A DNA stretch of 51,130 nucleotides. It comes from Bacteroidota bacterium (lineage in GTDB: Bacteria; Bacteroidota; Bacteroidia; Bacteroidales; Prolixibacteraceae). Numbering within the stretch: the first letter of the stretch is position 1; every line of letters begins with the position of its first letter. Under the pieces are notes generated by a model. The model was given only the letters and a program-made list of their open reading frames with translations. It was not told the origin of the DNA and searched no databases. The DNA lies in NCBI GenBank assembly GCA_023251435.1, contig JAHEYU010000042.1:1-51130 (forward strand), written 5' to 3'. Positions 1 to 51,130 of the stretch are shown piece after piece. The position numbers were made by a program, and so were the translations under genes.

Positions 1-1
1 A

Positions 2-538
2 ACATTTGCCACTCCTTCCGAAATTGCTGCCAATTTCCAGCCAATATCGATAGTGAGCGTTCCGCAGCCGATTTCGTGGGCCGACGAAGAACGCGATTTA
101 ACCTCGTGGACAGGAAATGAACTTCAGGATGAAGCCTTGAATAAATTATATGAATTGGCCGGACGAATGAAGTCGGTTACAGATTATGCGATGTGTAAAG
201 ACTGGAATTACCTGCAAACCAGTGACCATTTTTATTATATGTGCACAAAGTTTTTCTCCGACGGACAGGTCCAAAAGAATTTCAATCCTTATGAAAGTCC
301 TTACGAAGCATTTATAAATTACATGAATGTTCTGAGTGATTTTAAACTTCGTCTCAATAAGATTGTTCCTGAGAATAAAACCGAAATGGAAATTGCAGGT
401 CTCAATCTGATGCTTGAGTCGAAAAATGAAAAATTAAAACAATATGAAACTGAACTTAAATTGCTAAAAACCAAGCAAAAAGTTCAGCAAACACCTACTG
501 CCACTAAAACTGCTAAACCAAAAAAAACCAAGAATTAG
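2..538 (+). CDS. C-terminal part of a GH57 family alpha-amylase/glucanotransferase (5' end outside window)
   Basis: The frame is open from the first bases of the window, so this is the tail of a longer gene; the GTG at 53 is probably internal. The residues SWADEERDLTSWTGNELQ and LQTSDHFYYM, followed by a FNPYESPYEAFINYMNVLSDF-like stretch, are what I know from the C-terminal part of GH57 enzymes of Bacteroidota. Those enzymes act on alpha-glucans in the cytoplasm and usually sit beside glycogen genes. The last 30 residues are a Lys/Pro/Thr-rich tail with no fold. The next gene is a glucan phosphorylase, which fits glycogen or maltodextrin turnover. The catalytic half is not in the window, so activity cannot be judged. 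The family call is from recognised motifs, not from a search. Confidence 0.75.
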   Translation, partial: TFATPSEIAANFQPISIVSVPQPISWADEERDLTSWTGNELQDEALNKLYELAGRMKSVTDYAMCKDWNYLQTSDHFYYMCTKFFSDGQVQKNFNPYESPYEAFINYMNVLSDFKLRLNKIVPENKTEMEIAGLNLMLESKNEKLKQYETELKLLKTKQKVQQTPTATKTAKPKKTKN

Positions 539-601
539 CATTATTTATTAACTAAGAATTTAACATCCGCTTTACATTCGGGCTTCCTGAATGACAGTTT
601 T

Positions 602-630
602 TTTGACTTCTTTTGCGCCTTGTATTTTTG
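602..630 (+). promoter_or_regulatory. Bacteroidota-type promoter for glgP
   Basis: A perfect TAnnTTTG -7 box (TATTTTTG, 623-630) has a TTTG -33 element at 602-605, 17 bases upstream. It lies about 40 bases before the glgP start. The fit to the Bacteroidota consensus is one of the best in the window. Confidence 0.6.
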
Positions 631-668
631 AATGAATTTTAAGGTAAAAAAGCAAGAAGGAGATGACG

Positions 669-3245
669 ATGCAAGAAGGTGTTAGGTTTATAAAAAATTC
701 ATACGTGGAACAACCAGTTTGGAAAAAATTATTTGTCGAATCAAATATTCCCGAGAAATTATCTCCGCTTAAGGAGTTAAGCCGCAACCTATGGTGGGTT
801 TGGAACAGCGATGCACGCGAATTATTTCAGTCTATTGATGATGAAATATTTGAAGAATGCGAACACAATCCGATCGTACTGCTCGAAAGAGTAAATTACC
901 AGCGATTCCTGGACATTGAGAATGATGAAAATTTCATCATGAAAATGAATTATGTTGCGAAACAATTCCATAGATATCTTGATGAACGGAAAACGCTGAA
1001 CGGACCTTCAATCGCCTATTTCAGTATGGAATATGGCTTACACGATACCCTGAAAATTTTCTCGGGTGGTCTGGGAATCCTGGCAGGAGATTATCTGAAA
1101 GAAGCAAGCGATTCGAAGGTTAACCTTACAGGCGTTGGGCTTTTGTATCGTTACGGGTATTTCAGACAAAATATTTCGATTGCCGGCGAACAGATTTCAG
1201 ATTACGAATCTCAACAGTTCTCAAAAATACCGGTTCAGCCGGCCTACAATGAGCAGGGCGAATGGGTAACTGTTCAGGTTGATTTCCCCGGACGAATTGT
1301 AACTGCCCGCGTTTGGCAGGTAAATGTTGGATCGGTTAAGCTGTTCCTTTTAGATACCGATTATGAAGTAAATTCGGATGAAGATCGTTTTGTGACCCAT
1401 CATTTGTACGGCGGCGACAACGAAAATCGTTTGAAACAGGAAATGCTGCTCGGGCTGGGTGGTATCCGGGCGCTTAAGAAACTTGGATATTCGGCTGACA
1501 TTTACCATTGCAACGAAGGACATGCTGCAATGATTGGCCTTGAAAGAATTAAAGACCTGGTTGATGAGAAGGCGCTAAAATATGCTGAAGCCAAAGAAGT
1601 GGTAAGGGCCTCAACTTTGTTTACAACTCATACTCCGGTTCCTGCCGGGCATGACTCTTTTCATCAGGACCTTTTTAAAAGGTACATGGGGAAATATCCT
1701 CCGAAAGTTGAAATCACCTGGGACGAATTTTTAGGTCTGGGTAAAGCCAATATTCATGAAGATCATTTCAACATGAGTTATCTGGCTTGCAACCTCTCGC
1801 AGGGAATTAACGGTGTAAGCTGGTTGCACGGCGAAGTTTCAAAAGAAATATTTTTACCGTTATACCAAGGATTTTTGCCTGAAGAAGTTGAAATTGGCTA
1901 TGTTACAAATGGCGTTCATTATTCGACCTGGATAGCCAAAGAATGGAAAGATGTGCATAAGAAATATTTTGGGCCAAAATTTCCTGAAGAGCAACTTGAT
2001 TTTGATCTTTGGAATAACATATACAAAATACCTGACGAGGAAATCTGGAATACCAAGCAGAATCTTCGGATGAAGACAATTGGTTTTATTAAGCAGCGCT
2101 TTGCTGACAACTGGATAAAAAAACACGAAAACCCGAAACTGATTTCCGAAGTTTCAGGGAAAATTAACCCTTACGCGTTGACAATCGGGTTTGCACGCCG
2201 GTTCGCAACCTATAAACGTGCACATCTTTTATTCCGCAACCTCGATCGTTTGGCGAAATTGGTGAACGATCCGGCACGTCCGGTTCAGTTCCTTTTTGCA
2301 GGGAAAGCGCATCCGGCCGATAAAGCCGGTCAGGATCTGATCAAATACATTGTGGAGATATCAAAACGTCCGGAGTTTGTTGGTAAAATTTTGTTCCTTC
2401 AGAATTACGACATGAACCTGGCGAAAATGATGTTGCAAGGTGTCGATGTTTGGATGAACACTCCGACCCGCCCACTCGAAGCATCGGGTACCAGCGGCGA
2501 AAAGGGAGTAATGAATGGAACTATCCATTTCTCGGTTCTCGACGGATGGTGGGTTGAAGGGTACAAAAAAGATGCTGGTTGGGCGCTTCCGCAGGAAAAT
2601 GCCTACGAAGGAAGTGAACTTCAGGATGAATTGGATGCCGAAACCATTTACAATATTTTTGAAGACGAAATATTGCCGGCATTCTATACCCGCAATATCA
2701 AAGGTGTTCCTGAAAAGTGGGTTTCGTATATTAAAAATACATTTGCTCAGGTAGCTCCGAATTTCACTACAGCCCGAATGATACGCGATTATCAGGACCG
2801 GTTCTATAATCCGCAGTCTAAACGTGCCGCGAAATTAATCGAGTCTGATTATCAGTTGGCAAAAGATATTGCACAATGGAAATCGGGTGTTTCGTCGGTT
2901 TGGGATCAAATTGAAGTGAAAGAAGTTCAGATTACAGACGGAATTACCAATGTACTGAAAATTGGCGACAATTATCCGGCCAGAGTGGTGGTCGATCTGA
3001 AGGAATTGAAGCCGGAAGATTTGGGCGTTGAAATGATAATTACACAGAGTGAGAAGGACAATCAGACTTCTATGGTAGATAGTTTACAGTTTACTATCGA
3101 AAAGATAGAAGGATCGGTGATTACATACCAGTTGAACCTGAAGCTTATGAATGCCGGTGCTTTTGGATACGCAATACGCATGTACCCAAAACATCCGGAA
3201 TTACCTCACCGTCAGGATTTCCATTATTTAAAATGGGTACAGTAA
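669..3245 (+). CDS. glgP: Alpha-glucan (glycogen/maltodextrin) phosphorylase, GT35
   Basis: Cytoplasmic phosphorylase that releases glucose 1-phosphate from alpha-1,4-glucan using phosphate and a pyridoxal phosphate cofactor. An N-terminal DUF3417-like segment (LSRNLWWVWN near residue 35) is followed by YFSMEYGLHDTLKIFSGGLG and, towards the C-terminus, EASGTSGEKGVMNGT. The Lys of the last motif is in the position of the cofactor-binding Lys of glycogen phosphorylases. At 858 residues it matches the shorter alpha-glucan phosphorylase subfamily. Two ATGs compete: 663 abuts the AAGAAGGAG ribosome site (654-662), whereas 669 has normal spacing of about six bases, so 669 is preferred. It follows the GH57 gene, and a strong hairpin terminator follows it. 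Regulation by its own TAnnTTTG promoter is likely. Confidence 0.93.
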   Translation: MQEGVRFIKNSYVEQPVWKKLFVESNIPEKLSPLKELSRNLWWVWNSDARELFQSIDDEIFEECEHNPIVLLERVNYQRFLDIENDENFIMKMNYVAKQFHRYLDERKTLNGPSIAYFSMEYGLHDTLKIFSGGLGILAGDYLKEASDSKVNLTGVGLLYRYGYFRQNISIAGEQISDYESQQFSKIPVQPAYNEQGEWVTVQVDFPGRIVTARVWQVNVGSVKLFLLDTDYEVNSDEDRFVTHHLYGGDNENRLKQEMLLGLGGIRALKKLGYSADIYHCNEGHAAMIGLERIKDLVDEKALKYAEAKEVVRASTLFTTHTPVPAGHDSFHQDLFKRYMGKYPPKVEITWDEFLGLGKANIHEDHFNMSYLACNLSQGINGVSWLHGEVSKEIFLPLYQGFLPEEVEIGYVTNGVHYSTWIAKEWKDVHKKYFGPKFPEEQLDFDLWNNIYKIPDEEIWNTKQNLRMKTIGFIKQRFADNWIKKHENPKLISEVSGKINPYALTIGFARRFATYKRAHLLFRNLDRLAKLVNDPARPVQFLFAGKAHPADKAGQDLIKYIVEISKRPEFVGKILFLQNYDMNLAKMMLQGVDVWMNTPTRPLEASGTSGEKGVMNGTIHFSVLDGWWVEGYKKDAGWALPQENAYEGSELQDELDAETIYNIFEDEILPAFYTRNIKGVPEKWVSYIKNTFAQVAPNFTTARMIRDYQDRFYNPQSKRAAKLIESDYQLAKDIAQWKSGVSSVWDQIEVKEVQITDGITNVLKIGDNYPARVVVDLKELKPEDLGVEMIITQSEKDNQTSMVDSLQFTIEKIEGSVITYQLNLKLMNAGAFGYAIRMYPKHPELPHRQDFHYLKWVQ

Positions 3246-3259
3246 ACACATAATACAGA

Positions 3260-3298
3260 ACAATAGAAGGTAGCCAAAAGCTGCCTTTTATTGTTTTT
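3260..3298 (+). terminator. Rho-independent terminator after glgP
   Basis: ACAATA (3260-3265) pairs with TATTGT (3289-3294) outside an AAGGTAGC/GCTGCCTT stem with a CAAAA loop. A T-rich tract follows. Confidence 0.85.
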
Positions 3299-3329
3299 GG
3301 CCAAAAGTTAAGGATTCTATTTTTATCTG

Positions 3330-3337
3330 CACCTTTG
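3330..3337 (+). promoter_or_regulatory. Putative -7 box for the EamA transporter
   Basis: CACCTTTG followed by CA resembles TAnnTTTG with one mismatch. It lies 19 bases before the ATG at 3356, giving a very short leader. It also explains why the in-frame TTG at 3335 is unlikely to be the start: it is inside the promoter box. Confidence 0.45.
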
Positions 3338-3355
3338 CAGCAGAAATTAACCTTC

Positions 3356-4291
3356 ATGAAGAAACACTTTTCCCAAACCATTTTTCTGGCAATTGTGGCC
3401 TGTTTGTTATGGTCGTCGGCATTTGTAGGTGTAAAAATTGGCCTGAAATATCACACTCCGCTTCAGTTTGCGGGGATTCGCTTTATCATTTCCGGGCTGA
3501 TGTTGGTTCCGTTTGTTTATAGTCTAAAACGTTTCCGGAAAGAAGTAAGCGAGAATTTCTGGTATGTATGTTTGATCGCTTTTTTGCAGGTAATTCTTCA
3601 ATATTCGCTTTTCTATCTGGGTGTTAGTAAGGTGCCGGCTTCCATCGCGGCAATGATTGTTGGATCTTCGCCTTTATTCATCGCCCTGGTAGCCCATTAC
3701 TTCAATCCCGGCGACCGTATGGACTTGTTTAAAACGGTCAGTTTCCTGGTTGGAATACTTGGGGTCGCTGTCATTACTCTGGGTCGCGACCGCCTTCCGT
3801 CGGGAGCCGAAATAGCAATGACCGGGGTGATTTTGTTATTACTGAACAATGTGGTTTCAGGCATTACCAATGTGGTAATTGCCCGTAAACAGCATACAAT
3901 TTCTCCGATGGTTTTAACTTCATCATCACTTTTTATGGGCGGTGTTTTCCTTTTTGTGGTTTCTATTCCGCTGGAAGGACTTCAATACTACGATTTTCCT
4001 CCTGAATATTTTGTGGCATTGGCATGGCTAAGTTTTTTATCGGCTGCAGCCTTTACCATCTGGAATACATTGCTTCGCAGGCCAAAAGTAAAAGTCTCGG
4101 AACTAAGTATCTGGAAGTTTCTGATACCGGTTGCAGGGGCATTGCTCAGTTGGTTAATACTTCCCGACGAGTCTCCCGATTTGGTTTCAGTTTCAGGAAT
4201 GATTTTGATTGCTTTCTCGTTGCTTATCTTGTATTTTCCTAACCGAAAGAGAAAATCTGTAACTGAAGATATTGGTAGCGAATTGATCTGA
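3356..4291 (+). CDS. EamA/DMT-superfamily permease
   Basis: Integral membrane protein of 311 residues with about ten hydrophobic segments arranged as two EamA repeats. The first begins with AIVACLLWSSAFVGVKIGLK and the second with VILLLLNNVVSGITNVVIA. Proteins of this family export or import small metabolites such as amino acids or nucleotides; the substrate cannot be told from sequence. The start is the ATG at 3356 (MKKHFSQTIF), because the upstream TTG overlaps the promoter-like box. It stands alone between the glgP terminator and the hppA promoter. The last residues (FPNRKRKSVTED) form a basic tail, as is common for the cytoplasmic end. Confidence 0.85.
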   Translation: MKKHFSQTIFLAIVACLLWSSAFVGVKIGLKYHTPLQFAGIRFIISGLMLVPFVYSLKRFRKEVSENFWYVCLIAFLQVILQYSLFYLGVSKVPASIAAMIVGSSPLFIALVAHYFNPGDRMDLFKTVSFLVGILGVAVITLGRDRLPSGAEIAMTGVILLLLNNVVSGITNVVIARKQHTISPMVLTSSSLFMGGVFLFVVSIPLEGLQYYDFPPEYFVALAWLSFLSAAAFTIWNTLLRRPKVKVSELSIWKFLIPVAGALLSWLILPDESPDLVSVSGMILIAFSLLILYFPNRKRKSVTEDIGSELI

Positions 4292-4413
4292 AATTGCAGT
4301 TCTATTTAATTGGCCGGACGATCCGTTTATTTAGTAATTGATATGAATATTAAGGATTTGTTTATAAATTGATAGTGATATGCCTTTGAATGATTCAAAT
4401 TAATGTTGTTTTC

Positions 4414-4421
4414 TATTTTTG
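4414..4421 (+). promoter_or_regulatory. -7 promoter box upstream of hppA
   Basis: TATTTTTG is a perfect TAnnTTTG match; the -33 element is weak. It predicts a leader of about 140 bases before hppA, long enough for a regulatory 5' UTR, but I see no recognisable riboswitch in it. Confidence 0.45.
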
Positions 4422-4562
4422 TCTTTCAGTAACGTGGGGAGAAGAGGCTGTCATATAACATTAATAGCTACTAATCATTCAAGTTATTAATTATTAATTT
4501 CGGAACTTTCATTTCATCTTAAATCAAAATTAACTAACTGCAACTATGTTGCATAAAAACAA

Positions 4563-6809
4563 ATGCTTATGAATTCTATTTTCTGGCTGGTGCCGCTCAG
4601 TTCGATTCTGGCACTATCTTTTGCCTGGTTTTTCTTCAAACAGATGATGAAGGAAAGCGAAGGTACCGACACGATGAAGAAAATTGCCAAACACGTACGC
4701 GACGGTGCAATGGCTTACCTGAAGCAGCAGTACAAAGTAGTCGGAATCGTTTTTATCGTCGTAACTGCTTTATTTGCCATTATGGCTTACGTGCTTGAAA
4801 TTCAAAACCCATGGGTTCCGTTTGCTTTCTTAACTGGTGGATTTTTCTCCGGATTGGCCGGATTCTTCGGGATGCGGACTGCAACTTACGCATCAGCACG
4901 TACCGCCAATGCTGCCATGCGTTCTCTGAACGATGGCCTCCGTATTGCTTTCCGTTCAGGAGCAGTAATGGGTTTGGTAGTAGTTGGTTTGGGCTTGCTT
5001 GACATCTCGATTTGGTTTTATGCACTTCAATTTATTATTGGTGCATTGGATTCAACAACCAACGGAATTATCGCCGCCGATCCATCAATGAAACTGATTA
5101 TCATTACCACAACAACCCTTACTTTCGGTATGGGTGCTTCAACTCAGGCTTTATTTGCCCGTGTTGGTGGAGGTATTTTTACCAAAGCAGCCGATGTGGG
5201 TGCCGACCTGGTTGGAAAAGTAGAAGCTGGTATTCCAGAGGATGATCCCCGTAACCCTGCAACGATTGCCGATAACGTAGGCGACAACGTAGGTGACGTG
5301 GCTGGTATGGGTGCTGACTTATACGAATCGTATTGCGGCGCTATTCTTTCAACTGCTGCACTCGGAGCCACTGCATTTGCAAGCCTTGGGGTTGAAGCTC
5401 AGATGAATGGTGTAATAGCTCCGATGATTATTGCTGCGGTCGGAATTGTCCTTTCCATATTTGGTATCTTCATGGTTAGCGCTAAAGAAGGTGCTTCTCA
5501 AAAACAATTGCTGGCTGCTCTTGGTCGTGGTGTAAATGTTAGTTCGGTAGGTATTGCCATCTTCTCTTTCCTGATTTTGAAATATCTCGACATCCCTAAC
5601 TATTTGGGTGTTTGGGGTTCGATGATGGCAGGTTTGGTCGGTGGTATCGGTATTGGTAAAATTACTGAATATTATACTTCTTCCGGATTTGCTCCAACAC
5701 GCAACATCGCAGAATCAACCAAAACAGGCCCGGCAACCGTAATTATCTCCGGAATTGGAACTGGTATGATTTCTACTGCTATTCCGGTTCTGATTGTTGG
5801 AACTTCAATTATTCTGGCTTTCCTTTTTGCTTCAGGTTTCGACTTTGCCAATATTAGCATGGGTCTTTATGGAATTGCCATTGCTGCTGTTGGTATGTTA
5901 TCAACCTTAGGAATTACTTTGGCTACCGATGCTTATGGTCCAATTGCTGACAACGCTGGCGGAAATGCTGAAATGAGTGGTTTGGGCAAAGAAGTACGTG
6001 TGCGCACCGATGCATTGGATACACTTGGAAACACAACTGCAGCAACAGGAAAAGGTTTTGCTATCGGTTCGGCTGCATTAACGGCTTTGGCACTTTTGGC
6101 TTCATACATCGAAGAAATTAAAATCGCTCTGGCACGTGTTCCTGAAAAAGTTGCCGAGTTTGCACAATTTGCAACAAACAATCATTTTACCAATGTTGAT
6201 GTTCACAAAGCTTCCATTCCTGAAATGATGCAGTATTTGCATCTTGATTTGATGAACCCACGTGTATTGGTGGGCGCTTTCATCGGATCAATGGCCGCCT
6301 TCCTGTTCTGCGGTTTAACCATGAATGCTGTTGGCCGTGCTGCTCAAAGTATGGTTGAAGAAGTTCGCCGTCAGTTCCGCGAAATCAAAGGTATTTTAAC
6401 CGGCGAAGGTGAACCCGATTATGCCCGTTGTGTTGAAATTTCAACAAAAGGCGCACAGAAGGAAATGTTGTTCCCTTCATTACTGGCCATTTTTATACCA
6501 ATTGGCACAGGTCTTATTTTTGGTGTTTCAGGTGTAGTTGGTCTGCTTTTAGGCGGAACTTCAACCGGATTTATCCTGGCAATTTTCATGGCCAATGCTG
6601 GTGGCGCCTGGGATAATGCTAAAAAATATATTGAAGAAGGCCACTTAGGCGGAAAAGGTTCTGATTGTCACAAGGCTGCTGTAACCGGCGATACTGTTGG
6701 CGATCCGTTCAAAGATACTTCAGGCCCGTCATTAAATATTCTTATAAAGTTGATGAGTATGGTTTCAATCGTAATGGCCGGATTAACAATTGCTTATAGC
6801 TTAATGTAA
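4563..6809 (+). CDS. hppA: Membrane-bound ion-pumping pyrophosphatase, K+-dependent type
   Basis: Hydrolyses pyrophosphate at the cytoplasmic face and pumps Na+ and/or H+ outward. The protein has 748 residues and about 15-16 hydrophobic spans. The family signature [20 protein letters not shown] followed by [20 protein letters not shown] carries the substrate-binding acidic residues and Lys. A second acidic cluster near the end ([14 protein letters not shown]) is intact. In [18 protein letters not shown] the residue that separates classes is Ala, the K+-dependent state; K+-independent H+ pumps have Lys there. In Bacteroidota such proteins are usually Na+ or dual Na+/H+ pumps, but the ion cannot be fixed here. 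ATGs at 4563 and 4569 are both possible. It recovers energy from biosynthetic pyrophosphate, which suits a fermenter. Confidence 0.95.
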
Positions 6810-6858
6810 GAGTTTTTAGTTGAGCCGGAATTTTTATAAATTACGTCAATAAAATACA

Positions 6859-6898
6859 AGATGCCCCGGAGAGATTCTTCGGGGTATCTTTTTTTTTC
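6859..6898 (+). terminator. Rho-independent terminator after hppA
   Basis: AGATGCCCCG (6859-6868) pairs with CGGGGTATCT (6880-6889). A run of about nine T follows. Confidence 0.9.
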
Positions 6899-6966
6899 TG
6901 ATTTACTAAACAAAAAAGGTAAGTATTGAGTTTAACTACTTAGCGACAATACTAAAACTAAATATT

Positions 6967-7980
6967 ATGGCAGATTTATCAACTACTTACATGGGCGTCA
7001 AATTAAAAAACCCTTTGATTCTGGGCGCCAGCAATCTTGTTACCAAACCCGAAGTGATTAAAGAGCTTGAAGAGGCCGGAATCGCAGCTATTGTTTACAA
7101 GTCGCTATTCGAAGAGCAGATTCAGTTGGAGAACCTCCAGTTTGAGGAAAACCTGAACGAATATGCAAACCGAAATTCTGAGATGGGGCGTCTTTTCCCG
7201 GATATTGAACATGCCGGTCCGAAAGAACATCTTTATAACCTGAAAAAGCTTAAGCAAAACACTTCAGTTCCGGTGTTTGCCAGCTTAAATGCTATTTACG
7301 AACCCAGTTGGGTTGAATATGCAAAATTGCTCGAAGAAACCGGTGTCGATGGTCTTGAGCTTAACCTTTATGCAACTCCGGGATATTTCGAAGTGGGCGC
7401 TTCCTCAATAGAAGACAAGCAGTATCAGATTGTTAAAAGTGTCAAGAAAGCAGTTAAGATTCCTGTAAGTGTTAAACTGAGCCCGTTCTATACCAATACC
7501 TTGAATTTCATTAAAAAACTTGATGAAGCCGGTGTCGATGGTTTTGTAATGTTTAACCGATTCTTTCAGCCCGAAATTGATATTGAAACTGAAAACTTCC
7601 ACTTCCCGTGGGAACTGACCCAACCACGCGATCATCAGCTTGCATTGCGTTATACCGGTTTGCTACACGGAAATATTGAAGGCAGCATTTGTGCCAGTCG
7701 TGGTATTTATACTTCCGAAGATGTAATCCGTCTTTTGCTGGCAGGTGCCGATGTTGTTCAAATTGTTTCAGCCGTTTATAAAAAAGAGCTGTCGTATGTT
7801 GCTACCATACTCGAAGGAATTCATGCATGGATGGATAAAAAAGGCTACAAAAAACTGGATGACTTCCGTGGAAATTTGTCGCGCAAAAATATGAAAGACC
7901 CATTTACCTATCAACGTGCACAATATGTTGATATTCTGGCCAAATCAGAAGAAATATTCAAGAAATATCCGATGGTTTAA
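6967..7980 (+). CDS. Dihydroorotate dehydrogenase-like flavoprotein
   Basis: A 337-residue (beta/alpha)8 barrel of the dihydroorotate dehydrogenase superfamily, presumably FMN-dependent. The opening DLSTTYMGVKLKNPLILGAS and later SVKLSPFY, GVDGFVMFNRF and a GADVVQIVSAVY phosphate-binding segment are typical. The catalytic region reads ELNLYATPGYFE, where true class 1 enzymes have NLSCPN (Cys base) and class 2 have Ser. No Cys or Ser base is visible at that place. It may therefore be one of the DHODH-like proteins of anaerobes rather than PyrD. It stands alone, not among pyrimidine genes, between the hppA terminator and two downstream hairpins. Confidence 0.8.
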   Translation: MADLSTTYMGVKLKNPLILGASNLVTKPEVIKELEEAGIAAIVYKSLFEEQIQLENLQFEENLNEYANRNSEMGRLFPDIEHAGPKEHLYNLKKLKQNTSVPVFASLNAIYEPSWVEYAKLLEETGVDGLELNLYATPGYFEVGASSIEDKQYQIVKSVKKAVKIPVSVKLSPFYTNTLNFIKKLDEAGVDGFVMFNRFFQPEIDIETENFHFPWELTQPRDHQLALRYTGLLHGNIEGSICASRGIYTSEDVIRLLLAGADVVQIVSAVYKKELSYVATILEGIHAWMDKKGYKKLDDFRGNLSRKNMKDPFTYQRAQYVDILAKSEEIFKKYPMV

Positions 7981-8007
7981 AAAATCAGGTTGATTCGAAT
8001 TTTTGAT

Positions 8008-8042
8008 AAGTCGGAGCGCGACTTAAAGTTGCGCCCCGACTT
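8008..8042 (+). terminator. Hairpin downstream of the DHODH-like gene
   Basis: AAGTCGG-GCGC-ACTT pairs with AGT-GCGC-CCGACTT around a two-base loop, with small bulges. It is the first of two consecutive hairpins and has no T tract of its own. Confidence 0.55.
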
Positions 8043-8057
8043 GATTTGATTTGATCG

Positions 8058-8096
8058 AAAGGGCAGAATTCGTGTTTGAATCCTGCCCTTTCTTTT
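8058..8096 (+). terminator. Rho-independent terminator after the DHODH-like gene
   Basis: AAAGGGCAG-ATTC pairs with GAAT-CTGCCCTTT with one internal mismatch. CTTTTT follows. Confidence 0.85.
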
Positions 8097-8228
8097 TATC
8101 CTACTTCCTCAAATTCTCAACCGCTATTACTAGTAACCAGACGTCAAAAATTATAAATTCTTTATCAAGTTTATGGAAAAACGATTGAACTTTTGTTATC
8201 TGATTTTATCTCCTAAATCATTCTTGTC

Positions 8229-8495
8229 ATGACTGTTACTGTTCAAATAAATACCGACACCCCTGTCGGGAAACGTCTGGAAAAAGCACTGCGCCGTTAT
8301 CCCGAAACGGTTCAGTTTATCGAATCTACCATTGTAACCGAAACAATCCCAGAGGGCTATGTTGCACTTAAGGACGGTTTTGACCAAGTGAGGGAACATG
8401 TAAAATCCATTTCTGCGACCGAATCAGCAAAACTTGCATTCAGTAGATTAGGAGAAAAATATGATCGTAAATTCAATAATAAATATACCCGATGA
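8229..8495 (+). CDS. Small protein of unknown function, possibly an antitoxin-like first gene of a broken pair
   Basis: An 88-residue protein that I do not firmly recognise. It begins MTVTVQINTDTPVGKRLEKALRR and ends with a basic tail (RLGEKYDRKFNNKYTR). The size, the short N-terminal beta strand followed by helices, and the tightly overlapping next reading frame at 8461 with its own ribosome site all resemble toxin-antitoxin operons. No toxin is recognisable, because the second frame is cut short at the border with the restriction genes. Antitoxin is therefore an inference from layout only. It could equally be the N-terminal remnant of an older locus. Confidence 0.5.
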   Translation: MTVTVQINTDTPVGKRLEKALRRYPETVQFIESTIVTETIPEGYVALKDGFDQVREHVKSISATESAKLAFSRLGEKYDRKFNNKYTR

Positions 8496-8637
8496 AGAGG
8501 TACCTCCTTTGCAGCCATGGTTTTATAATAATTGCTTAAACCATAATTCTTGTAATCAATTAGACAACAACCCTTCAATTGTTGACCTTACCGTAATTCT
8601 ATCCGTAGGCAAAATCACATATCGCCAAAGTTTCTGA
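8461..8637 (+). pseudogene. Short second frame, probably the 5' remnant of a gene cut by the restriction island
   Basis: An AGGAG site (about 8450-8454) stands six bases before an ATG at 8461, inside the end of the preceding gene. The frame gives 58 residues starting MIVNSIINIPDEEVPPLQP. From about 8556 it runs antisense through the end of the Res gene. A good start overlapping an upstream gene but no independent 3' half suggests a truncated gene whose remainder was replaced when the island arrived. It could also be a genuine tiny gene. Confidence 0.35.
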
Positions 8638-11384
8638 ATACCATATTTGCCAATATTCCTATTCACAATTTCGCAGTATTTATCAGCAGTTTGCTTTTTA
8701 GCTTGTACGCTTTGTGTGTCAATTTCGGTTGGTGGTTTTACTTCAATCATTACTATTTCCTGTTCCAACTCTACCACAAAATCAGGTTCGTAACGGTGGT
8801 GAGATTCTCCTTCGGCATCACGCCAGTATAAACCATCAAACTGGTTGGGTGCAGGTCGTAACCAATCTTCAACAGAATCATCTCTATCCAATAGATACGC
8901 CAGACGGACTTCGTCCGATGAATCGAAGCGATACATGGAATGGCAAGCTTTGGCGAAAGGACCATAAACAAGTTTTGCACTAAACGTATCAATTTGTGAA
9001 TCAAGTGAAACTGCTTTTGTGCCAAACGATAATGAGATATTGTATTGTTCCAAATACGGTTTTGACTCACGAACATCAGATTCGAGATAACCTTCCGAAA
9101 TCAATATCTTGTTCATTAGTATTTGCTTGTAAATATCGTCGGCAATTGGGCGCACATTACTTTCAATTATCAATGCCAAATTATCTTCGTCAACGGCTTT
9201 TTTGCGGTAATGAGTAGTTGCTTGCGCTGCTAACTTTTGCAACAATGGACGCTGCGATAAATCATCGTAATCGGTTAATGGATAATCCAATAATGCCGCA
9301 ATTATTGTACTCTCTGGTGTTTGTCTCTTGTTATTTCCGAAACTGGTTACTCGTGTAATTTCGGTCATTCTTCGTCCGGGAATTTCTTCGCCAAACAAAT
9401 CTTTCTCACGGTTATTTTGTAGTTGTTCTTCCAGAATTGCTCTTTCGTTGGTATAGCCTTGCATAATGCTGGTATCTAAGTTAAAATCCAGTATTTCCAA
9501 TTCCCCATAATTCGGTGTAAGTATCAATCGGGGTATGGAAATGTGGTGTTTTTTTGTGTCGTCGCCCGATTTCTTTCCTATTTTAGACAGTTCTTCTTTC
9601 GCTTCGGTTCCCAACGAGCCAAACAAAGTATCGGCTTCAAAGGGAATTTCTGCCTGAATTTCATTGTGTTGATTGTGATAAGTAACAACTGAATTCTGCT
9701 GAATAGTTTCCTTGCTAAGAACGCCAACCATTTCTTCTTTTTTGGTCTCAACCATCTTTTCACGCACAACAGCATCCATACCTGCTGAACGTGGAATATT
9801 TAAAACAAAGTCGGTGGCTTTTTGATGTACAGCAGCCATTACCACTGTATTTTGGCGGATTTCTTTTGCAACATTTTGTATAACCAAGGGTTGAACCTCG
9901 GTAAATACCTTTATTTCTTTGGTTTCCTGTTCTGAAACCTGTTCTACATTACCCTGAATCAGCGTTGAATTTTTGGCAAGAGTTACCACTTTTGAATACT
10001 GCTCGTGTGCCACAATCACCAATCTATCCACCAATGCCACGCCGGTTCGCTCGCCGTATGGTAAACGCAAACCTCTTCCAATGGTTTGTTCGGTTAAAAT
10101 CAGGGCAGCCGATTCGCGCAAAGGTGCAATGGTATAAACGTTGGTTACGTCCCAGCCTTCTTTGAGCATATTTACGTGAATCACAATTTCAATGGGGTTG
10201 TCGGGGTGTTCGAGCGAAATCAGTTTTTCAATATTCTCATCGGCTTCATCACCTTTGAGTTTGGTGTGAATTTCAATCACTTTGCCCATAAACTCTCCAC
10301 CCCTGAAGTTCTCGCTATCCAACAGGGTGCGTAACTTGGCTGCGTGGGTGGTATCTTTGGCTACCACCAATAAAACTGGCTTCACCACTTGTTTCTTATT
10401 TTCCAAAGCGTATTCTTTCAAAGCATTTTTTGCCCGTTCGTGAAAGAAAACAGCCAATTGTAATTTGCGGGCATCAGTTTCGATGGAATCCGGGTCAAAC
10501 CTGCTGAAATCAACATCGGCTTCTGTGCCTACCCAAGGGTCTTTCACCAATTTGCCACGAATAGCATCGCCGAGATTATAGGCATACAGCACATTTTTCA
10601 TGCGTATTTGGCTGAGGTTTTTGCCCGAACCTTGTGTGCCAATGTAGGGTGTTGCTGTCATTTCCAGTCCAAAGAGCGGATCTAAAACATCCAATGCGCC
10701 CAATGCTGCATCAGCATGATAATGGTGCGCTTCGTCGAGCATTACCACCAAGTCGTTATGCCCTTTCAGATAATCGAAATACGATTCGCCCGCTGTTTCC
10801 CACGCTTTGGTAATACCACGCTCGTTGGTCATGTCTTTTTGGGCAAACTGCTGAATATTAAAGATATTGATTTCAATCTGATTGCCAAAAAGCGAATTTC
10901 CACGCTGATTGGCGTAATTATCGGTGGTAATGACTTTTGCGGTGTTGATATTTATTTCCTGTATGCCTTTGAAAACATATTTTGGATTACTTGCTTTGCT
11001 AAAATCGTCGAGCAGTTTACGATAAATGGTAAGGTTTGGAGCAACGATAAGAAAATGCTGCACATTGTACACCAAATACAGATAAGCTACAAAAGCACCC
11101 ATCAAGCGGGTTTTGCCCACTCCCGTAGCCAATGCAAAAGTAAAAGCCGGAAACGAACGTTCAAATTCCTGATATGATTTGGCTTCGGTAATGTGTCGAA
11201 AATAAGCTTTGCTTTCGCGCAAAATATCGGCAGTAGTTGCTTGCGTTTCCTTTTTCATACGCGACAATAACAATTGTCCGGCAGACGATTGCAAATAATT
11301 GGAAAAAAGCGATAAGCTTTTGGCTTGCGGAATGCGCAAACTCATAGCGCCATTAATGTATTTCAATGCTTCTTCGGGACTCAT
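8556..11384 (-). CDS. Type III restriction-like Res subunit: DEAD/DEAH helicase with C-terminal nuclease
   Basis: A 942-residue protein with the order typical of type III restriction subunits. The Walker A motif is FALATGVGKT near residue 90 and the DEAH box is MLDEAHHYH near 218. TATPY follows, then helicase domain 2 with ETIGRGLRLPYG-like residues (here QTIGRGLRLPYGE). A C-terminal PD-(D/E)xK nuclease reads YEPDFVVELEQEIVMIEVKPP-like, with Asp, Glu and Lys in place. It should translocate on and cut unmodified DNA together with the Mod protein encoded upstream on the same strand. The 293-base gap between the two genes is filled by a palindromic repeat, so the pair is not tightly coupled. The stop lies at the junction with the broken gene pair at 8461. 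No truncation is seen. Confidence 0.88.
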   Translation of the reverse strand: MSPEEALKYINGAMSLRIPQAKSLSLFSNYLQSSAGQLLLSRMKKETQATTADILRESKAYFRHITEAKSYQEFERSFPAFTFALATGVGKTRLMGAFVAYLYLVYNVQHFLIVAPNLTIYRKLLDDFSKASNPKYVFKGIQEININTAKVITTDNYANQRGNSLFGNQIEINIFNIQQFAQKDMTNERGITKAWETAGESYFDYLKGHNDLVVMLDEAHHYHADAALGALDVLDPLFGLEMTATPYIGTQGSGKNLSQIRMKNVLYAYNLGDAIRGKLVKDPWVGTEADVDFSRFDPDSIETDARKLQLAVFFHERAKNALKEYALENKKQVVKPVLLVVAKDTTHAAKLRTLLDSENFRGGEFMGKVIEIHTKLKGDEADENIEKLISLEHPDNPIEIVIHVNMLKEGWDVTNVYTIAPLRESAALILTEQTIGRGLRLPYGERTGVALVDRLVIVAHEQYSKVVTLAKNSTLIQGNVEQVSEQETKEIKVFTEVQPLVIQNVAKEIRQNTVVMAAVHQKATDFVLNIPRSAGMDAVVREKMVETKKEEMVGVLSKETIQQNSVVTYHNQHNEIQAEIPFEADTLFGSLGTEAKEELSKIGKKSGDDTKKHHISIPRLILTPNYGELEILDFNLDTSIMQGYTNERAILEEQLQNNREKDLFGEEIPGRRMTEITRVTSFGNNKRQTPESTIIAALLDYPLTDYDDLSQRPLLQKLAAQATTHYRKKAVDEDNLALIIESNVRPIADDIYKQILMNKILISEGYLESDVRESKPYLEQYNISLSFGTKAVSLDSQIDTFSAKLVYGPFAKACHSMYRFDSSDEVRLAYLLDRDDSVEDWLRPAPNQFDGLYWRDAEGESHHRYEPDFVVELEQEIVMIEVKPPTEIDTQSVQAKKQTADKYCEIVNRNIGKYGIQKLWRYVILPTDRITVRSTIEGLLSN

Positions 11385-11457
11385 ATTATTCTTTGTCGGT
11401 GTTTGTATGAATTCGTAAAATGTGTTCTCGCTATAAGTTCATTATTGCTTGTCTTCG

Positions 11458-11658
11458 GGCTGAAAGTTTGGAATAACCTAGCCCAATGGCAACGCCTTGG
11501 GTTATAAAATCAAAAATCCAATTTGCGCCCTGAAAGGGCAATATAATAATGTAATGTGTATAAATTCAACGTTTTATGCTGCCCATTCAGGGCGAAATAT
11601 TTCTCCATCATTTTACCCATGGCGTTGCCCTGGGCTAGGATATGTAAGGCTTTCAGCC
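11458..11658. repeat. Large imperfect palindromic repeat (MITE-like) between mod and res
   Basis: The outer arms GGCTGAAAG...CCTAGCCCAATGGCAACGCC (left) and GGCGTTGCCCTGGGCTAGG...CTTTCAGCC (right) are inverted copies. Nested inside, GCGCCCTGAAAGGGCA matches the reverse complement of TGCCCATTCAGGGCGA. The whole 200-base unit could fold into one long hairpin. No frame is conserved in it. I recall similar intergenic palindromes in other Bacteroidota, but that is memory, not a search. Confidence 0.75.
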
Positions 11659-11677
11659 TATAAATGATTACAAATGG

Positions 11678-13378
11678 CTATTCATCTTCCAATTCTTCAA
11701 ACTCATCTATGGCTGTTTCTTTGATAGGTAACAGGTATTCTTTTTTACCAAAGTGGCAGGCTTTCAGTACCGATTTAGGGATTTTTTTAACAGTAATTCG
11801 GCTATCAATTTTATCTGCACCTGGTTCGTATTTCTTTGGACAAATAATTAATGTTTCGCCTGCAGCCAGATGCGCTGCAATTTGCTGTATCATAGCGCAA
11901 CTGAGTAGCTGCGTGGTAACGTACAAAAAGTTTTTGCCTTGCCCTACGCCGTGTTTCCAGTATTCTGTTTTGCTGGGTGCGTAGGTAAAGTTCAAGAGTT
12001 TACACATGGCTTTTATCAGCTTGGCATCGTTGTAGAAAGTATCAATTACCGGATTGCCAAATTCATCGATAACAATAAAACTTGGTGCCAATTCGTAAAA
12101 CTTGTACGCACCACCGCCTTTCCAAACCATTACTTTGCTCACCCCGCCTTGGTCGCTGCCGTGTATCACTTTATCCATTCTTACTTTACAATGGGTGTAG
12201 GCGTGGTCTCCCATTTCAATACCAATGTATTTTCGACCCATCTTGTGAGCTACGGCGGCTGTTGTTCCTGAACCAAGAAAGGAGTCGAGGACAAGGTCAG
12301 TCGGATTTGAAAAGTGTTTTAATATAATTTCAATTAGTTTCTCTGGTTTTTTCCCACTACGAAATTCAACACCTCCTTCGTGCCTACAATTACCAAAACT
12401 ACCGGCTAAATCATAGTAATTTTCAATTGGTGATAATTTTTTCTTATTGGGATTATTTATTTGATCCATTGGTACACCTTGAAAATACTTCCCTTTTGTA
12501 GCTGTTACTTTCTGTGGGCCAGTAAAATATCGATAATCATATTTGTCATCTCCAATTCCACTTACTTTATATAGTACACCTAAACCATCGATTTCTACTC
12601 GACCAATTAAATTGTCACGAAAGAATCTCCCCGATGAATTCCCATCGAGAATTGTACCAGTAGCCCAAATCTCTTTTAATCCATTTTCGGTTCCCTCGCC
12701 TTTGATAATTTCATATTCATCTTTATTAAATATAATTACATCTTTCCCAGCGAGACTTATTTTATACCCGTCTCCTTTTTCTTTGATATAAAAATTAAAT
12801 TTATCAAAAGATGAATCGTTTGCATTTTGGTTTGGTGATGCCCCAAATTCCTTGCGATATATATGTATTTGTTCGATTTCTTTATGAAAGGCCATGTCTT
12901 GTTTTAATGTTTTTTCTGGATATCTTACTTGAATGAAAAATGTGGTAAGATAATTTGTCCTTCCAAATACCTCATCAAGTAATACTTTCAAATACGCCCC
13001 TTCAGAATCATCAATATGGCAACAGAAAAAAGCATCGTTAGACATTAATATTTTAATTATTTCAATGCGATTACGCATTAGTTCAAGCCATAGCGAATGT
13101 TCCACATTATCATCATAAAGGTCAAAAGCATTACCGGTATTATACGGTGGGTCGATATAAATACATTTCACTTTTCCTTCGTATTCAGGAAGCAGGGCTT
13201 TCAGCGCCAACAGGTTGTCGCCATGAATTATCATGTTTTCGGTGTGCGGGTCGTTGGTGCAGTTGGAGAGTGTGGGGTCTTCTTCCAGAATACGGGGTTC
13301 TATGTTTGCGATATCGTAGTCAGGGTTATTTTTTCCTACCCAATTGAGTTCGAGCTTTTGTTTGTTGTTGTCGGTCAT
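11678..13378 (-). CDS. Type III-like DNA adenine methyltransferase (Mod)
   Basis: A 566-residue N6-adenine or N4-cytosine methyltransferase of the beta class. The catalytic motif IDPPYNTG lies near residue 76 and the S-adenosylmethionine motif LDSFLGSGTTAA comes later, near 386. The long region between holds the target recognition domain. This order is that of type III Mod subunits. It should mark the host site so that the Res protein does not cut. Its start lies four bases beyond the stop of the SNF2 helicase gene, so the two are likely translated together. Res follows after the palindromic repeat. I see no simple-sequence tract that would suggest phase variation. The target sequence cannot be read from the gene. 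Confidence 0.9.
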   Translation of the reverse strand: MTDNNKQKLELNWVGKNNPDYDIANIEPRILEEDPTLSNCTNDPHTENMIIHGDNLLALKALLPEYEGKVKCIYIDPPYNTGNAFDLYDDNVEHSLWLELMRNRIEIIKILMSNDAFFCCHIDDSEGAYLKVLLDEVFGRTNYLTTFFIQVRYPEKTLKQDMAFHKEIEQIHIYRKEFGASPNQNANDSSFDKFNFYIKEKGDGYKISLAGKDVIIFNKDEYEIIKGEGTENGLKEIWATGTILDGNSSGRFFRDNLIGRVEIDGLGVLYKVSGIGDDKYDYRYFTGPQKVTATKGKYFQGVPMDQINNPNKKKLSPIENYYDLAGSFGNCRHEGGVEFRSGKKPEKLIEIILKHFSNPTDLVLDSFLGSGTTAAVAHKMGRKYIGIEMGDHAYTHCKVRMDKVIHGSDQGGVSKVMVWKGGGAYKFYELAPSFIVIDEFGNPVIDTFYNDAKLIKAMCKLLNFTYAPSKTEYWKHGVGQGKNFLYVTTQLLSCAMIQQIAAHLAAGETLIICPKKYEPGADKIDSRITVKKIPKSVLKACHFGKKEYLLPIKETAIDEFEELEDE

Positions 13379-13382
13379 GGAT

Positions 13383-16361
13383 TTATATTACTTTGTATTG
13401 TATGGTAAATAAGGGTGTGCGTGATATTTTCTGATTCAGTTGTGCTTCCACTTTATTCAGCAGGTTTTCTTTACGTTCATCTACTTCGTCCTGACTTTTA
13501 TAGAGTTTTTGGCGCATTTCATTTCGGCGTTTTTCCTGTTCCTTAATTTCGCGTTGGAGTTTTATTTTTTCTTCGAGTTTTAATACTTTTTTCGCGTTGG
13601 TTTTCAGGGTTTTAATGTCGATACTGAGGCGTTTGAGCTCTATCTCCAGGCTGTTTTTTACATCCTCTGCCCATTTATCCAGCTTATCCACTTCCTCATC
13701 GAAAAACACGGAATTCCGCTCGGCTATCTCATCTGTGAGTGTCTTTTCCTTTTCAAATTCATGTTTTTGCAAGTTTCCGAAGTTTATATTCACCTCGTTT
13801 TCAGTTATTTCGGCAGGAAGTGCAAACAACCTTTTGGCAATATCTTCTTCTATCAGTTCGCCATCGGCATTCAGGGCAGTTATTAGGATATGATCCTCTG
13901 TTTCAAAAGCATCAACTGTTAATTGCGTAACTTGCAGCGTGCCAGAAGTACCCACCATTTTCAGTATGGGAGTAATTATTTGTCCAAAATTGGAATAATC
14001 GAATACCAGTTCGGCGTTGCTTAATTGCTCGTGCTTTATGGCGTTTACAATTTTTTCGGCAAGCGGATGTCCCGGTCGGTATATATGGGCATCTTCAATT
14101 TCCTTTCCTATTTTGTAAGTGCCTGTTTCAATTACTTTTCCGGCGAAAGGGTTGTTATTCAGTCTGAAAGAATAATCGGTTTCGGAAAAATCGGCCAAAT
14201 TGCCCAGGTAGTATTTGGTTATTTTCCAAAGCCATTGTTCGTAGGTTTCAAGGTAAATTTTACTTTCCCTGAGATTAACTCTCAGCTTTTCGTGTACTTC
14301 AGTATCGAAGTTCGAGAGCAGTTGCTCTTTAGCCGTTTGCATTTTGGCTTCAATTTGGTCGGGTATTTCGTCGCGCAGCTTATCGAAGGCAGCATTTATT
14401 TCCTCTTCGGTGCGGCACGATTGGTAAATGGCAGCAATTCGCTTTTCGAAATCAACACCCGATTCGATAGTGCCCAACACTTCGTCGCTCACGCCAAATA
14501 CGCCTTCAAATAATTTGAACTTGCCATTGAGCAGTTCATACACCCGTTTGTCGGCAGCATTTTTCAGATTTACAAAGTTGACCACCACCACATCGTGTTT
14601 TTGTCCGTAACGGTGGCAACGTCCTATTCGCTGTTCAATCCGTTGCGGATTCCATGGTAAATCGTAATTGACCACCAAAGAGCAGAATTGTAGGTTAATA
14701 CCTTCGGCGGCAGCTTCGGTAGCGATCATAATTTCGGCTTCCGACTTAAAATAATCGACCAAAGCCGCACGTAAGTCTGCTGTTTTTGAGCCGGAAATAT
14801 GATCAGTTCCTTGGTGTTTCTCGCACCAGTTTTTATAAATCAGTTTCGATTTTGCGTCGTTATTGGAGCCGTTGAACAACAATATCTTATCCTTGTAGCC
14901 ATTCTCCGACAGTAATTTCCACAAATAATCCTGGGTTATTCTGGATTCAGTAAAAATGATTGCTTTCTTTTGAGCACCAAGGTTTTGTGTCATTTCAAAA
15001 CCTTTTTCAATGGCAATAAGCAAGGATTCTCCTTTTGAGTTTTTGAAAATTTTGTTAGCAAGGTCGCGAAACACCATCAAATCGTGTTTCTCATTTTGAA
15101 TCTTTGGTATATCGTCGGGCGTGTATTTGTTTTTGGCTTTCGAATTGCTTTCACTTTCCTCTTCTTCATCTTTTACCCATTCGTCCGAAGTATTAGAAAA
15201 CCCTTCGTAATCGTTTTCTAAATCGGCGCTGAAATCAACCGTTTTTTCTATGGATTCATTTCTGATTTCGGTTTCTAACAGCGCTAATTTTTCAATCTGC
15301 CCATTTAATGTGCTGGCAATGGCAAAGGAGGATGAAGCCAGTAACTTGCGCAGAATAAGCGTCATAAGTTGTCGTTGACCGGAAGGCATGGCATAAAGCA
15401 TATCGCGTTGGAGGTACTCAGTCATGCCATTGTACAAGCTTATTTCATCGTCGGTAGGTGTGTAGTTTTGTGTTATGGCGTGGCGTGCCCTGTAATTGAT
15501 GTATTCAAGCACTTGTCGGCGGAGTGTGCGTTTACAGATGGGCTTCAGACGATTACGCAAATCGGCAAACATTTTTTGCTGAGGGTCAACCACATCCACT
15601 AAATCAGCTTCATCATCAACCACTTCTTGTTCGCGCGAAACTTTGGAATAGTTGGCTTTAAAACTTTTCAGATCGCCGAATACATGGTCGTCGATAATAC
15701 TTGTCAGTCCATACAGTTCGAGCAATGAGTTTTGAAGTGGGGTGGCAGTCAACAATAACTTTGGGAATTCCTGTATCGAATTTTTTATGGTTTGTGCCGT
15801 TATGTTGCCTTTTTTGTAAACATTACGCAATCGGTGAGCTTCATCAATTACCACCAAATCGAAGGCAGTTTGGCGGATATAGGATGCTTTTGCTTTCGTA
15901 AAATCGTAAGAGCAAATTACAATGGCGTTGTCTTGATTCAAAGGATTTAAATTGCCATTATCTACCTGTTGGTCAAACGATTTCTTTTCAAGAATAATGG
16001 TTGGTAAAAAGAATTTCTCTTGTAATTCGACACTCCATTGTTTGCGAAGGCTGGCTGGTACTATCAGCAGAATTTTACGTTTTCGTTCAGCCCATTTTTG
16101 TGACAGTACCAATCCCGCTTCAATGGTTTTACCCAGTCCAACCTCATCGGCCAAAATTGCACCTTTTGATAAAGGCGATTTGAACGCAAAGAGAGCTGCT
16201 TCAATCTGGTGCGGGTTCAGATCGACCTGAGCGTTTGAAAGCGTTGCCGATAGCTTCTCCAAACTGTCGGACGAACATCGCTTTGTTAGCTCGTGTGCGA
16301 AATACTTTGCATGATAAGGTGTTATCGAATAATTATTCATGGCTTGCCGGGCAGCTGCCAT
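13383..16361 (-). CDS. SNF2-family helicase/ATPase of the restriction island
   Basis: A 992-residue SNF2/HepA-type DNA translocase. Motif I is ADEVGLGKTIEAGLVLSQ near residue 70, motif II VVIDEAHRLRN, motif III LLTATPLQN, and motifs V-VI ATEAAAEGINLQFC and RIEQRIGRCHRYGQ. An acidic insert (KDEEEESESNSK) splits the two RecA lobes. The last 200 residues are rich in Lys and Glu and predicted to be coiled coil (KVLKLEEKIKLQREIKEQEK). It is the first gene of a minus-strand operon with mod and res. Classical type III systems need no SNF2 protein, so it may couple sensing or translocation to restriction. Starts at 16361 and 16340 are both possible and neither has a clear ribosome site. Confidence 0.85.
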   Translation of the reverse strand: MAAARQAMNNYSITPYHAKYFAHELTKRCSSDSLEKLSATLSNAQVDLNPHQIEAALFAFKSPLSKGAILADEVGLGKTIEAGLVLSQKWAERKRKILLIVPASLRKQWSVELQEKFFLPTIILEKKSFDQQVDNGNLNPLNQDNAIVICSYDFTKAKASYIRQTAFDLVVIDEAHRLRNVYKKGNITAQTIKNSIQEFPKLLLTATPLQNSLLELYGLTSIIDDHVFGDLKSFKANYSKVSREQEVVDDEADLVDVVDPQQKMFADLRNRLKPICKRTLRRQVLEYINYRARHAITQNYTPTDDEISLYNGMTEYLQRDMLYAMPSGQRQLMTLILRKLLASSSFAIASTLNGQIEKLALLETEIRNESIEKTVDFSADLENDYEGFSNTSDEWVKDEEEESESNSKAKNKYTPDDIPKIQNEKHDLMVFRDLANKIFKNSKGESLLIAIEKGFEMTQNLGAQKKAIIFTESRITQDYLWKLLSENGYKDKILLFNGSNNDAKSKLIYKNWCEKHQGTDHISGSKTADLRAALVDYFKSEAEIMIATEAAAEGINLQFCSLVVNYDLPWNPQRIEQRIGRCHRYGQKHDVVVVNFVNLKNAADKRVYELLNGKFKLFEGVFGVSDEVLGTIESGVDFEKRIAAIYQSCRTEEEINAAFDKLRDEIPDQIEAKMQTAKEQLLSNFDTEVHEKLRVNLRESKIYLETYEQWLWKITKYYLGNLADFSETDYSFRLNNNPFAGKVIETGTYKIGKEIEDAHIYRPGHPLAEKIVNAIKHEQLSNAELVFDYSNFGQIITPILKMVGTSGTLQVTQLTVDAFETEDHILITALNADGELIEEDIAKRLFALPAEITENEVNINFGNLQKHEFEKEKTLTDEIAERNSVFFDEEVDKLDKWAEDVKNSLEIELKRLSIDIKTLKTNAKKVLKLEEKIKLQREIKEQEKRRNEMRQKLYKSQDEVDERKENLLNKVEAQLNQKISRTPLFTIQYKVI

Positions 16362-16413
16362 TATTCAGATAAGAAAAGTTTCGGCCACAAAAAAGCGTGG
16401 ACTAGATTCTTAC

Positions 16414-16545
16414 CCGCGATAGAGGCCCTGAGAAGCCTACGTACAAATGATAAGTCAAAAGCCCACGCCGTTTGGCGCGAGCATTTTGCTCATTGAATCT
16501 ATTTGTACGGTTCGCTATTTGAAATTTCTCAGGTTTCTATCGCGC
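16414..16545. repeat. Inverted repeat in the 391-base gap upstream of the SNF2 gene
   Basis: The left arm (16414-16448) reads CGCGATAGAGGCCCTGAGAA then CGTACAAAT. The right arm (16501-16545) is its inverted, slightly diverged form, ATTTGTACGG then TTCTCAGGTTTCTATCGCG. About 50 bases separate the arms. It may be a small mobile element or the left boundary of the island. The rest of 16362-16752 is AT-rich and shows nothing I can name. Confidence 0.6.
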
Positions 16546-16752
16546 GAACAATAGCAGAATGCTATTTTAATATTTTAAAATACAGTTATTTAGCTATTTG
16601 TTTATTCTATAATTCTCTTTTTTTGATTATCACAAATATAGTATGTTTTCCCGTTTTTGTCAGCAACCGGCTTCATCATTTCGTCGAAACTGAAACTGAT
16701 GGTTTCCGTATTTTCGGATTCTGCCTTTTTAGTATTTAGCCAGCGATGTGTT

Positions 16753-19422
16753 TTACAGTTTGATCAACTTACACGAAGCAACGTTTTTGCCTTTTTGCTG
16801 CATGAATATATAATACTCGCCGGGAGCTGGATTGCCCTTTATGATCCATTCAAATTCACTTGCAAAGGCCGGAATATTTTCAATTCGCTTTTTGTCAATC
16901 AATCTGCCATTCAGGTCGCACATTGTAAACTCTATCGGAGCGAGATTTGAAACAGTATATTTTACCTTGAAATTTCTTTCAACCGGATTTGGTGCAGCTA
17001 AGATCGAGTATCCGCTTTCGGCCAATTGGTTTAATTGGGTTGATGTAGGGTAAAGGTATTCCATGTTAAACCAGTTAATATTCCAACCGCCGGCAATCGA
17101 CTGTAAACGAACAGTTTGTTTTCCTGAAGCTAAGTTGATAGTATCTGCAACTGTAATCCATTTTTGCGATCCACCTGTAGCGCCTACAACATTCGACGAC
17201 AACACAAAACCCGTTGGTTTTCGAAGTTCAAATTTTCCTCCGCCCAGACTACTTGCCACCCGGTATTCAATTCGGTAGCTTCCTGCTTTTTCAACATTAA
17301 TGCTGTAATCCAGAAAGTCATTGGCATCAACGCTCGTGATATTTTGCCCTGCATTCGTATCGGTTGTTGCCTGAACGGTGATTCCGGTCATGCCTGAAAA
17401 ATCTTCGGCCTCCACTTTCCCCGGAATTGCAATTACCGGGTAATAACTAAAAACATTGGCTTTTTCCGTAGCAAGTCCTTTCGAATCAATTGCCAGCACC
17501 GAAACTGTGTGCGTGCCTTTTGGCAAGGCATTTAAAGTCCATTGAAACGGTGTTGCTGCCAAAATTCCTTTAAATCTGGAATCAATGTAAAGTTCTACTT
17601 TTGATATTCCATCTGGATCGGTTGCCGTACTTTTTATCAGAAGTTGCTGGTCGGAACCCATATTCGAAGCGTAGGCCGAATTGCTGATTGTTAATATCGG
17701 CGGATTGTTAATAGTGGTTTGTAATGAAAAATCAACAGTCGAATTATCGCCCAATACAGCGTCAACACCAGCAAACAGGGCAGTCATTGGCGAATTCCAG
17801 TTGATGCAGACTTCGTTCGAGGCGTAGCTTCCCATCACATCTACAAAACATTTCGCAGGTTCACTGTACGGATATTTTTCATTGTCTTGTTTTCCTGAAT
17901 TAGGACCTCCGGCAACAAATCCCGGAACTGGCTGCACCACACCGTCGGCATGCGATGGCCGATGATGAAAAAACATTGGAGTTTTACTGCCGTATCCTGA
18001 AACAAAAGAAAAACCGGTGGCATTTTTGCCCAGCAGGTAGTCGGCACATTCGGCGGCTCCTTTGATGTATTTCGCATCTTTTGTAAGAATATAGGCATAC
18101 AGTAAGCCAACCCCCTGGTTTGCGATAGAGCTGTTCGATCCCCAGTTGTACCCAAATGTTGGAATTCTGCAAGCATTGGCAGTTATCTGGTTCAGCCAGT
18201 TATCTGAAGTTGTAACGACAGAGGTTTTTATGGTTGTTAAAAGCGCTGCAGATAATCCGTTGGCTTGCGTTGCCAGCGAAAGCGAAGCGAGTGGCTGTAC
18301 ACTTTGCCAACCCGGAGCACTCAGATATTTCAATGAATTGCTTTTCCCTTCGAGATATGTCTTGAATTCGGCTTTTTGGGTGGTGATATACAATTCGGCA
18401 GCTGCCCAGATAAATTCATCGGAAACATTGCCGTCGCCATATTCCCCGGTCGAAACATCCGAGGGATTTTTAAAATAGATAGCCGGATTGGCTTTGGCCC
18501 AAATCCAGGCACTTTCAGCACGGGTAACACAATCTGCGGCATATACGGCATCGTAATCTTTATAAATTCGTCCGGCCATAGCCATCATGGCTGCAAAATC
18601 GAGAGCCGATGCGGTAGTTTTCCCAATTGCGTAACGAGCTGCTTTATCCGCAGCAGGCATTACCATTCCTGAAAAGTTAAGGGTCGTAAGTTTGAAAAAT
18701 ACGCCGCCATCATTGTCCTGCATGGTTTTTAGCCAGTCGAGTTCGAACTTTACTTCATCCAGTAAATCGTTTTTCCCGTTGCCCGATTCAGGAATATTAA
18801 TGGTTCCGTCGGCAAAAAACGTATTGAAATTTTCGTAGAACGAAAGCATGCTGGCTACCGAAATGCCTGCATTGATAACATATTTGCCATAGTCGCCCGC
18901 ATCGTACCAGCCGCCCGGCGAAGATATTTTTCCGCTTTTCCCGGTTGATGAATGCAAAATGCACTCCGTGTCAGGATGCCCGGCAGGCCTGGCCCATAAA
19001 CCGGCATAAGGAGCAGTTAATTGATATGAACTTCTCTGATAGTAATACGATTTCAGGGAGGCGTAGGCAGGTTTCCGCAAAACAGTATTCGAAATCTCAA
19101 ACGGATACGATTCCCCAAATTCAGGAATGCGGATTTTATAGGTTCCGATCTTGTTAAAGGCCGAAAAATCTGCGCGTTTAACGCTGTCTCCGGCATCTTT
19201 CCAAAATACTTCAGCTGATAGATTTCCGGTAAATTCAACCTTATTATCAGGAACGCTCACCACTTCGAAAGTGCTGGCTTTTGTAAAAACTACAACGGCA
19301 ATTTTGTTGGCGGTGGGGTAGTAGCCTACCTGGTTAATCCTGATTGCTCCGGTTTGCGAACTTGCAAGCTGTGCCAGAATTAATAACAGCATAAAAAGTA
19401 TTGATTTCGAAAAATATTTCAT
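16753..19422 (-). CDS. Secreted multidomain GH9 endoglucanase with CBM6 and T9SS sorting domain
   Basis: An 889-residue exported cellulase. A signal peptide (SILFMLLLILAQLASSQ) leads into a CelD_N-type Ig domain (about 25-110) and a GH9 catalytic domain (about 118-555). The catalytic domain carries GGWYDAGDYGKYV with the catalytic Asp region and a terminal NEVCINWNSP with the acid Glu. Next come an Ig-like domain (VELYIDSRFKGI near 630), a CBM6 (KVEAEDFSGMTG to about 795) and a C-terminal type A sorting domain. The sorting domain includes ILAAPNPVERNFKVKY, MCDLNGRLIDKKRI and GEYYIFMQQKGK. It should reach the surface or medium through the type IX secretion system and cut beta-1,4-glucan. It lies directly downstream of a second GH9 gene on the same strand. 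Confidence 0.92.
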   Translation of the reverse strand: MKYFSKSILFMLLLILAQLASSQTGAIRINQVGYYPTANKIAVVVFTKASTFEVVSVPDNKVEFTGNLSAEVFWKDAGDSVKRADFSAFNKIGTYKIRIPEFGESYPFEISNTVLRKPAYASLKSYYYQRSSYQLTAPYAGLWARPAGHPDTECILHSSTGKSGKISSPGGWYDAGDYGKYVINAGISVASMLSFYENFNTFFADGTINIPESGNGKNDLLDEVKFELDWLKTMQDNDGGVFFKLTTLNFSGMVMPAADKAARYAIGKTTASALDFAAMMAMAGRIYKDYDAVYAADCVTRAESAWIWAKANPAIYFKNPSDVSTGEYGDGNVSDEFIWAAAELYITTQKAEFKTYLEGKSNSLKYLSAPGWQSVQPLASLSLATQANGLSAALLTTIKTSVVTTSDNWLNQITANACRIPTFGYNWGSNSSIANQGVGLLYAYILTKDAKYIKGAAECADYLLGKNATGFSFVSGYGSKTPMFFHHRPSHADGVVQPVPGFVAGGPNSGKQDNEKYPYSEPAKCFVDVMGSYASNEVCINWNSPMTALFAGVDAVLGDNSTVDFSLQTTINNPPILTISNSAYASNMGSDQQLLIKSTATDPDGISKVELYIDSRFKGILAATPFQWTLNALPKGTHTVSVLAIDSKGLATEKANVFSYYPVIAIPGKVEAEDFSGMTGITVQATTDTNAGQNITSVDANDFLDYSINVEKAGSYRIEYRVASSLGGGKFELRKPTGFVLSSNVVGATGGSQKWITVADTINLASGKQTVRLQSIAGGWNINWFNMEYLYPTSTQLNQLAESGYSILAAPNPVERNFKVKYTVSNLAPIEFTMCDLNGRLIDKKRIENIPAFASEFEWIIKGNPAPGEYYIFMQQKGKNVASCKLIKL

Positions 19423-19507
19423 GGTGCGGTTTGTTAATTTTTATTCCAGTTTCAAAACCAGATACGAATGAGGTTTCAGTTCCAGATTTGGGGACTGTAC
19501 TTTTTAA

Positions 19508-19538
19508 GCCCCTCTTTGGAGGGGGTTTTGGGGAGGCC
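19508..19538. repeat. G-rich dispersed repeat, copy 1
   Basis: GCCCCTCTTTGGAGGGG then GTTTTGGGGAGGCC lies between the two GH9 genes. The CCCCTC/GAGGGG part can form a short hairpin. Related copies lie at 24251, 31037, 49237 (inverted) and 49620. Confidence 0.7.
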
Positions 19539-19541
19539 TTT

Positions 19542-21179
19542 TTACTTTTCAACAAATCCGGCCAGTGCATAAACCAGCGCTCCCTGCCAGTTGATGGCGA
19601 TTTCGTTGGTTCGGTAGTCTTCCTCTTCATCTTTCCATCCGGTTGCCGAATGACCTCCGCCAACAATATAACCCGGCCATGGTTCCACTTCGTTGTCCGA
19701 GCCTGAACGGCGGTCGTGCGGTTTCATTGCAGGATTATTCCCCAATCCGGTAACGAATGAGCGATTGTAGTAATTGCGCCCAAAAATATGAGCGATGGCA
19801 TCATGCGAAGCCTGAATGTAAGCTTTGTTGGGAGAAAGCTTGTTGGCAACCTGCAGGTTCAGCACCTGACGGGCAATTGTTCCGTTACATCCCCAGTAAT
19901 ATCTTACCAATGGACGGCCGTAAACGTCCGAGTTTGCATTTTTTGCAATCGAATTAGCGCCTTCCACAATATTTTTTTGAATGGCTTTCAAAACTTCAGG
20001 ATTCTTGCCTGATTTTTTGGAAAGGGCATATTGAAACATTCCCAAATTAGAAACATCGCCCCAGTCCCAATCTTCGTCAATTTTGAAATCCATTTTGGCG
20101 GCCTGTGTTTCGAAGTCTTTCAGGAAAGACACGTCGCCGGTGGTTTCCCACATTTCTGCGGCAGCCCAAAGTCGGTCGTCCGGATCAGAGGTTTGGTATC
20201 CTCCGGTTTTGAATTCGCCCTGCACGAAATTTTTGTTGTCTGGATTTTCTTTCAGGAATTTGTAGCTCAATTTAGCCGCTGCAAGGCATTTTTGCGCATA
20301 TGCTTTGTCGTAAGGTTCGAAATAGCGGGCAGCCTGCGCCATCATGGCTACAAAATCGGCAACGGCAGCCGAACTCCATTCGGTGAAATATCTTTTTTGC
20401 TTGTCATCTACCGGCATGCAAAATGGTTCGAAATTCTTCGCGGTTAATTTATGTGCCACTTTTCCTGAACCGTCTGTGTATTGCATGGTCAGCAACCAAT
20501 CGGTTTCCCATTTCATTTCTTTCAGGAAATCGGGATAACCTTTTGCTGTTTCGGGCAGGTCGAGTGATAATTTTTTCAAATTATCCTGAAACTGATCCCA
20601 TGCCATAAACATTACTCCCACTGTAATTCCAGCGTTTACCACATATTTTCCGTAGTCGCCGGCATCGTGCCAGCCTCCGGTTCCGTTGCGGCGCACGCCC
20701 GGTTTGCCCTGATAATCTTCGTAGCCATCTTCTAAATGACAGGCTTCGTTGGCAAAATGATGACCGTTGTGTGTTCCTGAAACTGCAGTGCCGCAGCGCC
20801 ACAAATAAAACCCGCGCATACTGGTATAAAATGCCTGATTGTAAACTTTCGGAGATATCTCGAACTCAACGGATTTTGTTCCTTCTGCTGTTTCCAGGTA
20901 ATATTTGCCATTTTTAGTCACCGAAGAGAAATCGGCTACTGCAACATTTTGGTTCACGTCTTTCTGGAAGACAGGCTTTGAAGCCTCTCCTTTAAATATG
21001 ACAGACTTATCGGAAACCTGTTTGATTACAAACGATTTGGTTTCGCCAACGATAGATGCTTTTTTAGATTGCTGGGGCAGAAATCCCAAGGTGTTTAACT
21101 GAATGCTTTGAGATTGACCGTTGGCCAAAAAGTATCCAAAAGCAAAAAGGATAAAGGAAATCAGAAAAGTTGGTTTCAT
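19542..21179 (-). CDS. Exported GH9 endoglucanase without accessory domains
   Basis: A 545-residue GH9 protein with a signal peptide (LISFILFAFGYFLANGQ), an N-terminal Ig-like CelD_N domain (to about 95) and a catalytic domain reaching the C-terminus. GGWHDAGDYGKYVVNAG and the terminal NEIAINWQGALVYALAG contain the catalytic Asp region and Glu. It has no carbohydrate-binding module and no type IX sorting tail, unlike its neighbour, so it probably stays in the periplasm and finishes oligosaccharides. Both genes point the same way, and the 119-base gap between them carries one G-rich repeat, so co-transcription is plausible. A TATCTTTA sequence around 21231-21238 (minus strand) could be its -7 box. 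Confidence 0.9.
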   Translation of the reverse strand: MKPTFLISFILFAFGYFLANGQSQSIQLNTLGFLPQQSKKASIVGETKSFVIKQVSDKSVIFKGEASKPVFQKDVNQNVAVADFSSVTKNGKYYLETAEGTKSVEFEISPKVYNQAFYTSMRGFYLWRCGTAVSGTHNGHHFANEACHLEDGYEDYQGKPGVRRNGTGGWHDAGDYGKYVVNAGITVGVMFMAWDQFQDNLKKLSLDLPETAKGYPDFLKEMKWETDWLLTMQYTDGSGKVAHKLTAKNFEPFCMPVDDKQKRYFTEWSSAAVADFVAMMAQAARYFEPYDKAYAQKCLAAAKLSYKFLKENPDNKNFVQGEFKTGGYQTSDPDDRLWAAAEMWETTGDVSFLKDFETQAAKMDFKIDEDWDWGDVSNLGMFQYALSKKSGKNPEVLKAIQKNIVEGANSIAKNANSDVYGRPLVRYYWGCNGTIARQVLNLQVANKLSPNKAYIQASHDAIAHIFGRNYYNRSFVTGLGNNPAMKPHDRRSGSDNEVEPWPGYIVGGGHSATGWKDEEEDYRTNEIAINWQGALVYALAGFVEK

Positions 21180-21317
21180 TGATTATAGATTTTAGGTTTG
21201 TGTTTTATTGTAGATGATACAATATGGGATAAAGATAGTATGGCTGTATTAAACTGTGTAGTTTCGGGTTCGAAAAGATTGACCATTCTATAGCAGAAAT
21301 CAATCTAAAATGATTAA

Positions 21318-22499
21318 TTACACTAATTCAACTGTCACTTTTTTGAAAAAGCGGGTTTCAAGCAATCGTACAATGCGCCGAACGACCGACTTGCGAATTT
21401 CGAGTTCGACCGGTTGGTCGGGATCCTGATGTGCCCAGTTGATGCGGGTTCCGACAATAATATGAATGTCATCGTGTTGTGTCAGAAGTTTAACAACTTC
21501 TTCCGGCGGACTGTCGCCCAGTCGCATGTCGCTTGTGTAATTCTCCAGAATTTCCTCCACTCGTCCCAAAGTCAGAATCCCTTCGGTAACAATTTCGAAT
21601 CCTTCCATTCTGGCGGCCGGCGGCAATGTTTTTTCCGAAAAGCGGTGCTGAATATCAATTTCCAAATTCAATTCGCGGGCGATAATTTCGGCAGTTGTTC
21701 CACCACAAATAATTTTCTTCCCCGGAAATTCCTGAATTTTCTTCACAAAATCGGCATCCTTGATTTTATAAAAAGGTGGACCGGTAATCAGCATAAACTG
21801 ACGGGGTTGTCTGAAATAAACGACTCCGCAACTGGCGTCGTCGCGCATTTCGAAGGCATCGTTCATCGAAGCCTGGTTTAGAATTTTTCGGGCCAGTTTG
21901 GTGGCCGATATCTCAAACTCGCGTGCAATCTGGCTTTCGGCAAATATTTCAATATTATCGAGGCCCCAACCTGTGGGAAAACGTTTGCTTCCCAAACCTG
22001 ACTGCGCAATTCCATCGGTCATGAAAATAATCCGGTCTTCGAGCATTGGCGAAAACTCTCTGATTCGCAGTATTTTGCCTGCATTTTCTTCACCTCTGAT
22101 TGGAATCTGAATTTCTTTTGGATTAAAAACCTGTCCTCTTCTGAAAATTACCGAGCGCGGATTGTCGTAGTTGATGATGCGAACCTGGCCGTCATCTTCA
22201 ATTTCAATAATGGTGAAAGTGGCATAACTTTCTTTTCCGTCCCTGCTTTTGGGCAGTGCCCGCATAAAAATATTGGCTGCAACTTCGGGTTTTGTATGGA
22301 AAGAAGCGTAGTTTAAAGCCATTGAAGCAGTGAGAGTTGCAAGTACATTTGCTTTTACGCCATGTCCGATCCCATCCGAAAGTACCAGAATACTTCGCCC
22401 TTCCGCTTTTATCACCCGCGAATGGAATACATCTCCGCAAACAACCTGTCCATGCCGGTTGAGCTGATGAAGATCGACTTCTATGTGGTAATCGGCCAT
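21318..22499 (-). CDS. SpoIIE/PP2C-type serine phosphatase of the hydrogenase regulatory cluster
   Basis: A 393-residue cytoplasmic phosphatase. The PP2C/SpoIIE core occupies roughly residues 10-230, with the metal-binding ILVLSDGIGHGVKANVLATL near 40, an IIFMTDGI strand and a MRDDASCGVVYF end motif. The last 150 residues form a separate domain (ITGPPFYKIKDADFV, IICGGTTAEIIAREL) that I associate with PP2C proteins in hydrogenase gene clusters. In partner switching, such phosphatases dephosphorylate a STAS protein that an RsbW-like kinase has phosphorylated. An RsbW-like ATPase is encoded at 24285; no STAS protein is visible here. The PAS gene lies just upstream on the same strand. It is not evidence of sporulation. 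Confidence 0.85.
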   Translation of the reverse strand: MADYHIEVDLHQLNRHGQVVCGDVFHSRVIKAEGRSILVLSDGIGHGVKANVLATLTASMALNYASFHTKPEVAANIFMRALPKSRDGKESYATFTIIEIEDDGQVRIINYDNPRSVIFRRGQVFNPKEIQIPIRGEENAGKILRIREFSPMLEDRIIFMTDGIAQSGLGSKRFPTGWGLDNIEIFAESQIAREFEISATKLARKILNQASMNDAFEMRDDASCGVVYFRQPRQFMLITGPPFYKIKDADFVKKIQEFPGKKIICGGTTAEIIARELNLEIDIQHRFSEKTLPPAARMEGFEIVTEGILTLGRVEEILENYTSDMRLGDSPPEEVVKLLTQHDDIHIIVGTRINWAHQDPDQPVELEIRKSVVRRIVRLLETRFFKKVTVELV

Positions 22500-22591
22500 T
22501 TTTAAAAAGGTTTTAAGTTCCAGGTTTCAAGTTCCAAGTGTCGCCCTTGTCTATTTAGTATTGGGCATTTGTTGTTATCTTCTTATTTTTT

Positions 22592-22618
22592 ATTCGATAC
22601 TGGATATTCGATATTGGA
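22592..22618. repeat. Short tandem duplication between the PP2C and PAS genes
   Basis: ATTCGATACTGGA (22592-22604) is repeated as ATTCGATATTGGA (22606-22618) with a 14-base period. No function is evident. A fragment of the G-rich repeat (TTGGGGGAGGCT) lies just after, near 22650-22661. Confidence 0.5.
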
Positions 22619-22665
22619 AATTGGTTATTTGAATTTCCTTTCTTTTACTCGTTGGGGGAGGCTCG

Positions 22666-23592
22666 TTATTCATCCTCTCCGTATTGATATGATTCTATGA
22701 TCGAATTCAATAGTTCCTCGGTCAGAGAAGCGTTATCGCCAAGCAGGAAGGCGATTTTTTGCACAGTTTCGAGGTTTTGCCTGTTTACTCGCTGAGCACG
22801 GCTGATAATCTCTTCGCGTACCAGCGATGGTGCCGACATATCGCGCAGTAATGCCCCAACTACCCGATGTTTATAAATAGTAATTACCGAAACGTGTAAC
22901 AGTTTATTTTGGATTTTCAGGTCGCGTTCAATCATATTTTCGCCCGAAACCAGGGCAGATGAAAACATCTTGTAAATCATTTCAGGTACCAGTTCTTTCA
23001 GGTCGGCTCCGTGCAATCCCGGAATTGTTTCGTACAATTCTTCAATCTCGGGGCCGAAAAGTTTTGCAAATCCTTCGTTCGAGTCAATTACTTTGAATTC
23101 ACTGTCAATGATTATAATCCCAGCCCTGATTTTATGCATCATGGCCGAAGCGATCACCGTTGCTTCACGGGCTTTCTCCAATTTTCGCTCAGCCTTTTTC
23201 CGCTCAGTAATATCGAAAATGGATCCAACAATCCCCATAATTTCACCTTGATTATTCCGTATTACTGCCTTGTTGAAAACAACATCGTGCAGTGTGCCGG
23301 TAGCATCGCGAAACTTAGCTTCATAGTTCTGGTCGCCCGGGCTGTCGAACAATTCCTGATCGCGTTTCGAGTAAATTTCGGCGATCTCAAAAGGCTGGAT
23401 ATCGAAAACCGTTTTACCGATAATCTGTGATTTGGGCAATCCCAATAGTTTTTCCTGTGCCAGATTGCAGGCTTTGTATATGCCGTTCAGGTCGCGGTAG
23501 AAAATCGGAATTGGCAATGCATCAATGATTTTCTGATGCAATTCGGGATCATCAATAAACCCCTGGTTGAAAGATTTTTCTTCGTAAATCAT
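22666..23592 (-). CDS. Two-PAS-domain protein, apparently the detached sensor part of a HydS-type hydrogenase
   Basis: A 308-residue cytoplasmic protein with two PAS domains (about 15-130 and 150-255). The first ends in the PAC-like GIVGSIFDITERKKAERKLE; the second holds AGIIIIDSEFKVIDSNEGF. There is no kinase, cyclase or helix-turn-helix. The C-terminal helix (ETVQKIAFLLGDNASLTEEL) resembles the tail of clostridial HydS-type hydrogenases that have a C-terminal PAS domain. The HydS-like gene at 24695 lacks PAS, so function may have been split between two genes. It is divergent from the DRTGG-HydS operon and precedes the PP2C gene. The ligand, perhaps a redox or H2-dependent signal, is not predictable. 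Confidence 0.75.
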   Translation of the reverse strand: MIYEEKSFNQGFIDDPELHQKIIDALPIPIFYRDLNGIYKACNLAQEKLLGLPKSQIIGKTVFDIQPFEIAEIYSKRDQELFDSPGDQNYEAKFRDATGTLHDVVFNKAVIRNNQGEIMGIVGSIFDITERKKAERKLEKAREATVIASAMMHKIRAGIIIIDSEFKVIDSNEGFAKLFGPEIEELYETIPGLHGADLKELVPEMIYKMFSSALVSGENMIERDLKIQNKLLHVSVITIYKHRVVGALLRDMSAPSLVREEIISRAQRVNRQNLETVQKIAFLLGDNASLTEELLNSIIESYQYGEDE

Positions 23593-23808
23593 GGTGTGTG
23601 AATTTCGAACTTAAATTACGAATCTAATCCTGAATATTCAATTTTATTTTACAATTTCTGGAATCAGCGCAATTTTAGCAGGCGATTCACTTTTTGAAAT
23701 TCAAATCCCTTAACTGAAACCATTTTAAATAAGCCTCAATCCTGATTTTGGTCAAGGGTATTCAGTTATTTTTTCTGAAATTTGCCGCAAACCCCTTTAA
23801 AATAGAAA

Positions 23809-24153
23809 ATGAAGCTAAAAGAGATTGCCGCTGTATTAAATGCAACGACATCATGCGGAGCCGATAAGCTGGAGGAAGAGGTGGAGATGGGCTATAGTTC
23901 TGATCTGATGAGTGATGTTTTGACTTTGGATACCGATAACCTGATACTGATCACCGGGCTTGTTAATGTACAGGCGATACGCACAGCCGAAATGGCCGAC
24001 ATCCGTGCCATTGTTTTTGTGCGCAATAAAAAAGCGAATGAGCAAATGCTCGAACTGGCAAACGAAAACGGATTGGTGATTCTGGAATCGCCCTACTCAC
24101 TGTTTAAATCGAGTGGCCTTTTATTTCAGGCCGGATTGAAACCCATTTATTAA
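23809..24153 (+). CDS. DRTGG-domain protein, first copy
   Basis: A 114-residue DRTGG-domain protein (MKLKEIAAVLNATTSC..., with YSSDLMSDVLTL and NLILITGLVNVQAIRTAE). DRTGG domains are found between the catalytic parts of some phosphotransacetylases and next to CBS domains; stand-alone copies recur in hydrogenase operons of anaerobes. The biochemical role is unknown and ligand sensing is the usual suggestion. It opens the plus-strand operon that continues with the ATPase, the HydS-like protein, a second DRTGG gene and a PHP gene. The gap to the divergent PAS gene (216 bases) holds both promoters. It is only weakly similar to the second copy at 26052, so an old duplication is likely. Confidence 0.82.
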   Translation: MKLKEIAAVLNATTSCGADKLEEEVEMGYSSDLMSDVLTLDTDNLILITGLVNVQAIRTAEMADIRAIVFVRNKKANEQMLELANENGLVILESPYSLFKSSGLLFQAGLKPIY

Positions 24154-24250
24154 TTTACGATTAGACGATTTACCATTTACGATTTTCGGATAACGACCAG
24201 GAAACAAAGCATGAAAAACTTGAAATCCTTTCATCATAGCGATTTTTTCT

Positions 24251-24282
24251 CCCCCTCTTTCGGAGGGGGTTGGGGGGAGGCT
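24251..24282. repeat. G-rich dispersed repeat, copy 2, forming the ribosome site of the next gene
   Basis: CCCCCTCTTTCGGAGGGGG then TTGGGGGGAGGCT ends three bases before the ATG at 24285. Its GGGAGG is the only Shine-Dalgarno-like sequence available to that gene. Confidence 0.7.
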
Positions 24283-24284
24283 GT

Positions 24285-24695
24285 ATGAAACTATTTTTTT
24301 CCATACAAGGAGGTGATTTTACCCGCGCCGGACATCCGTCGAGCGAGGTGAAAAAGGTATTGAAGCAATTGGACATTGATGGAAAAACCATTAAAAATAT
24401 TGTGATTGCCCTATATGAAGCCGAAGTGAATGTAGTGGCGCATGCCTGGAGGGGAACTGTTTCGGTTGAAATTGATGAAAATAAGATCATTATTGTAGTT
24501 GAAGATGAAGGCCCCGGCATCCCCGATATTGAACAGGCTATGCAGGCCGGGTTTTCGACGGCGAGTAAAAAAGTTCGTGAAATGGGTTTTGGAGCCGGAA
24601 TGGGCTTGCCCAATATGAAAAAAAATACGGATGAACTGATAATTGAATCGGAAGTGGGAAAAGGTACAAAAGTAAAAATGATCAACTGTTTTTAA
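24285..24695 (+). CDS. RsbW-like anti-sigma factor/serine kinase ATPase
   Basis: A 136-residue GHKL-fold ATPase of the anti-sigma type. The N box is LYEAEVNVVAHA, the G1 box DEGPGIPD and the G2 box GFGAGMGLPNMKK. It lacks any histidine kinase phosphoacceptor domain. RsbW/SpoIIAB-type proteins bind a sigma factor or phosphorylate a STAS protein. Paired with the PP2C phosphatase at 21318 it would make a partner switch. The in-frame TTG at 24270 would start inside the G-rich repeat; the ATG at 24285 fits the family start and uses the repeat's GGGAGG as ribosome site. Its stop shares one base with the start of the HydS-like gene (TAATG), showing tight coupling. Confidence 0.85.
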   Translation: MKLFFSIQGGDFTRAGHPSSEVKKVLKQLDIDGKTIKNIVIALYEAEVNVVAHAWRGTVSVEIDENKIIIVVEDEGPGIPDIEQAMQAGFSTASKKVREMGFGAGMGLPNMKKNTDELIIESEVGKGTKVKMINCF

Positions 24696-26065
24696 TGATT
24701 GGGAATCCAACATATCATTCACTCGATCCGGCCAAATGCATTGGCTGTACGCATTGCATGAAAGTCTGTCCTACGGAAGCCATCAGGGTGGTAAATGGTT
24801 TGGCGGTAATCGACGACGATCGCTGTGTGTATTGCGGACAATGCCATCGCGCTTGCCCGACCCATGCATTTTTTGTTGTTCAGGACGATTTGGCAATGAT
24901 CCGTTCGTTCAAATACCGCGTCATTCTGTTTCCGTCAATCATGATTGGCCAGTTTCCGGAGAAATACAGTGAAGACCAGATTTACGATGGCTTGAAAAAA
25001 GTTGGGTTTACTCATATTTATGAGGTGGAGCAACCTCAGCAAGTGCTGATTGATTCTATTAACGAGGTCCTTAAAGATAAGGAAACGCCCAAACCAGCCA
25101 TCTCCATTTATTGTCCGGCCATTGTCCGGCTTATTCAGGGGCGATATCCTTCGTTAACAGAAAATCTGATTTTGCGGAAAGCACCGCATAATCTCGCGGC
25201 TCATTTTGCCATCGAACAGTTAATGCTTGAAGGAGCCTTGCGCGAAGAAATAGGACTTTTTTATGCTACGCCATGTATTGCTAAAATTGCAGCGGTAAAA
25301 AGTCCGGTTGGAGAGAGCGAGTCGATTGTCGATGGTATTGTCAACATGAACAAGTTGTACAACGAAGTGATGAAAGTTATTTCTGATGGCGAAGTTGAAG
25401 ATCATTCAGTTCAGCGCCAAAACCTATCTGCAGAAGGAATTATGTGGAGCCTTACCCGCGGAGAATCCTGCCACTTCGGTTCGAGAAGTATTGCCATTGA
25501 TGGTATTAACAATGCCGTGCGTTTCCTTGAAAGGCTCGAAAACGACCAGGTGCACGGTATCGATTTCATTGAAATGCGAGCCTGCGACCAAAGTTGTGCC
25601 GGTGGAATTTTGCTCACCGGAAACAGGTTTATGACGGTAGAACGACTCGAACGACGCGCCAAACGGTATCCGGCAGCCAAAGATATCTCATCAGAAAAAA
25701 TACGGGTCAACACCGAAGGATTAAAAGAAAAACTGATTCTTGACCCCATCAGCCACAAACCGCATTTTATATTCGGGAAAGATCGTTTAAAGGCTATGGA
25801 AAAAATGAACAGGGCACAACGCATTGTGTGCTTTTTGCCTGGCATCGATTGCGGAGCATGCGGAGCCCCCAATTGCCATGCCCTGGCCGAAGATATGGTG
25901 AACAACAAAGCCAAAATGTCGGATTGCATTTTCCTGCAGCAAATGTGGGAAGACGAAGGAAAGATTACGGCAGGAAAAGCACTCCTGAATGTACAGAAAA
26001 AATGGGGAACAGATAGATTTAAAGCAGATTGTAATAAAAGAGGACGACGAAATGAAGGTTTCTGA
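24695..26065 (+). CDS. HydS-like [FeFe] hydrogenase-related protein, putative sensor
   Basis: A 456-residue protein. Two N-terminal [4Fe-4S] ferredoxin motifs (Cys 15/18/21/25 and 44/47/50/54) precede an H-cluster-type domain. The four cluster cysteines appear kept: IYCPAIVRL (Cys 140), ATPCIAKI (Cys 194) and ACDQSCAGG near 300. A C-terminal Fe-S motif follows (GIDCGACGAPNCHAL, then MSDC). The L1 motif has Tyr-Cys where catalytic enzymes have Cys-Cys, so the usual proton-relay Cys is missing. There is no small-subunit tail and no PAS domain. These are traits of the group C/D hydrogenases thought to sense H2 or redox state. It overlaps the ATPase gene by one base and the next DRTGG gene by 14. 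Confidence 0.85.
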   Translation: MIGNPTYHSLDPAKCIGCTHCMKVCPTEAIRVVNGLAVIDDDRCVYCGQCHRACPTHAFFVVQDDLAMIRSFKYRVILFPSIMIGQFPEKYSEDQIYDGLKKVGFTHIYEVEQPQQVLIDSINEVLKDKETPKPAISIYCPAIVRLIQGRYPSLTENLILRKAPHNLAAHFAIEQLMLEGALREEIGLFYATPCIAKIAAVKSPVGESESIVDGIVNMNKLYNEVMKVISDGEVEDHSVQRQNLSAEGIMWSLTRGESCHFGSRSIAIDGINNAVRFLERLENDQVHGIDFIEMRACDQSCAGGILLTGNRFMTVERLERRAKRYPAAKDISSEKIRVNTEGLKEKLILDPISHKPHFIFGKDRLKAMEKMNRAQRIVCFLPGIDCGACGAPNCHALAEDMVNNKAKMSDCIFLQQMWEDEGKITAGKALLNVQKKWGTDRFKADCNKRGRRNEGF

Positions 26066-26387
26066 AATTGTTGAAAAACTTGATTTAAAAGTGTATTCAG
26101 GCCGGAAAGGTCTGGATCGCGAAATTTCGGGCGGATATGTTTCCGACCTGTTGAGTGATGTAATGGGAAATGCACAGGAAGGCGAGGTCTGGATTACCTT
26201 GCAGGTGCACCAGAATGTAATGGCCATCGCTTCGCTGAAAGATTTGGCAGCCGTAATTCTGGTGAATAATCTCGAACCGCATGAAAATACGGTCAGGCAT
26301 TCCGACGACGAAAATATTCCGGTATTGGGAACCAGTTTGTCAACCTTCGAAATATCGGGTAAGCTCTACCAACTCTTAAATCAATAG
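26052..26387 (+). CDS. DRTGG-domain protein, second copy
   Basis: A 111-residue DRTGG-domain protein (MKVSEIVEKLDLKVYSG, GGYVSDLLSDVMGNAQ, VWITLQVHQNVMAIASL). The start is the ATG at 26052, which has an AGAGGA ribosome site and lies 14 bases inside the end of the HydS-like gene. The longer frame from 25989 would overlap far more. Two stand-alone DRTGG proteins around one HydS-like protein suggest they form a heterodimer or bind it. The next gene (PHP) starts three bases after the stop. Function is unknown beyond the family trend for regulatory ligand binding. Confidence 0.82.
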   Translation: MKVSEIVEKLDLKVYSGRKGLDREISGGYVSDLLSDVMGNAQEGEVWITLQVHQNVMAIASLKDLAAVILVNNLEPHENTVRHSDDENIPVLGTSLSTFEISGKLYQLLNQ

Positions 26388-26389
26388 CT

Positions 26390-27133
26390 ATGAAATCGTT
26401 CAGGACTGATCTTCATATCCATACGGTATTGTCGCCTTGTGGTGATCTGGAAATGAGTCCTTTACGAATTGTTTTGCTTGCCAAGGAGCGCGGTTTAGAT
26501 ATTATCGGAATCACCGATCACAACAGTACCCGACAGTGTAAGGTGGTTTGGGAGCTGGGGCAAAAAGCTGGTCTTACAGTTATTCCCGGATGTGAAGCCA
26601 CCACACGTGAGGAGGTTCACTGCCTCACTCTTTTTCCCGATTTTGATGCGTTAAACGAATTTCAGGACTTTTTGGATATGCATCTTACGATCATTCCAAA
26701 TGAAGCTTCCTTGTTTGGCTATCAGGTGGTGGTCGACGAGGACGAAAATATACTGGAAGAATTTCATAACTATCTGGGCGCATCGCTTGACATAAGTGTC
26801 GAAGAAGTGGAGCAGAAAGTACACGAACTCTCCGGCATTTTTATCCCTGCACACATCGACCGGCCACGAAACAGTCTTTTCAGTCAACTTGGGTTTTTCC
26901 CTCCTGAATTAAAAGTTGACGCTCTTCAGATTTCGAAACTGGCTGAAGAAATAGCCGTTCGCCAAAAATACTGGATTAAGCCTGATATCACCCTTGTGAA
27001 ATTTTCGGATGCTCATTATCCTGAAGATCTGGGAAAAACATATACTATTTTTGAAATGGAAGAACCTTCTTTTGCCGAAATAAGAAGAGCGTTGAAGGGC
27101 GAAGCCGGGCGAAAAGTGATTATTCCACAGTAA
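26390..27133 (+). CDS. PHP-domain phosphoesterase of the hydrogenase cluster
   Basis: A 247-residue PHP metallo-phosphoesterase. Metal-binding motifs are visible: TDLHIHTVLSPCGD near the N-terminus, GITDHNS, PGCEATTRE, PAHIDRP and a final FSDAHYPEDLG. All His and acidic positions expected for a tri-metal PHP site are present. PHP enzymes hydrolyse phosphoesters such as nucleotides or histidinol phosphate. Stand-alone ones next to DRTGG and HydS-type genes recur in anaerobes, so a signalling nucleotide is a reasonable but unproved substrate. It ends the operon that starts at 23809; the 232-base gap that follows carries a new promoter. Confidence 0.88.
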   Translation: MKSFRTDLHIHTVLSPCGDLEMSPLRIVLLAKERGLDIIGITDHNSTRQCKVVWELGQKAGLTVIPGCEATTREEVHCLTLFPDFDALNEFQDFLDMHLTIIPNEASLFGYQVVVDEDENILEEFHNYLGASLDISVEEVEQKVHELSGIFIPAHIDRPRNSLFSQLGFFPPELKVDALQISKLAEEIAVRQKYWIKPDITLVKFSDAHYPEDLGKTYTIFEMEEPSFAEIRRALKGEAGRKVIIPQ

Positions 27134-27271
27134 TCCAGATATATTTATCTGCTTCGTTAAGTTTTTCTTCCTACCTGCTTAAATTCTCCGACATTTTATC
27201 TGCCTACCTTTCTTTTGCGTTAAAAAATCATTATAAATTAAGCATAAATTAAATAATAAAGTATGGCTTAA

Positions 27272-27279
27272 TATATTTG
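27272..27279 (+). promoter_or_regulatory. -7 promoter box upstream of the DUF4914-like gene
   Basis: TATATTTG is a perfect TAnnTTTG match, 87 bases before the ATG at 27366. No clear -33 element is visible. Confidence 0.5.
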
Positions 27280-27365
27280 CAATGAATTCTGCATGTTGAT
27301 TTGGTCAATCAGATAATCTCCATGTAGGATGAAATCGTAAAAGAGAAATTAAAAAAAAAGGAAAG

Positions 27366-29258
27366 ATGGAAGATTTATTAAAGTCATGTCAGCAAAAAGG
27401 AATTTCGTTGCCAGCCGACCTGGTAGATATCCTTACCAATTGTAAAAGTTTGACGGTTTTTAATTCAACAGAAGAACTTGCCGTTGCATCTACCAACGGA
27501 ATTGAAAACCATGAATTTGAAGTGAAATACGATGTTGATGGTATAGGAGAATACACCGAAGCAATTGTTCACAGAGTAAAAAATGGTATCTCGGCTAATT
27601 ATACCGATGCGTATATGCGCCGCCGCGACCCCGACACCATGGTGATTGCCGACAAACTACCAACCGATAAACAGCGTTTCAGCGAGCGTTTTAATTACGA
27701 ATTTGATACTTTGCGTACCCAAACTTTCGATTGGCTGAAGAAACAAGATCTTGCCGTTTTCTTCTATTTTGCAGGCCGCGATGGAATTGGTAGTGGTGGA
27801 ATTGCCGTAGCTCCTGCAAATGCTGCATTTTTTGCAATGGGTTTGTCGATGCTTCAACAAATTATCCCGGTAGCAGAACTTTCTGAAAAATTCGAAATAA
27901 AATCACTTATTTATGTTGCTCCGCCATTCAGGCATACTCATTTTGCCGGAAAACAAATTGTAGTGCACAATCGCACTGAAAATATTCATGAACTTTTTTC
28001 GTACAACCTTTATCCTGGACCCAGCGCCAAAAAGGGACTTTATGGCGTACTGCTTTCGCAGGGCGAAAAAGAAAACTGGATTACAGCTCATTGCAGCACG
28101 GTTCAGGTGGTGAGTCCCTACGACAATACCACAACTTTTATGCACGAGGGAGCCAGCGGCGGTGGAAAAAGCGAAATGCTGCAACATATTGTGCGCGAGC
28201 CTAATGGGCAAATTCTGATAGGAGAAAATACGGTAACGGGCGAACAAAGGCTGATTAACATCCCACTGCTTTGTTCGTTTAATCCTGTAACCGACGATAT
28301 GGCGCTTTGCCATCCTTCCATTCAAAAGAAAAATGGTCGTTTGCGCGTTACTGATGCTGAAAACGCCTGGTTTATCCGGGTTGACTCTATCAATCAGTAT
28401 GGCGATGATCCTTTTCTTGAAAAAATTAGCCTTAATCCCTCAAAACCGCTGCTTTTCCTGAATGTTGAGACTACTCCGCAATCAACTGCACTGATTTGGG
28501 AACATATTCAGGATTCGCCCGGAAAGAAATGCCCGAACCCACGTGTTATTCTTCCCCGCGACATCGTTCCAGGTGTGCTTAATAAACCTGTTTCGGTTGA
28601 TATCAGAAGCTTTGGAGTGCGCACTCCTCCATGTTCGCTTGAATCGCCTTCATACGGAATTCTTGGTTTGTTCCATTTGCTGCCACCGGCATTGGCTTGG
28701 TTGTGGCGTTTGGTTTCTCCTCGTGGACATGCCAATCCGAGCATTGTGGGGACGGGAGGAATGGAGTCGGAAGGTGTTGGATCTTACTGGCCTTTTGCAA
28801 CCGGCAAAATGATTACCCATGCCAACCTTCTTTTGGAACAGATTGTCAACACCCCAAAAATGAGGTACGTACTTACTCCCAACCAATATGTTGGAGTTTG
28901 GAAAGTTGGCTTCAAACCACAATTATTGATGCGCGAATACCTTACGCGTCGCGGAAACGCTTCATTGAGACCCGATCAGTATCAGCCCGCACGAGGAAGT
29001 ATTCTCGGATACGAAATGAATTACCTCACCATCGAGGGAGCAAAAATACCTTCACGATTCCTGAAAGTTTATCGCCAGCCTGAAGTTGAAGAGCAGGGTT
29101 ACGATGCAGGTTACCAGGCGTTGATTGAATTTTTCAAAAATGAAGTGAAAAAGTACGATCAGGAAGGCATTTCCCCATTGGGCAAAAAAATTATTGATGC
29201 TTGCCTGAATGATGCTACAGTAGAAGAATACGCAACTCTTATTGAAGTGAAGAATTAG
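27366..29258 (+). CDS. DUF4914-like P-loop protein resembling PEP carboxykinase
   Basis: A 630-residue cytoplasmic protein. A P-loop (HEGASGGGKSEML, near residue 260) resembles the kinase loop of ATP-type PEP carboxykinase and HPr kinase. The rest lacks the standard PEP carboxykinase motifs I would expect, such as the GTP-type FPSACGKTN. I associate this length and P-loop with the uncharacterised DUF4914 family of anaerobes, from memory. Other marked segments are FFYFAGRDGIGSGGIAV, YNLYPGPSAKKGLYGVLL and GGMESEGVGSYWPFATGK. It has its own promoter and is followed after 23 bases by a Sua5-type gene. The reaction is unknown; a nucleotide-dependent phosphotransfer is the most that can be inferred. 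Its place inside the hydrogenase region may or may not be functional. Confidence 0.7.
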   Translation: MEDLLKSCQQKGISLPADLVDILTNCKSLTVFNSTEELAVASTNGIENHEFEVKYDVDGIGEYTEAIVHRVKNGISANYTDAYMRRRDPDTMVIADKLPTDKQRFSERFNYEFDTLRTQTFDWLKKQDLAVFFYFAGRDGIGSGGIAVAPANAAFFAMGLSMLQQIIPVAELSEKFEIKSLIYVAPPFRHTHFAGKQIVVHNRTENIHELFSYNLYPGPSAKKGLYGVLLSQGEKENWITAHCSTVQVVSPYDNTTTFMHEGASGGGKSEMLQHIVREPNGQILIGENTVTGEQRLINIPLLCSFNPVTDDMALCHPSIQKKNGRLRVTDAENAWFIRVDSINQYGDDPFLEKISLNPSKPLLFLNVETTPQSTALIWEHIQDSPGKKCPNPRVILPRDIVPGVLNKPVSVDIRSFGVRTPPCSLESPSYGILGLFHLLPPALAWLWRLVSPRGHANPSIVGTGGMESEGVGSYWPFATGKMITHANLLLEQIVNTPKMRYVLTPNQYVGVWKVGFKPQLLMREYLTRRGNASLRPDQYQPARGSILGYEMNYLTIEGAKIPSRFLKVYRQPEVEEQGYDAGYQALIEFFKNEVKKYDQEGISPLGKKIIDACLNDATVEEYATLIEVKN

Positions 29259-29281
29259 TAACCAATCCCGGCCAGGAATAT

Positions 29282-30259
29282 ATGCAAACAGGAACAGATG
29301 TTGTTTATGCTGCTGATTTGTTAAGAAAAGGGAAGTTGGTGGTTTTTCCCACCGAAACTGTTTATGGTTTGGGCGCAAATGCTTTTGACGCGTATGCTGT
29401 GGCCAGAGTATTCAGTGTAAAAAAACGCCCGACTTTCGATCCGCTGATTGTTCACATTTCAGCATTCGAACAGATTGAACAGCTTTTCCAATCGCCTATC
29501 GATGAGCAGGTTTATACCTTGGCAAAGGCTTTTTGGCCCGGACCGTTAACAATTGTACACAATAAAAAACCTGAAGTGCCCGATTTGGTCACTTCGGGTT
29601 TACCTACAGTTGCAGTGCGAATGCCATCTCATCCTGTTGCTGCTGAGCTGATCAGGTTGGCAGGTGTACCGGTGGCTGCACCCAGCGCTAATCTTTTCGG
29701 ATGCCTGAGCCCGACCCAGGCAAATCATGTAGAAAAACAACTTAATGAACCTGATTATCTCCTTGATGGAGGTCAGACTATTTTCGGTATTGAATCGACT
29801 GTGGTATCGGTTGAACCTGGCGGGGTCAGGATTTTACGGCATGGAGCTATCTCCCAAGAATCTTTGGAGGTTCATGTTACCATTTTAACTGAAAAAGAAG
29901 TGGAAAAATCGGGACAATTGCCATCGCCCGGAATGCTTAAAAGTCATTATTCTCCACGAAAACCTTTGTACATCATAAAAGAGTCTAACTTTGGCAAAAT
30001 AAATGAGGAATCGGGCGTTATTATAAATTCTTCATACACGATGAAAAATTTTAATGGGATTAAAACCATCTCCTTATCTGAAAATGGTAATCTTTGCGAA
30101 ATGGCGGTCAATTTATTTGCAGCATTGCACGTTATGGAGGATGATCCCGAAATAAAACAGATTTTTATCGAACCTGTTTCTGAAACAGGAATAGGAAAAG
30201 CCATTATGGATCGTTTGCGCAAAGCAGCTTATAATTATGATACTGAAGGAAAGCCTTAA
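29282..30259 (+). CDS. L-threonylcarbamoyladenylate synthase, Sua5 type
   Basis: Makes threonylcarbamoyl-AMP from threonine, bicarbonate and ATP for the t6A37 modification of ANN-decoding tRNAs. The YrdC core holds KLVVFPTETVYGLGANA near the start, VKKRPTFDPLIVHIS, AVRMPSHPVA and AAPSANLFGCLSPTQA, with IESTVVSVEPGGVRILRHGAI closing the core around residue 195. The remaining 130 residues, opened by LPSPGMLKSHYSPRKPLYI, are the Sua5-specific domain. The total of 325 residues matches the long form. It is a housekeeping gene lying between the DUF4914-like gene and the XRE-cupin regulator, probably co-transcribed with both. Confidence 0.93.
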   Translation: MQTGTDVVYAADLLRKGKLVVFPTETVYGLGANAFDAYAVARVFSVKKRPTFDPLIVHISAFEQIEQLFQSPIDEQVYTLAKAFWPGPLTIVHNKKPEVPDLVTSGLPTVAVRMPSHPVAAELIRLAGVPVAAPSANLFGCLSPTQANHVEKQLNEPDYLLDGGQTIFGIESTVVSVEPGGVRILRHGAISQESLEVHVTILTEKEVEKSGQLPSPGMLKSHYSPRKPLYIIKESNFGKINEESGVIINSSYTMKNFNGIKTISLSENGNLCEMAVNLFAALHVMEDDPEIKQIFIEPVSETGIGKAIMDRLRKAAYNYDTEGKP

Positions 30260-30270
30260 ATGTTTTGGGT

Positions 30271-30822
30271 ATGAAACGACTGGGAGAAAGAATCAAAAAG
30301 AAACGCGAATTGTACAATATTCAGCTCAATGATCTTGCCAAAAGGGTAGGAATCAGTTCCAGCGCCCTTTCTCAGATCGAAAATGCAAAATCCTCGCCAT
30401 CAATAGTGACACTTAAACATATTGCCGAGTGCTTAAATACCACTATTGGAGAATTGGTTGGCGAGAATGAAAATCTATCTCAAAATCCGCTCGTTAAGTT
30501 CGAGGAAATGAAATACATTGAAACAAATGTAACCGGGAGCCAGCTTTTTTCGCTCTCAAATCACGAACCTCACAAGCAAATGGATAATTTCCTGATCAGA
30601 TTTACCGAAAAATCCACCATTGAAGGGTTATTTTCAAGGCATCGGGGACAAGTATTTTGTTTTGTTTCAGAAGGCAATTTTAGTTTTCATCTTGATGAAG
30701 TTGAATACAAATTAAAAAAAAGCGACAGTTTCTATTTCGACATGGTACTTTCCCACCGTGTTCAGCTTTCCGAAGGTACTTCCGGTGAACTTCTTTGGAT
30801 TGTTAGTCCACCGATTTCCTGA
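30271..30822 (+). CDS. XRE-family regulator with C-terminal cupin domain
   Basis: A 183-residue DNA-binding protein. A helix-turn-helix (IQLNDLAKRVGISSSALSQI, residues 17-40) is followed by a linker and a cupin barrel (HRGQVFCFVSEGNFSFHLDE and DSFYFDMVLSHRVQLSEG). Regulators of this shape sense small metabolites such as polyamines, amino acids or sugars. The start is the ATG at 30271 (MKRLGERIKKKRELY); the TTG six bases before is less likely. It lies 11 bases after the Sua5 gene and just ahead of the hydB-hydA operon. It could control that operon, but no operator was identified. Confidence 0.85.
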   Translation: MKRLGERIKKKRELYNIQLNDLAKRVGISSSALSQIENAKSSPSIVTLKHIAECLNTTIGELVGENENLSQNPLVKFEEMKYIETNVTGSQLFSLSNHEPHKQMDNFLIRFTEKSTIEGLFSRHRGQVFCFVSEGNFSFHLDEVEYKLKKSDSFYFDMVLSHRVQLSEGTSGELLWIVSPPIS

Positions 30823-30884
30823 AAATCCAAATTAAACCGCACGATTAGACGACAAACTTTTATTGCACTAAATGCAAATTACAG

Positions 30885-30892
30885 TATTTTTG
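30885..30892 (+). promoter_or_regulatory. -7 promoter box 1 upstream of the first hyd operon
   Basis: TATTTTTG is a perfect TAnnTTTG match, with ATTG about 20 bases before it as a possible -33. It lies 178 bases before the ATPase start. Confidence 0.45.
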
Positions 30893-30973
30893 GCAAAGAA
30901 AACCGGAAGTGATGAACATTGCCTGATTGGTATTTGAATACAATGTTTGTTTCTGGTTCTTTTGGTTCATTCG

Positions 30974-30981
30974 TATATTTG
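30974..30981 (+). promoter_or_regulatory. -7 promoter box 2 upstream of the first hyd operon
   Basis: TATATTTG is a perfect TAnnTTTG match, 89 bases before the ATPase start. Two boxes in one gap may mean two start sites or alternative regulation. Confidence 0.45.
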
Positions 30982-31036
30982 ATTTTATAGAAGCGTAAAT
31001 GTCTGATCCATATTATAACCAGTACCTGCAAAAGTT

Positions 31037-31063
31037 CCCCTCATTCGGAGGGGTTAGGGGAGG
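31037..31063. repeat. G-rich dispersed repeat, copy 3, forming the ribosome site of the next gene
   Basis: CCCCTCATTCGGAGGGG then TTAGGGGAGGT ends a few bases before the ATG at 31070. Its GGGGAGG is at ribosome-site distance, as in copy 2, and again the next gene is a GHKL ATPase. Confidence 0.7.
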
Positions 31064-31069
31064 TCGCCT

Positions 31070-31618
31070 ATGAAAGACCTTTCACTCCATATCCTCGATA
31101 TTGTCCAGAACTCAATCAGGGCAAAAGCTGCGCTGATTGGGATAGAAATTACCGAACAACCCAGGGAAAATAAACTGATTATTGCCATTACTGACGATGG
31201 AACCGGTATGAGCCCGGAGCAATTACAACGTGCCATCGATCCGTTTTATACTTCGCGAACCACCCGTAAAGTTGGTTTGGGTCTGTCCCTTTTTAAACAA
31301 AATGCGGAGATGACCGGCGGCTCATTTATCATTGAGTCGGAGTTAGGAAAAGGAACAAAAGTGACCGCAATATTTGGAATGAATCACCTCGATCGTCCGG
31401 TAATGGGCGATTTAGTCGGAACCCTGCTTATTTTGATTTGCTCGCCCGAAAGTCCCGACTATGTCTTTAAACATCAAACACCTTCAGGAGAATTTGAAAT
31501 TGATACACGAGAAGTGAGGCAAACGCTTGAAGATGTTCCGCTTACTCATCCTGATGTAAGGCAATTTCTGAAAGAAATGCTTCAGGAGAATTTAGAACAA
31601 ATCCAAATTAGTGAATGA
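31070..31618 (+). CDS. GHKL ATPase of the hydrogenase operon
   Basis: A 182-residue protein with the ATP-binding fold of histidine kinases but no sensor or phosphoacceptor part. The N box is HILDIVQNSIRAKAALI, the G1 box DDGTGMSPEQLQ and the G2 box GLGLSLFKQNAEMTGG. The last 70 residues (VGTLLILICSPESPDYVFKH) form a separate small domain. Genes of this kind occur between hydC and hydB in many clostridial and thermotogal HydABC operons; their role is unknown. It starts the operon with the HndB-like, hydB and hydA genes. The 88-base gap to the next gene holds degenerate TTAGYGAAT repeats. Confidence 0.82.
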   Translation: MKDLSLHILDIVQNSIRAKAALIGIEITEQPRENKLIIAITDDGTGMSPEQLQRAIDPFYTSRTTRKVGLGLSLFKQNAEMTGGSFIIESELGKGTKVTAIFGMNHLDRPVMGDLVGTLLILICSPESPDYVFKHQTPSGEFEIDTREVRQTLEDVPLTHPDVRQFLKEMLQENLEQIQISE

Positions 31619-31673
31619 TGACAAAACTTAGCGAATGGAAGATTTAAAGTACTGATCTTTAGCGAATAATGAC
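31608..31673. repeat. Three degenerate TTAGYGAAT direct repeats
   Basis: TTAGTGAATGATGAC (31608), TTAGCGAATGGAAG (31628) and TTAGCGAATAATGAC (31659) span the end of the ATPase gene and the gap to the next gene. They could be a decaying short repeat or an operator array. Confidence 0.45.
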
Positions 31674-31706
31674 TATTATCATTAAAACATTCATTTCAAC
31701 ACAACT

Positions 31707-32102
31707 ATGAACAAAATAAAATCGCTGGCTGACTTAAAGAAGCTGCAAACTGAAGTTCAGTCGAAAATAAAATTACGTGAAATGGGCGACCATTCCGAAA
31801 CTTTAATTCAAATCAAGGTGTCGATGGCAACCTGCGGCATTGCTTCCGGCGCCAAGGAAACCATGTCTCATTTCATCGAAGAACTCGACCATCAGGGAAT
31901 CGATGTCATTGTTACACAAACAGGCTGCATGGGTTATTGCTACGCCGAACCTACCATCGAATTGACTATTCCCGGTCAACAACCTGTTGTTTACGGGTTT
32001 GTTAACAAAGCAAAAGCCCAGGAAATTATCGAAAAACATGTCAAACTAAACGAAATGGTTGACGGAATTATACCTGTAAACTATTCTTCAATAGATAATT
32101 AA
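31707..32102 (+). CDS. HndB-like thioredoxin-fold [2Fe-2S] ferredoxin
   Basis: A 131-residue small ferredoxin-like protein. IKVSMATCGIASGAKE and IVTQTGCMGYCYAEPTIEL place three Cys around a thioredoxin-like fold. Classical NuoE-type [2Fe-2S] proteins need four Cys (C-x4-C and C-x3-C); the second one is absent here, as I recall for the HndB family of NADP-linked hydrogenases. It probably delivers electrons or stabilises HydB, whose own N-terminus has a related domain. The next gene starts six bases after the stop. Confidence 0.8.
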   Translation: MNKIKSLADLKKLQTEVQSKIKLREMGDHSETLIQIKVSMATCGIASGAKETMSHFIEELDHQGIDVIVTQTGCMGYCYAEPTIELTIPGQQPVVYGFVNKAKAQEIIEKHVKLNEMVDGIIPVNYSSIDN

Positions 32103-32107
32103 CCATT

Positions 32108-33901
32108 ATGGCCGATTACAACATGCACATTCTTGTTTGCGGTGGTACCGGATGCAAGGCTTCACAAAGCGAACTGATCAAATCAAATTTCAAAACCCGA
32201 CTCAACGAATTCGGACTTTCCGACGAAATTCAGGTAATTATGACGGGCTGTTTCGGGTTCTGCGAAAAGGGACCCATCGTTAAAATACTGCCCGACAATA
32301 CTTTCTACACGCAGGTTACGCCTGAAGATGTTTTTGAAATTGTTGAGGAGCACGTTATTAAAGGGCGAAAAGTGGAACGTCTGCTTTACAAAGATCCCGA
32401 GTCGAAGGAACATATTGTCGATACCAAAGGAATGGATTTTTACAAAAAACAGATTCGCATCGCTTTGCGAAACTGTGGTTTTATCAATCCTGAAAATATT
32501 GAGGAATACATCGGGCGCGATGGTTATGCAGCATTGGGAACTTGTCTTTCAGAAATAACTCCTGATGAGGTTATCCGAATGATCAAAGATTCCGGGTTGC
32601 GTGGGCGAGGCGGCGGTGGTTTTCCAACCGGACTGAAATGGGAGCTGACACGAAAATCAGTAAGCGACCAGAAATATGTGGTTTGCAATGCCGACGAAGG
32701 CGATCCGGGAGCGTTTATGGATCGCTCGATTCTGGAGGGTGACCCACATTCGGTGCTCGAAGCAATGGCCATTTGCGGATACTGTATTGGCGCCGACAAA
32801 GGGCTGGTTTATATCCGTGCTGAATATCCGTTGGCCATCGAACGCCTGAAAATTGCGATCAATCAGGCACGGGAATATGGTTTGCTCGGTAACGATATTC
32901 TGGGAACCGGTTTTAGTTTTGATGTCGAAATCCGATACGGAGCTGGCGCTTTTGTATGCGGCGAAGAAACTGCGCTGATTCATTCGATGGAAGGCAAACG
33001 TGGCGAACCAACTGTTAAACCACCATTTCCGGCCGAAAAAGGATACAATGGCAAACCTACCAATGTGAACAATGTGGAAACTTTTGCCAACATTCCGGTG
33101 ATCATCAACAAAGGAGCAGAATGGTTTGCTTCCATCGGGACAGCCAATTCGAAAGGCACCAAAGTATTCGCACTCGCCGGAAAGATTAACAATGTTGGTT
33201 TGATTGAAGTTCCGATGGGAATTACCCTTCGCGAAATTATATACGATATTGGTGGCGGTATCAAAGATGGCCGCGAATTTAAGGCCGTTCAAACAGGCGG
33301 ACCTTCCGGTGGTTGTTTAACCAAATCATTTCTGGATACTCCCATTGATTACGACAATTTAGTGGCAGCTGGTTCGATGATGGGTTCGGGTGGAATGATC
33401 GTTCTCGACGACTCGGATTGTATGGTTGCCATTGCCAAATTTTACCTCGAATTTACGCTTGACGAATCGTGCGGAAAGTGCACTCCTTGCCGGATTGGCA
33501 ACAAACGCCTGTACGAAATTCTCGAAAAAATAACCGAAGGCAATGGCAAAGTCGAAGATCTAAACCGGTTGAGAATGCTTAGTTCGGTCATTAAAGATAC
33601 TTCGCTTTGTGGCCTGGGACAAACATCTCCCAATCCGGTACTTTCAACGCTCGATCATTTTTACGACGAATATCTGTCGCACGTTACTTCGCACAAATGT
33701 ATCGCTGGTCAGTGCAAGGCATTGATGCATTATTCAATAGATGTCGACAAGTGTACCGGTTGTACGCTTTGTTTCAGAAATTGCCCGGTTGGCGCCATTT
33801 CAGGAGAGAAACGTGCGTCACATTACATCGACCAGTCGCTGTGCATCAAGTGTGGTGTGTGTTTCGCAAAGTGTAAGTTCGATGCAGTTTTAATTGCCTA
33901 A
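32108..33901 (+). CDS. hydB: HydB, flavin/NAD subunit of electron-bifurcating [FeFe] hydrogenase (long form)
   Basis: A 597-residue NuoF-type subunit that should bind FMN and NAD(H) and, with HydA and HydC, couple H2 to NADH and ferredoxin. An N-terminal thioredoxin-like [2Fe-2S] domain (LVCGGTGCKAS, TGCFGFCEKG) is followed by the flavin/NAD core: LRGRGGGGFPTGLKW near 160, CNADEGDPGAFMDRS near 196 and GAGAFVCGEETAL. Next are the [4Fe-4S] motif SCGKCTPCRIGNKR and, at the C-terminus, two more [4Fe-4S] motifs (DKCTGCTLCFRNCP and SLCIKCGVCFAKC). The full set of extra clusters matches HydB proteins shown in other anaerobes to bifurcate. The second hydB at 41363 lacks both terminal domains. hydA follows after 11 bases. 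Confidence 0.92.
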   Translation: MADYNMHILVCGGTGCKASQSELIKSNFKTRLNEFGLSDEIQVIMTGCFGFCEKGPIVKILPDNTFYTQVTPEDVFEIVEEHVIKGRKVERLLYKDPESKEHIVDTKGMDFYKKQIRIALRNCGFINPENIEEYIGRDGYAALGTCLSEITPDEVIRMIKDSGLRGRGGGGFPTGLKWELTRKSVSDQKYVVCNADEGDPGAFMDRSILEGDPHSVLEAMAICGYCIGADKGLVYIRAEYPLAIERLKIAINQAREYGLLGNDILGTGFSFDVEIRYGAGAFVCGEETALIHSMEGKRGEPTVKPPFPAEKGYNGKPTNVNNVETFANIPVIINKGAEWFASIGTANSKGTKVFALAGKINNVGLIEVPMGITLREIIYDIGGGIKDGREFKAVQTGGPSGGCLTKSFLDTPIDYDNLVAAGSMMGSGGMIVLDDSDCMVAIAKFYLEFTLDESCGKCTPCRIGNKRLYEILEKITEGNGKVEDLNRLRMLSSVIKDTSLCGLGQTSPNPVLSTLDHFYDEYLSHVTSHKCIAGQCKALMHYSIDVDKCTGCTLCFRNCPVGAISGEKRASHYIDQSLCIKCGVCFAKCKFDAVLIA

Positions 33902-33912
33902 AAGCCTTATTT

Positions 33913-35664
33913 ATGGAAATGATAAATCTTACAATTGATCATAAACCGGTAGTTGTTCGTAAAGGAACTACGGTACTGAAAGCTGCTTCGAGTATCGGAA
34001 TTGATATTCCGACACTTTGCTACATGAAGCTGGACGATATGAATATAGAGAATAAACCCGGAGGATGCCGTGTTTGCGTGGTCGAAGTGAAGGGTCGCCG
34101 CAATCTTGCGCCAGCCTGTTGTACCGAAGCCACCGAAGGAATGGAAATAAGTACACACACCATTCGCGTGGTAAATGCCCGCAGGACAGTGGTTGAATTG
34201 ATTTTATCTGACCATCCGGCTGATTGTCTGATCTGCGCCAAATCTGGCAACTGCGAATTGCAGGACATGGCTCATCATCTGGGAATCAGGCAGATTCATT
34301 ATCAGGGCGAACAGTCGATGTACCGCGAAGACACCTCTCCGGCAATTATCCGTGAGATCAACAAATGCATTATGTGCCGCCGCTGCGAAACCATGTGCAA
34401 CGACGTACAGACCGTTGGTGTTCTTTCGGCTGTCAACCGCGGATTTCAGGCAGTTGTAGCACCCGCATTCGAAATGAATCTCGACCATTCTGTTTGTACT
34501 TATTGCGGGCAGTGTGTGGCTGTTTGTCCTACCGGCGCATTAACTGAAGTTGATGAGACCGGAGCTGTTATCCGCGCTCTTTCCGATCCGAAAAAAACTG
34601 TTGTTGTTCAGACCGCTCCTGCAGTACGTGCAGCATTGGGCGAAGAATTCGGAATGTCTGCCGGAACATTGGTTACAGGCAAAATGGTTGCAGCTTTGCG
34701 CCGGTTGGGATTCGATTACGTTTTTGATACCGATTTTGCTGCCGACCTCACCATTATGGAAGAAGGAACCGAATTGCTGAACCGTTTATCGGCTTATATG
34801 GCTGGCGATCAGAACGTGAAACTTCCGATTCTGACTTCCTGCTGTCCGGCGTGGGTGAAGTTTTTCGAGCATTCTTTTCCTGAATTAAAAGACATTCCTT
34901 CGACTGCACGGTCGCCGCAGCAGATGTTTGGTTCGATTGCCAAAACCTACTTTGCTGATAAAATTGGCGTGAAACGCAAAAATCTGGTGGTAGTTTCCAT
35001 TATGCCTTGTCTGGCGAAAAAATATGAAAGCAGTCGTCCTGAATTTGCTGTGAATGGCAATCCTGATGTTGATTACGCGTTGACAACTAGAGAATTGGCT
35101 CATTTGATCAATCTTGGCAACATCGAATTCAAATCACTTCCGAATGAAGAATTTGATTCACCGTTGGGTGAATCGACCGGAGCTGCTGTGATTTTCGGCA
35201 CAACCGGAGGAGTAATCGAAGCTGCTGTACGGACAGCTTATGAAGTGTTCACCGGAAAGCCATTGCCCCGCGTAGATTTTGAAGAGTTGCGAGGAATGGA
35301 AGGTTTGCGCAAAGCAACCATCGACTTTAACGGAACGCCGATTAACATTGGGATTGCGCACGGATTGGGAAATGCGCGTAAGTTGCTCGAAGATATTCAG
35401 GCCGGAAACAGCGAGTTCCATGCCATCGAAATCATGTCGTGCCCGGGCGGTTGTATTGGTGGTGGCGGTCAGCCGTACCATCATGGCGATGCCGAAATTC
35501 TGAAAAAACGCCAGCGCGCCATTTATTCGGAAGATAAAAACAAAACACTCCGGAAATCGCACGAAAATCCATATATCACGAAGCTTTACGAAGAGTTTTT
35601 GGGTGCCCCATTGAGCGAAAAGGCGCATCATCTGCTGCATACCAAGTATTTTGACAGGAGCTAG
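33913..35664 (+). CDS. hydA: HydA, catalytic [FeFe] hydrogenase subunit, first copy
   Basis: The 583-residue catalytic subunit of the NAD-linked [FeFe] hydrogenase. It has an N-terminal [2Fe-2S] domain (Cys 36, 52, 55 and 69/70) and a His-ligated [4Fe-4S] segment (HPADCLICAKSGNCELQ). Two [4Fe-4S] motifs follow (KCIMCRRCETMC from Cys 152 and CTYCGQCVAVCP). The H-cluster domain has LTSCCPAW (Cys 310-311), MPCLAKKYE (Cys 366) and MSCPGGCIGGGGQP (Cys 510 and 514). The small-subunit tail (LRKSHENPY...PLSEKAHHLLH) is present. All cluster ligands and the proton-relay Cys are there, so it should make or take up H2. It is followed not by hydC but by an S23 gene framed by repeats. Maturation needs HydE (48137) and HydF/HydG, which are not in the window. 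Confidence 0.95.
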   Translation: MEMINLTIDHKPVVVRKGTTVLKAASSIGIDIPTLCYMKLDDMNIENKPGGCRVCVVEVKGRRNLAPACCTEATEGMEISTHTIRVVNARRTVVELILSDHPADCLICAKSGNCELQDMAHHLGIRQIHYQGEQSMYREDTSPAIIREINKCIMCRRCETMCNDVQTVGVLSAVNRGFQAVVAPAFEMNLDHSVCTYCGQCVAVCPTGALTEVDETGAVIRALSDPKKTVVVQTAPAVRAALGEEFGMSAGTLVTGKMVAALRRLGFDYVFDTDFAADLTIMEEGTELLNRLSAYMAGDQNVKLPILTSCCPAWVKFFEHSFPELKDIPSTARSPQQMFGSIAKTYFADKIGVKRKNLVVVSIMPCLAKKYESSRPEFAVNGNPDVDYALTTRELAHLINLGNIEFKSLPNEEFDSPLGESTGAAVIFGTTGGVIEAAVRTAYEVFTGKPLPRVDFEELRGMEGLRKATIDFNGTPINIGIAHGLGNARKLLEDIQAGNSEFHAIEIMSCPGGCIGGGGQPYHHGDAEILKKRQRAIYSEDKNKTLRKSHENPYITKLYEEFLGAPLSEKAHHLLHTKYFDRS

Positions 35665-35692
35665 GAGGGGCATTAATTGTCAATGGCAATGC

Positions 35693-35751
35693 GTCATTGA
35701 TGGTCATTGAAAAAACGTCATTGTTTGTCATTAGGTCATTAAATTGTCATT
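35693..35751. repeat. Array of six GTCATT repeats, left flank of the S23 gene
   Basis: GTCATT occurs at 35693, 35703, 35717, 35727, 35735 and 35746. Six inverted AATGAC copies flank the other side of the S23 gene. Confidence 0.85.
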
Positions 35752-35771
35752 AATTGTAAAACAAATAAGAG

Positions 35772-36140
35772 ATGAAATTGGAGGATTTACAGGTTTATCA
35801 AATATCGATGAAACTTGCAGATGAAGTTCATGATTTGGTAATGGAATGGGATAATTTCCATAAGTTCTCTACAGGAACTCAATTAGTGAATGCTGCTGAT
35901 TCTGTTTCTGCCAATGAGGGTTATGGACGATTTCATTTTAAGAATCACAAAAATTTCCTCTATTTTTCAAGAGGATCGCTATCTGAAACCAAAACATGGC
36001 TAACAAAAGCTTCGAACCGAAAACTCATCAGTGAAGAAAAATTTGCAGGCCTGATTGACCAATACAATTCTCTGGGAATTAAATTGAACAATTACATCAA
36101 TACCATCGGAAATTCAGGAAACTCCAATGACCACCAATGA
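35772..36140 (+). CDS. Four-helix bundle protein of the S23 (23S rRNA intervening sequence) family
   Basis: A 122-residue helical protein that begins LEDLQVYQISMKLADEVHDL, with TGTQLVNAADSVSANEGYGR and KNHKNFLYFSRGSLSETKTW. These are the S23/Avd-like four-helix bundle signatures. Relatives are encoded inside 23S rRNA intervening sequences and next to diversity-generating retroelements, where Avd helps the reverse transcriptase; no such partner is here. The gene separates hydA from hydC and stands between inverted arrays of six GTCATT and six AATGAC. Its stop codon (TGA 36138-36140) lies within the right array. The bracketed layout suggests it travelled as a unit. Function unknown. Confidence 0.85.
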   Translation: MKLEDLQVYQISMKLADEVHDLVMEWDNFHKFSTGTQLVNAADSVSANEGYGRFHFKNHKNFLYFSRGSLSETKTWLTKASNRKLISEEKFAGLIDQYNSLGIKLNNYINTIGNSGNSNDHQ

Positions 36141-36185
36141 CCATTTAATGACTATCGAATGACAACTTAATGACATTTGAATGAC
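36126..36185. repeat. Array of six AATGAC repeats, right flank of the S23 gene
   Basis: AATGAC occurs at 36126, 36136, 36147, 36158, 36169 and 36180, nearly all 11 bases apart. It is the inverted counterpart of the left array and overlaps the 3' end of the S23 gene. Confidence 0.85.
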
Positions 36186-36221
36186 TTACAAATTTATCTA
36201 AACATCGAAAAATCTCTAAAT

Positions 36222-36728
36222 ATGCCAGGAATAAAACTTTCAGAAAAAACCATTGGAATCATTCAGCAAGTCTGTGCTGATTTCAGGAATGAGGGAAGTG
36301 AATTGATCAACGTTTTGCACCAGGTGCAGAGCAAATTGGGGTATTTGCCTGCCGAAGTACAGGAAGTAATTGCCAAAGAACTGAATATCTCGGTTGCCAA
36401 AGTTTATGGCGTGGTTACCTTCTACTCGTTTTTCACCATGATACCGATGGGCGAACACCCCATTTCAATATGCATGGGAACAGCTTGTTACGTGCGTGGT
36501 TCGGAGCAGGTGCTGGCCGAATTCAAACGGCAATTGAGCATCGAAGTGGGGCAATCTACTCCCGATAACAAGTTTTCGCTCAACTGTTTACGCTGCGTGG
36601 GTGCCTGCGGACTGGCTCCGGTGGTGATGGTTGGCGAAAAAGTATTTGGGCGCGTTTCGCCACAAATGGTGAAAAGCATTATTGCCGAATACAAAGGTGG
36701 TTGCGCTGTTGAGGCAAAGAGCGCATAG
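36222..36728 (+). CDS. hydC: HydC, NuoE-type [2Fe-2S] subunit, first copy
   Basis: A 168-residue thioredoxin-fold subunit that passes electrons between HydB and HydA. The [2Fe-2S] ligands are complete: ICMGTACYVRG (C-x4-C) and LRCVGACGLAPVV (C-x3-C). An N-terminal helical part (HQVQSKLGYLPAEVQEVIAK) and VYGVVTFYSFF are typical. The start is the ATG at 36222; the frame from 36177 begins with a TTG inside the AATGAC array. In most HydABC operons hydC comes first. Here it is last and is cut off from hydA by the S23 unit, so its transcription may depend on read-through or on a promoter inside that unit. Confidence 0.92.
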   Translation: MPGIKLSEKTIGIIQQVCADFRNEGSELINVLHQVQSKLGYLPAEVQEVIAKELNISVAKVYGVVTFYSFFTMIPMGEHPISICMGTACYVRGSEQVLAEFKRQLSIEVGQSTPDNKFSLNCLRCVGACGLAPVVMVGEKVFGRVSPQMVKSIIAEYKGGCAVEAKSA

Positions 36729-36748
36729 CGTTCTTCTTAAATTTAAAT

Positions 36749-36773
36749 AGTTGGTGACTTCAAGTCACCGACT
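36749..36773 (+). terminator. Terminator hairpin after hydC
   Basis: AGTTGGTGAC pairs with GTCACCGACT around a TTCAA loop, followed by CATTTTG. It may serve both converging genes. Confidence 0.7.
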
Positions 36774-36832
36774 CATTTTGTTTCTAACCCTTTAATATCC
36801 TGAATAAGCCAGTATAAGCAAATGAGTAAAAA

Positions 36833-38563
36833 TTAATCCTCATAAAATTCCGTTCCATTTGTACTGAAATAATAACCTTTCCCTTCTTTGGTATTTTCTC
36901 CTATTTCAATATATGGATTAAAGACAATGTATCCTATTTGGAGTTCTTTCCCTTGTTTATCAATCAAAATTTGGTAAGAATTTGTTCTTGGGGCAACGGA
37001 ATTGAGCGGATGTTTTTCAACAACGATTGCATGTCCATTTATAAAATTGTATGCTTCATCATATTTTGAATCTATGATCACCATACCAAAATGGTTAATA
37101 TATCCCCAGGTAGAATAATCCGATTTGAATGCTGCCAATCCACCACTAAAATTCTTTACTTCACAATATTTACACGAAATAACCTCTTCCCCTTTTTTAT
37201 CAATGAAACCCCACCGCTCCTCAGTATCACAAACTGCAGCAAGCCCTTCATGAAAATCCTTAATATTTAAGTACTTACATGCAACTATCCACTCTCCTGT
37301 TTTATCAATAAGGCCATATAATGGATATTCCTCATTGTCATTAAAAGAGCAAATCCATGAATCATAAAACGTTTGATTTGATACCATCGCAAGTCCATCG
37401 ATAAAATTCTCTGCTTCATCAAATTGCGGAAAAATAACCCATTCTCCTTTTTCATTTATGTATCCATATTTATCCCCAAATAAACAGGCAAAGGCAATCC
37501 CATCAATTAATTCACCGACTTCCTCAAATTTATAATCCGTAATTAGATTCCCTTTTTTATCAGTTATACCATACCTATTATTTTCTCCAAAAGCAATCCA
37601 GTTATAGTGAGAATTAATTTCATTGTATTTACTCTGGGTTATGGCTGCCCCATTAATATTAACCAACCCCCAACCTTCTTCCCCAAAAGTATTATAAATT
37701 GAAGAATCATCGGGGCTTTCATTAATTAGGACATACTTGCAAGGAACCAATTCTCTACCAACCTTATCTATTATTCCAATTTTCCCATTCTTTTTCACTT
37801 TGTAAATTCTATTGTTAATCCAATCCTTTCCAAAATATGATTCTTTAATTTCGTCAAACTCTAATTTTTCACCGTTTCCTAAGATTAAATGCTTGTCTTC
37901 CAATTTTCCATAACGATTTGTTTCTTGGTTAAAACTGGGGATAACTTCAAACCCTTTTGAATCAATGACTAATTTGTTATTCTTATAATACACTATTGCT
38001 TTACCTTTATAAAAAAAGGAGACACGGTCATATTTGCATTCTATTATTATATTTCGTTCAATATCACTAAATCCCCAAAATAGTCCCTTCCTATATGGTA
38101 TTAATTCTGGAATAACATCTGTATAAAAATAAATATCTGAAGACATACGAAAGTGTGTTTCACTTAATTCCTCTTTAATTTCAAACAAATCATTGTAAAA
38201 ATCTTCAGTTTTATATCCCTTAATGATACGATCTATTCTAGGAATATCCTTAATTATGGCATCATACATTTCTCTAATGACAATACTTGCGGGTCTAAAA
38301 ATTCCATTATTATCTATTTCGCCATTTCTTAAAATTGAAGAAACCTTTTCTATAAATGTATTTGTATTATCTAAATTGATACTTCTAATTAGTGCATTAT
38401 CATGACTAGCATGAACAGTTATAAAATATTTGGTCAAAACCTCATGGAGCTTTTTAAGAGTTTTTATAGATGACGGATTATCACCTACTGACTTTAAAAG
38501 ATGTTTTATGGTTTTCATAGGACAGATAATTTGATTTAATTTTACTCCATTTTTAAGTGCCAT
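36833..38563 (-). CDS. WG-repeat protein
   Basis: A 576-residue protein without signal peptide. Its middle and C-terminal parts (about 150-540) are made of WG/KWG repeats of some 35-40 residues, for example YGITDKKGNLITDYKFEEV, YGYINEKGEWVIFPQFDEA and WGFIDKKGEEVISCKYCEV. These form a beta-rich, probably toroidal scaffold. The first 140 residues are helical and unlike the repeats. WG proteins often accompany defence or surface loci, but the role is unknown. The gene is clearly more AT-rich than the hydrogenase genes on either side, a sign of transfer. A later ATG at 38518 (MKTIKHLL) is an alternative start. Confidence 0.85.
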   Translation of the reverse strand: MALKNGVKLNQIICPMKTIKHLLKSVGDNPSSIKTLKKLHEVLTKYFITVHASHDNALIRSINLDNTNTFIEKVSSILRNGEIDNNGIFRPASIVIREMYDAIIKDIPRIDRIIKGYKTEDFYNDLFEIKEELSETHFRMSSDIYFYTDVIPELIPYRKGLFWGFSDIERNIIIECKYDRVSFFYKGKAIVYYKNNKLVIDSKGFEVIPSFNQETNRYGKLEDKHLILGNGEKLEFDEIKESYFGKDWINNRIYKVKKNGKIGIIDKVGRELVPCKYVLINESPDDSSIYNTFGEEGWGLVNINGAAITQSKYNEINSHYNWIAFGENNRYGITDKKGNLITDYKFEEVGELIDGIAFACLFGDKYGYINEKGEWVIFPQFDEAENFIDGLAMVSNQTFYDSWICSFNDNEEYPLYGLIDKTGEWIVACKYLNIKDFHEGLAAVCDTEERWGFIDKKGEEVISCKYCEVKNFSGGLAAFKSDYSTWGYINHFGMVIIDSKYDEAYNFINGHAIVVEKHPLNSVAPRTNSYQILIDKQGKELQIGYIVFNPYIEIGENTKEGKGYYFSTNGTEFYED

Positions 38564-39098
38564 TCATTAGGGCTAATATATTTATTCTAATAATAGAATT
38601 TTCACGTCGTAAATAAGAAATGGAGAAGCGATCGTCTTCTCCATTTCAAAATTAAATTAGTAAAAAAGGATTAAATAATTTGCAATTTGTAGAAACAATA
38701 AAATAATCCTTAAGACCAATGGGAGAAGTTTTAGATTAAACTTCAAACCCTTTTTTAATTTCTTCTTCATGAAATTTAAGTATTGCCACAGAGAAGGTCA
38801 AGTCTCAAATATCATTTTGAACAATTATTATAATCTGCAATTATAGATTTAAACAGAAATCTATATGAAGAATCAGAACATATTAAACCATCAGGACTAA
38901 TCAGTATTAAATCATTAGAAATAGACTTTACTTTAACTGTAAATTGTTGTAATTGAGACAGAATATATTTTTTTTAAGATTACTAATTTGAATTGTTAAA
39001 TCAAAATATTCCTACATCTTTTTTAATTCTTTTACAATTTTAAAAAAATTATCTTTGAACGAAGGTAATTCTATTTTCAATTTTATTCGGTATCATTT
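38564..39098. other. AT-rich gap of 535 bases
   Basis: Very low GC with no frame that looks coding. It holds a perfect hairpin at 38618-38646 (AAATGGAGAAG/CTTCTCCATTT, loop CGATCGT) and a smaller TTCTA/TAGAA hairpin just before it. Nothing else can be named; it is probably a decayed insertion. Confidence 0.6.
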
Positions 39099-39419
39099 AT
39101 GGCAAGCGATATTCAAATTATTCAAGATTTAAAAATCAGGCTTTGTGTTGAATTTGGTTCAGAAATTCAACAAATTATACTTTTCGGTTCCCGTTCTTCA
39201 TCCAGCTCAAATGAATTTTCTGATTATGATGTTTTGCTTGTGATGAAGAATAAACTAGATTTTCAGCAAAAAAGAAGAATTTCTGAAATCTGCTACGACG
39301 TTGAACTCCAAAATGATATCATAATCGATTTACACGTTCTTTCGGAATTGGAATTATCCTCGCTACGGGGGAAACAACCCATTTTCCAAAAAGCAATTCA
39401 TAAAGGAATTCATGTATGA
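39099..39419 (+). CDS. MNT-type minimal nucleotidyltransferase, antitoxin of a HEPN-MNT pair
   Basis: A 106-residue minimal nucleotidyltransferase. The motif IILFGSRSSSSSNEFSDYDVLLV carries the GS-x-DxD site, with the third acidic residue in IIIDLHVLS. In HEPN-MNT systems this protein neutralises the HEPN RNase by adding AMP to it. The HEPN gene follows with an ATGA overlap but is reduced to 44 residues, so the toxin is lost and this antitoxin is an orphan. It stands in an AT-rich stretch between the two hydrogenase operons. Confidence 0.88.
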   Translation: MASDIQIIQDLKIRLCVEFGSEIQQIILFGSRSSSSSNEFSDYDVLLVMKNKLDFQQKRRISEICYDVELQNDIIIDLHVLSELELSSLRGKQPIFQKAIHKGIHV

Positions 39420-39550
39420 CCATCGAGGAACAAACCCGTGATGATTTGATAAAATATCGTCTTGATCAAGCTGAAGTGTTGTTACTTTATTCCGATATGA
39501 AATCTTTCATCGAACAAATTGAAGCTTTTATCAGTGCATCCAACATCTAA
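39416..39550 (+). pseudogene. HEPN toxin gene with a large internal deletion
   Basis: The start overlaps the MNT stop (ATGA). The first half, MTIEEQTRDDLIKYRLDQAEVLL, resembles the beginning of HEPN proteins, and the second, YSDMKSFIEQIEAFI, resembles their very end. The roughly 85 residues that should lie between, with the Rx4-6H RNase motif, are missing without loss of frame. A 44-residue product cannot be an active RNase. It may be made but inactive, or simply be a remnant. Confidence 0.7.
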
Positions 39551-39586
39551 AACTAATTTTCATACAAACTACTTAACTAATATCCA

Positions 39587-40384
39587 ATGAATCGCATTTT
39601 TCTTGTATTTCTACTTTTTGTTAGTGCTTTTGTTGCTCCAGCCCAAATTAATTATAAAACCGAAACTAATATTTCGTACCGCTCCAGCGAAAATCTGGAT
39701 GCCTATATGAAAGAGCGTTGTAAGCTGGATATTTACTTTCCTGAAAATGTGGACAGTTTTACTACCGTGGTTTGGTTTCATGGAGGTGGTTTGACCGGAG
39801 GCGAAAAATCAATTCCTGAGCGATTGAAAAACCGCAAATTAGCTGTCGTTACAGTAAATTATAGGCTTAGTCCCAAAGTGAAAAGCCCCTCATTTATTGA
39901 TGATGCGGCTGCTGCTGTTGCCTGGACGTTTAAAAACATCAGCAAATACGGCGGTGATCCAAAAAAGATTGTAGTTTCCGGTCATTCGGCCGGCGGTTAC
40001 CTTGCCAGCATGATTGGGCTCGACAAACATTATCTGGCAGCCTATGGAATCGACGCCAACAACATTCAAAAGCTTGTTCCATTTAGCGGACAGATGATTA
40101 CTCACTTTATAATCCGCAAGGAACGCGGACTTCCGGATACACAGCCAGTAGTCGATGAATTTGCGCCACAGTTTCATGTTCGGGCAGATGCTCCGCCTTT
40201 GTATTTGATTACAGGCGATCGTGAATTGGAAATGCTGGGCCGGTACGAAGAAAATGCCTACATGGCCCGGATGATGAAGATTGCAGGCCACAAAAATACT
40301 ACACTATACGAATTGGACGGATTCAATCACGGAGGAATGGCTGAGCCTGGATTTGATTTGTTATTAAAGATTCTTAGAAAATAA
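39587..40384 (+). CDS. Exported alpha/beta hydrolase (esterase/lipase type)
   Basis: A 265-residue hydrolase with a signal peptide (IFLVFLLFVSAFVAPAQ). The oxyanion motif VVWFHGGGLTGGEKS and the nucleophile elbow VVSGHSAGGYLAS are intact. A DRELEM stretch and a final GFNHGGM provide the likely Asp and His. The HGGG pattern is that of hormone-sensitive-lipase or carboxylesterase-like enzymes. The probable location is the periplasm and the substrate an acyl ester, perhaps an acetylated sugar given the cellulases nearby, but this is inference. It stands alone, just after the broken HEPN gene. Confidence 0.86.
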   Translation: MNRIFLVFLLFVSAFVAPAQINYKTETNISYRSSENLDAYMKERCKLDIYFPENVDSFTTVVWFHGGGLTGGEKSIPERLKNRKLAVVTVNYRLSPKVKSPSFIDDAAAAVAWTFKNISKYGGDPKKIVVSGHSAGGYLASMIGLDKHYLAAYGIDANNIQKLVPFSGQMITHFIIRKERGLPDTQPVVDEFAPQFHVRADAPPLYLITGDRELEMLGRYEENAYMARMMKIAGHKNTTLYELDGFNHGGMAEPGFDLLLKILRK

Positions 40385-40431
40385 TTTAGGCTCTCTAACA
40401 TTTGGTGTGAGTAAAATGAAACAAGCATTTT

Positions 40432-40600
40432 CAGGTGCAGGGCACCGATGATATTTGTAGTATATAGTGATGCAATATACATTAGAGGTGCGGAGCGCCG
40501 AAATATAGACACATATTTATTTGTAGAATTGCGGTGCGCTGCACCTAATTGGCTTTTTCTATTTTTTTACTACAAATATCATGCAGCTCTGCTGCCTTTG
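40432..40600. repeat. Palindromic intergenic repeat (MITE-like)
   Basis: Outer arms CAGGTGCAGGGCACCGATGA plus TATTTGTAG (40432-40460) and CTACAAATATCATGCAG...CTGCCTTTG (40570-40600) are inverted. Inner arms AGGTGCGGAGCGCCG (40486-40500) and CGGTGCGCTGCACCT (40532-40546) are inverted too. The rest of the 499-base gap (40385-40883) is AT-rich and shows no gene. Confidence 0.7.
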
Positions 40601-40883
40601 ATTGCTAATGATGCGACAACTAACGGATTTTTTTATTTAGTAAAATTGGTTAGTTTTTTAATTTAAAATAGACAAAAGAATACTTTACACAAACAATCCG
40701 TTATAGCACCTTTTTTTGCTTTTTCTACGTAGCGCTGTTGAATTATTCAGCACAATTGATATGTCGCATAACACTTTGTTGTGTTGATTTTCTGATTGAT
40801 AAGCATAGTATTTCTCTTTTCACTTCCTTAAATTTAGAGGAATTGAAATACTTCCAAAAACAACTAATAACTACTCACTACTT

Positions 40884-41366
40884 ATGAATCCTGTTTCCGA
40901 ATTGATCAAAAATCTGGCCGATCAACACGGCCGAAACCGGCATAACCTGCTGCCCATTCTTCAGGGTGTAGTCGAACAGGAAAAGTATCTGTCGGAATTT
41001 TCTATGGTCGAAATTGCGCGCGAACTTGACTTGCCTGCTTCTGAAGTCTATGGTACGGCAACCTTCTACTCGTTTCTGGAATACAAAAAGATGGGTAAAT
41101 ACATTATTCGTATCTGCAAAACCATCACCTGTTCTATGAAAGGGAAAAATCAAATTTTACTTGCTATTGAAGACATGCTGAAAATTCATGTCGGTGAAAC
41201 CACGCCTGACGGGAATTTCTCATTGCTCCAGACCAACTGCCTCGGTTTTTGCCACAAAGCGCCCGCTATGCTGGTAAACAGCGAAGTATATACCGACCTT
41301 ACACCGGAGAAGGTACGTGAAGTTTTAAGTTCTTACCTTAAAAAGCAAAAGGAGGAGAAGGTATGA
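40884..41366 (+). CDS. hydC: HydC, NuoE-type [2Fe-2S] subunit, second copy
   Basis: A 160-residue thioredoxin-fold electron carrier of the second hydrogenase. All four ligands are present (ICKTITCSMKG, C-x4-C; TNCLGFCHKAPAML, C-x3-C). VYGTATFYSFLEYKK is the usual core motif. It is only distantly like the copy at 36222, so the two operons are not a recent duplication. It is first in the operon, as in most HydABC loci, and its last codons overlap the start of hydB (GTATGA). Confidence 0.92.
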   Translation: MNPVSELIKNLADQHGRNRHNLLPILQGVVEQEKYLSEFSMVEIARELDLPASEVYGTATFYSFLEYKKMGKYIIRICKTITCSMKGKNQILLAIEDMLKIHVGETTPDGNFSLLQTNCLGFCHKAPAMLVNSEVYTDLTPEKVREVLSSYLKKQKEEKV

Positions 41367-42547
41367 CAGCTAGTTATCAGTTAAAAAGAGCCGATTTCAT
41401 TTTTAAAAATGAAAACGATTGGGAACAGGTTCTACAAAAAAGTATCAGCCGTTCCCCGCAGGATTTGATTAATGAGTTAATCAGTTCGGAGTTGAAAGGA
41501 AGGGGAGGAGCCGGATTTCCTACCGGGTTGAAATGGAAACTGACAGCAGAAGTGAGTGATTCTGTGAAATATGTAATTTGTAATGCCGACGAGGGCGAAC
41601 CCGGCACTTTCAAAGACCGCGAAATTCTTTCGATGGTGCCCTATAAAGTACTCACCGGAATGGCTGTTTGTGCCCATGTGATCGGGGCAAAAGAAGGCTA
41701 CATCTATCTGCGCGGCGAATATTTCTTTTTACTTCCGGAGCTGAACAAATCGATTCGCGAATTCGAATATTACTGCAAGGAAATCAACCTTGATTTTACA
41801 ATCCGGATTTTTATGGGGAGCGGGGCATACATTTGCGGCGAAGAAACTGCCCTGTTCGAATCGATGGAAGGGAAACGCGGTGAGCCACGCAATAAACCTC
41901 CATATCCTTCAAATTATGGTTATATGGGTAAGCCAACTGTTATAAATAATGTTGAAACACTGGCACATACATTTACAATTTTTAAATACGGAGCCAAGCG
42001 CTTTTACGATTTGGGAGTCCAGTATTCGCGCGGTTCGAAGCTGTTTTCTGTTTCAGGAGATACCCCAAAACCCGGAATTTATGAGCTTGAACTGGGTATG
42101 AGTCTCGCCGATTTTGTAGAGGAATTTGGCGATGGCGATACCAAAGCGGTTCAGGTTGGCGGTGCCTCAGGCTTTTTGGTTCCGCGGAAGAGATTCAATG
42201 AAACTGCGATCGGATTTCAGGGAAAATTGGTGGGCATTTCGTTGCCAACCGGCGGATCAATGATGCTGTTCAATAGTTCGCGGTCAATGTTCAACGTGCT
42301 CGACAACTACCTCGAATTTTTCCGGGAAGAATCGTGCGGACAGTGCACTCCTTGCCGCGTGGGTTGTCAGCAATTGCTGAAAGGAATAAAAGCGGTTAAA
42401 CGGGGCGAAAAGAATGCGAAGTACCTTGATAAACTGCTACGCCTGACTGAAACGATGAAATTAACTGCTAAATGCGGTCTCGGGCAATCGGTGGCCAATT
42501 CATTTTCATCGATCGTTGAAAACTTCAGGGAAGAAATGATTTACTAA
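41363..42547 (+). CDS. hydB: HydB, flavin/NAD subunit, second copy (short form)
   Basis: A 394-residue NuoF core. LKGRGGAGFPTGLKW, CNADEGEPGTFKDRE, GSGAYICGEETALFES and ESCGQCTPCRVGCQQLL show the FMN/NADH and [4Fe-4S] sites. It lacks both the N-terminal [2Fe-2S] domain and the two C-terminal [4Fe-4S] motifs of the long HydB at 32108. In characterised enzymes the extra clusters go with electron bifurcation. Short HydB proteins are known from NADH-dependent, non-bifurcating hydrogenases such as that of Syntrophomonas. The parallel is an inference. It overlaps hydC by four bases and precedes hydA by 20. Confidence 0.92.
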   Translation: MTASYQLKRADFIFKNENDWEQVLQKSISRSPQDLINELISSELKGRGGAGFPTGLKWKLTAEVSDSVKYVICNADEGEPGTFKDREILSMVPYKVLTGMAVCAHVIGAKEGYIYLRGEYFFLLPELNKSIREFEYYCKEINLDFTIRIFMGSGAYICGEETALFESMEGKRGEPRNKPPYPSNYGYMGKPTVINNVETLAHTFTIFKYGAKRFYDLGVQYSRGSKLFSVSGDTPKPGIYELELGMSLADFVEEFGDGDTKAVQVGGASGFLVPRKRFNETAIGFQGKLVGISLPTGGSMMLFNSSRSMFNVLDNYLEFFREESCGQCTPCRVGCQQLLKGIKAVKRGEKNAKYLDKLLRLTETMKLTAKCGLGQSVANSFSSIVENFREEMIY

Positions 42548-42567
42548 TTCTGAAAAAATGAACTGCG

Positions 42568-44358
42568 ATGACTAAAAACATAAAAATAAGTATCAACGGA
42601 ATTCCGATTGAAGTTGAACAGGGAACCACAATTTTAGACGCGGCCCGTCAGGCAGGAGTTATTATTCCGTCGTTGTGTTATCATAAAGACCTTTGTATTG
42701 CCGGAAACTGCCGTGTTTGTGTGGTCGAAATTGCGGGGCAGAAACGCCTTGCAGCAGCCTGCGCCACACCATGCGAAGAAGAAATGGAAATTCTGACCAA
42801 TTCGCTCAATGTACTTCACTCCCGAAAGCAAATTATAGAACTACTATTGTCGGAACACAATGCCGACTGCACCAGTTGCTTCAAAAACGGAAGTTGCGAG
42901 CTGCAAAAGCTGGCTTCGGATTATAAAATTCTGAAGCAGGATTTTATAAGGCTTGTGCCTTTTAAAAATTACACCATCGACAAGTTTTCTCCATCCATCA
43001 TCAAAGACGACAGCAAATGTATCCGTTGTCAGCGGTGTGTGCGTACCTGTGCCGAATTGCAGGGAATTAATGCACTTACCGTTGCCTACAAGGGCGATCA
43101 GATGAAAATAACGACGTTCTTCGAAAAACCCATCAACGATGTGGTTTGCTCAACCTGCGGACAATGCATTAATCATTGTCCGACAGGCGCTTTGGTTGAA
43201 AGAAATTACATCGAAAAAGTTTGGGACGCCATTGCCGATAAAAGCAAACATGTGATTGTGCAAACAGCCCCTGCAGTGCGCGTTGGGTTGGGCGAAGAGC
43301 TTGGTTTTGGCCCCGGCGAGCGGGTTACCGGCAAAATGGTTACAGCTCTTAAACGATTGGGTTTCGATGCGGTAATGGACACCGATTTTACTGCCGACCT
43401 CACCATTATGGAGGAGGGAACCGAATTACTTACCCGGTTGAAAAGTGTTTTGGTTGATCATGATCCAAAGGTGAAACTACCAATGGCAACTTCGTGTTCG
43501 CCCGGATGGATAAAATATATTGAACATTTATTTCCTGATTTTCTTGACCACCTTTCAACCTGCAAATCGCCGCAGCAAATGTTTGGGGCATTGGCAAAAA
43601 CGTATTATGCCAAAGCCCGCAACCTCGATCCCGAAAAAATTATTTCGGTTTCCATCATGCCTTGTACTGCTAAAAAATTCGAAGCTGCCCGGCCCGAAAT
43701 GCACGACAGCGGCTACCGTGATGTTGATTACGTGCTGACTACCCGCGAACTGGCCATTATGATCAAACAGGCCGGACTCGATTTTATGAAACTTGATGAT
43801 TCTCATTTTGACCGGCTAATGGGCGAATCGACTGGCGCCGCCGTAATTTTTGGCGCAACAGGTGGTGTGATGGAAGCTGCGCTGCGTACCGTTTACGAAT
43901 TGGTTACCGGACGCGAAATTCCATTCAAAAATTTGAATATAACACCCGTTCGTGGGATGGAAGGAGTGAAAGAAGCATCGGTCAAAATTGAAAATCCACT
44001 TGAGGAATGGACTTTTCTGGATGGGGTAGAATTGAAATGCGCAGTTGCTCATGGGTTGGTAAATGCACATAAAATAATGGAATTAATACGATTAGGTAAA
44101 GCCGATTACCATTTTGTAGAAATAATGGCTTGTCCCGGTGGTTGTTTGGGGGGTGGAGGCCAGCCGATTCCCACCAGTCCCGAGATAAGAAAGAAACGCG
44201 CAGAAGCCATTTATGCCGAAGACGAAGGGATGCCTTTACGAAAATCGCATCAGAATCCTGAAATCATTAAGATTTACAAGGATTTTCTTGATCATCCTCT
44301 GAGCGAAAAGTCGCACCATCTTTTGCATACACACTATGTGGCAAGAGAAAGATTTTAA
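42568..44358 (+). CDS. hydA: HydA, catalytic [FeFe] hydrogenase subunit, second copy
   Basis: A 596-residue catalytic subunit with the same order as the first: [2Fe-2S] (LCYHKDLCIAGNCRVCVVE), His-ligated [4Fe-4S] (HNADCTSCFKNGSCELQ), two [4Fe-4S] motifs (KCIRCQRCVRTC, CSTCGQCINHCP), the H-cluster domain and the small-subunit tail. The H-cluster motifs are ATSCSPGW (Cys 310, Ser 311), MPCTAKKFE (Cys 366) and MACPGGCLGGGGQP (Cys 522 and 526). Position 311 is Ser here and Cys in the first HydA. With its short HydB this set probably forms a simpler NADH-linked hydrogenase. A terminator follows directly. It needs HydE, HydF and HydG for maturation. Confidence 0.95.
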   Translation: MTKNIKISINGIPIEVEQGTTILDAARQAGVIIPSLCYHKDLCIAGNCRVCVVEIAGQKRLAAACATPCEEEMEILTNSLNVLHSRKQIIELLLSEHNADCTSCFKNGSCELQKLASDYKILKQDFIRLVPFKNYTIDKFSPSIIKDDSKCIRCQRCVRTCAELQGINALTVAYKGDQMKITTFFEKPINDVVCSTCGQCINHCPTGALVERNYIEKVWDAIADKSKHVIVQTAPAVRVGLGEELGFGPGERVTGKMVTALKRLGFDAVMDTDFTADLTIMEEGTELLTRLKSVLVDHDPKVKLPMATSCSPGWIKYIEHLFPDFLDHLSTCKSPQQMFGALAKTYYAKARNLDPEKIISVSIMPCTAKKFEAARPEMHDSGYRDVDYVLTTRELAIMIKQAGLDFMKLDDSHFDRLMGESTGAAVIFGATGGVMEAALRTVYELVTGREIPFKNLNITPVRGMEGVKEASVKIENPLEEWTFLDGVELKCAVAHGLVNAHKIMELIRLGKADYHFVEIMACPGGCLGGGGQPIPTSPEIRKKRAEAIYAEDEGMPLRKSHQNPEIIKIYKDFLDHPLSEKSHHLLHTHYVARERF

Positions 44359-44363
44359 ACAAC

Positions 44364-44395
44364 AAGTCCGGCATTGGCCGGACTTTCTTATTTTT
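44364..44395 (+). terminator. Rho-independent terminator after the second hydA, merging into an ogt promoter box
   Basis: AAGTCCGGC pairs with GCCGGACTT, then TCTTATTTTT. The T tract contains TATTTTTG (44389-44396), a perfect TAnnTTTG box just five bases before the ogt ATG at 44401. Confidence 0.85.
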
Positions 44396-44400
44396 GAAAG

Positions 44401-44880
44401 ATGGAATATCAAACTTTATTATCGAGCCCTTTGGGTTTCCTGATTCTAGCGTCCGATGGCCAATCAGTTACCGGAATTTCTTTTGCTGAAAACGAACTTC
44501 AGGAACAGAAATCGTGTGCGGTGCTCGAAGAATGCAGTAAACAACTCGAACTGTATTTTTCAGGAAAAGTACTTGGATTTACCCTGCCTCTTTTTCCTGA
44601 AGGAACGGAATTTCAACAAAAAGTATGGGCCGAATTACTGAAAATTCCTTATGGCGAAACGATTACCTATATGGAACTGGCTGTAAGGCTGGGAGATGCG
44701 AAAGCAATAAGGGCAGTTGGTACGGCAAACGGGCGAAATCCGATCGCGATTGTAATTCCATGTCACCGGGTGATTGGCGCCGGGAATAAACTTACAGGAT
44801 ATGCTGGCGGAATCTGGCGCAAAAAGCTGCTTTTAGAACTGGAAATGAAACACTCGGTCAGGAAAGATTTGCTATTTTGA
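44401..44880 (+). CDS. ogt: Methylated-DNA-protein-cysteine methyltransferase
   Basis: A 159-residue suicide enzyme that takes methyl groups from O6-methylguanine in DNA onto its own Cys. The active site IVIPCHRVIGAGNKLTGYAGG is intact, and the DNA-binding helix region (IPYGETITYMELAVRLG, AIRAVGTANGRNPIA) precedes it. An N-terminal Ogt-type domain is present. The start lies five bases after a perfect -7 box, so the transcript may begin at or next to the ATG; a leaderless message is possible. Confidence 0.95.
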   Translation: MEYQTLLSSPLGFLILASDGQSVTGISFAENELQEQKSCAVLEECSKQLELYFSGKVLGFTLPLFPEGTEFQQKVWAELLKIPYGETITYMELAVRLGDAKAIRAVGTANGRNPIAIVIPCHRVIGAGNKLTGYAGGIWRKKLLLELEMKHSVRKDLLF

Positions 44881-44916
44881 GGCAAATGGCAAAGAAAAAG
44901 TCATTCGAAAAGAATC

Positions 44917-45093
44917 ATGGGAAAATGGAAAGATTTTGCTGAATTCTATCATGCCTTTTTGGCACCAGAGGTGCGAAATAATTATAGAAATACGTTTGCA
45001 GAAGTTGGCAATCGTCAGCGAGTTGAAGCTGGTCAATGGTTTAGTCTTATTTCTGACGAAATAGAATTAACCTTCAAAAAAGAATATAAGTAA
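44917..45093 (+). CDS. Small protein of unknown function
   Basis: A 58-residue frame (MGKWKDFAEFYHAFLAPEVR to FKKEYK) between ogt and cutC, with 36 bases before it and 14 after. I do not recognise it. The composition is normal, with many aromatic residues and no hydrophobic segment. Codon use looks like that of its neighbours, and the tight spacing to cutC suggests one transcript. It has no strong ribosome site, so it may be spurious. Confidence 0.45.
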   Translation: MGKWKDFAEFYHAFLAPEVRNNYRNTFAEVGNRQRVEAGQWFSLISDEIELTFKKEYK

Positions 45094-45107
45094 GAAATTA
45101 ACGATAA

Positions 45108-45734
45108 ATGACAATAAATAAACTGGTATTCGAAGCATGCGTTGAAACGCTCGAAGAAGCACTGAACGCACAAGATAATGGGGCAAACCGCATTGAACTT
45201 TGCTCTGATCTGGCTGAGGATGGCTTGACCCCATCGGCAGAATTGACTGGGGCCTGCCTGAAAAATCTTTCGATTCCGATTATGGCAATGGTTCGCCCAC
45301 GCGGAGGTAATTTTGTTTATACCGAAACTGAGATACAGCAGATGGAACACGAAATTGAGTTCTTCAAGCAGTCGGGCGTTGCCGGTGTTGTTTTTGGTTT
45401 GCTGACAGAGAATGGAGAAATTGATGTGGAAAATACCCGCAGATTGGCCCAACTTGCTTTTCCGCTCGAAGTGACTTTCCATAAAGCGATCGATTATTCG
45501 GGCGATGTTTTAAAATCATTTCAGAAATTGAATGAAATTGAAGGAATTACCAGGGTGCTGACTTCAGGAGGAATGGACACTGCATGGAATGGCCGCGAAG
45601 TTCTGCAACAAATGCAACAGTTGCCTGACCGGATAATTAAAATAATTGCTGCCGGGAAAGTACTTCCGGAGAACAGAATTAAAATTGCCGAATTTACCGG
45701 AGTTGAGGAACTGCATGGGAAAAGAATAGTATAG
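45108..45734 (+). CDS. cutC: CutC family protein
   Basis: A 208-residue TIM-barrel protein of the CutC family, named for copper homeostasis in Escherichia coli although a direct copper role is doubted. FEACVETLEEALNAQDNGAN, RIELCSDLAEDGLTPSA, MVRPRGGNFVYTE, TFHKAIDY and LTSGGMDTAWNG are family motifs. It is somewhat shorter than the usual 240 residues, the loss being at the C-terminus (HGKRIV end), which may be natural variation or a shortened end. It is probably cytoplasmic. Confidence 0.9.
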   Translation: MTINKLVFEACVETLEEALNAQDNGANRIELCSDLAEDGLTPSAELTGACLKNLSIPIMAMVRPRGGNFVYTETEIQQMEHEIEFFKQSGVAGVVFGLLTENGEIDVENTRRLAQLAFPLEVTFHKAIDYSGDVLKSFQKLNEIEGITRVLTSGGMDTAWNGREVLQQMQQLPDRIIKIIAAGKVLPENRIKIAEFTGVEELHGKRIV

Positions 45735-45790
45735 GAAGTGTAACATAAAATTCTTACAATTGTAGTAGAAAATTTGATAAATAAACTCCT

Positions 45791-46351
45791 ATGAAAGCTT
45801 TCTATTTTGTACTTCTGTCTTTTCTCTTCTTGCAAGTTGCAGCACAGGAGAAATCTTCAAACTCAATGACTATTGGTACCAATATCGGTGGTTTTGATCA
45901 TAGCTCAGGATTCGGCCCTGTATTTTTTGTAGAATACGACTGGTGTGTAAATCAGTTTCTTAAGCTCTCTCCGCATCTTCAAATGGGTTCTGGTAACAAT
46001 ACTTCTGAGTATGGGAATATGGGTGAGGATGAAACAGTTGACAAATTGACGAATTCTTTTGAATCGGGATTGCTTTTAAAAATAGTACCTATTCCTAAAT
46101 ATTTTGATAGACTGAGGTTTATTACCGGTTTTACATATTTGATTGAAAACACACTTATATCGGATACTGGTAATTTGCAGAAAAATGGATTTTTGAAACA
46201 AAGTGGATTTAATACAGTTGTTGGCCTCGATTTGGATGTGTTAAAACTTAAAAAATTAAGTGTTGGCCTAAACTCCAGGGTTAATACAAGCAACAAAAGA
46301 ATACTTCTATACCATTTTGGAATTGTTACCACAATAAAACTGGCAGATTAG
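45791..46351 (+). CDS. Exported protein, probable outer membrane beta-barrel
   Basis: A 186-residue protein with a signal peptide (AFYFVLLSFLFLQVAAQ). The mature part alternates polar and hydrophobic residues in amphipathic strands (FGPVFFVEYDWCVNQFLKLS, GLNSRVNTSNKRILLYHFG) and ends in a strand with IVTTIKLAD. This pattern suits a small outer membrane barrel, but no family is recognised. It converges on the oxidoreductase gene, with a shared terminator hairpin between them. Confidence 0.75.
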   Translation: MKAFYFVLLSFLFLQVAAQEKSSNSMTIGTNIGGFDHSSGFGPVFFVEYDWCVNQFLKLSPHLQMGSGNNTSEYGNMGEDETVDKLTNSFESGLLLKIVPIPKYFDRLRFITGFTYLIENTLISDTGNLQKNGFLKQSGFNTVVGLDLDVLKLKKLSVGLNSRVNTSNKRILLYHFGIVTTIKLAD

Positions 46352-46527
46352 AATGCCAAATCTTAATTCTCCCGCTCTTCCGAATATCTTCAACTATCGT
46401 TTAGAACTGCAGATGCTACCAACAATCGGCACTAATTAGCTTTATGTGTGTTATACACCGAAAAAATGTCTGAACTCCACGATCATTTCTTTCCTTCCCA
46501 TTTACGTACAAAACAAAACAAATGAAA

Positions 46528-46570
46528 ACAGCACCCATTTCCCCGAGAGAAAATGGGTGCTGTATTTTAT
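46528..46570. terminator. Bidirectional terminator between converging genes
   Basis: ACAGCACCCATTT (46528-46540) pairs with AAATGGGTGCTGT (46551-46563), 13 base pairs, with T or A runs on both sides. Confidence 0.9.
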
Positions 46571-46596
46571 TTGCGGCCAACTATTAAACCATTATC

Positions 46597-47964
46597 TCAA
46601 AGATTTTCGCCATAAGCCCAACCTTCGCGGGCAGGTTCTTTAATGTAAGCATCCAACTCCGGATGATTGGTAACTTTCATATTTGCAGCATCATACTCGA
46701 TGCGCGTATTAAAACGCTGGGCTAAAACACCGGTTAGCGACATCTCCATCAATTTTGTGGAATAATTGAAGTTCGAACCGCATTCCTTGCCGTTTTTAAT
46801 GGCGTCGATCCATTCACGTTGCGGATTTTCTTCAAATGTTCTTGGAATGGTTTGTGCCGGCAAGCTCTTCTGAAATTCGGTCCACTCATCACCGGGCAAC
46901 AATATTTTAGGATCATTTGGCCGTCCGCCAGTCATTAAACAATGTTTATCGCCAACCATAATCATTCCGCTTCCTGGTAATTTTTCAAGGTTCCATTCCG
47001 GACGAAGTTCAGGTTTCAATCCGCCTTCGAACCAGCGCATGGTTAACGGTACTTTTTCTCCGCGTGCAGGAAAATCCCAACGAATAATTGCCTGATCGGA
47101 AACAAATCCGTTATCAGGCACAGGCGATTTAAACTCGGTTTCTACCACATTTGGCATGCCCATATCAAGTGCCCAGAATGGTGCATCGAGCGTGTGACAG
47201 CACCAGTCGCCCAGTTCGCCGTTACCAAAATCGAACCAGCTACGCCATGTTTTAGGCACGTAAATTTCGTTGTAAGGGCGGAATGCAGCCGGTCCAATCC
47301 ACAAATTCCAGTCTAAATGTGCCGGAACAGGTTGTTCTGCAGGCGGAAAACTTTCCGGTTTGTTAAAATATTTTCCGGGGCCAAAAGTTGGTCCGTTGAA
47401 CCATGCAATAACTTCAGTAACATTACCTAAAAGTCCGGCTTCGTACCATTCTTTTACCTGTCGAATTCCGTTGGTTGCATGTCCCTGATTGGCCATTTGT
47501 GATACAACTCCGTAATGCTTGGCGGCTTTCTGAAGAGTGCGCAATTGCCAGATATTGTGTGCCAGTGGTTTTTCAACAATCACATGTTTGCCTAATTCCA
47601 TGGCTGCCATTGCTGCCGGAAAATGCGTGTGGTCGGGGGTACAAACCATCACTGCATCAATTTCCTTGTGCATTTCGTCGAACATGACCCGGAAATCCTT
47701 GTAGCGTTTGGCGTTTGGCATTGCTTTAAAACCTTCAGCAGCGCGGTTGTCGTCCACATCGCAAAGCGCGACAATATTCTCGTTCCACGTTGGATCTTTC
47801 TGATTAATCAGTTTGCTCCAGTTCGATTTGCCTTGTCCGCCCACGCCAATAACCGCAATATTTAAACGATTCGATGGTGAGCAACTCATCATGTTCGGGA
47901 TAAAAAATGCACCGGCAGAAAGAATTGAGGCCGATTTTAGAAAATCTCTTCTTGTTGGTTTCAT
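46597..47964 (-). CDS. Exported Gfo/Idh/MocA family oxidoreductase (Tat signal)
   Basis: A 455-residue NAD(P)-dependent dehydrogenase of the Gfo/Idh/MocA family. A twin-arginine signal (PTRRDFLKSASILSAGAFF) is followed by MMSCS, a possible lipobox. The Rossmann motif NIAVIGVGGQGKSNW, VCTPDHTHFPAAM and the catalytic VEKPLAHN are intact. The C-terminal part (GDWCCHTLDAPFWALDMG and PQREWIDAIKNGKE) is that of the secreted group common in Bacteroidota and Planctomycetes. It probably acts on a sugar or sugar acid in the periplasm; the substrate is unknown. Confidence 0.9.
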   Translation of the reverse strand: MKPTRRDFLKSASILSAGAFFIPNMMSCSPSNRLNIAVIGVGGQGKSNWSKLINQKDPTWNENIVALCDVDDNRAAEGFKAMPNAKRYKDFRVMFDEMHKEIDAVMVCTPDHTHFPAAMAAMELGKHVIVEKPLAHNIWQLRTLQKAAKHYGVVSQMANQGHATNGIRQVKEWYEAGLLGNVTEVIAWFNGPTFGPGKYFNKPESFPPAEQPVPAHLDWNLWIGPAAFRPYNEIYVPKTWRSWFDFGNGELGDWCCHTLDAPFWALDMGMPNVVETEFKSPVPDNGFVSDQAIIRWDFPARGEKVPLTMRWFEGGLKPELRPEWNLEKLPGSGMIMVGDKHCLMTGGRPNDPKILLPGDEWTEFQKSLPAQTIPRTFEENPQREWIDAIKNGKECGSNFNYSTKLMEMSLTGVLAQRFNTRIEYDAANMKVTNHPELDAYIKEPAREGWAYGENL

Positions 47965-48049
47965 AGTTGGTTTAATAATATTGAAATGCGAGCTATAAAT
48001 GTAGATAAATTATTACTGTTCTGCTAACTCGATTATGTCGGGTTTAATT

Positions 48050-48106
48050 CACTCCGAATTTATTTCGGGGTGCCACATAGTAGGGATGCCGAAACAAGTT
48101 CGGCAT
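48050..48106 (-). terminator. Two consecutive hairpins downstream of hydE
   Basis: CAC-CCGAA/TTCGG-GTG (48050-48072) and ATGCCGAA/TTCGGCAT (48086-48106) lie back to back. The second contains the AAGTTCGGCATGACG sequence I associate with dispersed palindromic units. They may stop hydE transcripts. Confidence 0.55.
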
Positions 48107-48136
48107 GACGCTGTTTGAAAGATCATTAACACAACA

Positions 48137-49210
48137 CTACTTCGTAAAATGCTTCGAGTCGCCCCATTCGCCGTAACCAATTTCACAGCCCGAAATTTCA
48201 ATCCGCGCTTCCAGACAGTTTTTGCACAATTCCGCATCTTCATCCAGACAAGGTTTATCTTCGTACAATTGGTATTCTTTCCGGTATTTTGTGGGAGTAA
48301 GATTTGGCATCAGAATGTTGGCCCCGATGGTCAGCGCTTTTTCGCGCCCTGCCGGATCGATGGCCTGTAAAGCTGTTGCAGCGGCAATGTTAATATCAGG
48401 CATCAGTAAACGCAAGGTCGCCACCATTTTCAGTGCCAGATCAAAACGCTCCTGCTTGGTTTTTATGTTTTTCCTGAATTCATAAATCGGTGTGTCTTCG
48501 TGTTCAATGTAGGGTCCCATTCCAACCATGTCAACATCAATTTGTTTGAAGAACAAAAGGTCGTTGGCCAGATCTTCAATGGTTTGAGATGGAAAACCGA
48601 TCATTACGCCAGTCCCGACCTGATAGCCGGCAGCCTTTAAATCTTTCAATGCCTGTAGCCTGCGGTCGAAGCTGTGAAAATCATTTTCAGGATGAATTTT
48701 ACGGTACAGATCAGGATTGGAACTTTCGACCCGAAGCAAGTAACGGTGCGCCCCGCTTTCGCGCCACTGGCGGTAGGTTTCGAGGGATTGTTCTCCGCAC
48801 GAAAGGGTAATTCCGAGTTCTCCGCCGGATAGTTCCTTGATTTTCCGGAGCAATAAATCAATCCGGGTTACAAATGCGGGGGACGACAATTCGCCCGATT
48901 GAAGCACTACCGATCCAAATCGATTTTCCCATGCGAAGCGGCATGCCTTCAGAATTTCGTCATCGGTGGCTTCGTAGCGAACTACCTTTTCGTTGCTTTT
49001 ACGGATTCCGCAATACAGGCAGTCTTTGGCGCAGATGTTCGAGAATTCAACCAGGCCGCGGAAATACACTTTGTTACCAACCGTTTGCAACTTAATGGCT
49101 TGTGCCCGCTGAAAGAGTTGCTGTCGCTCAGTTCCTTCGGCAAGCAACAAAGTCACCAGATCGTCGCGCGAAAAATCGGGTTGGAGCAGTATTTCCTGAA
49201 ATGGTTTCAT
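48137..49210 (-). CDS. hydE: [FeFe] hydrogenase H-cluster maturase HydE
   Basis: A 357-residue radical SAM enzyme that works with HydF and HydG to build the H-cluster of [FeFe] hydrogenases. The radical SAM motif CAKDCLYCGIR lies near residue 50. LQSGELSSPAFVTRI, ITLSCGEQSLETYRQWRESG, HRYLLRVESSNPDLYRKIHP and GVMIGFPSQTIEDLANDL are HydE-like, which separates it from BioB. The start is the ATG at 49210 (MKPFQEILLQ); a longer frame from 49276 runs through a G-rich repeat and is rejected. It lies apart from both hydrogenase operons. hydF and hydG are not in the window and should be elsewhere. Confidence 0.93.
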   Translation of the reverse strand: MKPFQEILLQPDFSRDDLVTLLLAEGTERQQLFQRAQAIKLQTVGNKVYFRGLVEFSNICAKDCLYCGIRKSNEKVVRYEATDDEILKACRFAWENRFGSVVLQSGELSSPAFVTRIDLLLRKIKELSGGELGITLSCGEQSLETYRQWRESGAHRYLLRVESSNPDLYRKIHPENDFHSFDRRLQALKDLKAAGYQVGTGVMIGFPSQTIEDLANDLLFFKQIDVDMVGMGPYIEHEDTPIYEFRKNIKTKQERFDLALKMVATLRLLMPDINIAAATALQAIDPAGREKALTIGANILMPNLTPTKYRKEYQLYEDKPCLDEDAELCKNCLEARIEISGCEIGYGEWGDSKHFTK

Positions 49211-49236
49211 CGTGGGGATAAAAATACGAAATATTA

Positions 49237-49268
49237 GCCCCATCCCCAACCCCTCTTTGATCGGGGAC
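49237..49268. repeat. G-rich dispersed repeat, copy 4 (inverted)
   Basis: GCCCCATCCCCAACCCCTC then TTTGATCGGGGAC is the reverse complement type of copies 1-3. It lies upstream of hydE. Confidence 0.6.
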
Positions 49269-49405
49269 AGGTTCATTCACTACTCCTTTGGAGGTTACTC
49301 TTTATACACAAGTATAGATTTACTATAATCCATGGTGTAAAATTCGTTTCATTAAACAAAGGAGATTAACTATGAGTCGGTTCCCTTAATTCAATGTCTT
49401 AAAAA

Positions 49406-49532
49406 AACCTCAGTAGAAAGTAAATAACCAATGTATCCAAACCTTATTACCTTATTCATGAAAGTCGAATACAACAATCTAAAATAACGTAATAAGGTTG
49501 TGGACAGTGAACATGGATTTTCTACTGAGGTT
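49406..49532. mobile_element. 127-base element with perfect 14-base terminal inverted repeats (MITE)
   Basis: AACCTCAGTAGAAA (49406-49419) and TTTCTACTGAGGTT (49519-49532) are exact inverted ends. An inner perfect pair, AACCTTATTAC (49440-49450) and GTAATAAGGTT (49489-49499), is nested inside. It carries no gene. Just before it, an AAAGGAGATTAACT ribosome-like site and ATG at about 49371 give only a five-codon stub, perhaps the start of a gene lost here. The remaining parts of the 465-base gap (49211-49675) are AT-rich apart from the two G-rich repeats and the marR promoter. Confidence 0.75.
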
Positions 49533-49619
49533 GCCATTTGAAATAAGGTTTAAAGAAAAGGCTGTCAATGTTATTTGGAAACGGGCTCACTCAAAAAGAT
49601 ATGTATAAAGAGTTGCCTT

Positions 49620-49638
49620 TGGAGGGGTTTGGGGAGGC
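49620..49638. repeat. G-rich dispersed repeat, copy 5
   Basis: GGAGGGG then TTTGGGGAGGCT, the right half of the repeat, lies just upstream of the marR operator. Confidence 0.6.
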
Positions 49639-49648
49639 TGTTTGTTTG

Positions 49649-49671
49649 TTAGAATATACTAACTATATTTG
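49649..49671 (+). promoter_or_regulatory. marR promoter with MarR operator
   Basis: The near-palindrome TTAGAATATACTAA (49649-49662) abuts a perfect -7 box TATATTTG (49664-49671), five bases before the marR ATG. A protein on the palindrome would block the polymerase, so autoregulation is likely. Confidence 0.7.
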
Positions 49672-49675
49672 CCAC

Positions 49676-50092
49676 ATGGAAAAACTGGTTGAAGCTATTT
49701 CGAAACTTTCGCGCGAGATTGGCCATAAGGAAGAAGCGGCCAAAGATCAATTCGATTTCAAGGAATTGACGCTTACACAAATGAATTATCTGGAGACCAT
49801 CAGTCAGTTGGGAAACCCCAATCTTACGGAACTTGCCATAGAGATGCAACTTACAAAACCTACTGTTAAAGTTGCTGTTGACAAGCTGATTGAGAAGGAT
49901 TTTATCTTTCGGGTTAAATCGGATGAAGACCGCCGGAGTGCCCATTTTCATTTAACTGTAAAAGGAAAGCTGATCAATCACACCCACGATTTTGCGCACA
50001 AGCAAATGGCTGAACTTATTCTTCAGAAATTAGATGCCACTGAGGTCGGACTACTCGAAATGTTACTCGAAAAAATATTTCACAAACAATAA
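49676..50092 (+). CDS. MarR-family transcriptional regulator
   Basis: A 138-residue winged-helix regulator. LTLTQMNYLETISQLGNPN, LTELAIEMQLTKPTVKVAVD (recognition helix) and the wing SDEDRRSAHFHLTVKGK are MarR-type. An N-terminal helix and a C-terminal dimerisation helix are present. The longer frame from 49568 starts upstream of the promoter and is rejected; ATG 49676 fits the family. Two copies of a TTAGAATATWCTAA palindrome, one in its own promoter and one before the next gene, mark its probable operators. It should control itself and the P-type ATPase, but the inducer is unknown. Confidence 0.9.
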   Translation: MEKLVEAISKLSREIGHKEEAAKDQFDFKELTLTQMNYLETISQLGNPNLTELAIEMQLTKPTVKVAVDKLIEKDFIFRVKSDEDRRSAHFHLTVKGKLINHTHDFAHKQMAELILQKLDATEVGLLEMLLEKIFHKQ

Positions 50093-50108
50093 AAATTTAC
50101 GCTTTTAG

Positions 50109-50122
50109 TTAGAATATTCTAA
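50109..50122 (+). promoter_or_regulatory. Second MarR operator, before the P-type ATPase
   Basis: TTAGAATATTCTAA is a perfect 14-base palindrome differing by one base from the site at 49649. It lies 10 bases before the ATPase ATG. Confidence 0.7.
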
Positions 50123-50132
50123 TCAAATTGAC

Positions 50133-51130
50133 ATGACCATCGATTTAAAATCAGAAAAATACAGAGGACTGAGCAACGATCAGGTTCAGCAGAAACAACT
50201 TCAGGAAGGACTGAACGAGTTACCTTCTTCAAAACCAAAGAATCTGTTTGCGATTGCATGGGGCGTGGTTAAAGAACCCATGTTTTTGCTGTTGGTTGCC
50301 TGCGGTGCGTTGTACCTTATTTTGGGCGATGTTCAGGAAGGATTGATGTTGCTGGGCTTCGTTTTTGTGATCATGGGAATCGAATTTTATCAGGAAAAGA
50401 AAACCGAAAAGGCGCTGGATGCCCTAAAAGACATGGCAAGTCCGCGTGCTTTGGTGATTCGGGAGGGCATTGAAAAGCGCATTGCAGGCCGCGATGTGGT
50501 GACCGACGATCTGGTGGTTTTGCAGGAGGGCGACCGTGTTCCGGCCGATGCCACGGTTTTGTATTCGGTGAACCTGATGGCCGACGAATCGCTGCTGACG
50601 GGCGAGTCGGTTCCGGTGCGCAAATCGGAGTGGAACGGGACAGACAAAAATACTCATCCCGGCGGCGATGATTTACCTTTTGTGTATTCGGGTTCGATGA
50701 TCGTTCAGGGAAACGGCATCGTAAAGGTTACCGCCATTGGTTCTAACACCGAAATCGGTAAAATTGGCAAAGCGCTTGATTCTGTAGTAGAAGAACCGAC
50801 CAAGCTGAAAACTGAAATGGCAACATTGGTTAAACGACTTGCCATTATTGGTATTTTATTGTGCGTACTGGTGATCGCTGTATATACACTTACCCGTGGC
50901 GATTTGCTGAAAGGTTTTCTGGCCGGAATCACTTTGGCGATGGCTATGTTGCCCGAAGAATTTCCGGTGGTGCTGACGGTTTTCATGGCTTTGGGTGCCT
51001 GGCGGATGTCGAAGAAAAACGTACTGACACGTAAACCTTCAGCCGTTGAAACACTGGGTTCTGCAACGGTTTTGTGCACCGATAAAACGGGAACGCTCAC
51101 GCAGAATAAAATGACGGTTACCCGCCTTTA
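50133..51130 (+). CDS. Cation-transporting P-type ATPase, N-terminal part (runs off the window)
   Basis: The first 332 residues of a P2-type (Ca2+-ATPase-like) cation pump. There is an N-terminal cation ATPase segment (YRGLSNDQVQQKQLQEGLNE), the first membrane pair (PMFLLLVACGALYLILG) and the actuator domain (LMADESLLTGESVPV). The next membrane pair contains AMAMLPEEFPVVLTVFMA, where many relatives have PEGLP. The phosphorylation motif CTDKTGTLTQNK has its Asp at residue 317. The frame is open to the end of the window. The start is the ATG at 50133. A MarR operator lies just upstream, so expression should follow the regulator at 49676. The ion is not decided by what is visible. Confidence 0.92.
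   Translation, partial: MTIDLKSEKYRGLSNDQVQQKQLQEGLNELPSSKPKNLFAIAWGVVKEPMFLLLVACGALYLILGDVQEGLMLLGFVFVIMGIEFYQEKKTEKALDALKDMASPRALVIREGIEKRIAGRDVVTDDLVVLQEGDRVPADATVLYSVNLMADESLLTGESVPVRKSEWNGTDKNTHPGGDDLPFVYSGSMIVQGNGIVKVTAIGSNTEIGKIGKALDSVVEEPTKLKTEMATLVKRLAIIGILLCVLVIAVYTLTRGDLLKGFLAGITLAMAMLPEEFPVVLTVFMALGAWRMSKKNVLTRKPSAVETLGSATVLCTDKTGTLTQNKMTVTRL

Follow-up and report, generated by a model that had tools for sequence, protein, structure and literature searches.

Two groups of putative sensory [FeFe]-hydrogenase (HydS) offer the closest comparisons for the locus analysed here. Firstly, group C3 is classified in HydDB as 'phosphatase-linked (putative)', and work on this group (PMC5037454) and on RaHydS of Ruminococcus albus (PMC6776011) describes a serine/threonine phosphatase linked to a PAS-bearing HydS and co-encoded with hydrogenase genes. 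Secondly, the report on TamHydS of Thermoanaerobacter mathranii defines group D by a C-terminal Cx2Cx4Cx16C motif and the absence of PAS (PMC8163306); TamHydS (group D/M2e) has an adjacent histidine-kinase-like ATPase, precedes a bifurcating group A hydrogenase and is accompanied by an AraC regulator and no PAS (PMC8163306, PMC13104023). A related logic, in which PAS, coiled coil and PPM domains are combined and a PP2C phosphatase works with a regulatory partner, is known from RsbP/RsbQ and RsbU/RsbT of Bacillus (PMC3183031, PMC12143880). In the open-licence literature searched on DRTGG, hydrogenase and SpoIIE, the DRTGG domain appears in one paper, in an AAA-DRTGG gene of different context (PMC10102598).

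Elements of these systems are found in the window, by which is meant the whole 51,130-nucleotide stretch of Prolixibacteraceae DNA analysed. Its HydS shares with TamHydS the lack of PAS, the Cx2Cx4Cx16C motif, the neighbouring ATPase and a bifurcating group A hydrogenase downstream, but differs in that two DRTGG genes and a PHP gene belong to the cassette and that a PAS protein and a phosphatase are encoded divergently from it. As in group C3, a phosphatase linked to a PAS protein is co-encoded with hydrogenase genes, whereas the hydrogenase (H-cluster) part is gone and a second PAS domain is present instead. In contrast to the Bacillus systems, PAS and phosphatase occupy separate chains, and no conserved STAS gene lies nearby. 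The locus consists of two separable modules meeting at one promoter, and not of an obligate single partner switch; on the sequence evidence, we regard the chances as evenly balanced that a single hydrogenase operon, hyd1, is the common target of two sensory modules whose origins differ.

The conserved cassette and its proteins

All seven genes of the locus were recovered, from the open reading frame list and a Pfam scan, as intact open reading frames. Module 1 comprises, on the plus strand, DRTGG1 (23809..24153; 114 aa, with the motif SDLMSDV; 23.3 bits, slightly below the Pfam cut-off of 25.2), an RsbW/SpoIIAB-like GHKL ATPase with catalytic Glu and Asn (24285..24695; 136 aa; HATPase_c_2, 1.8e-12), HydS (24695..26065; 456 aa; Fe_hyd_lg_C, 2.4e-20), DRTGG2 (~26052..26387; 111 aa, SDLLSDV; 27.7 bits, above the cut-off) and a PHP-family phosphoesterase (26390..27133; 247 aa; PHP, 1.1e-7), the genes from the ATPase through PHP being near-touching or overlapping. 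Module 2, which is divergent, comprises the PAS protein and the SpoIIE-type phosphatase. The hydrogenase operon, also on the plus strand, encodes a second GHKL ATPase (31070..31618; family search), a thioredoxin-like [2Fe-2S] protein (31707..32102; weak family matches), HydB, a NuoF-like diaphorase (32108..33901; family search), and HydA1, the catalytic [FeFe]-hydrogenase (33913..35664; an Fe_hyd_lg_C protein).

The initial annotation had placed the seven genes together beside hydBAC; their position and integrity stood, while the hydrogenase genes proper (31.07-35.66 kb) turned out to lie three genes away from PHP. The intervening genes, to which the names DUF4914-like, Sua5-like and XRE-cupin were assigned by eye, form an insertion that, across the loci compared, is complete only in the nearest relative (L042/L081) and partial in L079/L089; in most other loci PHP is followed by HATPase-Fdx-HydB-HydA. 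Co-occurrence with hydrogenase genes in relatives, suggested at the outset as a check, was borne out: DRTGG1 and the ATPase lie immediately upstream of HydS in all 55 of the non-redundant loci that have two or more genes to each side, an arrangement far above chance. By strict gene order DRTGG2-PHP follows immediately downstream in 40/55 loci, a count that is low mostly because the extended DRTGG2 reading frame overlaps HydS and is hence filtered; tblastn recovers both genes in 14 of the remaining 15 and not in L112. Judged by gene order, module 1 belongs to the hydrogenase operon as a conserved cassette. A search of the loci for natural fusions among DRTGG, ATPase, HydS, PHP and SpoIIE gave none.

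The catalytic Glu and Asn of the ATPase are present in 58/58 sequences. All four of its matched PDB sequences are anti-sigma F factor (SpoIIAB), and it scores 73 bits against the SpoIIAB cut-off of 135 and 35 against the RsbW cut-off of 145. The identity of DRTGG2 as a DRTGG (PF07085) domain is given by profile and fold, and that of DRTGG1 by profile only, slightly below cut-off; the AlphaFold2 model of DRTGG2 (pLDDT 97.7) adopts the HPrK-N/DRTGG fold, matching 2ioj and 3l2b in Foldseek, and, across DRTGG sequences, residues D33 and S36 are invariant (38/38). STAS domains are absent from the top 50 Foldseek matches of this model, so that a STAS-like role for DRTGG would be argued from the invariant Ser by itself. 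For PHP, the closest NCBIfam models are of the TrlF/Ppl type, with scores under their cut-offs.

HydS contains two [4Fe-4S] domains, an H-cluster domain and the C-terminal Cx2Cx4Cx16C, and no PAS domain was detected in it by Pfam scan. All four H-cluster cysteines of loops L1-L3, as well as the C-terminal motif, are present in 55/55 HydS rows. The residue before the L1 cysteine, which we take from the CC motif to be the position of the proton-transfer Cys (CpI C299), is F in 35 rows, Y in 18, A in 1 and R in 1, and never Cys. At the presumed equivalent of CpI M353, T (47), S (6) and A (2) are found, and two residues before the first L3 cysteine, presumably the equivalent of CpI M497, R (49), K (2), H (2), N (1) and Q (1). 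In TamHydS, M353 is replaced by Ser and M497 by Leu (PMC8163306); if the second position is indeed the same, Arg in 49/55 HydS rows would stand against Leu in TamHydS. By its motifs and domain content, HydS resembles the PAS-less group D (M2e, TamHydS) enzymes.

A cassette of this composition could act on the enzyme and not on the gene, with ATPase, DRTGG proteins, PHP and HydS tuning, according to redox state or nucleotides, how HydABC is assembled or how active it is. Such a role would suit a cassette that lies in line with hydBA in most loci, a DRTGG fold otherwise known from regulatory domains, such as those of the CBS-DRTGG pyrophosphatase (3l2b/3l31) and the HPr kinase N-domain, and a PHP protein from a phosphoesterase family. 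Against it, weakly, the adjoining hyd genes are divergent in L065, L111 and L113, which a regulator fits somewhat better than a dedicated assembly factor, and another hydC2-B2-A2-type operon lies upstream in L064, L069 and L110 (in addition to the usual operon in the case of L064 and L110), which again slightly favours a regulator. We consider action on the enzyme doubtful.

Origin of the PAS-SpoIIE pair

The phosphatase of module 2 (21318..22499, minus strand; 393 aa; Pfam SpoIIE, 3.5e-13) belongs to the SpoIIE/PP2C-type serine phosphatases and carries a C-terminal domain of its own of ~160 aa. Residues D42, D162, D220 and D221, presumably the metal site, are invariant in 36/36 sequences, and the top PDB matches of its AlphaFold2 model (pLDDT 85.9) are SpoIIE/RsbX/RsbU-type phosphatase domains. 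No fold match was obtained for the C-terminal domain; the 50 Foldseek matches shown are all phosphatases.

The PAS-PAS protein encoded beside it (22666..23592, minus strand; 308 aa; PAS_9, 6e-15) had been taken for a split PAS protein. It proved to be no piece of the HydS of the window: its residues ~131-308 correspond to the C-terminal signal helix, PAS domain and tail of group C HydS, and residues ~17-130 form a separate PAS domain in the place that the hydrogenase occupies in HydS. Over the former segment, identity with the C-terminal portion is 42-47% for six order-level group C HydS (E as low as 7e-47) and 32-41% for three further HydS (L147, L141, L146), whereas matches to Bacillota HydS are weak (best 4e-9, several >0.01). 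The nine aligned group C HydS that were scanned carry Fer4-type, Fe_hyd_lg_C and FeS domains. An origin as a fragment of the window HydS was rejected on this alignment and on the lack of a PAS match in that HydS in the Pfam scan, and a frameshift or assembly error on the finding of 32 non-redundant rows with a PAS partner of 308-354 aa, as called mechanically from open reading frames.

The partners of the phosphatase in other lineages point to the same source. Among the neighbours of 93 non-redundant SpoIIE rows (frames of <=330 aa excluded), 58 are HydS with a hydrogenase part, 32 are the Prolixibacteraceae PAS protein and 3 are a 168-aa PAS protein; in most other lineages the same SpoIIE is partnered by a fused group C HydS. 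In a SpoIIE tree, the 32 PAS-linked Prolixibacteraceae rows fall into a single clade (100/100) whose sister is a set of 7 HydS-linked rows and which lies within a wider HydS-linked assemblage, and the 3 rows with the 168-aa protein form a second headless clade elsewhere. By this tree, whose midpoint root is a guess and whose direction would be reversed by a root inside the Prolixibacteraceae clade, the headless form in Prolixibacteraceae is derived.

On these comparisons, SpoIIE is an orthologue of the phosphatase linked to group C3 HydS, and the PAS protein is the PAS-containing C-terminal half of such a phosphatase-linked sensory hydrogenase, in which another PAS domain replaces the hydrogenase. 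The PAS protein is directly paired with a SpoIIE-type phosphatase of the group C3 kind; the fused Fe-S and H-cluster domains of group C3 are absent from its 308 aa, which hold PAS domains only, and none of the four Fe_hyd_lg_C proteins of the genome is a group C HydS. The pair is therefore best classed, by domain content, as a derivative of group C3 systems and not as a member. A published description of it was not found in the open-licence literature. A precedent among sensory-type enzymes is offered by the group C1 [FeFe]-hydrogenases of Hydrogenedentota, in which H-cluster motifs are hardly found (PMC11406978), a state comparable to L143/L231 of G437; those enzymes keep the hydrogenase domain, while the phosphatase-linked system of Prolixibacteraceae lost the whole hydrogenase part.

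Separability of the modules and their link to hyd1

Both modules are associated with hyd1. PAS-SpoIIE is present in 13/15 Prolixibacteraceae genomes with a HydA1-type enzyme versus 0/4 without (Fisher p 0.004; the genomes were hand-picked, not random, and kinship was ignored), and in 25/35 Prolixibacteraceae loci, as against 0/18 others, it lies divergently no more than six genes upstream of the cassette. Each module also occurs without the other. The pair stands beside Fdx-HydB-HydA in three cassette-less genomes (L131, L138, L139) and is present without the cassette in four Prolixibacteraceae genomes without a recognised sensory hydrogenase (G400, G404, G421, G426); conversely, G422 and G427 have cassette and HydA1 and no PAS-SpoIIE pair. 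At the search thresholds used, 8/42 HydS-bearing genomes have no homologue of the SpoIIE phosphatase (G422, G427, G431, G347, G172, G180, G337 and G455, of which G172, G180 and G337 were judged by absence from 17 positives). The proposal that ATPase and SpoIIE form one kinase/phosphatase pair is not supported, in view of these eight genomes, of the four with the pair and no cassette, and of the fused group C HydS with which SpoIIE is partnered elsewhere.

This separability invites the view that PAS-SpoIIE is an independent energy or redox switch, like RsbP of Bacillus, that lies beside the hyd genes by accident. The four genomes just mentioned would agree with it, as would six genomes of the window's genus (G404, G413, G414, G415, G395, G399) in which the genes displayed around the pair include no hyd gene. 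The descent of the pair from a system partnered with sensory hydrogenases, its tracking of HydA1 and its position flanking hyd1 in the three cassette-less genomes argue the other way, and we judge an accidental neighbourhood unlikely.

A link to transcription is given, indirectly, by a conserved imperfect dyad, CTTAnnTnnAACCAnTnTAAATAAG in the form of the window's genus, at 23709..23733 (plus strand), ~100 bp upstream of DRTGG1, which is an operator-like candidate for the hydrogenase operon. With a matrix trained on 13 of the sites, it scores at least 15 bits upstream of DRTGG1 in 30/35 Prolixibacteraceae loci (L070 of G427 counted among them; L054 and L094 are the same place), compared with 2/685 control upstream regions, besides 21 that share the same intergenic space. 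It is missing from L056, L059, L061, L062 and L070, and from 18/20 loci outside Prolixibacteraceae. In cassette-less loci it stays with the hydrogenase operon in 2/3, L139 being without it, and among the group C HydS-SpoIIE loci examined it is found only in L145. The window's second hyd operon has no match of at least 13 bits in its upstream region. A sigma-70 promoter scan was uninformative (28 found versus 22.1 expected).

A model for signalling and its meaning for Prolixibacteraceae

The sequence shows the anatomy of the locus and its conservation, the source of the PAS protein, the occurrence of that protein apart from the cassette, and the dyad; these can be joined in a model whose biochemistry is conjectural. 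In this model, the RsbW-like kinase and both DRTGG proteins would be informed of H2, or of an H2-set redox state, by the group D-like HydS, which has no PAS. In the line leading to Prolixibacteraceae the hydrogenase part of the group C3 system would have been lost, such that its signal helix, the PAS domain that follows and the phosphatase now receive input from another PAS domain, PAS1, which may sense energy or redox state rather than H2. SpoIIE would remove phosphate added by the ATPase, the invariant Ser in the DxxS motif of DRTGG being a candidate acceptor, and the output would be a factor binding the dyad. An H2 input (HydS-ATPase-DRTGG) and a redox or energy input (PAS-SpoIIE) may thus together adjust hyd1.

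A more specific version, which we hold to be rather improbable, is an H2-controlled switch without STAS, in which the kinase phosphorylates the DRTGG Ser, HydS gates the kinase, and a phosphatase inherited from a decapitated group C3 sensory hydrogenase opposes it and brings in PAS input in trans. The locus has a GHKL kinase and a PP2C phosphatase with their catalytic and Asp residues in every sequence compared; neither a STAS acceptor kept with the set nor constant pairing of kinase and phosphatase was observed. That no STAS protein is encoded at the locus, as the initial annotation had it, agrees with a search of 7,188 open reading frames of the searched loci, in which a small profile, built from four of the genome's own STAS domains and able to miss distant ones, gave one clear match (L073, ~7 kb from the cassette); a conserved neighbourhood STAS gene was rejected on that count. 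The suggested search elsewhere in the genome gave five matches, one in a frame whose length of 577 aa makes it SulP-like and two on contig C25 with RsbW-like and SpoIIE genes of their own, a complete separate set. A canonical partner switch, in which a sigma factor is the target of the ATPase and a STAS protein from elsewhere in the genome, dephosphorylated by the SpoIIE of the window, counteracts the ATPase, is the least probable reading, for although the ATPase is closest to SpoIIAB and the genome has STAS domains, two of these already belong to the set on C25, the small profile found a single neighbourhood match, the ATPase scores far below both cut-offs, and ATPase and SpoIIE, which part in 8/42 HydS-bearing genomes, are not tied to each other.

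The locus bears on the way in which putative sensory [FeFe]-hydrogenases deliver their signal, a question that the TamHydS study raises for an enzyme whose operon contains no PAS domain (PMC8163306). If the STAS-free switch were true, it would explain the signalling of PAS-less group D enzymes in Prolixibacteraceae. The family also offers a natural experiment, in which the other sensor type gave up its hydrogenase half and retained its phosphatase output. Direct tests are possible thanks to the separability of the parts and the invariant Ser of DRTGG, and Prolixibacteraceae, a family with named strains (Sunxiuqinia, Mangrovibacterium, Gaoshiqia), keep a PAS-less HydS together with defined partners and a candidate operator.

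The five-gene cassette and its HydS protein

All seven genes named in the initial annotation were located at their reported positions with intact reading frames. Five of these, encoding DRTGG1, an RsbW-like ATPase, HydS, DRTGG2 and a PHP phosphoesterase, form a cassette on the forward strand (23809-27133) and can be read as one transcription unit, because the ATPase stop overlaps the HydS start, the DRTGG2 start overlaps the HydS end, and PHP follows immediately. The window lies on contig C136 of a 5.73 Mb genome in 148 contigs, the closest named relatives of which are Prolixibacteraceae. Between PHP and the HATPase gene, inside the downstream hydrogenase operon (hyd1; HATPase, Fdx, HydB and HydA1), lie three inserted genes (27366-30822) that we take to be DUF4914-like, Sua5-like and XRE-cupin; among the cassette loci compared, this insertion is complete only in the closest relative (L042/L081), with parts in L079/L089. 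A second hydrogenase operon (40884-44358) encodes a HydA 49% identical to HydA1.

HydS homologues (E 1e-30 or better) occur in 36 of 61 relatives, but in 5 of the 395 genomes sampled across the phylum, our own counted. A scan of named genomes returned 35 HydS loci, most of them from Prolixibacteraceae and the rest from other Bacteroidota and from one MAG each of Spirochaetia and Oscillospiraceae. Of the non-redundant loci, 55 have two or more genes to each side, and in every one DRTGG1 and the ATPase stand immediately 5' of HydS; DRTGG2 and PHP follow it in 40 by strict gene order and in 54 when tblastn is applied to the remainder, leaving L112 as the sole exception. Of 51 loci with sufficient 3' sequence, 50 have HATPase and 47 have HydB after the cassette.

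Active-site residues are intact. The ATPase is nearest to SpoIIAB, yet falls far below the cut-offs for SpoIIAB and RsbW proper; its catalytic Glu and Asn are retained in 58/58 sequences. Only D33 and S36, in a DxxS motif that reads SDLxSDV in the window proteins, are invariant across 38 DRTGG1 and DRTGG2 sequences, which are mostly from Bacteroidota, with a single MAG each of Spirochaetia and Oscillospiraceae. In the DRTGG2 model (pLDDT 97.7), S36 occupies the first turn of a helix following a strand. The fold matches DRTGG domains and the N-domains of HPr kinases, and none of the top 50 structure matches listed is a STAS domain. The serine is accordingly a candidate phosphate acceptor or ligand.

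In all 55 non-redundant HydS rows the four H-cluster cysteines and a C-terminal Cx2Cx4Cx16C motif are kept, and the L1 position that we take to be that of the proton-relay cysteine holds F, Y, A or R. The Pfam scan of the window HydS found no PAS domain. In these respects the protein resembles the group D/M2e enzyme TamHydS as its features are listed by Land et al. (PMC8163306), who place TamHydS upstream of a bifurcating hydrogenase and adjoining a histidine-kinase-like ATPase. The two may differ at the L3 residue preceding Ala-Cys, Arg in 49 of 55 rows, if this position corresponds to the Leu of TamHydS. Group D HydS proteins are described in the literature as putative sensors only.

The PAS-SpoIIE pair

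The remaining two genes, encoding a 308-aa PAS protein and a 393-aa SpoIIE phosphatase, lie on the reverse strand, divergent to the cassette, and constitute a separable module. A SpoIIE orthologue (E 1e-20 or better) was found in 38 of 61 relatives, in 33/36 that carry HydS versus 5/25 that do not (Fisher p 1e-8, uncorrected for kinship). It is absent from four genomes of the phylum draw that do carry HydS (G347, G172, G180, G337) and likewise from G455. The initial annotation had read kinase and phosphatase as a single partner switch; such chemistry may occur, but the ATPase kinase and SpoIIE are not an obligate pair, as 8 of 42 HydS-bearing genomes have no SpoIIE orthologue.

Conversely, four family genomes (G400, G404, G421, G426) possess PAS-SpoIIE with no sensory-type protein among their Fe_hyd_lg_C matches, G404 having one unclassed partial match at a contig end (237 bits, a score like that of catalytic HydA); in the other three the pair is divergent to Fdx-HydB-HydA. 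Among 19 family genomes (18 hand-picked plus our own), the pair is present in 13/15 with a HydA1-type enzyme versus 0/4 without, two of these four being only 84% complete. In 53 non-redundant loci with sufficient upstream sequence, assigned to the family by group code or record title, it precedes the cassette by no more than six genes in 25/35 family loci versus 0/18 others. Tracking of HydA1, position in family loci and proximity to hyd1 in cassette-less genomes therefore tie PAS-SpoIIE to the hyd1 operon and not to the cassette per se.

The phosphatase (21318-22499) also bears a C-terminal domain (residues ~235-393) with conserved GGTTA and TEGILTL stretches, which has no fold match of its own among the 50 Foldseek matches listed.

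Group C HydS and the origin of the PAS protein

In the order's other families, where fetched, SpoIIE is not beside the cassette and lies immediately downstream of a 566-648-aa protein. Nine such partners, including one (L146) from family genome G428, were scanned and contain Fe_hyd_lg_C, Fer4-type and FeS parts, with a PAS tail evident in the Pfam listing for some and by alignment for others; this architecture identifies the partner, by its sequence, as a group C HydS. The same pair occurs in Spirochaetia genome G456 (L228), in 13 of 16 other phylum genomes (L184-L196, where HydS is seen in fragments at the ends of the loci), and in each of the 34 Bacillota loci retrieved, which come from 32 of the 120 genomes, out of 398, with a match. 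HydDB class C3, putative and phosphatase-linked, describes the same kind of HydS-SpoIIE pair (PMC5037454). No group C HydS is among the Fe_hyd_lg_C proteins of our own genome, of which there are four: HydA1, HydA2, the group D-like HydS and, on contig C14, an enzyme of 481 aa. In the family genome G428 the PAS-SpoIIE pair (contig C79) coexists with a group C HydS-SpoIIE of the fused type (contig C1). The latter locus (L146:6511-11097) continues with genes for a protein of 88 aa and an [FeFe]-hydrogenase of 474 aa.

The window PAS protein is related to these partners over part of its length: a separate PAS domain (PAS1) takes up the first ~130 residues, and from residue ~131 the protein aligns to group C HydS through the signal helix, PAS domain and conserved tail. 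This aligned region is 42-47% identical to six HydS of the order and 32-41% to three more, with weak matches to Bacillota HydS. Across 93 non-redundant phosphatase rows, the partner is a HydS with its hydrogenase part in 58 (including L184, with an ORF in between; the Bacillota locus L237, where HydS reads as two ORFs; and L231, its cysteines gone), a window-type PAS protein in 32, and a 168-aa PAS-only protein in three from another family (L229:6512-8452, L182, L183), preceded by a 96-99-aa protein resembling the [2Fe-2S] leader protein of group C loci.

On the phosphatase tree the 32 PAS-linked rows form one clade (100/100) nested in HydS-linked rows, with seven HydS-linked rows from other families of the order as sister. 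The three 168-aa rows form a second headless clade, and at least two changes are therefore needed. With the root set by a midpoint guess, the hydrogenase part appears to have been lost in Prolixibacteraceae; the direction would change from loss to gain only if the root fell within the Prolixibacteraceae clade. Another way in which a sensor may have become blind is seen in the fused group C HydS of G437 (L143:9231-11174, the same as L231): its frame stays open, but none of the three H-cluster loops has kept its cysteines. It is still paired with SpoIIE, divergent to nuoE-hydB-hydA, and no match to a group D-like HydS was found in that genome. L148 has lost one H-cluster cysteine, and the other 54 of 56 aligned group C HydS keep all. 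Missing H-cluster motifs have been reported in group C1 enzymes of Hydrogenedentota (PMC11406978).

A candidate operator and the proposed signalling chain

The space between the PAS and DRTGG1 genes aligns poorly except for a conserved 25-bp imperfect dyad (23709-23733), ~100 bp before DRTGG1, which is a candidate operator. Using a matrix built from 13 sites and a threshold of 15 bits, it was detected in 30/35 family loci (training sites counted), in 2/20 non-family loci (L063 and L111, with L110 slightly below), and in 2/685 control upstream regions, 21 with the same intergenic space being set aside. Outside the training set, the dyad lies between PAS-SpoIIE and Fdx-HydB-HydA in cassette-less loci L131 (24.2 bits) and L138 (21.0), and upstream of nuoE-hydB-hydA beside group C HydS-SpoIIE in L145 (20.9), from another family. 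Scores fell below threshold in the cassette-less L139 (7.0) and in the remaining scored loci with group C HydS-SpoIIE (L140-L144, L146-L148; at most 11.1), and upstream of the second hydrogenase operon no hit reached 13 bits.

The initial annotation noted no STAS gene in the window, and likewise a profile built from four STAS domains found none conserved with the kinase and phosphatase in the searched loci. Elsewhere in our own genome, contig C25 (46652-51651) carries a full separate set of two STAS genes, one RsbW-like gene and one SpoIIE gene. Precedents described in Bacillus include a PAS-coiled coil-phosphatase (RsbP) and a partner-activated phosphatase (RsbU/RsbT) (PMC3183031, PMC12143880). 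Phosphotransfer may take place among the ATPase, DRTGG and SpoIIE proteins, with H2 as the putative input of HydS and energy or redox state that of PAS1; the output would be transcription of hyd1.
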